Both the position numbers and the translations under genes were made by a program. Shown in pieces: positions 1 through 64,000 of a stretch of DNA of 64,000 nucleotides. Position 1 is the stretch's first letter. The number at the start of each line of letters is the position of its first letter. The notes below the pieces were generated by a model. That model saw only the letters and a program-made list of their open reading frames with translations. It made no database searches and was not told where the DNA came from. This DNA comes from Zanthoxylum bungeanum (taxonomy: Eukaryota > Streptophyta > Magnoliopsida > Sapindales > Rutaceae): positions 62,001-126,000 of the forward strand of contig SKCR01018445.1 in NCBI GenBank assembly GCA_019454045.1, read 5' to 3'.

Positions 1-419
1 TCCTTTATGGGTTTGTGGTGGTGTCGTTGATTCGCATGAGGGTTTTGATAATCGGGTTGCGTGTTGTCCTTGAATTGATTATGGGTTTGTGTTTAGGGAA
101 TTTGTATTTATGGGTTTTTTGAATGTGTTTCCATTTGATGCTTCAGAAAAGATTTACCATTCTGCACACTGTTAGGACACTTAGAGCCTTTAAGTTTAGG
201 TCCCCGGTAGCTAGAGTAGTTCTTATATATAACATGCCCCTCCCGTTGACTGCTAACTGATCATCCTCCTCGGGTCCTGCCATTCCAGGAATGTCGGATG
301 TCGCGTCTACCTCTGTCACTGCGCTGGAAATTAGGTCCCTCACTATACCCCCTGAAGCAACTTCCTTATCTCTGGGTCGACAAGTCTAGAAAACCTTGAC
401 ACCACCCGACACCATCTGA
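1..419. other. Unassigned left edge
   Basis: No recognisable coding domain, LTR terminus or tandem repeat. Short open stretches on the minus strand show no family motif. It probably belongs to the decayed gypsy-type element that follows, but nothing in the sequence proves this. Confidence 0.3.
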
Positions 420-1260
420 GGAGGAAAATGACATCTACCATCATCAGGTTCCCCGAGCAGATCCTGAACGAGTCTCCCTGGACATGTCACAGTTAGACAT
501 GAATCGACCATCGGTGATCACGAATGAAGAGATAAATAATCTACGGCAAAGATATGCCATTCCGGACGATATCCAACTAAGGTTCCCGGCCCCCTAGAAT
601 ATACGAGTCGTCTTGAGGAAGGCTCTGTGGCCCAACTTCCATTCTTCTTTGAGCTCGGGTTAAGGCTGCCCATGCAAGAGTATTTTGCCAGGATGTTGGC
701 CCTCATGGAAATTGCCCATTGTCAGCTAAACTTGAACAGTTGACGGATCCTGACCGGCCTCTACATGATCTGGCATCCACCAGACGTGAGATAGCCGACC
801 TTTGAAGAATTAAAAAGGTTGTACAGACTGAAAGCCAATCCGCATACCCACTATGGTTGGTATTGCATTTCATCATACCCCCACTTATCACCGACCTTTC
901 TTCCAACAATAAGAACTTTAAAGATACATGGTTCTGGGACACGAGCAACTGAGGGCAAGTTCACTCGACTAGGTTCGAGACTATTGCCGTCTCCGACGTC
1001 TTTCCTGATGGAGGTAAGGACTTGTCCCCTAGCCCTTTCCTTTACCAATTTTAGAAAATATACCAACTCTTTGAACCTTTACAACTTGATGGGGGGACCT
1101 CCCCAAGGTTAGCCATTGGGTTTGGGTCAGAATCAAGAAGGCCAGATAGTTTGCCGGCCACCGTAAAAACATCGTCAATGCCTCTGCCTTTGCTGACTCG
1201 GGTCTTATTCTGAACACTCCTCCATGTGCCCCGAGGTGGCTTGGTAGACATTAATCGACC
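420..1260 (+). pseudogene. Decayed gypsy-type gag-like remnant
   Basis: Conceptual translation in shifting plus frames gives pieces typical of the large plant gypsy-type gag family (Pfam 'Putative gypsy type transposon'). Near 540-590 there is a RQRYAIPDDIQLRFP piece, and near 620-740 a stretch containing LPFFFELGLRLPMQEYF followed by AHCQLNLNS. Near 810-930 there is a RLKANPHTHYGWY segment followed by a KNFKDTWFWDT-like stretch. Several frameshifts and stops break it, so no protein is expected. It abuts the Copia pol fragment without visible LTRs. The family call rests on remembered motif spacing and should be treated as moderate. Confidence 0.45.
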
Positions 1261-1275
1261 TACTAATAATTTCCT

Positions 1276-2507
1276 TTGAACTGTTTGTTTCGGTGCCTTT
1301 TGGAGGATGTTTATATGCAACAGCCTAACGGTTTTATCGAGCCAAAAAATGCAAACAAGGTTTGCAAGTTAAATCGATCCATTTATGGATTGAAGCAAAC
1401 ATCACGTTCTTGGAACCAACATTTTGATGAGATCATAAAAGAATATGATTTCATTCAAAACTAAGATGATTCTTGTGTGTATAAGAAGGTCAGTGGGAGC
1501 GCACTAATATTCATTGTCATTTATGTTGATGATATATTGCTTATTGGCAATGACATTCCCATGCTACAATCGGTGAAAGCTTGGCTTTCATTAAAATTCC
1601 CCATGAAAGATCTGGGAGAAGCAGCCTTTATTCTGGGAATAATGATCTACCGGGATAGATCTAGAAAGCTGCTTGAACTCTCTCCGAGCTCGTACATTGA
1701 CAAAGTGTTGAAGAGATTCAACATGGATCAGTCGAAGAGGGGACTGCTTCTAGTGTCACATGGCGTCTCTTTATCTAAAGACTTGTGTCCTAAAACTCAA
1801 GATGAGAGAGATAACATGAGTCGGATCCCATTCACTTCTGTAGTCGGATCGATCATGTATGCCATAATATGTCACGACTTGATGTCTCATATGCTTTGAG
1901 CATGTGTAGTCGCTATCAGGACGATCCAGGTGATTGTCACTAGATTGCTGTTAAGAACATGTTTAAGTATCTTAGACGAACTAAGTATGCTTTCTTAGTC
2001 TATGGAGATGGAGAACTTAAGGTGACTGGGTTCACCGATGCAAGTTTCCAAACCGATAAAGACGACTCTAAGTCGCAATCTGGGTATATATTTTGTTTGA
2101 ACAACGGAGTAGTGAGCTGGAAATCTTCCAAGCAAGAGACTGTTTCTGATTCAACAACAAAAGCGGAATATATCGCTGCAGCTGAGGCATCAAAAGAAGC
2201 AGTTTGGATCCCTAAATTCCTAATTGGATTAGGAGTAGTTTCGTTAGCAGCTGAGCCTGTTCCTTTGTATTGTGAAAATAACGGGGCTATAGCGCGGGCT
2301 AAGGAACCACGGTCTCATCAACGATCTAAGCATGTACTTTGACGTTTCCATCTGATTCGTGAGATCATACATCGTGGCGATGTCAAGATCGAAAAGATCG
2401 CTTCAGATGACAACATTGCAGATCCGCTGACGAAAGCTATTTCTCAGCAAAAGTTTGAGCGACATGTACATAGTTCAGGTGTTAGATACTTGAGTGATTG
2501 GCTATGA
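1276..2507 (+). pseudogene. Ty1/Copia pol: RT and RNase H, 5'-truncated
   Basis: This is the C-terminal half of a Copia polyprotein. The first piece carries the RT segment ending SIYGLKQTSRSW, then a TAA at 1462-1464. The next piece, from 1477, has the RT catalytic box YVDDILLIGND and the following KDLGEAAFILGI block. The last piece, from 1959, is the Copia RNase H with GFTDASFQTD, SGYIFCLNNGVVSWKSSKQ and the KAEYIAAAEA motif. A TGA at about 2340 interrupts the tail, which otherwise reads to the pol stop at 2505-2507, just before the polypurine tract. Integrase, protease and gag are absent, so it is a dead fragment. Sequence and order identify Copia securely; I do not assign the lineage. Confidence 0.9.
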
Positions 2508-2521
2508 GCCAAGTGGGAGAT
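2508..2521 (+). other. Polypurine tract of the Copia element
   Basis: The run gccaagtgggagat lies between the pol stop codon and the LTR start TGTTGG. This is the expected place and composition for the plus-strand primer of a Copia element. The same tract occurs inverted at 22437-22450 in the minus-strand relative. Confidence 0.7.
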
Positions 2522-4005
2522 TGTTGGATAAATTTGACCCATAGCATCACTATTTGTAAAAGACATTGTGGTTTTTGTACAAATTAACTATGTGACAAAG
2601 GAAATTGATATTTTATCATTTTTTAATTGGATTACTTGAATATATATAAATGATAAAAGTCCTTATGATTAGTTCTGGATTAATAAGATATGAGAGAGTA
2701 TTAATCCACGAACAGTTAATCATTAAATATCCATAGTCATAGTATTATCGAGACTGGACATCGATAATGCGGAATAAACTAGTATCACACTTGTGCGCGT
2801 TATGGAAGCTTAACGACATAGTTCTCATATATTTAAGTATTAGATACTTATACAAGTGTGATAGGAGGTTCTGTTAGCCGTTGGACTGGGAACAGCTTCG
2901 CTCTGGATAGACCCCTCAGAATCCCATTGGTAGTATGACTATGTGTTTATGGAATCCGAATCAGGGTAGGTGTATGTGGTCTTAACCTGAGACTTGCATT
3001 GCTAATACTTGCGACAATCAGTACGCTTTGGTTTTGGTCGTCCGGAGCTTTAACAGGTTCTGTGTATGCCTCTTCTAGGTTTACTGAGGATCGTAGTGTA
3101 TTGGGTCTAATGTCAAGATGGAAGTATCACTTCAGTCATATGGAGATGATGATCACGCAGGGATACAGAACTAGTACTCTTATATGCTGCAGCTATCGGG
3201 ATAATATGACTAGGTCATGATTATCCGATTACAGAGACTAGTTGCTAGTGATCCGATATGCTTCGTACGGGGCAGACACAATTCCAACCCTAGGCCTAGC
3301 ATGTGACATCCGATACTAGATCGTAATACGCAATACATTGTATACTATGCCTGATAAAGATTATATATTCCTCATTGAATATTTCTGGAGAATTGGGTAG
3401 GCACGGTGCTTTGCTAGAAGCCAAGTATGTCTTGTAAATCGGTAAGAACGTGGTACGAGTTACGCACGTGTTCGGATAGTCCGACAATCGTATTTACTGC
3501 CAACATATCCAGGGATCTCTTGGGTCGCTTCCCAAGATTCACCGATGACATTTGACTCAAACAAAATTAATCTGGGATTAATTATGAGAGAGAAAATTAA
3601 TCTGGGATTAATTACGGCAAGAATTTATCTGGGATAAAATTCAAATAGAAGCGAGAAAATGAGTAATTTGGAATTAATCGATTAAATACTATATTAGATA
3701 TATTAATTGAAATTAGATTTCAATGCGGAATTAAAATTGGATTTTAATTCGGGCGAACGAATTAATTTGGAATTAATTCGCAAGCGACTTTCGTAATAAT
3801 TTTGCTAGGCATTATTATTTAATTAAATTGGATATAATTATGTCGAGACGGAAAATTCGTTTAATCGGATTAAACGAACCCGAGCCCGAAGTGTGTTGAG
3901 CAAGCCAACTTGAATTTTGAATTTAAGTGGTGGGGCCCACTAACTTATATCATTTGTCAACATGAGTGATGGAAGTTGTAGGGATCATTTAATGTTTTTT
4001 TCCCT
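2522..4005 (+). repeat. Copia 3' LTR, right end lost
   Basis: The LTR starts TGTTGGATAAATTTGACCC directly after the polypurine tract. Its interior is homologous, inverted, to 20489-22436: shared landmarks include the block near 2880-2990 on remaining text of the second copy at about 21960-22080, and a stretch rich in the word aattaatctgggatta (3550-3620). Similarity fades around 4005, where minus-strand gypsy integrase begins, so roughly the last 450 bp of the LTR seen in the other copy are missing. The end is therefore approximate. Confidence 0.8.
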
Positions 4006-4532
4006 CCAATAACCTGTGGCCCGTAAGGTGATGATTTGTGATGCCTTATCCCGTATTTCTGTATTATCACCTTTGTTTCTCCCTGAAACTGGACTCCATT
4101 ATCCGTCACTATGTGATGTGGCATTCCGTATCGACATACTATATTACAGGCTATGAACTTGGCCATCTACTTCGCAGTAACATTATGGAATGACTCGGCT
4201 TCCACCCATTTCGAAAAATAATCTACCGCCACTACTATGAAGCGGTGTCCATTTCATGCATGTGGCCAGATTTCTCCAATCATGTTAATACCCCACGCTG
4301 AGAAAGGCTATGGTTCTGACAGTCCATGTAATTTCATAGGCGGTAGATGGTTCAAGTTGCCGTGTCTCTGGCAATCGTGACAGTACTTCACCAGCTTTGC
4401 GCAGTCAACTTCCATGGTCGACCAGTAAAATCCTTGTCTCACTATCTTGCAAGAAAAAAATCAATCCATTCATGTGCGGTCCACATACTCCAGCGTGCAC
4501 CTCTTCCATCACCTTCTGAGCCACTTCTTTTC
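4006..4532 (-). pseudogene. Tat-lineage gypsy integrase core fragment
   Basis: Read on the minus strand, this gives an integrase core with CNIVCRYGMPHHIVTDNG followed by GIRHHKSSPYGPQ. The normal extension after that motif is lost where the Copia LTR joins. An upstream piece reads like the usual DYFSKWVEAE segment but is interrupted by a stop (about 4170). Everything downstream (IN C-terminus, 3' UTR, 3' LTR) is missing. It is the 3' remnant of the element whose other pol domains follow to the right, so the copy cannot integrate by itself. Confidence 0.8.
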
Positions 4533-4835
4533 TTAACATTTCAGCTGGACGTCGTTGGCTTGTCTCTTGTACAGCTCTCCCCTTAAATTCACAAACTGGG
4601 AAGCCAATTTCTGAATGGCTATTCTATCTTTCTTACCGGCTCCTTCTCGAAATTCTCCACATTCTAGATACTGCAGAATGTCGTAGTACCACGACTTCCC
4701 ATCGTCGACTTCTACTTCTAAGATTCTCTTTATCTCATAACTAGGTCTGCTAGCTGTTGTCAGTACAATGGGTCTCATTGCCAGTTTTTCCAGGTTTTCC
4801 CAAGTTGCAGCTAGGGTGGCTAGTGCGTCCGCCAT
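4533..4835 (-). pseudogene. Tat-lineage pol: RNase H end and integrase N-terminus
   Basis: A 100-codon open stretch begins MADALATLAATWENLEK, the usual end of the second RNase H (ADALA motif). It runs into the linker before integrase, ending with RGELYKRQ, the entry to the H2C2 zinc-binding domain, whose remaining residues are scrambled in other frames near 4350-4530. It fits between the second RNase H on its right and the integrase core on its left, as expected for minus-strand order. Confidence 0.75.
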
Positions 4836-4973
4836 TTGGTTCTCTTCTCGTGGCAGGTGCTGGAATTTACAGTCGGGGATAGCCTATGCCAACTTCCTTA
4901 GATGGAGTAGGTAGGGTCTCAACATGTCTTCCTTCAATTCACATTCCCCTCGCATATGTCGAACTACCAACAT

Positions 4974-5180
4974 CTAGTCTCCATAAACTTCCACGTCCCT
5001 AGCTCCTAGGGCTATTAGTGCTTTCAGTCCATAGACACAAGCTTCATATTCAGCCATGTTGTTGGTTACTCCAAACGTCAACCTTTTGGCCATAGGTAGG
5101 TGTCTCCTTTGGGGGTTACTATCACAATTCCTATTCCAGCTCCTTTGTAATTCACCGCCCCGTCGAAATACATTTTCCAC
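4974..5180 (-). pseudogene. Second (archaeal-type) RNase H of the Tat element
   Basis: The stretch contains LTFGVTNNMAEYEACVYGLKALIALGARDVEVYGD. NN-AEYEA-GL-A--LG followed by V-GD is the core of the additional RNase H that distinguishes the Tat/Ogre group of plant Ty3/Gypsy elements from those with one RNase H. The adjoining N-terminal part is frameshifted. Its presence after the first RNase H is the main reason for the Tat assignment. Confidence 0.8.
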
Positions 5181-5239
5181 CCCTGAACCGTTATGGCTTG
5201 AACCTCCTCATCCGGGAATTCAAACTTATACTGATATTC

Positions 5240-6070
5240 TTATATGTGTTCTAATTCCAAGAATTCCGCTACGGCTCGCCCTTTGATTACCTTAGAGGTG
5301 AGGTATTCTATATCAAACTCCGTCAGCAACACCAACCATCTACCCAACTTCCTTACCTGTGAGCGTACTGACTGCAAATTCTTTAGGGGATTCTCCTTTG
5401 CTACCACTTGTATCTTATAGGATTGGAAGTAATGACGTAACTTTCGGGGAGCCCATATCACTGCCAAACAGATCTTTTCCACCTTTTGATAACTGGCTTC
5501 ATACGGAAGCATCTTCTTACGAGGGTAGTAGACTGCATGTTCCACCCCTGTCTCATCTGCCTGTACCATCATCGCCCCTAACGCTTCAAGTTCTATGGCC
5601 AAATACAACACCAAGGGTTTGTCAGGCCTTGGAGGTTTCAGAACGGGTGGTTTAACCAAGTATTCCTTGATTTTGTCAAAATCTTCTTGACATTGCCCAT
5701 TCCACTCCACAGGCTGGTCCTTTCTTAATAGCTTGAATATGGCCTCACATACTAATGTTAGTTTGGCAATGAATCGACTGATATACTGGATTTTCCCGAG
5801 AAAAGCTCTAACTTCCTTTTTTATCTTCGATGCGGGCATCTCGGTAATTGCCTTGATCTTTTTAGGGTCCACTTCTATCCCTCTCATTTCTACCGTATGC
5901 CCTAACAACTTCTCGGATGTTACCTCAAACACACACTTCTTGGGGTTGAGTCGAAGGTTGTACTTATAGACTCTTTGAAGGAATTTCTCATGCACTTCTT
6001 TATGTCTGGCCCTCGTCTCTGATTTAACCATCATGTTATCCACGTATACCTCAATCTCCTTATGTATCAA
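5240..6070 (-). pseudogene. Tat-lineage RT (second half) and first RNase H
   Basis: A 276-codon open stretch. Near residue 9 it has the RT catalytic box as YVDNMMVKS, with Asn where the second catalytic Asp is expected. It continues with NLRLNPKKCVFEV, LGHTVEMRGIEVDPKK and FLGKIQYISRFI (RT thumb), then the RNase H region (EWNGQCQEDFDKIK, LVLYLAIELEALGAMMVQ, YYPRKKMLPYEASYQKVEK). The first RNase H catalytic site is also unusual (YLAIELEALG). A stop and a frameshift separate it from the first half of RT. Family membership is clear; loss of catalysis is inferred from the Asp-to-Asn change. Confidence 0.9.
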
Positions 6071-6094
6071 GTCATGGAATAATGTAGTGGCTAT

Positions 6095-6427
6095 TCATTG
6101 ATATGTGGCTCCCGCATTCTTAAGTCCAAACGGCATCACCTTGTAACAATATGTACCCCACGCAATGACGAAGGCAATCTTATGTTTGTCTTCTTCGGCC
6201 ATGAAGACCTGGTTATATCCTGAGAATCCATCCGCGAACGAGTATATAGCAGATAAAGTCGTGCTTTCAACCAACACGTCTATATGGGGTAGGGGAAAAT
6301 CATCATTTGGGCAAGATTTGTTGAGGTCCCTATAATCCACGCACATTCTGACCTTTCCATCCTTCTTCGGTATTAGCACAATGTTGGCTAACCATTCGGG
6401 GTACTTTACCACCTCTAAGAACCCCAC
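6095..6427 (-). pseudogene. Tat-lineage RT, first half
   Basis: The open stretch begins MGFLEVVKYPEWLANIVLIPKKDG, with VRMCVDYRDLNKSCPNDDFPLP, FADGFSGYNQ and VMPFGLKNAGATYQ. These are RT blocks 1-4 of Ty3/Gypsy elements. It is separated from the catalytic YVDN half by about 25 bp and a frame change, so it is one RT gene broken once. Upstream pol on its right is too decayed for a long frame. Confidence 0.9.
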
Positions 6428-7222
6428 ACCTATCTACTTCTTGACTTCTTCCCTAACCTTTTCGGCCCATTCTGGCCTCATTCTTCAGAGCTTCTATTTT
6501 ACCGGTCTCATGTTCGGATAAGTTGGTATCATGTGCTGGGCAATACCCATGTCCACTCCTGGAATGTCTTCATAGGACCAGGTGAATACTTTTGCATATT
6601 TTATTTATATTCTCTCTAATTCTTTCCGGTCATCAGAGGTAACCTCACTTGCAATTGAAATTTCCTTGGGTTTTTCACATGTACCAAGATTAAATGCATT
6701 TGTCTTTGTTGAGTCAATGTCAAATATGCTAATGTCATGCATGTTATTATGCAGACTTACAGGAAAAGACTCGAACAAGTAAGCAAAATCAATGTCTTAT
6801 TATTATAAATGTAGGATTACAATCAAATAAGTTATGAAAATAAACATCTTCATCATTTGCGGTCTTGTCTTCTTCCGTCTTCTTGCTTTCTTCGAGCGTC
6901 AGATTCTCCAACTATAATAGTTCTTCTTCCCATTTATCTTCCTCTTTTGCAACTTCCTCTCCCTGTGGTTCTTTGCCCATCACATCTTTAAAGATCTCGA
7001 ATCCTGGTACTATGATCCCATTGACTTCTATGAGTTCAGGCTCTCCTTGATATCATGTGGCTTTCACAAAGTATTCCATAAGCTTCATCCTTTTTTTCTT
7101 GGTCTTCGGTTCATTCCCATCAGATTCATACCCAAATCATCTCTTAGTGGTCTGTCCTTTGAAATCTAGCAATGCTATTATTTCCTGGCCTCTAGTACTC
7201 AAACCTGTGTATGGCTCATATT
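6428..7222 (-). pseudogene. Decayed pol linker between protease and RT
   Basis: This lies between recognisable protease and RT on the minus strand. Short pieces resemble the acidic linker and pre-RT region of Tat elements, such as an EEVKKW-type stretch near 6430-6470. Stops and indels leave no open frame longer than about 60 codons. No separate gene is seen on either strand. Confidence 0.5.
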
Positions 7223-7660
7223 TCATTTTTCCATGATTCTAGCCACTTTAGGGTCCACCCATCCTTCGAAGTTTGCCGCCACTTGGAACCTTGTGAAAGG
7301 TTGTATGTCCAAAGCAGCCACAATATTGTCTACTTCAGCCCTGATGGTGACGACTTCCTCTCCATGTGGGAACTTAATAACCTGGTGCAAAGTGGATGGC
7401 ACGCCCCCAAGTCTATGAAACCATGGCCTCCCCAATAACAGAGAAAATGTAGCTGGGATATCAAGCACTGTGAACTCCACCTCGTCTTCTATCTGGCCCA
7501 CTTTGACTACCGTGATGAAAGTACCTTCGACTCCACGTTTGCTATCGTCATAGGCTTTGATAGTCATGCTGGAGGGGCTTAAATCTGTTGTCCGCATACC
7601 CAACATTGACAGAATCTTCAAAGGGCACACATTGATAGATGAGCCATCATCCACCATCAC
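7223..7660 (-). pseudogene. Tat-lineage aspartic protease
   Basis: A 145-codon open stretch begins MMVDDGSSINVCPLKIL. DDGSS-N- is the active-site loop of retropepsins in this clade. The flap/wing block follows, with VEFTVLDIPATFSLLLGRPWFH then GGVPSTLHQ. The usual Asp-Thr/Ser-Gly is Asp-Gly-Ser here, as in many plant Gypsy proteases. It continues upstream (right) into the gag end without a long gap. As part of a broken polyprotein it is annotated as a pseudogene. Confidence 0.85.
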
Positions 7661-8203
7661 TCAAGATGTCTTCTTACCTCTTACTTCCGCTTTTATGAAT
7701 AGCGGCTTGTTGTTATTCTTCCCCTCCATCGGGAGTTCTTCTTCAGAGAATGTTATCATATGCCTACCCTCTTTCTGTACCGACCCTACGAATATTGTCG
7801 GGTTTGCATCTTCAGCTACCATTATCTTACTTAGAGCTTCTACCATGGCATGGCTGTGCTCTTGGGAGGCACATAATAATTCCCATATGCTCACTTGAGC
7901 CCATGTCTTCTTCAATTGACGCAACACAGTATCCCCCTCGGTGTTATCCATATTCTCTGTCACCTCTCGGCCTTCTGTTAGCACTTCTTTGCCTTTCTCC
8001 GTTACATCACTGTAAAAACGTCCACTGCGAGTCATCCCCTTTACCTCCTCTTCGTCACTGCTCGAGAAGTTTTCCCAGAAGTCTCTCCACTGCTCTATTT
8101 CATCTTCACTACTGCTATCCCATATCCCCATGCAAGAAGCTTGGTGGTTGAGAGTTTGGAGGACAAAGCTTTCGGGCAGACCGAAGTTGATCATGTAGGT
8201 GGG
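7661..8203 (-). pseudogene. Tat-lineage gag C-terminus, cut by the LOG element
   Basis: The open stretch runs MINFGLPESFVLQTLNHQ, then an acidic region (SSSDEEEV) before the protease. MIN-GLPE--VLQTLNH matches the gag end of the related plus-strand copy at about 28640-28690, which identifies it independently. The start codon here is an internal Met: the frame continues upstream into the insertion boundary and resumes at 18045 beyond the inserted element. Confidence 0.8.
8200..8203. repeat. Target-site duplication (left), TGGG(T)
   Basis: TGGG precedes the LTR start at 8204 and recurs immediately after the 3' LTR at 18045-18048. If the first T of the LTR is counted, the match is 5 bp (TGGGT). 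This marks the insertion of 8204-18044 into the Tat gag. Confidence 0.8.
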
Positions 8204-8821
8204 TGATGAGCGGAAAATATATCAATATTTACCGCCCCTTTTACTTAATATTTTGTTTAGTTTCTCGGGTTTGATGAACGTTTTGATGTGTTTTAGTTTA
8301 TTTTGCAGATAAAATAATATTGGGACTTAATGAAATCATTTAGGATGAAATATGGGTCAAATAAAGGCAATTATTGGACTTGATATTTTTTTGGAGATTG
8401 GAAACTTGAAAGGGCGTTTTGACGAAGTGCAGTTTTGGAAATTCCAGTTTTGTGCATCTGTCGTATTTTGGGCATAACTTTTTACTCAGATATCGGATTG
8501 AGCTGATTCAAGTTCCAGATTAAAGAAGACTCAAAGATCTACAACTTTGAAAGAGAAAATATTTTCGAATTCTGATGATTTCATGACCGAAATTGATGAA
8601 CCATCCAGAAGTGTGTGGAGTGTAATTATTAAAAGTCATTATCAATCATTTTCAAAGCAAAAAATTATTAATTAATAATTAATAAAAATTATCAAATCAA
8701 CACCAAACAAGATAAGCAATTAGTGGAGCAATTATGGATTTGGTGGAGTAATTAGTGGAGAAATTAATAATGGATTTGGTGGAGAATTTGATGGATGATT
8801 TGATGGTGGCAAAATTTTGCC

Positions 8822-8829
8822 TATAAATA
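8822..8829 (+). promoter_or_regulatory. TATA box of the 5' LTR
   Basis: TATAAATA in the context gcctataaatacc, repeated in the 3' LTR at 16606-16613. It is the best candidate for the element's promoter. It would put the transcript start near 8850-8860 and give a very long R-U5 leader of about 1.4 kb inside the LTR. Confidence 0.6.
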
Positions 8830-9154
8830 CCAAGCCATTTCATTTGTAAAATCATACTTTCTTCTTTGAAATTCTTAATGAATAAATAAGAAGATTGTAT
8901 CTAGTTTGTTTATTTTTAGTTTTCAGTAATTAATTTTCAGTTTCGCACTTTCTTTTCTTTACTTTTCAGTTTTTACTTTCCGCAATTTACTTTTACGCAC
9001 ATACTTTCTTTCTTTAATTTTTCAGTTTTTACTTTTCAGTAATGAGGAGGTAACTTCCCCAGCTAGGGTGAAAGGTAATTCTTTTACTATTGCTATTTAG
9101 ATTAATCTCCCTTAAATATAATATATTCACTATTTAAAATATTGACTTAAAAAG

Positions 9155-9360
9155 GATACCGCTATATTGGTCGGTTGGTAATTCATTTTAATCTGGTTTT
9201 AACCTGACTAATCAAGGATACCGCCAGATTGGTCGGTTGGTAATTAAATTTTCTTACCGCCTATATGGCAGGTTCATGGACAAATCTTTTTACCGCCTTA
9301 ATGGCCAGTTGGACTTAATTTGACTTAATCAGGTTACCGCCTATATGGCTGGTTGGTAAT
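9155..9360 (+). repeat. Five-copy ACCGCC/GGTTGG motif in the LTR
   Basis: Five units follow the pattern accgc-(8 to 9 nt)-ggt/cag-gttgg, for example accgcctatatggctggtt, at about 9160, 9215, 9258, 9290 and 9335. Each contains a short inverted complement (ACCGCC against GGC-GGT) able to form a small hairpin. The same array is in the 3' LTR at about 16947-17145. Function is unknown. Confidence 0.6.
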
Positions 9361-10264
9361 GTTATCACAAGTTTATATATTATATTATGGGAGATATCTA
9401 AATTAGTAGTAGTAAAAGTAATTCCTTTTACCTTAGCATTTTATTTTATTGTAATTTACTTTTCAGTATTTACTTTACCGCATTTTTACTTTATGTCTTT
9501 TATTTTCAAGTTTTTACTAGCCCTAGTTATGTGTTGTAACTAAATTAGTTATCTGGGGTTGTGATGAAATCCAATATCACCGTTTTATAAGGGTTAGATT
9601 ATAGCTTGGGTAATATAAAGATTTATTTATTGAGTCTTAATCTTAATGCTTTTTCATTAACTGGCCATTAATAAAATTGATCTGGTAAATCTAAAATGAA
9701 CTAGACATAGGGATTTTAGGTTTCAGCCTTAGACTCAATAGCCACGATCTTCCTTGAGGATAGATAACCCTTTAATAGATTTCCTTACAGGATAGGAATA
9801 TACCTGTCGGGCGGGGGTAGCCATAATTGGAACTTAAACTTAATGAATCCAGATAATTTGGTTGACATAGACATATGGTTCAATTGGGTTAAACTGGGTA
9901 TTTGTCTGACCATCGACAGAGGCTTACACATAATTTAGTGTTCCAGGTTAATAAATCAATATATTACCCAACTTTAAGATAACCACTTCATCTTTAAAAT
10001 GAATTGGAAGAAATCACAACCCTAGATAGTTTTTATAAATTGGATTTTTCTAAAACCTATTTTAACAATTTTATTTACTTGTTTTAAATTTAGAATCGTC
10101 ACCATTTCAAATCAATCAATCAAACACCTGTTAGATACTAGTAATCATTTGACCTCATAATTAATAACAATTAGATATTAAGTCCTCGTGGGATCGATTT
10201 TTTATACTACTTGAACGATACGTGCGCTTGCGTTATACGTGTGTGTTTACGCCGGTCAAGTTTT

Positions 10265-10282
10265 TGGCGCCGTTGCCGGGGA
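10265..10282 (+). other. Primer binding site, tRNA-Asp type
   Basis: tggcgccgttgccgggga lies 6 bp after the LTR. It is complementary to the 3' end of plant tRNA-Asp, the primer usual for Athila elements. It remains perfect by eye. Confidence 0.85.
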
Positions 10283-10389
10283 CTTATTTATCTTTTACTA
10301 TTAGTTTAGGGGTTAGATACGTTACTTGTATCTAATTTCTTTTTACTTATTGTTTTTGTTTTCTTGTGTTTCAGGTTCTCAGAAACTTC

Positions 10390-11343
10390 ATGAGACGAAC
10401 CAGAAGCTTTGAACTCCGACCGCTTGACCCAGAAATTGAAAGAACCATCAGACAGTTGAGAAGGGAAAGGCGAGAAGGCCAAGAAGCTTTAGTCAACATG
10501 GAACCTGAACCTTTGAACGTTGCACCACCAATTCCCATTCGAGACAGAACCATTCCGGTGGTTGACAGACTCATTTCCTGTATTGTACTTCCTCCCTTAC
10601 CAGCAAATGCGTGTGACATCAAAACATGCATTCAGATGATTCAGCAGTCAGTTCAGTTCGGGGGAATGCAACTGAAGATCCTAATTCCCACATCAGCAAC
10701 TTCCTGGAAGTTTGCGGCACTTTTAACTACAACAGAGCATCAGAAGAAGCAATGAGACTGCGAGTTTTTCCATATTCCTGAAGGACAGAGCTAAAGCTTG
10801 GCTACATTCACTACCAGCAGGTTCTATCACAACTTGGAACACTTTAGCCACCAAATTTCTTGCAAAGTACTTTCCACCAGCCAGAACCGGAAAATTGAGG
10901 AATGACATCACATCCTTTGTACAACAAGATTCAGAATCCCTCTGCGAAGCTTGGGAAAGGTACAAAGATTTACTCCGGAAATGTCCTCACCATGAGATTC
11001 CAAAGTGGCTACAAGTTCAGACCTTCTACAATGGACTTTCTGGAATAATGAGAACCACAATCGATGCTGCTGCTGGAGGAGCCTTGATGGCAAAAGGAGA
11101 AGATCAAGCCTGGGACCTAATCGAAGAAATGGCCAACAACAATTCCTTGTGGCCAACAGAAAGGAGCATGATCCAAAGAATTGCAGGAATTTATGAAGTT
11201 GGAGCAAACACAGCAGTGAATACCAGGCTGGATCAGATATGCAAATGTCTAGAAACACTTAGCACGCAAGTTGTGAACATCACTGGATCCACAAGTTCAC
11301 CATATGGAGGAGCACCAGAACAAACCAACATGAAGAGACGGTG
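10390..11343 (+). pseudogene. Athila gag, N-terminal and capsid part, frameshifted
   Basis: It starts MRRTRSFELRPLDPEIERTIRQL, the usual Athila gag N-terminus. It continues through APPIPIRDRTIP and MIQQSVQFGGMQ, and is then broken near 10670 and again near 10760. The capsid part from 10895 reads LRNDITSFVQQDSESLCEAWERYKDLLRKCP, FYNGLSG and AKGEDQAWDLIEEMA-NN. The ATG at 10390 is preceded by a pyrimidine tract ending in CAG at 10372-10374, a good 3' splice site. At least two frameshifts preclude an intact gag, so packaging would need a partner's protein. Confidence 0.88.
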
Positions 11344-11745
11344 AATTATGTCAACAATTTCAACAGACAAGGGAACAATCCATATTCCAACACCTACAAC
11401 CCAGGGTGGAGGAATCATCCTAATTTATCATGGAGCAACAATTCAGGCCAACAGCAGAACTATCCACCTGAATTCCAGCAACAGAACAAAGGCCAGGAGC
11501 AGGCAAATGAATCAGGAATAACAGAAGTGTTGACCTACTTGAAAAAGATGGAAGCAAAACACGACTCTCAAGCAGCAAGATATGACACTATATTTCAAAG
11601 CATTCAGCCTCTATCAAAGCACTGGAGAATCAAATGGGACAACTGGCCAATGCTCAGAGTTACAGACCGCCAGGTACCCTTCCTAGCAACACAGAGCCAA
11701 ATCCAAGGAACATGGGGAAGGAGCAATGTCATGCCATCATGTTAA
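11341..11745 (+). pseudogene. Athila gag, C-terminal Asn/Gln-rich part
   Basis: This begins MNYVNNFNRQGNNPYSNTYNPGWRNHPNLSWSNN, the well-conserved Athila gag block just after the capsid region. The preceding gag piece stops at 11341-11343 in a different frame, so one shift separates them. The Gln-rich segment (QQNKGQEQANESG) leads to KKMEAKHDSQAARYD. It ends out of frame with the next piece. Confidence 0.85.
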
Positions 11746-12106
11746 AAGCGGTACTGAAATCAACAAAGATGTTGGAGTCAAAACAGCTGCTGAGGAAGTT
11801 CCAAAAGAAACAAAGCAACAGATGGAGGAAAAAGAAGCAAAGGAAAAAGAACAGATCACTCCACCTCCACCTTTTCCTCAACGTCTTCAGAAGAACAAAT
11901 TGGACAAGCAGTTTTCTCGGTTCCTGGAGATCTTCAAAAAGCTGCATATCAACATTCCATTTGCAGAAGCGTTGGAACAAATGCCCACCTATGCCAAATT
12001 CATGAAAGATATTCTTTCACGAAAACGGAGATTGGGAGATTACGAGACAGTAGCATTAACAGAAGAATGCAGTGCCATCATTCAGAGGAAACTTCCCCCA
12101 AGTTGA
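11726..12106 (+). pseudogene. Gag-protease linker of the Athila element
   Basis: The frame is Lys/Glu-rich (EEVPKETKQQMEEKEAKEKEQ), then a proline patch TPPPPFPQRLQKNK. The conserved FSRFLEIFKKLHINIPFAEALEQMP-YAKFMKDILSRKR segment precedes the Athila protease. The stop at 12104-12106 overlaps the start of the protease frame, so one further frameshift separates gag linker and protease. Confidence 0.85.
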
Positions 12107-13047
12107 AAGATCCTGGCAGTTTCACTGTTCCTTGCGTCATAGGAGAACATAACTTTGGTAAGGCTTTGTGTGATTTAGGTGCGAGTGTTAACTTGATGCC
12201 TTTTTCTATTTTCAGGAAATTACAGATTGGAGAAACAATGCCAACTTCAGTCTCACTGCAACTTGCTGATAGAACGCTCGTATTTCCGAGAGGCGTAGTT
12301 GAGGATGTGCTGGTCAAGGTTGACAAATTCATTTTCCCAGCAGATTTTATTGTCCTTGATATGGAGGAAGACGCAGACGTGCCAATCATCCTTGGGAGAC
12401 CATTCTTGGCTACAGGTCGAACCATTATTGATGTACAAAAAGGAGAATTAACCATGAGGGTACAGGACCAAGAAGTAACATTCAATGTTTTCAAGGCCAT
12501 GAATTTCCCAGATGATGAAAAGAAGGAGGAATGTTTCAAACTTGATGTGATACACAGTACCATTCAGAACTCTAATGCAATGCAAAGTTCTACTGACAAA
12601 CTTAAAACATGTCAATTGTCTGTGGAGCCTAAAGATAAAGCATCTTTTGCACTGAAAGAGCCAATTCTTGCACTACAAGCAACAGAAGAGAAAAAGTTCC
12701 ACCAGCTCAACGAATTGGAGGAATTTCACAATCAGCCTTTTGAGGATGCCAAATTGTACAAAGAAAAGGGCAAGAAAAGACATGATGAGAAGTTAGTGCG
12801 CATACAACTGGAACCAGGGCAGAAGGTACTGTTAAACAAATCAAGGGTGAAATTCTTCCCATGGAAGCCAAAATCACGGTGGTCAGGTCCATTTGTGATC
12901 ACCAAAGTTTTACCAAATAGAGCCGTTGAGATACATGATCCTGACGCTAACAAAACTTTCAAGGTTAAAAACAAGCGTGTCAAGCACTACTGGGGAGAAT
13001 CATTTGAGCGACAAAAAGAAAGTGTTACACTTTCAGATCCAGCTTAA
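12067..13047 (+). CDS. Protease fused in frame to integrase C-terminal tail
   Basis: A 326-codon frame; its Met at 12067 is internal and the natural frame probably begins upstream. Residues 20-150 are an Athila aspartic protease, with the active-site loop DLGAS at 36-40 and ILGRPFLATG at 108-117. From about residue 211 it is the integrase tail: FHQLNELEEFHNQ, RVKFFPWKPKSRWSGPF and KVKNKRVKHYWG. In complete Athila pol these are separated by about 1,000 residues of RT, RNase H and integrase core. Here they are joined in frame near 12,680. The frame is open throughout, so a protease-tail protein could be made. It ends just before the conserved post-pol segment. Confidence 0.88.
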   Translation: MQCHHSEETSPKLKDPGSFTVPCVIGEHNFGKALCDLGASVNLMPFSIFRKLQIGETMPTSVSLQLADRTLVFPRGVVEDVLVKVDKFIFPADFIVLDMEEDADVPIILGRPFLATGRTIIDVQKGELTMRVQDQEVTFNVFKAMNFPDDEKKEECFKLDVIHSTIQNSNAMQSSTDKLKTCQLSVEPKDKASFALKEPILALQATEEKKFHQLNELEEFHNQPFEDAKLYKEKGKKRHDEKLVRIQLEPGQKVLLNKSRVKFFPWKPKSRWSGPFVITKVLPNRAVEIHDPDANKTFKVKNKRVKHYWGESFERQKESVTLSDPA

Positions 13048-13184
13048 CGTTCGAGAAGTCAAGTCTGGCTGACGACTTTAAACTTAGCGCTAGCAGGGAG
13101 GCAACCCATGCAATTTGTGTATATATTGTGATTTGGGTGTTTTATTTTTGTGTGTTTAATTTTTGCAGGATTAGTCATTTCAAA
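13048..13184 (+). promoter_or_regulatory. Post-pol leader with splice acceptor
   Basis: After the pol stop comes the conserved Athila segment ending gggaggcaaccc (13096-13107). A U-rich tract follows, ending tttttgcag at 13168, 17 nt before the ATG of the cysteine-rich ORF. The tract is a strong-looking 3' splice site, suggesting the ORF is translated from a spliced RNA. This is inferred from pattern only. Confidence 0.45.
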
Positions 13185-13538
13185 ATGGAAGATGCTCTCG
13201 CAAATCTTCGCAAGCAATTTCCTTCTCTCCCTCAAAAATCTCTGATGAAAGTTTACAAAGCTCGCTTGGAACGGATGAGGTTACTGACAATCCATGGTAT
13301 TCCTAATGATATTCGTTGGGTAATTGAAGCACGAGTCCGATTGGCAGGTGAGTCTTCTGACTCTTTTATTTCACATCTGCCTGGTTTTGGAAGAAGCACC
13401 TATGCAAAGAAACGAAGAGCTAAGCAAATGGGTGTTTGTTTTAAATGTGCACGATTTAATTGCAACACTCGTTGTCGTTCTTTAGGAATGGTGTCTGAAA
13501 TCGCGAAGACAAAATTAAATTCATTAGGGATGGCTTGA
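13185..13538 (+). CDS. Basic Cys-rich ORF resembling viral nucleic-acid-binding proteins
   Basis: 117 codons, with the ATG in good context (A at -3, G at +4). The N-terminal half (MEDALANLRKQF...) is helical-looking and charged. From about residue 67 it has GFGRSTYAKKRRAKQMGVC, then a cysteine cluster CFKCARFNCNTRC. A Gly-Arg-Ser/Tyr-Ala basic patch followed at once by a Cys-X2-Cys finger is the hallmark layout of the cysteine-rich nucleic-acid-binding proteins of carlaviruses and vitiviruses, several of which suppress RNA silencing. Cysteine spacing here (C-X2-C-X4-C-X3-C) is shorter than the usual viral form. The frame stops at 13538, but another frame stays open from about 13520 to 13603, so a small frameshift may have shortened it. 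A retroviral-type zinc knuckle is the main alternative. Confidence 0.55.
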   Translation: MEDALANLRKQFPSLPQKSLMKVYKARLERMRLLTIHGIPNDIRWVIEARVRLAGESSDSFISHLPGFGRSTYAKKRRAKQMGVCFKCARFNCNTRCRSLGMVSEIAKTKLNSLGMA

Positions 13539-13988
13539 GTAAGGAGTCTTTAGATGAATATCTTCAACTCTTGAGACGCATCCCAGTGGATATGTTCACA
13601 TAGCCATTCGCAAATTACATACACAATTCCAAAAAGAAAGACAACAATAAGTCTCGGGAATCTGACTCAAAAAGACCCTGTTTGCCAATTTATAAGAAAA
13701 TTGGATGGGAAGCTTGTCCCTGACGCATAGACGTCAATCAAGCCGTTACTTTTCTTGTAAATATTATATCTCTTTGTCTTTTCTTAATAATTGTGATTTG
13801 TTTTGTTGTTTTCTTTTATTTTCTCCGACAGGATCCAGACCTTTTTGACTATCACGATATTATTTCGCTACTAATCGTCCTCTGGAAGATACTTGTGCTA
13901 TTTTTACTCACCCTTTTCAGGTACTATAAATTCAGCCCGTCATTGCACTTTTGAAGGCATCCAGAGTTGAGAAAGAAATACATAAAAA
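13539..13988 (+). promoter_or_regulatory. Spacer before LOG: splice acceptors and TATA-like site
   Basis: After the end of the cysteine-rich ORF no further long frame is seen. Two pyrimidine tracts end in acceptor-like CAG, at 13829-13831 (ttctccgacag) and 13918-13920 (tactcacccttttcag). A TATAAAT sits at about 13925, some 60 bp before the LOG start. The LOG message could therefore come from splicing of the LTR transcript or from a local promoter. The sequence cannot decide between them. Confidence 0.4.
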
Positions 13989-14642
13989 ATGGAAGCCACT
14001 TCAAGAAGACGAGTTGAAAACATCTGTGTGTTTTGCGGTAGTAGTGTTGGTACTAAGCCACAATACATAGAAGCAGCACAGGAATTGGGTCGAGTCTTAG
14101 CTGCAAGGAATATGCACTTAATATATGGCGGAGGCAATCTTGGACTTATGGGGATCGTTTCAAAGGCTGTACAGGAAGGAGGCAGTCATGTTTTGGGAAT
14201 CATCCCAAAACCCTTGGCAGAGGCAAATCTTATTGGATCATCAAACGGAGAGGAACTGATCGTGCCAGGTATGTCTGAACGACTGGTAGAAATGATTAAC
14301 CGTGCTGATGCTTTTATTGCTTTGCCAGGTGGCTTGGGCACATTGGAGGAAATTTTTATTGTACTATCTTGGGCGAACCTGAACATACACCAGAAACCGC
14401 TTGGACTGTTTAATGTTGATGGATTTTATGATTTTCTTTGTGTGTTTCTTGATGATGCTCGGAGAAATGGGTTCGTGTCAAAACCTATGAAAGAACTCCT
14501 CTTCACTGCCAGAACTGCTCCGGATCTAATAGACCAACTCATAGCCTATGAACCACAAGTTGACCCTATCCTTTCAAAGATAAATTGGTCCGAGGACGAT
14601 CGTGGTAAGAGGCGTCGGATTAATCTGGATCTTAACCTTTAA
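13989..14642 (+). CDS. LOG: LONELY GUY cytokinin riboside 5'-monophosphate phosphoribohydrolase
   Basis: LOG enzymes release active cytokinin bases from their riboside 5'-monophosphates in one step in the cytosol. The protein is 217 residues, the full family length, with no stop or frameshift. Motifs: ICVFCGSS at 12-19, YGGGNLGLMG at 46-55, GIIPK at 70-74, MSERLVEM at 95-102, ALPGGLGTLEE at 111-121 and NVDGFYD further on. Arg98 and Glu121 fall at the positions of the catalytic pair known for LOG proteins. The usual Lys after that Arg is Leu. The C-terminus KRRRINLDLNL has a basic patch and an LxLxL (EAR-like) motif. It most resembles the LOG8/LOGL10-type plant paralogues. Host LOG genes have introns and this copy has none, implying capture through RNA. 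The ATG has A at -3 and G at +4. Confidence 0.95.
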   Translation: MEATSRRRVENICVFCGSSVGTKPQYIEAAQELGRVLAARNMHLIYGGGNLGLMGIVSKAVQEGGSHVLGIIPKPLAEANLIGSSNGEELIVPGMSERLVEMINRADAFIALPGGLGTLEEIFIVLSWANLNIHQKPLGLFNVDGFYDFLCVFLDDARRNGFVSKPMKELLFTARTAPDLIDQLIAYEPQVDPILSKINWSEDDRGKRRRINLDLNL

Positions 14643-15152
14643 TTTCCTGTAGATTTCAGCTAACCAGGTACAACCTTCTTAACTCTCCTTTTACTGTTTA
14701 AGACATTGGGGACAATGTCTCATTTAGGTTTGGGGGAGGGAATTAGTTGATCAGTACCTTGTTTTTAGTTTGTGTGTTATTTTTATTTTTAGTCCAAAAT
14801 TTTTCGAAAAATACAAAAAAATTGAAAAATTTTCAAAAATTACAAAAATATTTTGTTTTTTGTGTTTTTATTTTGACTAAAAAGGTGAAATTGGTAAGAG
14901 ATAGCTGAGTAAGGAGTTTCCACTCCTGAGACGTATCTCAAACCTATTTCGAAACAAGTTAATTTTTGTTTATTTCATTTTGAATTATTTAATTTGTGAA
15001 TTCTCCTTAAAACGGACTAAAATGGATCTTCATATGCTCAGTTAGCAATATTATCAACATATATAGTAACATACGGACATGAGCTAAAATTGAAAAGTTT
15101 GTAATATTCAGTGCTCTAGTTTAATTGGAGGAAGCATCTCAAAAAGCAATGG

Positions 15153-15156
<4 letters not shown>
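14643..15156 (+). other. Non-coding 3' region of the LOG element, part 1
   Basis: No coding frame. The segment gacattggggacaatgtctc followed by aggtttgggggagg (14701-14740) is typical of Athila DNA downstream of the ORFs and resembles a second polypurine tract. An A/T-rich run of aaaatttttc words follows (14795-14865). A hairpin-prone stretch ggagtttccactcc lies at 14915-14930. Confidence 0.6.

Positions 15157-15188
<32 letters not shown>
15157..15188 (+). repeat. Poly(A) tract
   Basis: About 32 consecutive A. It is inside the element, upstream of the 3' LTR. It could be a trace of a polyadenylated RNA captured during template switching, or simple slippage. Confidence 0.9.
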
Positions 15189-15189
<1 letters not shown>

Positions 15190-15425
15190 GTCTGAGATCC
15201 GAGTTATTAAGTCTGTAAGGGTGTTTTAACACCTAGTGCCCTAAAACCAACTGGTTTGGGAGTCACTGGCCCAAAGCTCGTTACATGGATCAAAGATGCT
15301 GCAAAAATATATATATCTGAAGTCTGAGTAATTAAGTCCGTAGGGGTGTCTTAACACCTGGTGCCCTAAAGCCAACTGGTTTGGGAGCCACCGACCCAAC
15401 ACTCGCTACATAGATGGAAGATATT
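15189..15425 (+). repeat. Two-copy repeat of about 120 bp with hairpin
   Basis: Two diverged direct copies (about 15190-15300 and 15316-15425) share gtctgag-, ttaagtc-gta-gggtgt and the palindromic core ggtgttttaacacc (ggtgtcttaacacc in copy two). They also share gtgccctaaa-ccaactggtttggga. The palindrome makes a short stable hairpin in RNA. No coding content. Confidence 0.75.
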
Positions 15426-15967
15426 GTATATAAATAAAAAATAGAGAAAAATCAAAGAAAAAATCAGAAAAATCAGAAAAATTATTCCATTGCTGCAAAA
15501 AGGTGTGAATCTGATAGAACTTTAGGACAAAAATATTACTCTCTTATCAACTGCACTTATGACTGTTGTGGGCAAAAATGAGTTGATTAATATTTTGTTG
15601 GCTGTGTATATGGAGAATGGTAAAAATAATCGGAGAATTTACTTATTCGGTAATTTAGAATGAACAAAAACAACTATTAACTTGGAGTAGAAGTTTCACC
15701 TGATTAGTCACTAACATCTTTATTCTCTTTTCGCTTGTCTTTTTGCTTTTGTGTGCATTAGTTTTACTACCTTTTTACTTTTGTAAAATGTTTGTGGGTA
15801 TCATTGCTGTGTAAACCCTCACGAGACTACAACTCGTCACTAGGAGGACACCTAGGGGTTTAAAGGCTTGTTGCATATGCTAAATGCAACCGTGATCCCT
15901 ACGAAAGTGGCTTAGTTTAATTTTAATTTTATTTTTTTTGTTTTTGCTCGAGGACTAGCAAAATGTT
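15426..15967 (+). other. Non-coding 3' region of the LOG element, part 2
   Basis: A/T-rich, with no open frame of note. The stretch 15815-15900, with paired cctaggggt and aggaggacacct words and the phrase cgtgatccctacg, and then gctcgaggactagcaaaatg (15946-15965), is the usual Athila lead-in to the polypurine tract. Confidence 0.6.
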
Positions 15968-15980
15968 AGGTTTGGGGGTG
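15968..15980 (+). other. Polypurine tract of the LOG element
   Basis: aggtttgggggtg directly precedes the 3' LTR start TGATGAG. This purine/G-rich tract is the expected plus-strand primer and is typical of Athila. Confidence 0.8.
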
Positions 15981-18044
15981 TGATGAGCGGAAAATATATC
16001 AATATTTACCGCCCCTTTTACTTAATATTTTGTTTAGTTTCTCGGGTTTGATGAACGTTTTGATGTGTTTTATTTTGCAGATAAAATAATATCGGGACTT
16101 AATGAAATCATTTAGGATGAAATATGGTCAAATAAGGGCAATTATTGGACTTGATATTTAATTTTGGAGATTGGAAACTTGAAAGGGCGTTTTGACGAAG
16201 TGCAGTTTTGGAAATTCCAGTTTGCGCATCTGTCGTATTTTGGGCATAACGTTTTACTCAGATATCGGATTGAGCTGATTCAAGTGCCAGATTAAAGAAG
16301 ACTCAAAGATCTACAACTTTGAAAGAGAAAATATTTTCGAATTCTGATGATTTCATGACCGAAATTGATGAACCATCCAGAAGTGTGTGGAGTGTAATTA
16401 TTAAAAGTCATTATCAATCATTTTCAAAGCAAAATAATTAATTAATAAATAATTATAAAAATTATCAAATCAACACCAAACAAGATAAGAAATTAGTGGA
16501 GATTATGGATTTGGTGGAGTAATTAGTGGAGGAATAATAGTGGAGAAATTAATAATGGATTTGGTGGAGAATTGATGGATGATTTGATGGTGGCAAAATT
16601 TTGCCTATAAATACCAAGCCATTTCATTTGTAAAATTCATACTTTCTTCTTTGAAATTCTTAATGAATAAATAAGAAGATTGTATCTAGTTTGTTTATTT
16701 TTAGTTTTCAGTAATTAATTTTCAGTTTCGCACTTTCTTTTCTTTACTTTTCAGTTTTTACTTTCCGCAATTTACTTTTACGCACAATACTTTTCTTTCT
16801 TTAATTTTTCAGTTTTTACTTTTCAGTAATGAGGAGGTAACTTCCCCAGCTAGGGTGAAAGGTAAGGTTCTTTTACTATTGCTATTTAGATTAATCTCCC
16901 TTAAATATAATATATTCACTATTTAAAATATTGACTTAAAAAGGATACCGCTATATTGGTCGGTTGGTAATTCATTTTAATCTGGTTTTAACCTGACTAA
17001 TCAAGGATACCGCCAGATTGGTCGGTTGGTAATTAAATTTCTTACCGCCTATGGCAGGTTCATGGACAAATCTTTTTACCGCCTTAATGGCCAGTTGGAC
17101 TTAATTTGACTTAATCAGGTTACCGCCTATATGGCTGTTGGTTTAATGTATCACAAGTTTATATATTATATTATGGGAGATATCTAAATTAGTAGTAGTA
17201 AAAGTAATTCCTTTTACCTTAGCATTTTATTTTATTGTAATTTATTTTCAGTATTTACTTTACCGCATTTTTACTTTATGTCTTTTATTTTCAAGTTTTT
17301 ACTAGCCCTAGTTATGTGTTGTAACTAAATTAGTTATCTGGGGTTGTGATGAAATCCAATATCACCGTTTTATAAGGGTTAGATTATAGTTGGGTAATAT
17401 AAAGATTTATTTATTGAGTCTTAATCTTAATGCTTTTTCATTAATTGGCCATTAATAAAATTGATCTGGTAAATCTAAAATGAACTAGACATAGGGATTT
17501 TAGGTTTCAGCCTTAGACTCAATAGCCCACGATCTTCCTTGAGGATAGATAACCCTTTAATAGATTTCCTTACAGGATAGGAATATACCTGTCGGGCGGG
17601 GGTAGCCATAATTGGAACTTAAACTTAATGAATCCAGGAATTTGGTTGACATAGACATATGGTTCAATTGGATTAAACTGGGTATTTGTGTTGACCATCG
17701 AAGAGGCTTTTACATAAATTAGTGTTCCAGGTTAATAAATCAATATATTACCCAACTTTAAGATAACCACTTCATTTAAATAATATTGGAATTAATCACA
17801 ACCCTGGATAGTTTTTTAAATTTGATTTTTCTCAACCTACTTTTAAGACAATTTATTTACTTGTTTTAAATTTAGAATCATCGTCATTTCAAATCAATCA
17901 ATCAAACAACCTGTTAGATACTAGTAATCAGTTGGCCCCATAATTAATAACAAAAAGGTTTTAAGTCCTCGTTGGGATCGATACTTTTTATACTACTTGA
18001 ACGATACGTGCGCTTGCGTTATACGTGTGTGTTTACGCCGGTCA
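15981..18044 (+). repeat. 3' LTR of the LOG element
   Basis: 2,064 bp, TGATGAG...GGTCA. It aligns along its full length with the 5' LTR, with scattered substitutions and short indels, for example near 16060, 16440, 16500-16530 and 17690. The TATA box recurs at 16606-16613. It is followed directly by the TGGG(T) duplication. Confidence 0.93.
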
Positions 18045-18048
18045 TGGG
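18045..18048. repeat. Target-site duplication (right), TGGG(T)
   Basis: Matches 8200-8203 (or 8200-8204 with the T). Removing the element and one copy rejoins the minus-strand Tat gag in one frame (…PQPTYMIN…), confirming the insertion point. Confidence 0.8.
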
Positions 18049-18842
18049 TTGTGGAACAGAGTGGGTGTTAGTAGAGGGTTTAGTCTGTTGGCTGTTCTTT
18101 TCTGGGTCGGGTTCTAATCGGTTGTCAATGAGGTTTTGGATCTCCTACTAGCGGGCCAGTTGTCCATTTTGTGGCCTTTTGCTGATGGAGTGAACGTATA
18201 GGTTTAGTCGAAGTGGTGTGGCACAGGGTTTGGAAGTGGTTTGGGTTCTAGGGTTTAGGAGTCCTTGCCTCTTTCAGCTTTTCAAACATTTTTGACAAAA
18301 AGTCTACCAAAATTGGAGAATCGCCTGTTTCTAATGGCGGCGCCTCAGCAGGAGCGACTTGCCCCTGAAGGCCCTCCAATGGTCTTTCTATTTTGGCCAT
18401 AAAACTTTCTGTTCTCGGCTTCCTCTTCCTCGATATTCCATGACAGGTTTTATCTTAAATGTCAAAAGTCGCTAATCATGGAGGTCATCCTTTTCGCTTG
18501 TTATAAAATGGAGGGCTTGGTGCCCTTAATGATCATGAATCTGGTCATTCTCTAAGGCCGTGTCTGCATCTTCAAGATCTGGCTTCTCCAGAGATCCACA
18601 TATATTTGAAGGTCTCTTCTAGCTTATGTTGGTGTTTTTTAGGTCACGGAACGACAAGTCTATCTCCATGTCCGTGACATATTGGTTCAGGAAGGCCTCC
18701 GCTAATGCCCTCCAGTCATCCATGACCTTTCCTCCATCCGGCTATGATACCATACTACGGGTGCCCCTTCCAGTGACATCCCGAACATCTTCTGCACTTG
18801 GCACTTCGACAAATCCACTAAACTCATCACTGAAACGTATTG
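18049..18842 (-). pseudogene. Tat-lineage gag, central part, decayed
   Basis: Minus-strand remnants parallel the plus-strand gag at 27890-28640. Around 18610-18800, pieces equivalent to the FGMSLEGAP-VW, LADAL and DLEIDLSLRDL segments can be read in changing frames. Around 18480-18560 there is the IKGTKPS-type stretch. Stops and indels break it. It ends at the insertion of the LOG element and continues at 8203. Confidence 0.7.
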
Positions 18843-19262
18843 TCAGAGATGGACCCTAGGATCCCCGTTTCCGTTAAACTTGGCTATGTCATGCATCTTA
18901 AACTGAGGAGGCAGCTGTTCTTTGAAAGTCATCGCATCATAGTCTAATAGATCTTCTTGTTTTCCATTCATCTTACGGGTAACTGACGCTACTTGTTCTC
19001 TGAGTTTCTGTAACTCTGCCTGGGGCCCGGCTATCATTCCCAAGGCATACTCAGCCATGTCATCATCAAGAACATGGATTTCTTCGCTCACCCTATTCGG
19101 GGGCTCCTCACGCCTTCCATCCTCATTGTTTTCTTTTCCCACTATGCGGGGTACTGTCAGATTAGACACAGCGTTGGTCAAAGCTTGTAGTTGCTCGATA
19201 ATTTTGGTGATGTTGGACTCCAATTGATCCATGCGGGAACCTTCGCTGTCTGACTCATCCAT
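18843..19262 (-). pseudogene. Tat-lineage gag N-terminus
   Basis: 139 open codons start MDESDSEGSRMDQLESNITKI. They run through EQLQALTNAVSNLTVPR, an acidic DDDMAEYALG segment and KLREQVASVTRKMNGKQEDLLDYD to LPPQFKMHDIAKFNGNGDPRVHL. The last phrase (KFNGNGDPR-HL) is the conserved gag entry of this Gypsy group and matches 27790-27840. The rest of the gag is frameshifted. Directly upstream lies Athila sequence in the same orientation, not Tat LTR. Confidence 0.85.
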
Positions 19263-19287
19263 GTTTGCTAACCTCTTCTTGACAAGT

Positions 19288-19476
19288 TTTCATTCTTCTC
19301 TCAACAACCGAAATAGTTCTGTCTCGAATGGGAATTGGTGGTGCAACCTCAAAAAGTCCAGGTTCCATGTTGATGATTATTTCTTGACCTTCTAGCCATT
19401 CCATTCTCAACTATCTGATGGTTCTTTCAATCTCTGGGTCAAGCAGTTGGATTTCAAAGCTTCTGGTTTTTCTCAT
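19288..19476 (-). pseudogene. Athila gag N-terminus, second copy
   Basis: It reads MRKTRSFEI, DPEIERTIR, one in-frame stop, EWLEGQEIIINMEPG and then APPIPIRDRTISVVE, paralleling the gag start at 10390. It ends within about 30 bp of the Tat gag ATG. It follows its own PBS and LTR in correct minus-strand order, so it is the 5' end of an Athila copy. Confidence 0.8.
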
Positions 19477-19583
19477 GTAGTGTCTGAGAACCTGAAACAC
19501 AAGAAAACAGAAATAATAAGTAAAAATAAATTAGACACAGGTAAAGGTATCTAACCCCAAAATTAATAGTGAAAGATAAATAA

Positions 19584-19602
19584 GTCCCCGACAACGACAC
19601 CA
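19584..19602 (-). other. Athila primer binding site, mutated
   Basis: On the minus strand tggtgtcgttgtcggggac, differing from the LOG element's tRNA-Asp PBS by a few C/G-to-T changes of the kind produced by cytosine methylation and deamination. Confidence 0.75.
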
Positions 19603-19608
19603 AAAACT

Positions 19609-20488
19609 TGATCGGTTAAATCACTCACGTAACGCAAGCGCACGTATCGCTCAAGTAGTATAAAATGTATCGATCCCACGAGGACTTAATACCTAAGATA
19701 TTAATTTATGAAGCTAAATGTTTACGAGTATCTAATAGATTTGTTGTTTGATTGTTTGGTGATTTAAAACTAAAGACAAGTAAATAAAACATTGCGAAAG
19801 TGAATTAAAGGAAAATTCAGTATTATAAAACTATCTAGGGTTGTGAATCCTTCCAATATCTTTTAAAGATGAAGTGGTTATCTCGTGTTTGTGCAATATA
19901 TTGGTTTATTAACCTGTAACACGAAAATATGCAAAAGTCTTTGTCGATGGTCAGATGCAAATACCCAGTTTAACCCAATTAATCATATGTCTATGTTAAC
20001 CAAGTTACCTGAATTCATTAAGATTAAGTTCCAATTGTGGCTACCCCCACCTGACATGTTATATGTCTATCCTGTAAGGAAATCTACCTAAGGGTCACCA
20101 TGTCCTGAGGTGAGATCGTAAGCTATTGAGTCTAAGGCTGAAACTTATAATTCCTTCATCAAGTTTATTTTAAATTTACCAGATCAATCTTATTAATGGC
20201 CAGTTAACAAGAAGCGTTAAGCTTAAAACTCAATAAATAAACTTTATATTCCCAAGTCATAAAATAACCCCTTATAAACCGGTGATATTGGAATTCATCA
20301 CGACCCCAATATGGTATTTAGTTACTAGATATATCTAGGATTAGTAAAGACATAAATAAAGTAAATGACATAAAGTAAAAATGAAAATTAAAAAAGATAA
20401 AATAAACAATAAAGAAAATGCTGTGATTAGATGATCCACTTTTATTACTTCTAATTTAGATATCTCCCTTATTATAATATACAAATTT
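19609..20488 (-). repeat. Athila LTR, partial
   Basis: The minus-strand LTR end corresponds to 9360-10258 of the LOG element: gatcccacgaggactt, the ggtgatattgga-ttcatcac segment (20280) and tttagatatctccc (20457). It is clearly diverged. It is cut at 20488 where a Copia LTR starts. Confidence 0.8.
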
Positions 20489-22436
20489 TGTTAGTGTTCC
20501 TAGAACATGCCAAGGATCTCTAAGAAGATTTTTGTGTGAATAAATCAAAGAGAGTTGCGGAAATTACTTACTTTGATTGGATGAGTTTCAAAACTTTTCT
20601 TTGTTGAAGATGAAGCTCCAAGATTTGAATAGAGTTCTAAACCCTTGGGTGAGTTTCCCTATCACCTTTACTTGACCCTTTTAAGTGATAGCTTTGAACA
20701 AAATGAAAGAAAAAAAATTTCTCCTCCAAGTCCATGTGGTTCGGCAATTGAGAGAGTTTTGGGAGAGAATGAATAGTTACTTGTTTAAAAAAAAAAGTGT
20801 GTTAAATATGGTTTCCAAAACCATGTTGGTTAAAAGCAAGTGGTTTTGTAAAAAAACCAATTACTTTTGCCAACTACCACCATCACCTTTGACAAGTGAT
20901 GTGAGTGGTGGGTCCCACCCAATTTTAATTCCAAATTTAGTTGTCACACACAACACGACTTTGGGCCCGGTTACGTTTAATCCGATTAAACGAACTTTCC
21001 ATCGCGATGTAATTAAATCCAATTTAATTAAATAATAATGCCTCGTAAAATTATTACGAAAGTCGCTTACGAATTAATTCCCAATTAATTCGTTCGCCTG
21101 AATTAAAATCTAATTTAATTCCGTGTTGAAATCTGATTTCAATAAATATATCCAATATATTATTTTAGCATAAATAAATAAATTAAATCGAAAAATCCAA
21201 TTTAACTATTAAACTTATTTTGCCGATTAATTCCAAATTAATCGCGCTCTCTCTACTAGTCGAATTGATCCCAGATTAATTCTTGACGCAATTAATCCTA
21301 TATTAATTTTCTCTATGTTAATTAATCCTAGATTAATTCTTGCCGTAATTAATCCCATATTAATTTTCACTTTCATAATTAATCCCAGATTAATTCTGTT
21401 CGAGTCAAATATCATCGGTGAATCTTTGGGAAGCGACCCAAGAGATCCCTGGATATGTTGGCAGTAAATCTGGTTGTCGGACTATCCGAATACGTGCGTA
21501 CCCGGTACCACGTTCTTACCGATTTACAAGACATGGTTGGCTTCTAGCAAAACACCGTGCCTACCCAATTCTCCAGAAATATTCTTTAAAGGAATATAAT
21601 AATTTTATCAGGTGTAGTATACAGTGTATTGCGTATTACGATCCAGTATCGGATGTCACATGCTAGGCCTGGGGCTGGAATTGTGTATGCCCTGTACGAA
21701 GCATATATCGGATCACTGGCAACTAGTCTCTATAATCGGATAATCATGACCTAGTCATATTATCCCGATACTGCAGTACTTAGGTACCAGTTCTGTATCC
21801 TACGTGATCATCACTCCATATGACTAAAGTGATACTTCCATCTTGACATCACACCCAATACACTACGATTCTCAGTATACCCAGAAGAGGCATACACAGA
21901 AACTGTTAAAGCCCCGAACGACCAAAACCAAAGCATACTGATTGTCGCAAGTATTAGCGATGCAAGTCTCAGATTAAGACCAAATACACCTACCCTGATT
22001 CGGATTCCCATAGACACATAGTCATACTACCAATGGGATTCCGATGGGTCTATCCAGAGCGAAGCTGTTTCCGTACCATCGGTAAATAGAACCTTCTATC
22101 ACACTTGCATAAGTATCCAATACTTAAATATATGAGAACTATGTCGTTAAGCTTCCATAAAGCGCACAAGTGCGATACAGCCTATTCCGCATTATCGATG
22201 TCCAGTCTCGATAATACTACGACTAGAGATATTTAATGATTAAACCTTTCGTGGATTAATAATGTCTCATATCTTATTAATCCGGAACTAATCATAAGGA
22301 CTTTTATCATTTATATATCCGAGTAATCTAATTACAAAATGATAAAAGAGAATTTCCTTTGTCACATAGTTAATTTTGTACAAGAATGCCTTGTCCTTTA
22401 CAAAATAGTGATGCTATGGGTCATAATTGTCCAACA
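20489..22436 (-). repeat. Copia 3' LTR, full length
   Basis: 1,948 bp on the minus strand, starting TGTTGGACAATTATGACCC and ending ...CTAACA. It is homologous to 2522-4005 and contains about 450 bp lost from that copy (20489-20930). A polypurine tract (22437-22450 inverted) abuts it. It interrupts the Athila LTR on its left. Confidence 0.85.
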
Positions 22437-23197
22437 ATCTCCCACTTGGCCTATAGACAATCACTCAAGTGTCCGACACTTGAACTATGTACCGGTCGCT
22501 AATGCTTATGCTGAGAATATCATTTTCGCCAGCGGATTTAAAAGTTATCATCTGATGCGATTTATTCGATCATCACATCGCCACGATGTATGATCTCATG
22601 AATCAGATAAAACTGTCGAAGTACATACTTGGATCGTTGATGAGATCATAATTCTTTAGCCTGTACTGTAGCCTAGCTCAGCTGCTAACAGAACTACTTC
22701 CTAATCCAATTAGGAATTTTATAGATCCAAAATGCTTCTTCTGCTACCTCAGCTGCAGCAATATAATCCACTTTTGTTGAATCGGCAACAGTATCTTGCT
22801 TGGAAGATTTCTAGCTCACTATTCCGTTGTTCAAACAAAATTACATACCCTAATTGCGACTTAAAGTCATTTTTATCGGTTTGGAAACTTGCAATGGTGA
22901 ACCTAGTCACTTCAAGTTCTCTTTCTCCATGTTTTAAGCATGCATCCTTAGTTTGTCTAAGATACTTAAGGATGTTATTAACATCAATCCAGTGACCATC
23001 ACCTGGATCGGCCTGATTGTGACTCCAAATGCTCAAATCATATGAGACAACCAGGTCGCGTACATTTCTTTCAATGTACGAGTTCTCGGAGAGTGCCAAC
23101 AACTTTTAGATCTATCCAAGTAGATCCTTATTCCTAGAATAAAGGTTGACTCTCCCAAGAATTTCTATGGAGAATTTTAATGAAAGTCAAGCTTTCC
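22437..23197 (-). pseudogene. Copia pol C-terminus (RT end and RNase H)
   Basis: Reading leftward there are a broken SLKF...FILGIRIYLDRSK piece, then a 117-codon frame with LALSENSYIE, SIWSHNQADPGDGHWIDVNNILKYLRQTKD and FTIASFQTDKNDFKSQLGY. The decayed RNase H tail continues to 22437. These match the plus-strand copy at 1590-2507, with one internal deletion after SYIE. It is cut at 23197 by the Tat-type LTR, within the RT stretch equivalent to 1576-1590. It probably continues at 34074. Confidence 0.85.
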
Positions 23198-24629
23198 CAA
23201 AGCCGCGGGAAACGGATATCGGAAGGGGAAATTCAGAATAAACAAGCTCATTGTCGTTCGTTAGTGCTGCGTTCGCTACTTCGTTCGAACGGAAAACAGA
23301 TTGCGGGTGTTCGGTCGCGTTCGAGGAAGCGTTCGAACGGTGTCGGTAATTCTGGTTTTGCTGCTAGCCTCACACCCAGCCCATTTAGCCCCCAAAGCCC
23401 ATAAAACACATCTCAATTAAATAAATAAATATTATTAAAACATTAACTAAATAAGATAATAATTAAATAATTAAATAAAACATATACCAAACATAAAATA
23501 AACAATTACCAACTTAAACTAAAATCATGCCTAAATTAAACAAATCACATACTAAATCAAAAATATAATCATACCAAGTTAAAATCAATCAACCAATTAA
23601 AGCCAATCGTATATTTGACTTCCTAATCTAATAAGATAATTACCAATCTAAAATATTGTATTCCTAAACCAAACCAAATCAAATCCCTTGCATTCCTAAA
23701 CCAACACAAATTAAATATTACAACTTCCTAATTTAAAATATTTTGTCCCCCCTCAATCTTGTGTATACCTTTCTCATCTCTCCTAATTTGGAAACAAGAA
23801 TCTCTTCCTTGTGAGACAAGGTGAAACCCTAGACATCTTCTATATAAACAACCCCTAACCAAAGCTATGGTCTCCTTGACGCATATAATTCACACCCCTT
23901 CTCTCGAATCTCTGTACTCTCTCTACACGCCCAAGACTAAACAAAAAAAAAAGGAAAACACTTCACACATACACAAGAAAGAGAACAAAGAACCCACCAC
24001 AAGCCACCACCCTCCATAATCGAATCCAAAGCACCTACAACCACCCTCCATAGTCGAATCCAAAGCACCTACAACCACCATAGCCGAATCCAGAACACAC
24101 CCAACTCACCCTTAGCCGAATCCTAAAACACGCCTAAACAACCTCCTAGATTACCTTAAAACAACAGCCCAAATCCTTAAAAAACAGTAACATAAAACTG
24201 CATAGATAATCTTAAAAATAATCACATACAACTGCACTAAGAACCCACACAAACTTGGAATAGTTCATTGAAAACGTTAAAACAGGTGGCCCGTGCAGTG
24301 AGCAGCAAGACAGAGGCCGAATAGGAGCAGAACGGAGTTCGAACCGCAAGCAAAACAACAAAGCAGTGAGCTAGGACGATGAACCAGTGAACCAGAAAAG
24401 TTACGGAGCTTTACCCCTTCCGATCTTCGTGAAACGCGAGTCCGAGAGACGGCTTAAAAGGTTAGACTGAGGGTATCTTTCACACTTGTTTTCTTTTTCC
24501 GCATTATTTATTAAGTATTACTTGTATGATTGTCATGTTGAAATGCGTGTTGTGGTCTTTGAGTAGATAAATATGCATGAATTATGAGATGTAATATGTT
24601 GTGGGTATTGGATGAATGAGAGATGTGTC

Positions 24630-24745
24630 AACTCTCGCGGTATATCGGATGGAAACCCGGACATAAATTTCATAGCCGATTCCGAATGGACGGTAATATG
24701 ATCTGTACTCGGGCCACAACTCCACGTACGCTTGAGGAGTAAACA
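24630..24745 (+). promoter_or_regulatory. Conserved LTR block, copy 1
   Basis: The unit runs gcggtatatcggatggaaac, ccggacataaatttcatagc, cgattccgaatggacggtaa and on to acaactccacgta. It recurs at 25743-25840 in the same LTR, in the 3' LTR, inverted in 56590-57270 and 61140-61245, and in shortened form at 36735-36785. It is the most conserved part among diverged LTRs, so a regulatory or RNA-structural role is likely but unproven. Confidence 0.6.
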
Positions 24746-25329
24746 GCACCATCTTTCTTTTGCCTTGTGTTGCTTTGGTTTGTTTATTTTTCGTCACTTG
24801 AATTCTGTATGTTGTTATTTATGCATGATTCAATCAAGCGCATGGCTTAGTGAGTTAGTCCAAAGGTCCTCCATTTGGGAGACAAAGAGCCGAAAAGGCA
24901 CCTTTGTGACACTACTTCGCCGCGTCGGTTGATGTGTGTTCGGTTGGATGCGAGATACGTTCAATCGGGCATACTTAGTTTGATATCATTGATTTTATCT
25001 TTTATGCATGGTTCAATCAAGCGCATGGGCTTAGTAAGTGGAATGAAGATCCCTTATGGGGAGGGGTTAAAACCCGTCACCACGATGCTTTGCCGCGCCG
25101 GTTGATGTGTGTCGGATTGGATGTAAGATGTGTTCAATCGGGCATACTTGGTTGATATGATTGGTTCTATTTTTGTATGTGTGATGCGACGCGCATGGGT
25201 TTAGTACGTTGGTCTAAAGGTCCTCTCTTTGAGAGATCAAGAGCCCCAAAAGGCCACCTTTACGGCAGTACTTCGCCGCGCCCCCCTTTAGTTTGTGTTT
25301 ATGTATTGCATCCCATTTCATGCATCAGG

Positions 25330-25612
25330 TCCGTTCCCGTTCGAACGCGTTTACGAACGCAACTCGAACGCGCATACATTTTGCCTTATCATGCATCAGG
25401 TCTCATTTCCATTCGAACGCGTTAACAAACGCCATACGAACGTGAGCATTCTGTTTCATTTCCGTTCGAACGCGTTAACAAACGCCATACGAACGTGAGC
25501 ATTCTGTTTCATTTCCGTTCGAACGCGTTAACAAACGCCATACGAACGTGAGCATTCTGTTTCATTTCCGTTCGAACGCGTTTACGAACGCTACACCAAC
25601 GCGCACCCACTG
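25330..25612 (+). repeat. 53-bp tandem repeat with TTCGAACGCG palindromes
   Basis: Copies begin at about 25408, 25461, 25514 and 25567, spaced exactly 53 bp, with diverged edges from 25330. Each has ccgttcgaacgcgttaac then aaacgccatacgaacgtgag. TTCGAA is palindromic and each unit carries several CpG pairs. The array recurs at 33140-33400 and as a 113-bp variant at 59955-60520. Confidence 0.9.
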
Positions 25613-26271
25613 AACTGAGTCCTCCTCATTAGATTTCATGCGTAGTTTTCCTAGTAGCTATCTCCACATGTATAAATACAAATATGTTAATGTATTACAA
25701 TTCATATGCTTATGTCATGATAACATTTGAGTATTATTTCTTGCGGTATATCGGATGGAAACCCAGACGTAAATTCCGTAGCCGATTCCGAAGGGACGGT
25801 AGTGCGGTCTGTACTTGGGATACAATTCCACGTACTGCTTGGAAAAGTGCCCATATGTGTGCTTGTATGGTTAATATGTGTGCTTGTGTTTTCCTGAATG
25901 TAATATGCAAATGAAGTTGTATGTTCGTTGCTATTTTGATATATGTTAAGCATGCAATTTTAAACGTGAGATATATGTGAAATGTGTACATAAGTTTTTT
26001 TTGAATATGATAATTTAGAAGCATGATACTCTTGGAAATAAGTGTTACTTAAGCTTGATTAATTAAATTATTACATAAATCTTTCATTACAAGTGACATA
26101 AGTAAGGGACCATTTCGAACCCAACGGTTTGAGGTCTTCCCTTGCGAGGGGTGAGTGCGGCCTTAATCTTTGTCCCGGTTCACATCGGGTGGCGACTCCA
26201 TGTTATTTAGTACTTCCCAACTAGGCCGCGAGCCTAGGAACGGCGTCGCCCAGGTTCTGTTGTCCACAGTC

Positions 26272-26289
26272 TGGCGACTCCACTGGGGA
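26272..26289 (+). other. Primer binding site of the Tat-type element
   Basis: tggcgactccactgggga, 3 bp after the LTR end. This sequence is the one reported for Tat/Ogre-group elements (tRNA-Arg). Confidence 0.8.
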
Positions 26290-27399
26290 TGGAAAGTTGG
26301 CCCCGAAATATTGTCTTGTAATATTTGGATTTATGTTTTAATTGACCATGTCTATAGTGGATAAAGTGGGGGTTTAATCAAGGGCACTTTGAGGCTAGGT
26401 GATGGTTTGGTGTCTTCCTTCACTCACTACCTTTCTAGAAGGAAAAGCTGTGAGGACACCTATATGGCCATCTACTCGTAGCCTTTGTGATGGACTAATT
26501 TGGAGGACTCGTTGTTTATTCCTGACACCAAGCGATAAGAGCATAAGAGGCTTGGTTATTTAAGTGAGCCTCGCTCCACCTTCCCTCTGGGAATCTACAA
26601 TGGGAAATCCATTTGACAGTCCGTCACACACCATAGCTTATTGGCACGTACCTTAGTGTATAAAAAGGGGTGCGCTCACTTGTCGCTCGAACCCTTGAGT
26701 GGGGAGACCTAGTTGTGGGCCATCCTTCGCCGGTGAGAGCCTTTGTCTATACTCTTACTAACCCACCCATAGACCGGGTTGGCTAAAGTAGCAATTATTT
26801 CCTTGAGTATGTGCTTGTGGACCATCCTCATTTAGATGCAGTTGGACTATGTCAGAAATGCGGGCTTGTTGGCCATTTAAACTGGGGCAAGTTCGTACCA
26901 TATGACTATTAGGCCCAAAGCTTCTAAAATGTTGATGGGCCATTATGTAAAAATTGTTATGTTATGTTTGCATTATCTCCCTTCTATGCTTATGTTTGGG
27001 AACATCATCGTTTGGATCCATTTGGACCATTTGTCATGGGATATGGGCTTGTTGGGCCATTTAAACTGGGACAAAGATGTATTCCATGACTATTGGGCCA
27101 AAGGCGTCTAAGTGTTGGTGGGCCACCCTTGTGCTTGTTTTCGGAATATATCATTTGGATTTAGTTGGGCTCTTTGCCATAAGACATGAACTCGTTGGGC
27201 CATTTAAACTGGGACGGGTTCACCCTTATGACAGTTGTCCCAAAAGCTTCTAAAATGATAATAGGCCGATTTGTTTGAGAATTTTTATTTAATTTAGTAT
27301 GTTATATGTTACATGCATCTCATGCACCCTATGCATACATACATCATGTTAACCCTTGTGTTCTGAAAGCCATCATAGATTCCCGTTGGGTTAGGAAAA
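26290..27399 (+). other. Leader with three-fold repeat of the Tat element
   Basis: Non-coding. Three diverged units of about 105 bp (26843-26946, 27020-27128, 27163-27272) share gggcttgttgg-ccatttaaactggg-c and gactattgggccaaagc. They lie between PBS and gag, where a packaging signal would be expected. An earlier stretch (26400-26760) shows nothing recognisable. Confidence 0.6.
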
Positions 27400-28735
27400 A
27401 TGGAAGACTCATCAAAATACTGGGAAACAGACATGAGTGAATCAGATATTGAGGTATCCCGTATGGATCAGTTGGAAACGGTCTCGCCAAGGTCACTGAA
27501 CAGTTGCAAGCCTTGACTACTGCCATGACAAATATGGCTGTGCCCCGTGCTGGGGGAAATTCTGAGAATGTAAGGCGCGAGGAGCCTCCGAATGGGTTGG
27601 GGGATGATATCCCCTTTGATGATGATATGGCAGAGTATGCAACAGACAGAGTGATTGGGTCCCAGGCCGAGATACAGAAACTCAGGGATCAGGTTGAATC
27701 CGTTACCCGCAAGATGAGGGGTAAGAATGAAGATTTGCTAGATTATGAGACAATGAAGTTTGAGGAGCAGTTGCCAGCTCAGTTTAAGATGCCGGATTTG
27801 GCTAAGTTCAATGGGAATGGAGATCCGAGGGTGCATCTCCGTCAGTATGTGTCTGTTATGAGTTCAGTTGGCCTGTCTCAGCGCCAAGTATAAAAGATGT
27901 TCGGGATGTCACTCGAGGGGGCACCCGTAGTATGGTACCAAAACCTAGACAAGCAGGTTAAGGAAGATTGGAGGGAGCTAGCTGATGCTTTGTTAAAACA
28001 ATATGTCACGGACCTGGAGATTGACTTGTCACTCCGTGACTTAGAAAATATCAAGTAGAAGCCGGAGGAAAATTTTAAGGAATATGTGGACCGCTGGAGG
28101 AGCCAGCTTCTGAAGATGCAGACCTGGCCCTCAGAAAAGGACCAGATCAAAATGATCATCAAGGGCACCAAGCCCTCTATTTATGGCAAACTGAGGAGAA
28201 TGACTTCGATGATTACTGATTTTCGACAGCTGAGGGAGACAGTTATGGATATTGAGGAGGAGGAAGCCGAGAACAGAAAGTTTTATGGACAGAACAGAAG
28301 GAATATTGGGGGACATTCAGGGACTATGCCTGCTACTGCTGAGGTCACTGCCATTAAGAACAGACGATTTCTAACCTTGGTAAGCCTCCTTCAAAGGTAT
28401 TCGAAAAGCTGAAGGCGCAAGGACTCTTAAAACCTTTGGAACCTAGGCCCATTCCAAATCCTGTGCCACCTCACATGAACTTAAACTTATACTGTCACTT
28501 CCACCAAGAAAAAGGCCATGACACCGACAACTGCGCCCGCCTCAGACATGAAATCCAAAACCTCATCGATGCCCATACAATACCCGACCCAGAGAAAGAA
28601 CAACCCAACGCACACAGAAATCCCCTGCCCAACTACATGATCAACTCTGGCCTACCTGAAACCCTTGTCCTCCAAACTCTCAACCACTCAGTCATAGGAA
28701 TAAGGGATAATAATAATGTGAAAACCATGGGCTGA
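27400..28735 (+). pseudogene. Tat-type gag, frameshifted
   Basis: The start MEDSSKYWETDMSESDIEVSRMDQLE parallels the minus-strand gag at 19262. A shift near 27485 is followed by EQLQALTTAM-, DDDMAEYATD and FKMPDLAKFNGNGDPRVHLRQYVSVM. There are in-frame stops at 27891 (TAA) and about 28057 (TAG). Then come KEYVDRWRSQLLKMQTWPSEKDQ and FRQLRETVMDIEEEEAE. The final 99-codon piece has the zinc knuckle YCHFHQEKGHDTDNC and ends MINSGLPETLVLQTLNH. Structural Gag of the capsid, here non-functional unless recoded. No pol follows. Confidence 0.85.
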
Positions 28736-29280
28736 AGAAGAAGGCACTGTTGTTTCTCCTAATTTATCTTGCACTTTAATAAAGACATTGATTTTGTTTA
28801 CCTGTTCGAACGTTTCCTCAACAATAATAAAGGCGATCATTTCATTTATCTGCCTAAGACTATTACTTTCAAACTTGCAACATGAGTGTGTTCAATCTTG
28901 GAAATGTGATACTCAGAACGTAGGGAATCCTCAAAAGAAGCAAGCAGAAAAGATAAGTTAGCCATTCAGGAATTGGGAAATGGAGACAGTGGGACTGTTA
29001 GACTTGGAAAGAAACGGGTTCCTGGAACAAATCAGTGAAGACAGGTGGAAATGGTACTTTCCCCAAGAGAAGAATGGTCATCAATGGAATTGACAGAAGA
29101 CCAACCAACGGGATAGGAAACTCATTCACGCATGCATGCATAAATGTAACACATTTTGCATCCTTTGTGTTTGTTTTTATTTTGTGTTCACAGGTTTTAA
29201 GAATAAGAAAAGAGGCAAAGAACAAGCTAATCAGAAATGGTAAAAAGCACAGTATCGGATTCAGGTAATGATTCCAGGGT
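28736..29280 (+). other. Non-coding stretch after gag
   Basis: No domain is recognised. It begins directly after the gag stop, where protease would start in an autonomous relative. Short frames at 29000-29290 carry no motif. Confidence 0.5.
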
Positions 29281-30720
29281 TGAGGGCCCATTTGAGTTTA
29301 AGTTTCGGGGATGACACTTTGGGGGCGAGCCCACATTGGTTCAGATCGGTTTCTGCCGGGTATGGCACTCTGGGGGTAAGGCCCATATAGAATCATCATC
29401 AGTCTTGCCGGATAAAAATCTGGAGGGCGGGCCCAAGTCATTATCAGTAGCTTGGGGACGAGTCCCAAGGGTGAGGCCCCATATCAGTATCAGTCTGGGG
29501 ACGAGACCCATATCAATATCAACATAGGGCGAGGGCCCCACATCTGCATCAGTTTGGGGGCGAGGCCCATATCAGTATCAGATCGAGGCAAGCCCATATC
29601 AGTTCAGAGGAAGAAAGCCTCATGTCAGTTCAATTCGGGAATATAAAACCCACACTCAGTGCAGTTCAGGAAGAAAGCCTGCATTCAATACAGTTCGGGA
29701 ATAAAGTCGAGGAGGAATAAAGCCTCATCTCAACAGTTCGGGAATAAAAACCCACATTCAGTTCAGTTCAGGAAAAAAGCATGCATTCAATACAGTTAAG
29801 AACAAAGCTCAAGGGGAAGAAAGCCTCATGTCAGTACAGTTCGGGAAGGAAGAAAGCCTACATTCAGTTCAGTTCAGGAAGAAAGAAAGCTGCATTCAAT
29901 ACAGTTCAAGAACAAAGCCACAGTCAGCTCAGATCAGAGAATAAAGCTCAAGGGGAAGAAAAGCCTCACGTCAGTATAGTTTGAGAACAAAGCTCAAGGG
30001 GAAAAGCCTCATATCAGTATAGTTTGAGAACAAAGCTCAAGGGGGGAAGAAAGCCTCATTTCAGTACAGTTCGGGAATAAAGCTCGGGAGGAATAGAGCC
30101 TCATCTCAACAGTTCGGGAATAAAGCTCGGGAGGAAAAAGCTTCATCTCACAGTTCGGGAATAAAGCTCGGGAGGAATAAAGCCTCATCTCAACAGTTCG
30201 GGAATAAAGCCGGGAGGAATAAGCCTCATCTCAAGTTTGGGAATAAAGCTCGGGAGGAAATAATAAAGCCTCATTCAACAGTTCGAGAATAAAGCTCGGG
30301 AGGAATAGAGCCTCATCCAACAGTTCGGGAATAAAGCTCGGGAGGAAAAAAGGATAAAGCTATCTCAACAGTTCGAGAATAAAGCTCGGGAGGAATAGAG
30401 CCTCATCTCAACAGTTCGGGAATAAAGCTCGGGAGGAATAAAGCCTCATCTTAACAGTTCGAGAATAAAGCTCGGGAGGAATAAAGCCTCATCGCAACAG
30501 TTCGGGAACAAAGTACAGGGGAATATATGCCTCATCTCAATACAGTTCGGGAATAAAGCCCACAGTCCAAACAATCATGGAATAAAGCCCTATCTCTACA
30601 CAGTCAGCAGTTCGGGAATAAAGCTCGGAGGAATAAAGCCTCATCTCAACAGTTCGGGAATAAAGCTCGGGAGGAATAAAGCCTCATCTCAATACAGTTC
30701 AGAAGGAACAGCGGAGGAGG
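29281..30720 (+). repeat. Tandem-repeat field with 43-bp core unit
   Basis: 29281-29640 holds short units of the type gggg-cgaggcccatatcagtatcag. From about 29640 units become agttcgggaataaag and ctcgggaggaataaagcctc followed by atctcaaca, 43 bp when complete, with many length variants to 30700. Some twenty copies are readable. No coding constraint is visible, since indels shift frame freely. Confidence 0.9.
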
Positions 30721-30910
30721 AGGCAGAGAATGGCACTCCAAGAATGGAAGCACGGTTCGGGAATGAACCAGGGGTCGCAGCACCTCACCACCAAAATCAA
30801 CGCAACTCAACACATGGTAAGTCAAGTGGCAGCTGGCGAGCCAGGTAAGTAGAAATGCATTGCATAACTTTGATAGGATTGTCACTGTTGCACATTACAC
30901 AAGTCCCATC
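30721..30910 (+). other. Spacer between repeats and polypurine tract
   Basis: Non-coding, no repeat. It leads into the tract at 30911. Confidence 0.4.
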
Positions 30911-30924
30911 AAAGTGGGGGCGAC
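30911..30924 (+). other. Polypurine tract of the Tat element
   Basis: aaagtgggggcgac directly before the LTR start TGTAGGCA. This is typical for the group. Confidence 0.8.
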
Positions 30925-33900
30925 TGTAGGCATTGCATTTTCGCATGTGAAACCGATGATTGAGCCTCATTTGGAGGCACTACCTTTTGAGTCACCAAAG
31001 CCGCGGGAAACGGATATCGGAAGGGGAAATTCAGAATAAACAAGCTCACTGTCTTCGTTAGTGCTGCGTTCGCGCTACTTCGAACGGACGAACGGAAAAC
31101 AGATTGCGGGGCGCGTTTCGAGCGAGGAGGGAGCGGTCGAACGGTGGTCGGTAATTCTGGTTTTGCTGCTAGCCTCACACCCAGCCCATTTAGCCCCCAA
31201 AGCCCATAAAACACATCCCAATTTAAATAAATAAAATATTAATAAAACATTAACTAAATAAGAGATAATAAATAATTAAATAAAACATATACCAAACATA
31301 AATAAACAATTACCAACTTAAACTAAAATCATGCCTAAATTAAACAAATCACAGACTAAATCAAAAATATAATCATACCAAGTTAAAATCAAGCAACCAA
31401 TAAATTAAAAGCCACAATCTTATTTACCATTCCTAAATAAATAAGATAACCAATCATATATTAATCTAAACCTAAAATTGTATTCTAACCAAACCACAGC
31501 AAATCCCTTGCATTCCTAAACCAACAAAATTAATATACAACTTCCTATTTAAAAATTTGTCCCCCCTCAATCTTGGTATAACTTTCTCATCTCTCCTAAT
31601 TTGGAAACAAGAATCTCTTCCTTGTGAGACAAGGGTGAAAACCCTAGACATCTTCTATATAAACAACCCTAACCAAGCCATGGTCTCCTTGACGCATATA
31701 ATTCACACCCCTTCTCTCGAATCTCTGTACTCTCTCTACACGCCCAAGACTAAACAAAAAAAAAAAAGGAAAAACACTTCACACATACACAGAAAGAGAA
31801 CAAAGACCCACCACAAGCCACACCCTCCATAATCGAATCCAAAGCACCTACAACCACCCCCATAGTCGAATCCAAAGCACCTACAACCACCATAGCCGAA
31901 TCCAGAACACACCCAACTCACCCTTAGCCGAATCCTAAAACACGCCTAAACAACTCATAGATTACCTTAAAACAGCAGCCCAAATCCTTAAAAAATAGTA
32001 ACATAAAACTGCATAGATAATCTTAAAAATAATCACACAACTGCACAAGAACCCACACAAACTTGGAATAGTTCATTGATGAAAATGTTAAAACAAGTGG
32101 CCCGTGCAGTGAGCAGCAAGACAGAGGCCGAATAGGAGCAGAACGGAGTTCGAACCGCAAGCAAAACAACAAAGCAGTGAGCTAGGACGATGAACCAGTG
32201 AACCAGAAAAGTTGCGGAGCTTTACTCCTTCCGATCTTCGTGAAACGCGAGTCCGAGAGACGGCTTAAAAGGTTAGACCTGAGGGTATCCACACTTGTTT
32301 TCTTTTTCCGCATTATTTATTAAGTATACTTGTATGATTGTCATGTTGAAATGCGTGTGTGGGTCTTTGAGTAGATAAATATGCATGAATTATGAGATGT
32401 AATATGTTGTGGGTATTGGATGAATGGGAGATGTGTCAACTCTCGCGGTATATCGGATGGAAACCCGGACATAAATTTCATAGCCGATTCCGAATGGACG
32501 GTAATATGATCTGTACTCGGGCCACAACTCCACGTACCGCTTGAGTAAACGCACCATCTTTCTTTGCCTTGTGTTGCTTTGGTTTGTTTATTTTTCGTCA
32601 CTTGAATTCTGTATGTTGTTTATTTATGCATGATTCAATCAAGCCCATGGGCTTAGTGAGTTAGTCCAAAGGTCCTCCATTTGGGAGACAAAGAGCCGAA
32701 AAGGCCACCTTTGTGACACTACTTCGCCGCGCCGGTTGATGTGTGTGTTCGGTTGGATGCGAGATACGTTCAATCGGGCATACTTAGTTTGATATCATTG
32801 ATTTTATCTTTTATGCATGGTTCAATCAAGCGCATGGGCTTAGTAAGTGGAATGAAAGATCCCTTATGGGGAGGGGTTAAAACCCGTCACCACGATGTTG
32901 CCGCGCCGGTTGATGTGTGTTCGGATTGGATGTAAGATGTGTTCAATCGGGCATACTTGGTTGATATGATTGGTTCTATTTTTGTATGTGTGATGCGACG
33001 CGCATGGGCTTAGTACGTTGGTCTAAAGGTCCTCTCTTGAGAGATCAAGAGCCCCAAAAGGCCACCTTTACGGCAGTACTTCGCCGCGCCCCCTTTAGTT
33101 TGTGTTTATGTATTGCATCCCATTTCATGCATCAGGTCCGTTCCGTTCGAACGCGTTTACGAACGCAACTCGAACGCGCATACATTTTGCCTTATCATGC
33201 ATCAGGTCTCATTTCCGTTCGAACGCATTAACAAACGCCATACGAACGTGAGCATTCTGTTTCATTTCCGTTCGAACGCGTTAACAAACGCCATACGAAC
33301 GTGAGCATTCTGTTTCATTTCCGTTCGAACGCGTTAACAAACGCCATACGAACGTGAGCATTCTTTTTCATTTCCATTCGAACGCGTTTACGAACGCTAC
33401 ACGAATGCGCACCCACTGAACTGAGTCCTCCTCATTAGATTTCATGCATAGTTTTCCTAGTAGCTATCTCCACATGTATAAATACAAATATGTTAATGTA
33501 TTACAATTCATATGCTTATGTCATGATAACATTTGAGTATTATTTCTTGCGGTATATCGGATGGAAACCCAGACGTAAATTCCGTAGCCGATTCCGAAGG
33601 GACGGTAGTGCGGTCTGTACTTGGGATACAATTCCACGTACCGCTTGGAAAAGTGCCTATATGTGTGCTTGTATGGTTAATATGTGTGCTTGTGTTTTCC
33701 TGAATGTAATATGCAAATGAAGCTGTATGTTCGTTGCTATTTTGATATATGTTAAGCATGCAATTTTAAACGTGAGATATATGTGAAATGTGTACATAAG
33801 TTTTATTTTGAATATGAGAATTTAGAAGCATGATACTCTTGAAAATAAGTGTTACTTAAGCTTGATTAAATTATTACATAAATCCTTTCATTACAAGTGA

Positions 33901-34073
33901 CATAAGTAAGGGACCATTTCGAACCCAACGGTTTGAGGTCTTCCCTTGCGAGGGGTGAGTGCGGCCTTAAATCTTTGTCCCGGTTCACATCGGGTGGCGA
34001 CTCCATGTTATTTAGTACTTCCCAACTAGGCCGCGAGCCTAGGAACGGCGTCGCCCAGGTTCTGTTGTCCACA
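30925..34073 (+). repeat. 3' LTR of the gag-only Tat element
   Basis: 3,149 bp, TGTAGGCATTGC...TTGTCCACA, complete. It supplies the first 73 bp missing from the 5' LTR. The 53-bp palindrome array is at 33140-33400 and conserved blocks are at about 32440 and 33550. Flank CAACC follows at 34074, inside Copia RT. Confidence 0.92.
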
Positions 34074-36440
34074 CAACCTTGTTTGCATGTTTCGGTACGA
34101 TAAAACTGTCAGGATGTTGTAAACATCCTCCAAAAGGTTTCAGTTAAGGAAAGCGGTTTTGACGACCATCTGCCATATTTCATAATGAAATATGCAGCAA
34201 TAGTAAGCATTATCCGAATGGATATAATCATGGCAACAGGTAAAAGGTTTCGTCGTAATCGACACCATGTTGATGAAAATACCCTTTCGCTACAAGCCTA
34301 GCTTTGTACGTTTGTATGTTGCCATCCATGTTTGTCTTCACCATGAAGACTCATTTGCTACCAATAGGCACAATGCCTTCTGATACATCAACCAGTGTCC
34401 AAACTTGGTTGTATACATGGAATCCATTTCGGACTTCATGGCACTTTGCCATAAATGGAGTCAATACCTTGTATCACTACCTCATACGTAGCCGGTTCAT
34501 TATCCTCAATAAGACTAATATCTACATGAGGTGAGATCAGAAACCCATACCTTTCAGGTTGTTTTCTGACTCTATCTGATCTACGCGGTTCTTGTGTATT
34601 AGATTATTGTGGAACAGTATCATCCCTGATGAACTGTTCGTGTTCCGTGAGGGATCAGTGCCTGGAACAATATCACTCTTATTTTCATCGAGTTTTACTT
34701 TCCTCCCACTTAACACTGCATTTAGGAATTCCTTTTTCAAGAAAAACCGCATAGAGAGCAACAAATTTCTTTGTTCTCTTGTGAGTTGTGGAATTAGTTT
34801 CCTTTGGATAACCAATTACATAATGTGCACTTATCCAATTTAGGTTGTAGTTTGGTATCATCCAAACATATGCCCAGCATTCCCAAATCTTCAGGAATGT
34901 GAAACCTGGTTTCTTTCATGTCTATATTTTATATGGAGACTGTCCAACAGCTCTTTGACGGAACTTTATTCAAAATAAGTATTGCATTGTTCAATGCTAA
35001 GCCCTAAAAGAAAATTGGTAGCTCAGAGCGACTCATCATTGACCTTACCATGTCCAACAAAGTTCAGTTTCTCCGTTCGGACACACCACTTAATTGAAGG
35101 TGTTCTGGGAGGAGTCCACTATGAAAGAATACCATACTCTTTCAAGTAATCAAGAAACTTATTGATTAAGTATTTCCACTACGGTCCAATCGTGATGTTT
35201 TAATACTTTTGCTGGTCTGTTTTTCTACTTCGTGTCGAAACTCGTTGAATTTATCAAAAGTTTTCGATTTGTGTTTCATAAGATACACAGAACCACAACA
35301 CGATGTAACATCCGTAAAGGTTATGAAGTATTCATATCCACTTCTAGCCTAGCTAGATATGGTCCCACTTACGTAACCATGAACGAGGGCTAACAGCTTG
35401 GTGGCACGTACACCTTTACCGCTAAAAGGCGTTTTAAGCACTTTGCCTAATAAACAAGATTCACAGACATCATTTGAATTAGGATCAAATCTGTCCAAGT
35501 ATCCACTCTTCAAAAGTGCGGATATACGAGTCTTGTTAATGTGTCACAGACAACAATGCCACAAATAAGTCTCATCTGATTAATTCAGTTTGAGCCATTT
35601 GTTTGTCATGTTATATGTTTGAGATTTGTTTATATTCAAAATATAAATACTTTTATTTACATCTAATGTGTATATCTCAATATCTTCTTTATAAACAAAA
35701 CACCCAGTGTTCTGGAACATAAAGGTATACCCGTAACGGGTTAAACTAGATATAGAGATAATGTTTATAGTCAAACTAGATACATTATAACAATTTTCTA
35801 ATTTAAGTACATTCCCAAAGGGTAGTTCCAAAACTTAGGTTCCCACGGCCAAAACAGCGACTCTCGTCCCATTTCTGACTCGCAGTTCGATCTCATCTGA
35901 AGCCAGTCTCCTGCTAGTCAGCAGATCCCGCACATCAGTACATATATTGAAGTCGGAGCCTTGCTCGCCTTCACTTCCTTCATGTCTGACTTGTCCATAC
36001 GGCAGTCACGCTTCCAGTGACCCTGTTTGCCACAGTTTAGGCATACATCTTGGGATATGTCATTTGTCTTCCCAGAAGACTATGACGATTTTGCATTTGC
36101 CCTTTTTTTCACACCCCCATAAGCCTTCGGCCAAGCCTTGGCCTTCTGAGATGTCGAAGTAAGATGCGTCTTACGCTTCTTGCCCTTTTGGAAGCTCTGG
36201 CTTTGCTTCCTTGAGCATAGCCATTAACTCTCCAAGATTTTTCTCTTGGTTCAAGATGAACCCGCCCCAGCTTTCGGGTAGAGACTATAAGATCAAATTT
36301 ATGGAAGTCTCGGCCTCATAGGTAATGCCCAGCTAACCTAGCTGTTTGATGTCAGCAATCATCTGCGACACCTAGTGCTCGACAGATGTACCCTCTGAGA
36401 TCGTGGGATATATTGTGGTATACCCCTCTCCCACCCACTA
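34074..36440 (-). pseudogene. Copia gag-pol fragment (gag to RT start)
   Basis: Minus-strand remnants in order from right. Gag pieces EGTSVEH, SLPESWGGFILNQEKNLGELM (36200-36400). Zinc knuckle CLNCGKQGHWKRDC at about 35998-36050. The gag-pre-integrase frame with CYNVSSLTINIISISSLTRYGYTF (35580-35831). Integrase traces, then RT start with VDVSEGIVPIGSK and GNIQTYKARLVAKGY (34250-34400), ending at the equivalent of NANKV, where the plus copy is at about 1360. Many stops. It stops exactly at the Tat LTR. The copy at 22437-23197 resumes about 220 bp further along the same gene, so both are likely one disrupted element. Confidence 0.8.
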
Positions 36441-37300
36441 TTTTAAAGTGTAAAGTTTCTATCTCACTAGCATCTTATGAATCTTAGATTATGCTCGACT
36501 AAAGTCATAACCTTATTAATACTAGTCTCTGCTAACCAATTAACTTAATTAAACTAATTTAATCAAGTTGTTATAGTGATATAATCAATTTAACTTTTAA
36601 ATTATTAGTCCACTTATAGGTTTTAAAATTTAGAATTCAATGAACAGATCAAATGTCATTAAACCATTTAATCGATAAAAGCACATTATTTATTCCAAAT
36701 GTATGTGGTATTGTAACCTGAGTGTAGACAATATTACCGTCCATTCGGAACCGGCTATGGAATTTACATCTGAGTTTCCATCCAATATAGCTAGGAAAAT
36801 AATGTACTCATAACATCTATTTGTTTCTAAAACTTGAATTCGCAATTTTTAAACTTTTAAACCAATTAATCTTATTAATCTGTTTGCATGCATCTCATAT
36901 TCTTATTTAACTTTTAAATTACATAAAATCATATTTTATGACTAAAATATCATGCATATCTACATGTTATGGCATGTGAAAATGCAAGAGTAGGCACCCT
37001 AGGCTATATGACATGTTAATAAATAATTTAAAACATACATATTAACCCAGGTATGGGCGTCGCGACGCAAACTGGTGGGCATCGCGATGCCTAGAAAACC
37101 AGAAACTGGAAAAGTACCAGCTATGTGATGCGTCACGACGCAAGGTTGCCTACGTCGCGACGCAAATGAGGCAGTAGCCTCAGTTCTCGCAAACGTAGCG
37201 CGTCACGACACACTAAGGGTTGCATCACGACGCAACCCAGTTTCCAGGGGCTATAAATTGTAAAAACATACACATTTCATATTGCGTTGACTGGGCTCTT
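36441..37300 (-). repeat. Divergent Tat-type LTR fragment with palindromes
   Basis: 36735-36785 carries the conserved block accgtccattcggaaccggc, tatggaatttacatctgag and tttccatcc, in the minus orientation. 37050-37240 has repeated near-palindromes gtcgcgacgc, catcgcgatg and cgtcacgacgc. The order block-then-palindromes matches the other Tat LTRs, but the sequences between are unalignable by eye. Boundaries are guesses. Confidence 0.4.
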
Positions 37301-37730
37301 ATTTTTCTATACTAATCTAATTAGTACAATAAATCCAAGGCATCCATTGGTCTTCAATTCTTGTTCCATGAAGTGTTGTTGAGTTCTTCATAAATTTCTC
37401 CATCAAAAGTCCTTCGCGACATTGGCTCCTCCAAGTTACAAATAGAGTTACATAATGGACTTATTACAAAAGAAAATAACTTACAACACTTTAGAGAATA
37501 TGACCTTATGGTCATACATTTCCAATGCTAAGAAACAAGAGTCGGAAAAATTAACGATCAACGCAATACATTCATCACATGAATCAAAAGTAAACATTCA
37601 TCACATGAACATTAAAACCATTCATCTCATTAATCTAATTATACCTACCCATCACAACATGCATTTTAATAATCTATATCTCATATAAATTAATAAAACT
37701 AAAATGAGAAGGGTTAAGAAAACTTTTCAA
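37301..37730. other. Unassigned AT-rich leader
   Basis: It lies internal to the PBS on its right and so may be 5' leader of a Copia-type element on the minus strand. A 77-codon plus-strand frame at 37455 shows no family motif. Confidence 0.35.
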
Positions 37731-37731
37731 C

Positions 37732-37749
37732 CTTAAGCTCTCGATGCCA
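37732..37749 (-). other. Primer binding site, initiator-Met type
   Basis: On the minus strand tggcatcgagagcttaag, close to the iMet consensus tggtatcagagc, 2 bp inside the LTR end. Confidence 0.65.
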
Positions 37750-37751
37750 AT

Positions 37752-39687
37752 TGTGGGAAACGACGTTCCTTAGCACGACAGAAGTTGCTTGTGGTGGGTA
37801 CCGGCTCCGGTATGGATCTTTAAAATTTTCTTTGCCTTCACCCTTTGTTTTAGTAGCCGAAATCAATCCTTTTGTGTCCAACGCTTGGATCAACCACTCG
37901 ATCTTCCGAACTATGACTCGAAACCAACAAACCAAAGTGTGGGCTTCACTCACAAAGATCAAAACTCTAAAAAATTAATAGAATTAGGATGTCACAATGG
38001 TATTTGACTTCTGGAATTTCAAACACTCTCACAACACTTGTGAATGCTTGAACTCTATCTATTTTCTCTCCTTTGCTCTTGTGTGAATGAATTCAAAATG
38101 TTAACCTTAAGAAGTGAGAGAAATGGTAGAGATTATATTCTCTTACATAAGCCAACTAACCTTGTCATTAAGCATCTAATGCTTTCTTGCAATGGCCAAC
38201 ACAAAAATGTGAATGTCATACCAAAGCATAAGAAATGATAAGCTAAAGACAATGACATTGTCATTAAGCATCTAATACTTTATTTTAATGGCAAACAAAT
38301 AAATGTGGAGGCCATACTAAAGCATAATAATGGATTAGCTAATGAAAAAACAATTAGGTGTATACAAGCCACCTAATAGACATAATAAATTAGATAGCAT
38401 GGCAAGCCATATGGCTTTATCTCTAAGGTAAATAAAAATCACTATCTCAATAATGATTAAATTACCTTCAAGTATGTTGTAGTAATTATCTCATAATTAT
38501 TACTAACTTGATTATCTCATAATCAAGACTTGATTATCTCATAATCAAAGAATTCTAGAAAATATTAAGTTAAACTAATTTAACATAGTTTTCATTTGTG
38601 ACAATAAATATTATTAATCTCATTAATAATATATAAATATAATGTGAGCATATTATTAGACAATCTAATTATATTATGTTTGCTACAGTTAATCAAGCTA
38701 GCACAGGGACCAAATGGACCTACAGTTCCGAGCTCCAATAATTTCGAAATATTAATTAAACTATTTAATCAAATATTACGAATTATTAAATCCGCGTTAT
38801 TCCACTAAAAACTCAAAGTTTAACTCATGTTACCGTAGATGGATAAAATAAACCGAACAACTTCGGTGTCCATCGATATAGTCATTACATATAGATATAG
38901 CCATTCACGAATATCTCATAAATAGAGCCGGGTCAAAAGTCTGTTAAACCTCTCTAAATATTTTATCTCTTAAACACCATTGATTCTATAATGAACAATT
39001 AATTCATAACAATTATGGATATAAAACTTTCTATTCGTAATAGAAAAGTTGAGCGTTATATTCTTCTGCTTCTCGTAAAAAGGGGTGAATTCCATATCTA
39101 TGTAAAACGTTCACAGCTACACACCAAATCATATCCCCAAAATACGTAGTTATTGGCCGGGAATGCAACACCAACCTGACCATAGTAAATCAAAGGACAT
39201 AGCCTGTCATGCAGGAGATCGTAGTACACTCAGGATTAAGATCGAATCCATATATGACCATCTATTAGATAAAATGAATTTCTTCGGTTAACGGATATTA
39301 AAATAAATTCATATTTATCTGAGTCCAGTCCTATATGATCTCATCATACAAGGTGCCTTCATTCTCATGTCACTACATGAACGATCCCGGATCAAAGTCA
39401 TCATACAAGTATAGAATAAACCGCAACTATAGATAAACCACAAACAAAGTACCATTTTTGTTTGCTCTCTATGGACTATTTAGTTTATTAACTTCAAACT
39501 TAAATCCTCGTGTGCATCAAACACACACTAAGTCTGAAGGTACAATAGTAATCAAGTTAAACAAGACAATTGGACAATATGTGATATAAATCAAACAACT
39601 TTGATAAAATGAATAATGCATTTATTATTATTACAATAATCAATTCTGTTTTAAAATACATCAAGCTTTATGACATACATTCTAACA
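37752..39687 (-). repeat. Copia-type 5' LTR
   Basis: 1,936 bp on the minus strand, starting TGTTAGAATGTATGTCATAA and ending ...TTTCCCACA, followed by an iMet-type PBS. It is unlike the LTR at 20489-22436 despite similar length, so it belongs to a different family. On the right it interrupts a gypsy LTR at a position equivalent to 52269. No second copy is in the window. Confidence 0.75.
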
Positions 39688-39895
39688 ATAAAAGCTTCAT
39701 TTTCCCTTGTGCATGTAGACGTAGGTTAGATTCATTCTGTCAAACCACGTTAAACCATATGTCCTGTCTGTGTATTTACCATCTTTTGCTACGTTTACTT
39801 TTGGTCCCTAAACCAAACAAATTCACAGTTGATGGAGGATTAATCGAGGAGTGTTTTTTCTGAATTACCACTGGAACAAAAATCAATCGTCAATA
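39688..39895 (+). repeat. Gypsy 5' LTR, right end only
   Basis: ataaaagcttcattttccct onward aligns with 52269-52482 (cttgtg-tgt-gacgtaggtt, acagttgatggaggatt), the 3' LTR of the same element. The left part is lost at the Copia LTR. Confidence 0.8.
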
Positions 39896-39897
39896 GT

Positions 39898-39915
39898 TGG
39901 CACCGTCTGTGGGGA
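39898..39915 (+). other. Gypsy primer binding site
   Basis: tggcaccgtctgtgggga, two bases after the LTR. Compare tggcgccgttcgtgggca at 62953. The tRNA is not assigned. Confidence 0.6.
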
Positions 39916-39947
39916 ACAGTACTAAAAATAGCAAACACATTACGACG

Positions 39948-41490
39948 ATGGTAGGAGACGAGAACCACAGATCTTCAGAGGCTTCGACGATGGAGTAGAT
40001 GGAGAAAATGGAAGAAAGCATCAGGAATGAAATGGAAGAAGCTCGAGAGGAAATGGAAGAAACCCAGGCCTTCATGAAGGCTACGATGAAGAAGTATGAA
40101 ATATTTGAAGAGAAAAATAGAGAAAGATGGGGAACGGGCCGGAGCCAAAGAAATAAGGAAATATCAAGGGGAAAGAGGATCGTCGAGGTAGTTGGGTTTG
40201 GTGATGGGAAGAGAAGTGCTCATGGGGTCAGTCTGTAGTCATTGCAGGAGCCTTACCAGCAGAGGAGTTATGGGAAGAAGAGGAAGGTAGACAGACATCG
40301 GAGTCTTCCAGCAAGAGTCTATGCTTCGTGAAAAGCGACTTGGGATGATATCCGGGGGAAGGGCATGAAGTCCCCAACTACGGAGGACACCGTGATTGGG
40401 GTGGAAGACACCGAGAAGCCTGAGGTCGAGAGCATGGCAGCTCCGAGAAACAGATGAAGAGCTGGTTTCGAAAGGAGATGAGGAGGTGTGAGGAAAGTAT
40501 GAAAGACCGATCAAATGGTGACCAAGACATAGAGACATCCTCCCCTTACACGAAGGAAATTATGGCGATGGAATTTCCTAGGAGATTCACCATGCCCTCC
40601 ATGGATATTTACAAAGGCAGCTTGAACCCTAATTTTCATATTGAAAAGTTTGTTTTGTTGATGGAAATTCAGGGAATTGTCGGAAAGGCCATTTGCAAGG
40701 TGTTCCCTTTGACCTTGGCGGGTCAACCAGCTTGTGGTTCAAGAACTTGACCAGGGGAGTGTCAGCAACATTAAGCAGTTGAGGAGATCCTTTGTGCGTC
40801 ATTTTAAAGGGGCGTGTGTACCAATGAAGATGATGGGGTCGTTGAGGTTAATGAATCAATGAGACGACGAGTCTTTGAAAAGCTTTGTCGAAAGGTATCA
40901 CGGCCTGATTTTAGAGGTCGGGGCGTATGAGTCCCCTGAGGCATTGGAAAGTTACAAATGGGCTATCAAGGTTGGGAGGTTATGGTCTCACCTGAAAATC
41001 CAGGAGATACTGTACTATGCCGCGACTTTGGAGCAAGCAATAAAGTTTGTGCTAATGGAGGAATAAGAGAAGATAGCCCGGGGAGGAGAAGCTCGGGCGG
41101 CAAGAGTAGTCAGACAGGAAAACCGACGTGATATGAATAGGGATTAGATGGGGTAGCCCCGAGGCAGAAGGAGTTCAAGTCGATACCTCAGAATAATTAA
41201 CTACATTAAAGAATGTTGTCTGCCCAGGTCAACCACGTCACCGAAGGACAATGTACACCCCTTCAATAGACCCCTGGCCTAGATTGTTCATGAGGTCCAG
41301 GATAAAGGTTTATTGACTGAGCCCGATCCGAGGAAGTTTCCGAATAAGAAGAGAAACAACAAGGCTTATTGCATGCACCATAAAGCAAGAGGACACACCA
41401 CATAAAGATGTAGAGACCTGGAGGAGCAGGTGGAAAACTTGGTAAAGAATGGATATCTAAACGAGTACATAGACCGAACGGCTTCGTAAG
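39948..41490 (+). pseudogene. Gypsy gag of a gag-only element, decayed
   Basis: Pieces in order: an acidic coiled-coil-like N-terminus MEKMEESIRNEMEEAREEM, after an early stop at about 39993. At 40454 comes a frame with EFPRRFTMPSMDIYKGSLNPNFHIEKF. At 40875 the capsid C-part reads MKSFVERYHGLILEVGAYES and continues to EEQAIKF-type sequence. A knuckle-like YCMHHKARGHTT followed by RDLEEQVENLVKNGYLNEYI lies at 41360-41480. Stops and frameshifts separate all of them. No protease or RT follows. The related copy at 63010-63370 has the same order. Confidence 0.75.
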
Positions 41491-41935
41491 CCATCCAGCG
41501 CTGACAGTGACAATCATTAGGATAAGTACTTATCGCTTGAAGCAGCTGGATCGTATCCGGTTCAAGAAGCCCTGAAATACCGAGGTGATTGAAGGGATAT
41601 TTTCAATAGAGTCTCTCTTAAAATGACCCTCAAAGAGTTGTAAGATGGACAGTAGATCCCTTAAATATGAATAAGGGTTTCCCTTTCTTAAATAAAAACT
41701 TGTTCCATTATGCTTGTTTATTATTTGGATGGGAAAGACATGTTTAGTATTTTTATGAGATGCTCGTGATCGGGATATATGAAGGGGTGAAGGGCATGTG
41801 AGAAAAGCGCGAACCCCATATGGCATACCAATCCCTGGTGTCATTATCAAATCCTCGGGACAGAACGTCACAACCCAATGACTTGTACTTTTGATGAGCT
41901 TAAGTGTACGAGCCTCTATAGTGTTTGTAGCATCA
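41491..41935 (+). other. Non-coding region after gypsy gag
   Basis: It contains the phrase accctcaaagagttgtaaga (41623) shared with 63483. It is thus a conserved non-coding part of this gag-only family. No frame with a motif. Confidence 0.6.
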
Positions 41936-42632
41936 GGTATGCCAATCTCGGGGAGGGAGAATTCCCTCATAGCTCAGCTATCATATTGTGTATCATTGGG
42001 TATGCCGACCTCGGGGAGGGAAAATGCCCATATAGCTCTAGCTATCCCATTATGTATCATCGGGTGTGATGATCACAGGGAGGGAGAATCCCCTCGTAGC
42101 TTTGGCTATCATATTGTGTTTCATCGGGTATGCCGACCTCGAGGAGGGAGAATATCCCTGTAGCTCTAGTTGTCCCATTGTGTATCATCGGGTATGCCGA
42201 TCACGGGGATAGAGAATGCCCCCATAGCTCTGGCTATCTCATTGTGTATCATCGGGTATGCCGATCTCGGGGAGGGAGAATACCCCGTAGCTCTGGCTAT
42301 CTCATTATGTATCTTTAGGTATGCCAACCTCGGGGAGTAAGAATGCCCCCGTAGCTCTAGATATCCCATTGTCTATGCTAACGTCGGGGAAGGAGAATGC
42401 CCCCGTAGCTCTGGCTATCCCATTGTGTATCATCGAATATGCCGACCACGGAGAGGGAGAATTCCCACATAGCTCTGGCTATCCCATTGTGTATCATCGG
42501 GTATGCCGTCCTCGGGGAGGGAGAATGCCTCTGTAGCTCTGGCTATCCCATTGTGTATCATAGGGTATGCCGATCACGAGGATGGAGAATGCCCTCGTAG
42601 ATCTGGCTATCTCATTCTGTAGCCTTGGGTAT
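41936..42632 (+). repeat. 64-bp tandem repeat, about eleven copies
   Basis: The unit runs gtatgccgacctcggggagg, gagaatgcccccgtagctct, then ggctatcccattgtgtatca. Starts at 42000, 42064 and 42128 are exactly 64 bp apart; one copy near 42375 is short. It lies in the same place, after gag, as the 43-bp array of the Tat element. Confidence 0.92.
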
Positions 42633-42679
42633 GCAAACGTTCATTTTCGGCTCAGGTTTGTGTTGCGTGCCGCCAAGGT

Positions 42680-42684
42680 CTTAT
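42680..42684. repeat. Target-site duplication CTTAT (left)
   Basis: CTTAT, matched exactly at 51276-51280. Confidence 0.9.
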
Positions 42685-44468
42685 TGTTAGGGTTGGTGCT
42701 CAGAGTGCCAATCCGGATCGTATTTATGTCCGATTCATAAATACGAGCAATTCTATTTTCCATAATAATTACTAATTTAATGGTAATACCCTTGTCTTTT
42801 ATACACTTATTCGATCTAATTGAGATTAGATATCTTATTACGATTAGATTGAAACTGAATCTGATTCAGTGATAAATGTATACTAGACAAAGACCCTAGG
42901 ATTTACAGTATAGTGCGCAGTTACAACGCAGTTTGTAATTGACATTGGGAAGCGCGCTATTAGTTGTATATCCTTAAATAAAGTTCTTGGTCAAGATTTA
43001 CTAACACGGGTCGGTTAGTAGAGATCTGATGAGACCAGTACATGTCGTATATCGTGACTTGGTCTGATGGTTTATCCCAGTGAACCATGAGTCTCAGGAG
43101 ACTCGTATAGACATGTAGGTGTTTATTTGATAAGACACTGAACCACTCACTGAAGGTTTCCTAATAGATGGTACACCAACGTCAATAGGAACCTTCTCGA
43201 GTTGAGTGAGCATAGTGGTCATTCGACTTGAGATACCACTGTGGATATATGAGCTATCCTCCACACTTTGATGGCAGTCACGTCAACGATCTAGTCATGA
43301 TCAGACATTCGCTTGTTCGTTGGGTGTGGACTTATGCTCATGATATCCTGTGCGTATCAAGATAGGATCCGTCAGTTCTGTGTACAGGGCATAGACATCC
43401 AGCACGTGTTTACGATCTAGTAAATCCATCGCCGTGGTATAATATCGGAAACCAATTCCGAGTGCTATTTAGAGATCTTAAAGGAAAAGTCGACTGTATT
43501 ATACCGAATGGGTTTGACGTTTTCATTTATATCCTAGGTATAATACAGATAGCCTGTGACGGAGGGATTATACGTATGCAGTGACCTCGACTTGCATAGT
43601 TTAGCGAGATTGTCTGTGTCATCATAATTCATGAGTGGATGAATTACGGACACGAAATTGGATTTCGTGACGGATAAACCTAAACTTAGAGAGTCCCACA
43701 ATATGAAGTGTACTCGTTGAGCACTTGGGCAACTCGATATTAATAATACAGATTATTCATTATACTTCACCGGATTAAGTGAGTTAATTTGGATCATTTA
43801 ATCGGTAAACAAATTTACACATGCCGGGAAAATTTTGATCATTCTAATGTGTATTTGTATTTGATACATAATTAGATTAGATACACATTTATTAACAATG
43901 AGGGCATGACACTTTAAAAGTAAATAAAAATGTCTAATTAATGAATTAGAAAATTTATTTCTTACTTTACATGTGTAATGTGCCTATTTGTTGTCTATAT
44001 ATATATATATATATATATTAAAGTAATATATTTTATTTATTAAGCCAATTGTTGGCTTTATTACCAAGCACTTTTAATATGATTAAAATGAAATTTTTTT
44101 TGACCAAAATTTTACAAATCATTCACGCCACTTTTTATATAAAAGGTGAAGATTTTTTGACTTTTCAAAAATGAACTGCCATGACACTATTGGAGCTGAC
44201 CTGGTCAGTTTCCATAAGTGTCGGGTAGTCGGTTCGGTCAAAAACGCGTTTTAGGCAATTTTACGAAAAAATGGTTTTCGTAAAAGTTTCGTGAGTTTTC
44301 AACTTGTTTATATCAATATTTGATATTTAATAATTAGGTTAAGGTGTAATATGAGTAAATTTTTCATATTCGATATTGAATAATTTATTCGGTATTTTGA
44401 AAAAAGTTTTAAATACGATTTCGCCCGAACCCGTCTTTCCGCGCGCTCCAACGCCCAAAACCCCAACA
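42685..44468 (+). repeat. 5' LTR of the LARD-like element
   Basis: 1,784 bp, TGTTAGGG...CCCAACA. It lacks about 757 bp present in the 3' copy (near 44170) but is otherwise closely similar. A (TA)n run lies at 44001-44020. Confidence 0.9.
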
Positions 44469-44472
44469 AAAA

Positions 44473-44484
44473 TGGTATCAGAGC
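44473..44484 (+). other. Primer binding site, initiator-Met
   Basis: tggtatcagagc, the classic plant iMet PBS core, 4 bp after the LTR. Confidence 0.85.
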
Positions 44485-47400
44485 GGGTCTGATGCTTCAT
44501 CCATTACATTATTCATGCTTGATATATGATATTTAATCCAATTTATTGTTCGCACATGCTTGGAATCTTATATGTTTCTTTACTTTTTGGTTCGACGCTT
44601 ACAAAAATGTAACGAAATTTAATGGTTAAATTGAGTTATATTTTCTAAGGTTGAATTGAAATGTTTATAAAATGATTTAGATTAAAATTCTACATTGGAT
44701 GTAGAGTGTGGCTTCCGTAGGAAAATCCCCGCTTTTAAATATGCTGTAAAGTAACGTGTATTGGATACATGTTTCTTGGTCCGTCTTGTCAGTACGGTTT
44801 ATAGGTATTTTTCTATAAGTGCATCTGAGATCGTGCCAAAGCTGTGAGGGTGTAGTTATAGAATTATTATCCATACCAGTTGTATATTGATACTGGACAA
44901 ATTCAAGTGAAAGTGGAAATCCTGAACGTGCCAAAGCTGTCAGGACTACACTGGTAGCTTGAGTATATCATTGACAAGTGTAGCCTTGACACGCCTCCCT
45001 ATGAACGTGCCGAAGCTGTCACAGCGAGAAACGGTCAGGACCAAAACCAGGAGTCACTGGCGAGTGATTGACAATGAGTTGTCTACCTAATGAATATACT
45101 TAGGCGAGATCGTGCCAAAGCTGTGAGTCGAAATATATTCATGGGATCCTACTCTCACTATGGAATTCGATTTAATTATTGAATTCCTATTGTCAGTTGG
45201 GGATTACGGTATTACGTAAAGTAGTGGGAGACACTGCTGGTTAAGAATCCATAACCTAAGCGGTGTGTAATATTATGAAATTTTCTGCTTCATTTTCCTT
45301 TTATTCTATATTGCTTATAGAATTTTACTTCTAATCCAATGCATGCTTATTACATGAATATGTTTTCTGCCTTTACTTATGGTTGCGTAGTTCTAGAATA
45401 GGTTCTAGAAAGACAGTAGACTTAGATATAGTTAGATTAGTTAAAACCATCGGGAACTTTTGTTTCGATTTTCTTGAAAATCAAGATGGTTTATGACTTA
45501 GTTACTAAGTCACGATTAGGTAATCTAAAAGGATATCTATGTTTAGGATATTAGTCTAGTTAAAATTGTATCTTATGCAGTAAGAATTGACACGAATTAG
45601 TTCATGTCTTGAGATTCTTGAGTGGCATTAAGAAAACCCCTTTAGTATTTGTTTGTCTTATAATGACATTTCTTGGCTTTAGTGACTTTTAGAAGTCACG
45701 TTTCTGACACATTTTGCTAATCAATTATTTTACAATCGTTGTGAATAATTGAACGCAAATTATAAAGCTTAAGAAAAGAGATGTGTATAGTTGTGTATAG
45801 AGAATTTTGATTCTCACAATACGACAATTATATGTATTGGATACCGGATCACTCGTCTAGTTAATTAAAATAATATTTAATAACTATTTTGATATTTGAT
45901 ATCAGAACTTGTGACTATTAGATAGTTACTTGTTCTGTATAAACAGTTGTTACATATTTTAAGACGACTAGTAGTGTCATTAATGGAAGATAAACATTAA
46001 GAAAATATTCGGTAAACTAAATAACTTAGGATTGTGCTTTATGAGGTTTTATCATAAAAGCATTAAATTCTTATTCTGTATAGTAAATGGTGGTCTGATA
46101 TGAGTTCAAACATATATCCTTAACCATTTAATGAATATTGTATTCAGGTTGTGATTAAATTTCATTTAAATGATGATTGTCATTAGACCACCAATTTATT
46201 AAACTAATACATTGGATGTTTGTAGTTTAATGAATTAGAAATTGCCTTAAGATAGTTTTCTATGCTCCGTAACTTAGTTAATGATTTTTCATGACTTAGT
46301 TACGTGTTTCTAGTAGAGAACATGTTGAACGTCTTGAATTGTTCAAAGACTTTCATTATGTCTCTGATGAAACGTAAAAGGAATATTTTGAATGGTACAA
46401 AAATATTCTATTTGAAGTGTTGAAAACTATAAAATTCATCGTGAGTCTTTGAATTGTTCAAAGATGTTTGATATGATCAAATACGTGAATTTAAGGCAAT
46501 TTAGTTCTAAAGTTATTTAATGAATAAGATTCTTATTCAATATAAACTTCCGCGATTCCATTTTGATGGAATTGGTCAGTGGGAGTTATCGAATCTTATA
46601 TGATTTGATTCGTTGATATTGAGTGTTACCGAATTGATTTTCAATACTCTTGGGGTTATGCTCCAGCAACACTATTTCATCTCTTTAATTTATGTTCCAT
46701 TCATTCCTACAGTTATATATATGGTATGTACAGTAGAAAATTCGAATCTTGAAAAGTTTGAGATTTGAATCTTTCCTTTGTATAATGGTTATATAATTGG
46801 AAGTACTTGTGCCTCAGAGGTACGAGTGATAAGTTTATCATTTATTTTATTCAATAGAATATTGTATTCTATTTGATAAAATATCTTTTCTACGATCCCG
46901 AGTAATAAAATTATTTTACTACTTGGTGGTTAACATTGGATGCTGACAATTGTAGAAAAGACTTGACTAAGTGAAGTCAAATGTGAGAGTGATAAATTGT
47001 AATGGAACTACATAATTAATAAGATGAAAATACCCATAGACAACTTCCGTATAAGTATAATAGAATGTCAGAGTCATTTACAAAGTATAAGATACTTAAT
47101 GGTTCTGTTGTTTTCTTATCGAAGAAAATTATCTTATAACTTATAGTGAGAGGGATATTTGATATCGATTCCGGAACTTACCATTGAACCATAGATCTAA
47201 GATTGTTCATGGCTTACGATGATCAAGTTTTGAACTTGATTAAGCTTTCTTTATGAATATTTCATAAAATGTGCAAATTATTTGCGTAGCAAAAGCAAAG
47301 TGAGCTCGATAAAGGTTTGACCTTTATAGTATGATAGTGAGAATAGTTATACTCAGTAGTCTATTGTAGATTCTGAGAAAACTTATCTCTAGTTGCACTG

Positions 47401-48734
47401 ATTGGACAATTAAGGATCTGTTGGTTAATGTTGATAATAAATTATGTATTTTGGCTAAAGAATGCAAAGTGGCGTTCTTGAATGATTTTTTCGTTTGAAG
47501 AGTTCATTCTAGAATGGCCCTAGAGTTTGTATTCTACTAAGATCATAGTTTGATATACTAGCTTATGGAGCCTATTGTAAACTCGTGTGAGCTTTTCTGG
47601 AAATTCGTGTTCTCTGATTTTGATATCAGTCAGATTGTCTGGTTTTATCAAAATATAGAGAATCTGTATTTGTCAGTAGGGTTAGTGGGAGCGTGCAAAT
47701 TTTCTTTCTAGTATTACATATCATGAGTCTTCTTTTCTTCGTGGAAGTAGTGGGAGTGATCTCTGTTATATTTGATATAAAGTTTTATATATGATATAAA
47801 AAAAGAGACTTGTGAGATACTCTTATTGGTCGCATATTAGATATGATCTAATAAAGGACACAACAAGACTATCTGTATGACAGGTAGTACAGTTATTTGA
47901 CAGTTGACGTGTCTTTTATGTATATAGTATTCATCTTTCGTAAAGGATGATTCCTTTGTCGAAAGATAGATTGATTGGAATGTCTAGTCAATCTTATACA
48001 TCATAGGATGATGGCGTGATGAATACTGTATTATGTGCGATTATAGATATCAATTTAATCAAAATCGTTACGAGTTATTTTGATATATTGAAGACCATAT
48101 GATGGATCTTGAAACATGTTCTTTGTGTTCTTTGAGATATTAAGAATGAGTTTCTCATACATGGAGAATTTAGTTAGCAACCATAAGATCATATCAGTAT
48201 TGATTCTAATTATGACATTAGATAGTCTATGTCGTATAAAGTCAGAAAAGATGCAGTATGAGTGTCACCGTTGATTCTACTGAATTAGTGGAATCAGTTG
48301 CAACTTATGAAGTATTGACTTATGAATTCTGCATAGTGACCTCATTGATTAGAAGTGTTGATATTAGTTTTGTGTATGTGGTTGTCTTATAGTATTTTGG
48401 ATTTGATCCATATATACTTAGACAACTCAGCAGGCGGTTGTCTTATGGTCTTTGGATTTGATCTATAAATACATTAGACAACTCGGTAGCTATAGCGCAA
48501 AACTGATATAACATCTGAGTCATATTGATGTGGAATTTTGATTCTATAAAATATGAATGATGCTGGTTAAGGAAAACAGTTAGGTTTGTTGGACAAACTC
48601 GATTTGTAAAGCAAGCTTACTTGTTGTTGCCTACCTCTTGAGTGCTGGTGAGCTCTTGAGGGCCATGAGTACGCGATATACATTAAGATGTGTATATGAT
48701 ACCATGGATTGACACTAGAGCAATTGGGAGAAAT
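44485..48734 (+). other. Non-coding interior of the LARD-like element
   Basis: No frame above about 85 codons and none with a family motif. Near 47660-47705 the stretch gagaatctgtatttgtcag followed by ggttagtgggagcg and tttctttctagtatta resembles a Copia RT segment (compare 1470-1530), suggesting descent from a decayed Copia interior. A 66-bp near-duplication lies at 48385-48490. Confidence 0.55.
44829..45127 (+). repeat. Four copies of CGTGCCAAAGCTGT
   Basis: ga(t/a)cgtgcc(a/g)aagctgt at 44829, 44924, 45003 and 45108 (spacing 95, 79, 105), close to the PBS. Between copies the sequence differs, so it is a dispersed motif rather than a tandem array. Confidence 0.85.
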
Positions 48735-51275
48735 TATTAGGGTTGGTGCTCAGAGTGCCAATCCGGATCGTATTTATGTTCGATTCATAAATACGAGCAA
48801 TTTTATTTTCCATAATAATTACTAATTTAATGGTAGCACCCTTGTCTTTTATACACTTAGTCGATCTAATTGAGATTAGATATCTGATTACGATTAGATT
48901 GAAACTGAATCTGGTTCAGTAATAAGTGTATACTAGACAAGACCCTAGGATTTACAATATAGTGCGCAGTTACAACGCAGTTTGTAATTGACATTGGGAA
49001 GCGCGCTATTAGTTGTATATCCTTAAATAAAGTTCTTAGTCAAGATTTACTAACACGGGTCGGTTTGTAGAGATCTGCTGAGACCAGTACATGTCGTATA
49101 TCGTGACTTGGTCCGATGGTTTATCCCAGTGAACCATGAGTCTCAGGAGACTCGTATAGACATGTAGGTGTTTATTTGATAAGACATTGAATGACTCACT
49201 GAAGGTTTCCTAATAGATGGTACACCAACGTCAATAGGAACCTTCTCGAGTTGAGTGAGCATAGTGGTCCTTCGACTTGAGATACCACTGTGGATATATG
49301 AGCTATCCTCCACACTTTGATGGCAGTCACGTCAACGATCTAGTCATGATCAGACCTCCGCCTGTTCGTTGGGTGTGGACTGATGCTCATGATATCCTGT
49401 GCGTATCAAGATAGGATCTGTCAGTCCTGTGTACAGGGCATAGGCATCCAGCACGTGTTTAAGATCTAGTAAATCATTGGCCGTGGTATAACGTCGGAAA
49501 CCAATTCCGAGTGTTATTTAGAGATCGTAAAGGAAAAGTCGATTGTATTATACCGAACGGGTTTGACGTTTTCATCTATATCCCAGGTATAATACGGATA
49601 GCCTGTGACGGAGGGATTATACGTATGCAGTTACCTTGACTTGCATAGTTTAGCGAGATTGTCTGTGGTCGTCATAATTCATGAGTGGATGAATTACGGA
49701 CACGAAATTGGATTTCGTGATGGATAAACCTAAACTTAGAGAGTCTCACAATATGAAGTGTACTCGTTAAGCACTTGGGCAACTCGATATGAATAATACA
49801 AATTATTCATTATACTTCATCGGATTAAGTGAGTTAATTCAGATCCTTTAATAGGTAAACGAATTTACACATGCCGGTAAAATTTTGATCATTCTAATGT
49901 GTATTTGTATTTGATACATAATTAGATTAGATACACATTTATTAACAAATGAGGGCATGACACTTTAAAAGTAAATAAAAAATGTCTAATTAATGAATTA
50001 GAAAATTTATTTCTTACTTTACATGTGTAATGTGCCTATTTGTTGTCTATAATATATATATATATATATATATTAAAGTAATATATTTTATTTTATTAAG
50101 CCAAGTGTTGACTTTATTATCAAGCACTTTTAATATGATTAAAATGAAAACGTTTTTGACCAAAATTTTACAAATCATTCACGCCACTTTTTGTATAAAA
50201 GGTGAAGATTTTTTGACTTTTCAAAAAAAAAGAAGCAAGCCATTCACGCCACTTTGGCTAAAAAAATGAAAAAGAAAAGTTTCTTCTTCCTTTGGCCATC
50301 TCCATTGACGTGAAGCACCTAAAAAATGGGTTTGGAAATTTGATTCAAAAATTCATGAAGAATTAAAGGAAAATCAAGAAAAGAAAAGCTTTGGATTTAA
50401 GTGGATTAAAGGTAATTCATTAAATCCCTTGGCTTAGAAATTTATTTTCTTATTTCTTGAGTTGCTAGATATGATCTAGGGTTTCTTTAATTCTGAAATT
50501 TTAGGGCTTTTCTTTGTGGTTTTTGGAAATGGAAGTTGAAGCATGTGTGAAGTTGAAATTGGATGAAATTAGTGTAATCTTTATCCAATTTGTTCAAATT
50601 ATTGTTGGACACTTTGTTGCCATTCTAGAGTGTGGTAACCACTCTTATTATGCCTAGAATTGTTCTAGGGTGATTCATGTGTGGTGACTTTAAATTGTTG
50701 TAAGATTAATTTGATTAATTTATGATAAAATCGGATTTAAGGCATGTTTTGTGGACTGTTTTTAGTTACTGATCAGACCTGTAAAATTTCATGTTTTTGT
50801 GATGAAAATGATGTCTTTTGATTGTTTTGGATGTGTTTTGGGAGTTGGTATAATTTCCGAAAAGTGTTTCCGACTTGAAATAAGCAAAAACGGCCAAAAA
50901 CGGTATTACCAGGGTGGATTTTGAACCAACGGGTAACGGCTGTGAAAACAGTGAATCTGTCACTGTTTGGGCAGCCCATGAACTACCCCGACACTATTGG
51001 AGCTGACCTGGGTAGTTTCCATAAGTGTCGGGTAGTCGGTTCGGTCAAAAACGCGTTTTAGGTAATTTTACGGAAAAATGGTTTTCGTAAAAGTTTCGCG
51101 AGTTTTAAACTTGTTTATGTCAATATTTGATATTAAATAAATTGTTAAGGTGTAATATAAGTAAATTATTCATATTCGATATTGAATAATTTATTCGGTA
51201 TTTGGAAAAAGTTTTAAAATACAATTTCGCCCGAACCCGTGCTTCCGCTGCGCCCCGACGCCCAAAACCCCAACA
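48735..51275 (+). repeat. 3' LTR of the LARD-like element
   Basis: 2,541 bp, starting TATTAGGG (G-to-A at the second base) and ending CCCAACA. The segment at about 50226-50980 is absent from the 5' LTR. The rest matches well. Confidence 0.9.
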
Positions 51276-51280
51276 CTTAT
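51276..51280. repeat. Target-site duplication CTTAT (right)
   Basis: CTTAT, identical to 42680-42684. Confidence 0.9.
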
Positions 51281-52482
51281 TACTGTGTATTGGTGCAATG
51301 AGAGTTCTTTCCCTTGCAACCAAGCGACTTAGATGGCTTGAGGTCGATCTTTCCCCCAAGTCCTCTCTTTGTCAGTCGTATCGGGGTCTGGCTACGTCTC
51401 ACTGACGCCTTAATTATTTTTGTTGGCATGGGGTCAGAGTTTCTCCCCTGTGGCTAAGTGTTTGATGGCACAATGAGGGAACATTCTCAACAGATGGTCC
51501 TTACAAATGATGATTAGTCAGACAGATGGACCTGAACCTGAGGTGGTCAGGTCCGAGAAGGTCAGGTCTGAGGTGGTCAGGCCTGAGGTGGTCAGGTTAG
51601 ATCACCCCAGCATCAGACTCTTAGAGTAGCTCATCATTCAGAGCCTCGTGTCAGAATGAGGATCGGCTCAGCAGATCATACCCGACCTGATAAGAAAATG
51701 TTCAGAGAAGCGAATGGGAACCAAGGCCTCATACCCGACCTGACACTTTAGCAGGGCAGGATGGATGTTATTTCAGTTGTCCGACCTGGTTGTGTTGTGC
51801 GGGTCGGGATAGTAGCTATATGACCAAGTCAATATGACGTAAGTCCTACATGGGGACTTGCACCTTCCAAAGAGGTCTGACGTGACCAGAGCAAGTCACC
51901 AGCTTATCTTCTAGCACACGCTATCACATGAGAGTTGATTTACAGGCTGGCTTTGGGAGGTAACGTGTAGCAGAGGGTATAGTAGCTTGGTTTAAAGAGA
52001 TGTCGGGTGGAAAAACTATTATTTGCAGAACAGTTGGGGAAGAGAGCCTCCGCATTAATGGTAGATTCATGTGGCTGATGTCAGGAGATTGGTGTAACAG
52101 TAGAATTTGCCATAGTATATAAAGGGATTAATAATTCATTGTAAATGTTTAGCTAATTCTATTTCATAACACTTGTAAAAAGGGAGCAAAAACTTAAGTG
52201 TAAGAGTGAGCTTGTAAGAGGTCGGTCAGACGAGCTTGAGAGATAAAGAGGTCGGCCACACCCGACCACATAATAAAAGCTTCATTTTCCCTTGTGTCTG
52301 TGGACGTAGGTTGGATCCATTCTGTCGAACCACATTTAAACCATATGTCATGTATGTGTGTTTTCCATCTTTTGTTAAGTTTGCATTTGGTCCCCAAACC
52401 AAATAAATGCACAGTTGATGGAGGATTGTTCGAGGAGTGGTTTTCCCGAATTACCCATGTAACGAAAATCAACCGTCAACGT
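51281..52482 (+). repeat. 3' end and 3' LTR of the interrupted gypsy element
   Basis: It continues the gypsy element after the insertion. Short aggtggtcaggtc-type repeats lie at 51538-51600. A TATA-like tatataaaggg is at 52117, then the LTR end matching 39688-39895, finishing near gtcaacg at 52482. The LTR start is not determined. Confidence 0.65.
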
Positions 52483-53388
52483 ATATTTTAATAAGATGGA
52501 ACAAGATTTTAACAGACAAGATGAAATTGTCTGTATTATATATTGAAAAAATTACAAATTTATGATTTATATTAAAATTCAATTATATTTAGAGTTAAAA
52601 AAAAAAAAGGAAGGAAGAAGAAGAATAAGTGAAGTAGGAGAAGAAAAATGATTACCATGTAAGAAGAGAGAAAATGCAATGAATGAAAACTAGGTGAAGC
52701 GGACTGGATTATAAGGAATAGTTCATTACCTACTCCACCTATAGTCCTAATTTTAAAATTATTTATTTTTATTTTACTATGGAAAATCTAAGAAGATTAA
52801 AACAAGATTAAACGATGATAAAATTATCATTAAAATGGTATTATTTTGATAGTAAAAAAAAAATAATAATAATAAAAATTAAAACGATGTCATTTTGATA
52901 ATAATTTTATTTTCCTTTAATCTCCATTTTTTCTCTAAATCAATGTTTATAACGGAGAAAAAAATGAGTTTAGGATATGAGACCACTCTTACTAACCCAT
53001 TTTATTATTATATTTTTCACGTGAAGCATGCACCATGCACTTGCGATCGCTGGCGAATATAATAAAGAGAAAAAAAATACCTGATTTTGGAAAAATATTT
53101 ATTAAAAATTATTATTTATCATTTAAAATTTACGAAGTTTGTTATTTATTCATCTGAAATTTATTAATGTTTGAAAAATACTCAATTTTTTGTGTGATAA
53201 ATATTCGGTTTTAATAATTTTATGTGTATAAATATTATTTTCTTAAAATTAAATATATATTCTTAAACATCAAATAATTTTAATATAACTTTCCAATAAT
53301 AAACAAATTTTAGTCGAGCACTCCCTACTAATAGTGGTGGGTCCCACTCGGACTTGGTAAAAGATTTGAAATCATGATAAGTAAGATA
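52483..53388. other. AT-rich intergenic stretch
   Basis: A/T-rich with A and T runs and no recognisable gene, LTR end or long frame on either strand. Confidence 0.5.
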
Positions 53389-53649
53389 TACTCCGTCCCT
53401 TTTTTATAGGCAACATTTTTATTTTTGGACGTCCCAAATTATAGTCCTATTACCTTATTTGGAGAGAGTTAAATGAAGAAGTTTATTTATATACCCTTAA
53501 TTATTATTGGGAGTATAAATAATTGAATTAAAGTGAGATTGTGTGTTGTATTAATGATGGGTATATTAGGAAAAGACTATGTTTTAATGATATTCCCTTA
53601 TTTTGTTGGAAAATGACCAACAGCCTATTAAAAAGGGACGGAGTGAGTA
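53389..53649. mobile_element. Stowaway-like MITE
   Basis: Bounded by TA dinucleotides, with inverted ends CTCCGTCCCTTTTTTATAGG and CCTATTAAAAAGGGACGGAG. These are characteristic of Tc1/mariner-type Stowaway MITEs. It is 257 bp with no coding capacity. The right end has four extra bases (TGAG) before TA, so the left end is slightly shortened. Confidence 0.88.
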
Positions 53650-53775
53650 GTTCTTTTATTCTTCACGTAAAATTATGTGATGGGAACTTCTTTTGTTGGG
53701 AAGCGTGCGAATTGCGCTGTTATAACGGTAGCTGTGGGATCCGATATCCGATTAAGTAGCGAAACGGGGCACAAC

Positions 53776-54471
53776 TAAGGGTAAACAAAAGCGATTTCAG
53801 TTTCAATTTCGCGTGGAATCGGAATCTATTCAGAAAAAATCAGTTCCTAATTAAGTGAAATCGAAACCTACCTAATTAAATAGAGTACTTCATTAATCGG
53901 TTCCAATTAGATTCCGTGTGGAACTGAAACCTACCCAATTAAATAAGGTACTTTATTAATCGTTCTAATTCGGTTACGCATGGAATCGAAACCTACCCAA
54001 TTAATTAGGATACTCTATTAATCGGTTCCAATTCGGTTTCGGTCTTGTTCTGATTTACCTTATTTATTTTTTATTGTCAAACTTTGAAAATACAATTATT
54101 TCTCACACTTGAATATTACATAATATTTTTGACAATTGTCCGGACATAAATAAAATAATAAATAAAACTGCATATTTCGTAATATTTTTAACTCAATACA
54201 TAATATTCTTATAGGAAGTGTCGAAGTTTAAATTTGGTTGTAATTGGGTTATGAAAGTGAGTTTTAATTTGGGTTTTAACTGGGTTTTAAAACTGGTTAT
54301 AAATTAAGTTTAAATTGGGCTTTAATTTTGTTTATGAAATTGGGTTTAAATTGGATTTTAATATTGATTATGAAATTGGGTTTACATTGGGTTTTAATTT
54401 GATTCCGAAACTGGTTCAAATTCGGAAATTCGATTATTCCATTTTGGAACCGGAACCGGTGCTCAGCCCTA
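53776..54471. mobile_element. Non-autonomous hAT-like element (tentative)
   Basis: The right end ...ggaaccggtgctcagcccta and left end taagggtaaacaaaagcg are imperfect inverted ends of the TAGGG-TGAGCA type. The flanks ggcacaac and ggcaccat agree at 6 of 8 bases, as a worn 8-bp duplication would. The interior has about three diverged units of some 65 bp (53850-54050, gaaacctacccaattaa...) and a field of ttgggtttaa repeats (54230-54400). No transposase. Confidence 0.5.
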
Positions 54472-54479
54472 GGCACCAT

Positions 54480-56076
54480 TATGGTACTATTGGGGTACCA
54501 GGGGCATCAACTCTTGGAGACGCGCCTCTGTGTATACCATTTGGTAGCCAAGCATTTTCAGTAACCCACACCAATTGATAATTGTACCAGATATATATAT
54601 AATATATATATATATATATTAATAAAATATTTTTAAAATAATATAATATTAATAAAATAAAATAAAAAAAAAATAATTATTTAAAAAATTAATACAATGA
54701 TTTGTTAAATCAGTGTCAAATTATGTCTAAAGTATTATCATGTTTAATGTCTGAATTCTCATGTTAATGCACTATTTTCATGTTTAATACCATACTTTTC
54801 ATGTTTATTGTCTAAATTTAAATGTTAATGTTGTGAAATATCAGGTGAACAATAATACACATGTGAAATGTCAAAATCTTATGTCACGTGTGAAAATTTT
54901 TTCATGTTCAATGTATTATTTTCATGTTTAATGCCCTAAATTTCATGTTAATGCTAATAAAATTTATTTTTCCGATTTTTTGAAAATAATAAAATTTATT
55001 AACGATTTGGTTTTATATGTCTTTTTTGAAACATTATGGGATTTTATATCTCTTTTCCTAAAAAGTGGGATAAGTAAATTTCCTTTGCCCTTTATAAATC
55101 TCTCATAATCCCTAAATTAATTTTAATTAAATATCAATTTCTTATTTAATGTGTTTTAACACTATCATTGTTATCAGTGGCGTATCCAGAAATTTCAGTC
55201 AGTGAGGGCTAAATTTTTCCTTACCAAAATAATATATAATGAATTCATACATATTTTTTGAAATTACAAGATGATCTCTATACTTTTGAAAATTATGAAA
55301 TAGCCCTTAGTTTTTAAACTTATAAATTAACCCAAAATTTTCAGAATTATATTTTTATATCCATAATTTCTAAAATACCAATTTACCCTAAAATTTAAGT
55401 AAAAATTTATTTTTAAAATTATGTATTTTAAGTTTATTTAGTATATTATTTTCCGCTAATTTATTGTAGATTTAATAACTTTTTTAATTAAATTATTAAA
55501 AGCCTAGTGCTAAAACGTAATATTTGTGCTTTGAAAAACTATAATAAAAAATAAATATATACAAAATATATTCAAAATAATTATATTTTTATTAATATGT
55601 GAATATTTTACACATAACAACTATACACGATGTGGTTTAGTAAAAGAATCACTACAAATATATCAATAAATTAGAAGATCAATAATCAAACCTAAGTATA
55701 AATATAGTTATTTTTATTTAAATGTAATGGAATCCATATTCTTTTGCAAATGGAAAAACACATAAATGAGTGGATTTAAAATAAAAAATAGTCAATTATC
55801 TATACATATACAAATTAAATATAATTATTTTAGATATGTTTAAGAAATAAGATTGATGCAAAAATGTATTGGAATTTTTTTTAACTAATTTGGGCTTGGG
55901 CCTACATATTATATTAAAAAAATACAACTCAAAAAATTAATAAATAATGTATTTATGTGTGTTGTTTAATTATTTATTTCTAATATATATATATTTAAAA
56001 AAAATTATAGTTGCCCCGGGTAAAACTCATCCTTAGAAAACGACTTGAATTTTTTACTTTTGAATTTGTCCAGAAC
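54480..56076. other. AT-rich stretch with short repeats
   Basis: A TA microsatellite lies at 54588-54625. A field of tcatgtttaatg words lies at 54735-54960. The phrase cagtggcgtatccagaaat at 55187, common at the ends of some plant transposons, has no partner here. No coding frame. Confidence 0.5.
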
Positions 56077-59000
56077 TGTGGACAACAGGACCTGGTCGAC
56101 GCTGTTCTAGGCTCGCGGCCTAGTTGGGAAGTACAAAATAATATGGAGTCGCCACCCGGTGTGTACCGGGACAAAGATTTAAGGCCGCACTCACCCCTCG
56201 CAAGGGAAGACCTCAAACCGTTGGGTTCGGAATGGTCCCTTACTTATGCCACTTGTAATAAAATGATTTGTGCAATATTCTAACCAAGCCTAAACAACAT
56301 ATTTCCAAGGATAATTTACTCCTAAGTTCGCATGCATAAAATAAACAATTATAACGACAATATCATACAATAATCTCATGGCATACTTCAATTATATAAT
56401 GCGGAAAATAAAGAACAAAACTAAACATAATGCGAATTCCCAACGCAAAATAAATGACTAATCATGCTTTAATACCATCTCATGAACACATCAAATAAAT
56501 AACATGCGGAATTCAAGTAACGAATGACAAACAAATCAAAACATCATAAAACAAAATATGCGCCGTTTACTCAAGTGGTACATGGAGTTGTATCCCGAGT
56601 GCAGATCATACTACCGTCCATTCGGAATCGGCTATGAAATTTATGTCCGGGTTTCCATCCTAGAACTGTAGGACATAGAAATCTGACGACGCTGTTCTAG
56701 GCTCGCGGCCTAGTTGGGAAGTACAAAATAACATGGAGTCGCCACCCGGTGTGTACCGGGACAAAGACTTAAGGCCGCACTCACCCCTTGCAAGGGAAGA
56801 CCTCAAACCCTTGGGTTCGGAATGGTCCCTTACTTATGCCACTTGTAATAAAATGATTTGTGCAATATTCTAACCAAGCCTAAACAACATATTTCCAAGG
56901 ATAATTTACTCCTAAGTTCGCATGCATAAAATAAACCATTATAACGACAATATCATACAATAATCTCATGGCATACTTCAATTATATAATGCGGAAAATA
57001 AAGAACAAAACTAAACATAATGCGAATTCCCAACGCAAAATAAATGACTAATCATGCTTGAATACCATCTCATGAACACATCAAATAAATAACATGCGGA
57101 ATTCAAGTAACGAATGACAAACAAATCAAACATCATAAAACAAAATATGCGCCGTTTACTCAAGTGTTACATGGAGTTGTATCCCGAGTGCAGATCATAC
57201 TACCGTCCATTCGGAATCGGCTATGAAATTTATGTCCGGGTTTCCATCCTATATACCACGAGAGGCGACACATTTTTCATTTTATTCAAGGGCCACAACA
57301 TACATCATTTTACAATATATGCATATTTATCTACTCAAGGGCCACAACATGCATCATTTCATAATACATGCATTTACTATCTATTCAAGGGCCACAATCA
57401 TGCATCAATAAACGACTATCATGCGATAAAAATGAATGAAGCAATTAAAAAGATAGATGGAAATAATAGGAAAAGTACCCTCAGGTCTAACCTTTTATGT
57501 CGTCTTCGGACTTGCGTTTCACAATCGTCGGAAGGGCTATCACTCCGCAACTTTTCTGGTTCACCGGATTAACGTTTTAGCTCATTGTTTCGCCGTTTTA
57601 ACTCCGTTTTCCCTCCGTTTGCTGCTGTTTTTTGTGACTTTTTCTGGCCACTGTTCAGGCCTATTAAGGGACCATTTTGGCTCTATTGTTTTAGGCAGTT
57701 TCGGGTAGTTTTGGGGACTATTTTAGGGATGATTTCAGGGTGCAGTTCGGGTTAATTCGGGGACTATTTTAGGGTAGTTTTGGGTGCAGTTTCGGGAACT
57801 ATTTCTGGACTGTTTTAAGGCAGTTTTGGAAGGGTAGTTTCTGGGTTAATTCAGGGTGATTTCGGGACAATTTAGGGACTGATTACTCACAGTTTTGGGG
57901 CTAAGTGCGTGCATTTTTATGTTTCATTGAAGGCTTTTAATGGTGTGGCTGTCAGTCTTTGCGTTGAGGGGCAGTCGTGGATAATTACGTGGTTCATTGG
58001 TAGTTATTGGCGTGAAGACTGGGTGTGAAGGCCGGAGTTTTTGTGTATGTAGAATGAGCGTGAAGTCTGGGTTTTCGTGCGTGTGCTAGTGTGGCGTCTT
58101 GTGTTTGTGGCAAGCGTAAATTAAAGTTAAGGCTGGTGAGGGTTGTTGCGGCAAAAGGGCAAAGTGGCAGGTTTAGGGGGACGTGGACGAGCAGGTGCTG
58201 AGGTGAAGTGGGCTGTTTAGGCGCTGAAGGCAATGGGTGGCTAAGGGGCTGTTGATGGCGTGATGGTTTGAGGGTACAAGGGCAGTTAATCGTGGTGGTG
58301 TGAGTGTCGAGTGATATTCAGTGCGTGAGGCAGGTGATGACACTGCTTTGTTCGTGGCTGTGGGTTGTTGAGGGTGACGATTGGGCAGTGTGTGCCCGTG
58401 TAGAGTGTTAACCGTGTGTGCTGAATGATTGAATGGCACGGTGAGGATGGTTCAAGTGCGCGGCTGTTTTGTGTGATTATTTTAGTCGTTCATGTTTGTT
58501 GTTTACTGGTTTTTTTCGTTTAGGTCATGAAGGTCTTAGGGAAGAGAGCATTAGGGTTTTGTCATGGCTGTTGGCGAGAGAAGATGGGAGAGGAAGGAGA
58601 GACTATTAGGGTTGCATTCTTTTTTTTTTTGTTTTTTTTTTATTTGTGCCGTGTAATAGGTGAGTGAGGGGAGTGAGTCGTTTAGACTAGGGTTTGCATG
58701 GTTTAAATAGGAAATAAATCAATTTAATTAGGTGTATTTAATTTAATTTATTTAGGGAAAGAAATATGTGTATTTTAGGTGGATAATATTTAATTTAGGT
58801 GAGTGATTTCTTTAATTTTGGAATGATTTAATTTTAATTTGGAAGTAAATTATTTAATTTAATTTGTTTTATTTAATTTGATTTGGAATTTATTCAATTG
58901 GATTTAATTTGTGAATTTAATTTAATTTATTTAATTGGGTGTTACTTTGTGAATTTAATTTAATTAATTTAATTGGTTTGTGATTTTTAAATTAAGAATT

Positions 59001-59352
59001 TAATTAATTGATTGGTTATTTATTTTAATTTCGATTATTTTAATTTAATTTGTGTTTAATTTAATCGGTTTCAATTTATTTAGATTTAATTTAAATTTAA
59101 TTTGTGACATGTATTTTAAATGTTTTAATTATTTTTGGAGGTGATTTAATGGGCTTGGGCTAAGGTTAAGTTTTAAAACGGAGATTCACCAGCGAACCCG
59201 AAGCTAAACACGTGAACTAAATCCAACAAAACGTCAATTCTTGACGCTTCCCTTCCGACGTCCGTTTCCCGCGACTTCCGCGACTTAAAAGATAGTTGTC
59301 TCCAAATAAGACTCCTCATCGGGTTTCACACGCAAAAAATGCAATGCCTACA
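56077..59352 (-). repeat. Tat-type LTR A with 590-bp internal duplication
   Basis: On the minus strand it starts TGTAGGCATTGC at 59352 and ends TGTTGTCCACA at 56077. It matches the Tat LTRs but is diverged and lacks the palindrome array. 56077-56666 and 56667-57256 are near-identical tandem copies. 57640-57900 is a field of ttttgggga-tatttta and gcagtttcgggt words. 58720-59130 is a run of ttaatttaatt. Confidence 0.85.
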
Positions 59353-62289
59353 ATGTTGTTCGGGGCTCGCGGCCCGGTTGGGAGTACGGAGTAGCCCGCG
59401 GGGGACTATACCGGAGAATAATGGAGTCGCCACCCGGTGTGAACCGGGACAAAGATTTAAGGCCGCACTCACCCTTCGCAAGGGAAGACCTCAAACCGTT
59501 GGGTTCGGAATGGTCCCTACTTATGCCACTTGTAATGAAATGATTTGTGCAATAATTTAACCAAGCCTAAGCAACATATTTCCAAGAGTATTCTACTTTT
59601 AAATTCACATGCATGAAAGTAATCATCATAACGGCGAACATGCAATAGCACACAGCAATCTCATGAACATACTTCGATCATATAATGTGGGAAACAAAGA
59701 ACAACCTAAACATAATGCAAATTCCAAACGCAAAATGAATGACTAATCATGCTTGAAAATGAACAACTAAATAGGCTAAATCATGCTTAAGAACCAAGTA
59801 ACATACTAACGGCCTAATCATGCTTGAATACCATCTCATGAACACATCAAATAGGTAAATGCAGGGATACAAATAGTATGATTGATTGCATGATACAAGA
59901 GAAATCACCTAAGAAACAATTATGTATGACATGTGATGGAAAGGACACAATTCAGTGTATGCGCATTCGTGTAGCTTTCGAAAACGCGTTCGAACGGTAA
60001 ACAGAAGGTTCGCGTTCGTATAACGTTTGAGAACGCGTTCGAACGGGACAGAACCTGATGAAACAAAACACATTCGCGTTCGAGTAGCGTTCATAAATGC
60101 GTTCTAATGGTTTTCGCGTTCATATAGCGTTTGAGAACGTGTTTGAACGGGAACAGACCTGATGCATGATAAAACAAAGGAAATACGTGCGCGTTCGAGT
60201 AGCGTTAGTAAACGCGTTCGAACGGTAAACAGAATGTTCGCATTCATGTAGCATTTGAGAACGTGTTCGAACGGGACTGGACCTGATGAAACAAAACGCA
60301 TTCGCGTCCGAGTAGCGTTCGTAAACGCGTTCGAACGGTAAACAGAAGGTTCGCGTTCGTGTAGCATTTGAGAACGTGTTCGAACGGGACTGGACCTGAT
60401 GAAACAAAACGCATTCACATTCGAGTAGCGTTCGTAAACGCGTTCGAACGGTAAACAGAAGGTTCGCGTTCGTATAGCGTTTGAGAACGCGTTCGAACGG
60501 GACCAGACCTGATGCATGATAGACGACGCAACACATACATAGATAAGAAAATCCACAATGTAAGACCTCGTGTGCCTGATTGAACTTGTTCCCATTCAAT
60601 CAAACATACCTCGTCTGGCGCGGCAAAACATAGTGGTAAAGGTAGCCTTTAGGCGTTTTCCCTCGAATTGAGGACCTTTAATCCACCCTAGTTAGCCCAT
60701 GCGCATTAGAATGCAATACATGCATAAATAGAACAATAATATGCATAAAGTCAATGACATAACAAAAAGCGCGGCAAAACATCGTGGTAAGGTAGCCTTC
60801 AGGCAATTTCCCTCGAATAGAGGACCTTTAATCCACCCTAGTTAGCCCATGAGCGTTACATCACAATGCATAGAAAGTAAAGACAACGATATAGGACTTC
60901 GTATGCTCGGTTGAACATATCTCACATCCAACCAAACATACTTTGTCCGGCGCGGCAAAGTATTGGCGTAAAGGTAGCCTTTTGGCCTTTTCTTCCCTCA
61001 AATGGAAAACCTTTAGACCAATATGCTAAGCCCATGCGCATCACATCATCAACACACGAACAAACAACATACATAAAGTAAAAATGGCGAAACATAAGAT
61101 GCGGATAATAAACAATCAAGATAAAATAAAGGGAGATATGTGCCGTATACTCAAGTGGTACGTGGAGTTGTATCCCAAGTACAGACCGCACTACCGTCCA
61201 TTCGGATTTGGCTACGGAATTTACGTCTGGGTTTCCATCCTATATACCACAAGAGACGACACATTTTCCCTTTCATTCAAAGGCCACAACATGCATCCAC
61301 AAACGACTCTCATGCGAATAAAATAATTAAAAAACGAATGACAATAAATAGAAAGAGTGCCCTCAGGTCTAACCTTTTAAATCACCTCTCAGACGTACGG
61401 TACACGATCGTCGGAAGGGCTAACACTCTGCAACTCCTCCGGTTCACTGGTTCACTGCTCTCGTTCGCTGTCTCACTGTTTTGAGTCGTCGTTCTCCCTG
61501 TTTTGCTGTTATTTTTACTGTATTTCGCTGCTCTTTCGGTGACGTTTTCTGGTCACTGTTTCAGGTATTTTAGGCCACTGTTTTGGGGTATTTGGGCTAC
61601 TGTTTTGGTGATGTTAAGGGCTGCTATTTTGGTGATGTTAAGGGCTGCTGTTTTGGTGGTGTTAAGGGCTGTATGGGGTTACTATTTTCGGTGGTTTATG
61701 GGGATTTCTTGTGTGAATGAGCTAGGGTGTTACTGCCTTGCAGAATTTTTGAGGTTTGTATGAATGTGCTAGCCCCTTGGATGTGTGGTGGAGGCTTCTT
61801 TTTATAGGCAAAGGCTAGGGTTAAATCTTGTTCAAAAAGAATAAGTCAATTAGTGTTTTAGAAGGAAGGTCTAATATTTGATTGATTTTACTTAGGCATG
61901 ATTTTATATTAAATTGGTATATGATTTTTAGATTTTATTTAATTTTGTCATGTGTTAAATATTGTGTTTTATTAATTTGGATGTGTTTTTATGGGCTTTG
62001 GTGCGCTAATTGGGCTTGGGTGTGAGGCTAGCAGCAAAACCAGAAATACCGACGCCGTTCGAATGCCTATTCGAACTCTACACGAACGCCCGTAATCTGC
62101 TTGACGTTCGAACGTGGTCACGAACGCAGCACGAACGAAAACAGTGAACTAGTGAAATGAATCTGATGACATACTTATTCTGAATTTCCCCTTCCAACGT
62201 CCGTTTCCCGTGACTTCCGTGACTTAAAAGGTAGTGCCTCCAAATGAGACTCATCATAGGGACTTATATGCAAAAATACAGTGCCTACA
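59353..62289 (-). repeat. Tat-type LTR B, abutting LTR A
   Basis: It starts (minus) TGTAGGCACTG at 62289. The end lacks about 24 bp where it meets LTR A at 59353. It contains the CpG palindrome array (59955-60520), three gcgcggcaaa-catagtggtaaaggtagcc-type units (60620-61020) and one conserved block (61140-61245). It has no internal region or PBS on either side. Confidence 0.85.
59955..60520 (-). repeat. 113-bp palindrome-rich tandem repeat
   Basis: Positions 60218, 60331 and 60444 carry tcgaacggtaaacagaa at exact 113-bp spacing. Each unit has two TTCGAACG palindromes in slightly different half-units. It is the inverted, longer-period relative of the 53-bp array. Open frames across it are by-products of the repeat. 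Confidence 0.9.
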
Positions 62290-62950
62290 CCTGTCACACC
62301 AACAAAGTGTGTAGCAGTGGCCAAAAATTGGGTGATGGGATTTCGCTGACAGGAGTGGTTGAGCCAAGTATCAGTACGACTGTTTGTTGAGTGGTTGGGG
62401 AAAAGAATAATGGGGTTATGATGAGAAAGTGACATGAGCTGACGTCATGGGCGGTGAAATAGTAGATTTGGGAGTTTATATAAAGGGGTTGAAGTCTCAG
62501 ATTCAGAGGTTGGCTATTTTTTGAATCTCACAACTTTGAGAGAAATTGATAGTTGAAAATTTAGTGATAGAGAGAGAAAGCGGTTCGGCACCCGACCACT
62601 TGAGAGAATTATAATGGGGTTGTTGCAAGACCCGAGGTGTTCGATATTGTATCTTATATTCCTCCCCCACTTGTAGCTCAGGTCGGTCTTGACCCCGAAT
62701 AAGTAATAAAATACTCATCTTTCTCCCGTAGACGTAGGTTAGAGCTACTATATACCGAACCACAAAAATTCCGTGCATTTCTTGTCTTTTTAGAGCTACT
62801 ATATACCGAACCACATAAATTCCGTGCATTTCTTGTCTATCTATTAAATTTGTTTTTGGTTCCCTACTAATAAAATAAATTCACTGTTTAGGGAGGTCTG
62901 TTCGAGGGGTCAATTTCCCATATCACCCTTGGAATGAAAAGCCATCAACA
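62290..62950 (+). repeat. Gypsy 5' LTR, partial
   Basis: It contains gtttatataaaggggttgaa (TATA at about 62477) and a 60-bp duplicated segment (62731-62825, gagctactatataccgaacc twice). The end ccatcaaca precedes the PBS. It is related to the LTR ending at 52482. The left end is cut by Tat LTR B. Confidence 0.7.
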
Positions 62951-62952
62951 GT

Positions 62953-62970
62953 TGGCGCCGTTCGTGGGCA
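62953..62970 (+). other. Gypsy primer binding site
   Basis: tggcgccgttcgtgggca, two bases after the LTR end, same position as at 39898. Confidence 0.6.
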
Positions 62971-63009
62971 AAGTACAAAAAGTTGCAAACACACTAAGAC
63001 ATTGGAAGT

Positions 63010-63370
63010 AGATGAAAATCATAGAGTTATGGAGGCCTCAACGGCAGAGTGGATGGAAATGATGGAAGAAAACTTACGGTTGGAAAGAGATAATACACGA
63101 AAAGAAAAGGAGGTGACCTAAGCCTTCATGAAAACCATGATGGAGAATATTCAAAATTTGGAGAAGAAAACATGAGAGCAAGCATAAGCGGGCCGCAGTA
63201 GAAGAATAAAAGAGATTGCCAGTGGGAAAATGATAATTAGTTTAGAAAGGGACAAGGCACCAAGAACTGTTGGGACTTGCAGGAGCATATAGAGGACTTA
63301 GTGAAGAATGGCTACCTCAAAGAGTATGTTAATCATGAGATCATGAGAGCTAAGCAACGCAGGTAGTAGA
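63010..63370 (+). pseudogene. Gypsy gag remnant, internally deleted
   Basis: It reads NHRVMEASTAEWMEMMEENLRL then EKEVT-stop-AFMKTMMENI, like the gag start at 39990. After about 63240 it jumps to the knuckle region GTKNCWDLQEHIEDLVKNGYLKEYV, so the capsid part is missing. Several stops. No pol follows. Confidence 0.65.
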
Positions 63371-64000
63371 GGCCATCGGCCCGGGTGCCCATCACCTGGA
63401 ATAGGTGGACGGCGCCCGGTCGATGAACTTTTGATAAATATGGTTGTCAAGCTTTTGCAGCAAATAAAGCCTATCTTAAAATTACCCTCAAAGAGTTGTA
63501 AGATGGACATAGATCCCTAAAATACAAGTAAATTCTTTCCATTTTTAATAAGCAATTCGCACCTTTACACGTTTTTTGTCTATTTGAATGAGAAAGATTT
63601 TCTTGACATATTTTGAAAATACTCGAGATCGACATATACAAAAAGTGCAAAATGATGTACGGAAAGTGCGCACCCTGTGGAACACCAGCCCTAATGTCAT
63701 TATCAAACACCTCGGGCCGGAACGTTAGTACCCGATGTTTTTACACCTTCAAATACCGAAGTCATTGAAGACCTGCGTGACATTTGGCGCCTCAGGGTAA
63801 CCATAGCACGTTCATCGAGAGGGCCAACGTGGCGTTTGGCACTTGCAGGTAACCATAACACGTATAAATTGAAGACAGCTTATGAGGTATTACGGTACCC
63901 TTGGGTTTGCATAGCATGGGGAGAGATATTTCCCCCCATGGCGTTTGCCGCCCATATAGATGGAGCAAAAGCTTGGAAAAATTTGGATTTTGTAAGTTTT
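63371..64000 (+). other. Non-coding region of the gag-only gypsy element
   Basis: Shares accctcaaagagttgtaaga and atggaca-agatccc with 41623-41660. No frame with a motif. The 64-bp array of the other copy is not present before the window ends. Confidence 0.5.

What the first reader, a model, noticed from the sequence alone, without database searches (positions are those of the whole stretch)
8204..18044. Non-autonomous Athila-type retrotransposon carrying a LOG gene and a virus-like Cys-rich ORF
The sequence shows complete LTRs, PBS, PPT and target duplication around gag, a protease-integrase-tail fusion, and two cargo ORFs in the post-pol region. One ORF is an intact cytokinin-activating enzyme, the other a basic cysteine-rich protein with a viral-type layout. 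Such a combination could let the element alter cell division or silencing in the tissue where it is transcribed. That benefit is inference; I know of no described family with this gene set, but I cannot search.
Basis: partly seen in the sequence, partly recalled or inferred. Interest (0 to 1): 0.9.

Follow-up and report, generated by a model that had tools for sequence, protein, structure and literature searches.

The report
Retrotransposon carrying hormone-enzyme and virus-like genes
A large family of jumping genes in a plant genome carries two extra genes, one resembling a plant hormone-activating enzyme and one resembling a plant-virus protein, and the pattern of mutations suggests that selection has kept both working while the family spread.

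Summary
The element is real: two ~2.06-kb LTRs, PBS, PPT, a short target duplication, broken gag, a protease/integrase-tail fusion, a carlavirus-type cysteine-rich protein (CRP) ORF and a 217-aa LOG ORF. It is not a one-off. The same 3.96-Gb genome (plant by content) holds at least 150 near-identical LOG copies and at least 150 CRP copies (both searches capped). Three CRP loci fetched (ranks 2-4) carry PR-RT-RH-INT, then CRP; LOG follows in the two that reach that far. The window copy is thus an internally deleted derivative of an autonomous-type Athila-like lineage. Other copies keep LOG but lack the CRP; one has 99.4% identical LTRs. Changes shared between copies are depleted in amino-acid changes for LOG (N/S 26/49, about 2.7 expected) and CRP (9/20) compared with six non-coding controls. 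LOG keeps its catalytic residues, but three of five published side-chain-pocket residues are changed and it has a conserved disordered LxLxL tail, so cytokinin activation is not assured. The CRP is frame-broken in this copy. LOG in LTR elements was already reported (Citrus, Populus). My searches found no report of the CRP, the pair, the pocket change or the tail. Function remains inference.

The parts
8200..8203 (.). left copy of target duplication TGGG
   Evidence: siblings L061 and L063 have 5-bp duplications GATTG and AAAGT
8204..10258 (+). 5' LTR, with a TATA-like box TATAAATA at 8822
10265..10282 (+). primer binding site TGGCGCCGTTGCCGGGGA, of the tRNA-Asp type described for Calypso/Diaspora (tRNA letters recalled, not tested)
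   Evidence: PMC1142308 passages
10366..12106 (+). gag region, broken into several frames in this copy
   Evidence: (Retrotrans_gag E 1.9e-08)
12067..13047 (+). protease fused to integrase C-terminal tail (RT, RH and integrase core missing); the same junction occurs in P0164 and P0169
13167..13168 (+). AG of a possible 3' splice site before the CRP (inferred)
   Evidence: 39 of 40 copies keep AG, no more than background
13185..13731 (+). CRP gene, carlavirus-type Cys-rich nucleic-acid-binding protein; only 117 aa are open in this copy, full-length relatives have 182 aa (end coordinate approximate)
13919..13920 (+). AG of a possible 3' splice site before LOG (inferred); a second candidate is at 13830-13831
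   Evidence: 54 of 55 copies keep AG at 13919-13920 and 48 of 55 at 13830-13831, no more than background
13989..14642 (+). LOG gene, 217 aa, intact, no introns
14280..14285 (+). LOG codons for catalytic Arg98 (kept) and residue 99 (Lys in four controls, Leu here)
14598..14639 (+). LOG C-terminal tail, basic patch then LxLxL (LDLNL), predicted disordered
15178..15427 (+). 125-bp direct duplication (79% alike) in the 3' untranslated part
15966..15980 (+). polypurine tract
15981..18044 (+). 3' LTR
18045..18048 (.). right copy of target duplication TGGG

Best explanation
The window element is an internally deleted derivative of an autonomous-type Athila-like lineage whose post-pol region carries two accessory genes: a CRP related to the nucleic-acid-binding proteins of carlaviruses and a modified LOG. 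Shown: architecture, multi-copy family, full-pol relatives with both genes, and a mutation pattern that indicates purifying selection on both genes in the spreading lineages. Inferred: both proteins act on the host cell in ways that help the element. The CRP most likely binds nucleic acid and counters silencing or alters host transcription, as its viral relatives do. LOG most likely still cleaves a nucleoside 5'-monophosphate, but with a changed base pocket, so its product may be cytokinin (about 0.45) or another base (about 0.35), or its C-terminal LxLxL tail may be the useful part (about 0.2). The deleted copies move on proteins supplied by full-pol copies. Translation of the two downstream genes probably needs splicing.
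For: Family: 150 scored LOG matches (cap, ranked by protein likeness), 97-100% identical, 6 of 150 marked with a stop (counted by eye); 150 scored CRP matches (cap, same ranking), 28 of 150 marked with stops (by eye). Full-pol relatives: 3 of 3 fetched CRP loci (ranks 2-4; rank 1 not fetched) have PR, RT, RH and INT before the CRP; LOG follows in 2 of 2 that reach that far. Deletion derivative: same PR/INT-tail junction in P0164 (10 members) and P0169 (9 members), 2 of the 120 listed proteins, and siblings L062 and L063 of the same build. Selection: LOG in the 30 loci cut out of a 40-match search with the non-coding 3' region - singletons N/S 69/41, shared N/S 26/49, Fisher p 1.9e-4; neutral expectation 2.66-2.83; shared against neutral p 8e-12. 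CRP in 14 copies: 20/9 against 9/20, p 0.008. Control: two non-coding stretches read in three frames each; shared N/S 1.7-7.5, no significant fall in any; LOG shared changes differ from each of the six at p 0.0092 or less and CRP at p 0.019 or less. LOG fold: Foldseek top hit AtLOG3 structure 2a33, E 6.7e-20. Viral CRPs as silencing suppressors and a transcription factor: PMC12172455 passages.
Against: No expression, protein or transposition data. 22 of 30 copies picked by non-coding DNA have a broken LOG, and only 5 of 14 CRP-bearing copies have an intact CRP, so most copies sampled are dead. Three side-chain-pocket residues of LOG are changed, and the catalytic Arg itself is missing in 9 of 100 relatives. 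Splice-site AGs are no more conserved than neighbours. One of six non-coding readings also falls, 25/4 to 19/11, p 0.07. The integrase-tail part of pol shows no significant shift (12/5 against 10/8, p 0.49). The DNA-ranked sample holds the copies closest to the window in one stretch, and some loci may be duplicate assemblies. The full-pol copies seen have frame breaks. The CRP link to carlaviruses rests on profile scores 1.5 to 8 bits above the cut-offs, and its predicted structure is poor (pLDDT 48.6).
Confidence: 0.6

Rival explanations
1. The LOG is an ordinary cytokinin-activating enzyme captured from the host, and raises cytokinin so that cells divide where the element is transcribed.
For: The window keeps catalytic Arg and Glu and the PGGxGTxxE motif; fold matches AtLOG3 and bacterial LOGs; selection on the protein.
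Against: Residues equivalent to His97, Lys100 and Glu125 of CgLOG, said in PMC4979012 (passages) to belong to the prenyl pocket and to be identical in AtLOG3, OsLOG and CpLOG, are S, L and I here. Lys100 is replaced in 93 of 100 proteins (window included) and Glu125 in 93 of 100, while 4 of 4 controls keep both. Each copy from this genome that aligns at that site has Leu. Against this objection: the same paper notes that a mycobacterial LOG also differs in the pocket.
Confidence: 0.35
2. Passive cargo: LOG and CRP were carried along because deletion derivatives need sequence there (packaging, length, RNA structure), with no protein function.
For: 22 of 30 DNA-ranked copies have a broken LOG; about half lack the CRP.
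Against: Shared changes in LOG and CRP avoid amino-acid replacements and differ from six non-coding readings; full-pol copies carry both; alternating leucines of the tail are kept while the spacer residues vary.
Confidence: 0.1
3. The family is a reservoir for host LOG genes: selection acts on host copies and elements repeatedly recapture them.
For: Annotated proteins of the same relative set are listed for Populus, Reevesia and Paulownia; whether they are element-borne is not known.
Against: The 30 protein-ranked LOG loci align with the window on through the 3' untranslated part, and the copies share the pocket change, as expected from one lineage; the CRP shows the same pattern of changes. 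Host LOGs of this genome could not be examined.
Confidence: 0.1

Closest known systems
LTR retrotransposons with a YgdH/LOG domain in Citrus sinensis, C. clementina and Populus trichocarpa (PMC9289625, section 12 read; it cites Steinbauerova et al. 2011, not held; my recall of that abstract is 'two Athila-like elements with similarity to LOGL4')
   Same: A LOG-family domain in Ty3/gypsy elements. Populus LOGL10 proteins are in the same relative set, about 56% identical.
   Different: No CRP is mentioned in the section read. The pocket change, tail, selection and deletion derivatives are not described there.
Athila/Calypso/Diaspora group
   Same: tRNA-Asp-type PBS a few bases after the LTR (PMC1142308 passages), long LTRs, gag-pol followed by a 3' extra coding region (not in Diaspora), no additional RNase H or chromodomain hit in L064.
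   Different: The 3' genes are CRP and LOG instead of an env-like ORF. RT phylogeny was not tested.
Carlavirus cysteine-rich / nucleic-acid-binding protein (Pfam Carla_C4, Viral_NABP)
   Same: Window CRP and L064 CRP score above both curated cut-offs; basic stretch followed by clustered cysteines.
   Different: Encoded in a nuclear retrotransposon; 182 aa, with a conserved C-terminal third outside the Carla_C4 match.
Phalaenopsis Gypsy elements with an AlkB demethylase (PMC9289625, abstract and section 12)
   Same: A plant LTR element with an enzyme gene added and kept.
   Different: Different enzyme and lineage; there the enzyme activity was measured.

Membership tests
Athila lineage (Ty3/gypsy, OTA clade) | LTR element with tRNA-Asp-type PBS a few bases after the 5' LTR | tested here: met
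   PBS at 10265 after a 6-nt spacer; same in L061 and L063; comparison with PMC1142308 passages; tRNA letters recalled
Athila lineage (Ty3/gypsy, OTA clade) | gag-PR-RT-RH-INT order in the autonomous form | tested here: met
   L064, L065 and L066, with frame breaks; the window copy itself lacks RT, RH and INT core
Athila lineage (Ty3/gypsy, OTA clade) | no additional RNase H (marks Tat) and no chromodomain | tested here: met
   no such Pfam hit at E 0.01 in L064 ORFs
Athila lineage (Ty3/gypsy, OTA clade) | placement of RT in the Athila clade | not tested
   no labelled Athila RT at hand
LOG (cytokinin riboside 5'-monophosphate phosphoribohydrolase) | PGGxGTxxE motif and catalytic Arg and Glu | tested here: met
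   met in the window copy; among 100 proteins Arg in 91 and Glu in 98
LOG (cytokinin riboside 5'-monophosphate phosphoribohydrolase) | prenyl-pocket residues Met96, His97, Lys100, Glu125, Trp129 (CgLOG numbering) | tested here: not met
   window has M, S, L, I, W; residues from PMC4979012 passages; mycobacterial LOG also differs there
LOG (cytokinin riboside 5'-monophosphate phosphoribohydrolase) | NCBIfam equivalog model CtkRMPhLog at its cut-off | tested here: not met
   116.4 bits against a cut-off of 300; the broader TIGR00730 subfamily model is met, 170 against 96.35; NCBI uses these models for bacterial and archaeal genomes
LOG (cytokinin riboside 5'-monophosphate phosphoribohydrolase) | cytokinin-releasing activity | not testable with these tools
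   needs protein assay
Carlavirus-type CRP/NABP | match to Pfam Carla_C4 and Viral_NABP at curated cut-off | tested here: met
   window 28.9 and 24.5 bits against 20.9 and 23; of 9 relatives, 7 reach the Carla_C4 cut-off and 7 the Viral_NABP cut-off, 6 both
Carlavirus-type CRP/NABP | same fold as viral CRPs | tested here: inconclusive
   model pLDDT 48.6, too poor to search
Carlavirus-type CRP/NABP | encoded in a flexivirus genome near the coat-protein gene | tested here: not met
   encoded after integrase in an LTR element

The most novel reading that the evidence does not exclude
A plant retrotransposon lineage has assembled a two-gene host-manipulation cassette, a plant analogue of retroviral accessory genes: a zinc-finger protein shared with positive-strand RNA viruses that blunts silencing or acts as a transcription factor, and a LOG that has been turned from a hormone enzyme into something new, with a rebuilt base pocket and an EAR-like LxLxL tail that could recruit TOPLESS-type co-repressors.
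Probability: 0.2. Interest if true: 0.9.

Novelty: new variant of a known kind. Interest (0 to 1): 0.73.

Why it matters
Extra genes in plant LTR elements are mostly very divergent, and their function has been called rather speculative (PMC6317226, passages). Here two such genes, one with a solved enzyme fold and one with well-studied viral relatives, show the mark of selection in a large family. That makes an old question (do plant retrotransposons carry working accessory genes?) testable with ordinary assays. The pocket change and the tail warn against calling every LOG-like gene in plant annotations a cytokinin enzyme.

Tried and rejected
Scans of viral contigs for the CRP, LOG and PR-INT proteins found no relative. 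The predicted CRP structure was too poor for a fold search. Splice acceptors before CRP and LOG are present but not more conserved than background, so splicing stays an inference. Pairwise pN/pS of 0.066 among 29 LOG copies was set aside as biased, because those copies had been ranked by protein similarity; the DNA-ranked sample replaced it. 'Only one copy' and 'one-off capture' were rejected. A clean split between CRP-bearing and CRP-less elements was rejected: their LOGs intermingle in the tree, which suggests template switching. I looked for print on Carla_C4 or Viral_NABP in transposable elements, on a LOG EAR/TOPLESS link and on LOG in retrotransposons; of these I saw listings with the start of each abstract, and opened seven papers' texts only as far as the report says. 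Only the LOG domain in Citrus and Populus elements was found, in an open-access library. Host LOG genes of this genome were sought as controls without an answer. The species of the window was not determined.
Full report
WHAT IS THERE. The stretch 8204-18044 is an LTR retrotransposon. The two LTRs (8204-10258 and 15981-18044) align at 95.6%, start TGATGAGC and end GGTCA. The internal part has a PBS at 10265, six bases after the LTR, and a purine tract before the 3' LTR. The flanks carry TGGG on both sides. Two sibling copies that I fetched have perfect 5-bp duplications, GATTG and AAAGT, so the family makes 5-bp duplications and the window's is 4 bp or imperfect. Gag is in pieces. The 12067-13047 ORF joins a protease to the tail of an integrase; RT, RNase H and integrase core were not found in the element.

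THE TWO EXTRA GENES. LOG (13989-14642, 217 aa) is open and without introns. It matches Pfam Lysine_decarbox at E 1.4e-35 and AtLOG3 and AtLOG8 by sequence. Its model (pLDDT 83.6) matches AtLOG3, Pseudomonas LOG and Corynebacterium LOG. It passes the NCBIfam TIGR00730 subfamily model but not the LOG equivalog cut-off, which NCBI uses for bacteria and archaea. The Cys-rich ORF scores above the curated cut-offs of Carla_C4 and Viral_NABP. 43 database proteins match it. Full-length relatives are 182 aa, so the 117 aa open here are a fragment; the frame is broken in this copy. Named hosts among the CRP hits are Rhamnella and Acer; the Acer gene model P0041 joins CRP and LOG parts in one prediction, which suggests that the two genes are neighbours there too.

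IT IS A LARGE FAMILY. The genome that holds the window (3.96 Gb, 51,709 contigs; unnamed, plant by content) gave 150 scored LOG matches, the cap, at 97-100% identity; 6 of 150 rows are marked with a stop (by eye). With P0001 as query it gave 150 scored CRP matches, also the cap; 28 of 150 rows are marked with stops (by eye). Both lists are ranked by protein likeness and so favour open copies. P0001 itself, a database protein, is up to 99% identical to copies here. Of 30 LOG loci cut out, 14 have the CRP and 16 lack it. Of 30 loci picked by the non-coding stretch 14660-14960 (30 of 40 matches), 12 have it, 17 lack it and 1 is partial. By eye, translations upstream of LOG in CRP-less copies keep a short CRP-like remnant. 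LOGs of the two groups intermingle in the tree, as expected if reverse transcription switches templates.

THREE ARCHITECTURES. (1) Full pol: L064, L065 and L066 (ranks 2-4 of the CRP list; rank 1 was not fetched) have PR, RT, RNase H and integrase before a CRP without stops; LOG follows in L064 (open) and L065 (broken), and L066 ends at a contig end. All three show frame breaks or stops in gag or pol. (2) Internally deleted, PR joined to the integrase tail, CRP (broken) and LOG kept: the window, L062 and L063. Database proteins P0164 (93% identical, 10 members) and P0169 (85%, 9 members) have the same junction; 21 of the 120 listed proteins span the region, the others with other builds. (3) Reduced further: L061 has LTRs 99.4% identical, a 426-aa ORF with no Pfam match, and LOG; gag, PR, RT, RH, INT and CRP pieces find no match in it. 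With substitution rates recalled from the literature (7e-9 to 1.3e-8 per site and year), LTR ages are roughly 1.7-3.2 Myr (window), 0.8-1.5 (L063) and 0.2-0.4 (L061); these are rough.

SELECTION. To avoid ranking by protein, copies were chosen by non-coding DNA. LOG sequence is present in 30 of 30 such loci but intact in only 8: most of these insertions have decayed. Changes seen in one copy are mostly post-insertion; changes shared by two or more copies mostly arose in lineages that went on copying. For LOG, singletons are 69 replacement and 41 silent; shared changes are 26 and 49 (Fisher p 1.9e-4). The neutral ratio from the mutation spectrum is 2.66 (or 2.83 with the non-coding spectrum), so shared changes are at about one fifth of neutral. 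For the CRP in 14 copies (chosen by LOG, not CRP) the counts are 20/9 and 9/20 (p 0.008). Two non-coding stretches read in three frames each give shared ratios of 1.7 to 7.5. None of the six falls significantly from singletons to shared changes; the largest fall is from 25/4 to 19/11 (p 0.07). LOG's shared counts differ from each of the six at p 0.0092 or less, the CRP's at p 0.019 or less. The 3' part of PR-INT gives 12/5 and 10/8, not significant. Limits: moderate numbers, shared ancestry, possible duplicate or erroneous assembly, and a sample of the copies nearest to the window in one stretch.

THE LOG IS MODIFIED. In CgLOG, Arg99 and Glu122 are the proposed catalytic residues, and Met96, His97, Lys100, Glu125 and Trp129 form the presumed prenyl pocket, identical in AtLOG3, OsLOG and CpLOG; a mycobacterial LOG differs there (PMC4979012, passages). 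The window keeps Arg, Glu, the GGxGT loop, Met and Trp but has Ser, Leu and Ile at the other three. Among 100 proteins (window plus the 99 listed relatives of 195-260 aa) Lys100 is replaced in 93, Glu125 in 93 and His97 in 76; the catalytic Arg is kept in 91 and Glu in 98; the four controls keep all. In this genome each copy that aligns at the Lys position has Leu there. A C-terminal tail with LxLxL is in 88 of the 120 relatives listed, some of which are fragments. In 29 non-redundant tails the leucine positions (entropy 1.20, 0.57, 1.27 bits) are much less variable than the residues between them (2.36 and 2.85). With a looser definition of the tail, it goes with loss of the Lys: 87 with tail and no Lys, 1 with tail and Lys, 6 with neither, 6 with Lys and no tail. 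The model leaves residues 204-217 disordered. LxLxL is the known EAR form (recalled); binding to TOPLESS is untested. Which of the relatives outside this genome are carried by elements is not known; only two canonical plant LOGs were at hand, so the clade's border with host LOGs is weakly sampled.

HOW IT PROBABLY WORKS. Shown: two genes, with the mark of selection, in a family with full-pol and deleted forms. Inferred: deleted copies use proteins of full-pol copies; downstream ORFs are reached by splicing (candidate AGs at 13167, 13830 and 13919, not more conserved than background) from the LTR promoter (TATA-like box at 8822). Viral CRPs suppress silencing, and one (CVB p12) acts as a transcription factor that induces hyperplasia (PMC12172455, passages), so a role in blunting silencing or altering host transcription fits a retrotransposon. 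LOG may change cytokinin or another nucleotide pool, or work through its tail.

WHAT IS KNOWN. LOG/YgdH in LTR elements of Citrus and Populus is in print (PMC9289625, abstract, passages and section 12 read). Extra ORFs of plant elements are reviewed in PMC7264820 (parts 1 and 2 of 3 read) and surveyed in PMC6317226 (passages); neither mentions a CRP in what I read. Searches found no report of this CRP in a transposable element, in an open-access library only. PMC8234997 (passages) agrees on the catalytic Arg and Glu.

VERDICT. Observation confirmed; interpretation partly supported; a new variant of a known kind, with an unusual and testable gene pair.

Noticed in passing
window 23197-26268 and 30995-34073: A 3.1-kb direct repeat pair (95% identical) enclosing tandem repeats at 29.6-30.6 kb: probably the LTRs of another large LTR element.
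   Followed up: no
window 19297-20488, minus strand: LTR end, PBS region and gag start of a related Athila-like element, about 82-87% identical to the element studied.
   Followed up: no
window 7661-8194 and 18045 onward, minus strand: The element seems to sit inside another retroelement: an open frame reads on across the joined flanks once one duplication copy is removed.
   Followed up: partly
window 10892-10998, minus strand: Rfam snoR71 hit (53.6 bits) antisense in gag; possibly an Rfam family that includes retroelement sequence.
   Followed up: no
L061 4027-5307: A 426-aa open frame with a CX2CX4HX4C knuckle (read by eye) and a long acidic stretch but no Pfam match replaces gag-pol in the reduced LOG-bearing element.
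   Followed up: partly
P0041 (Acer yangbiense): A predicted host protein joins CRP and LOG parts, suggesting an element mis-annotated as a gene.
   Followed up: no
window 41926-42634 and 60190-60514: 64-bp and 113-bp tandem arrays; 55-56 kb is very AT-rich, GC 0.196.
   Followed up: no
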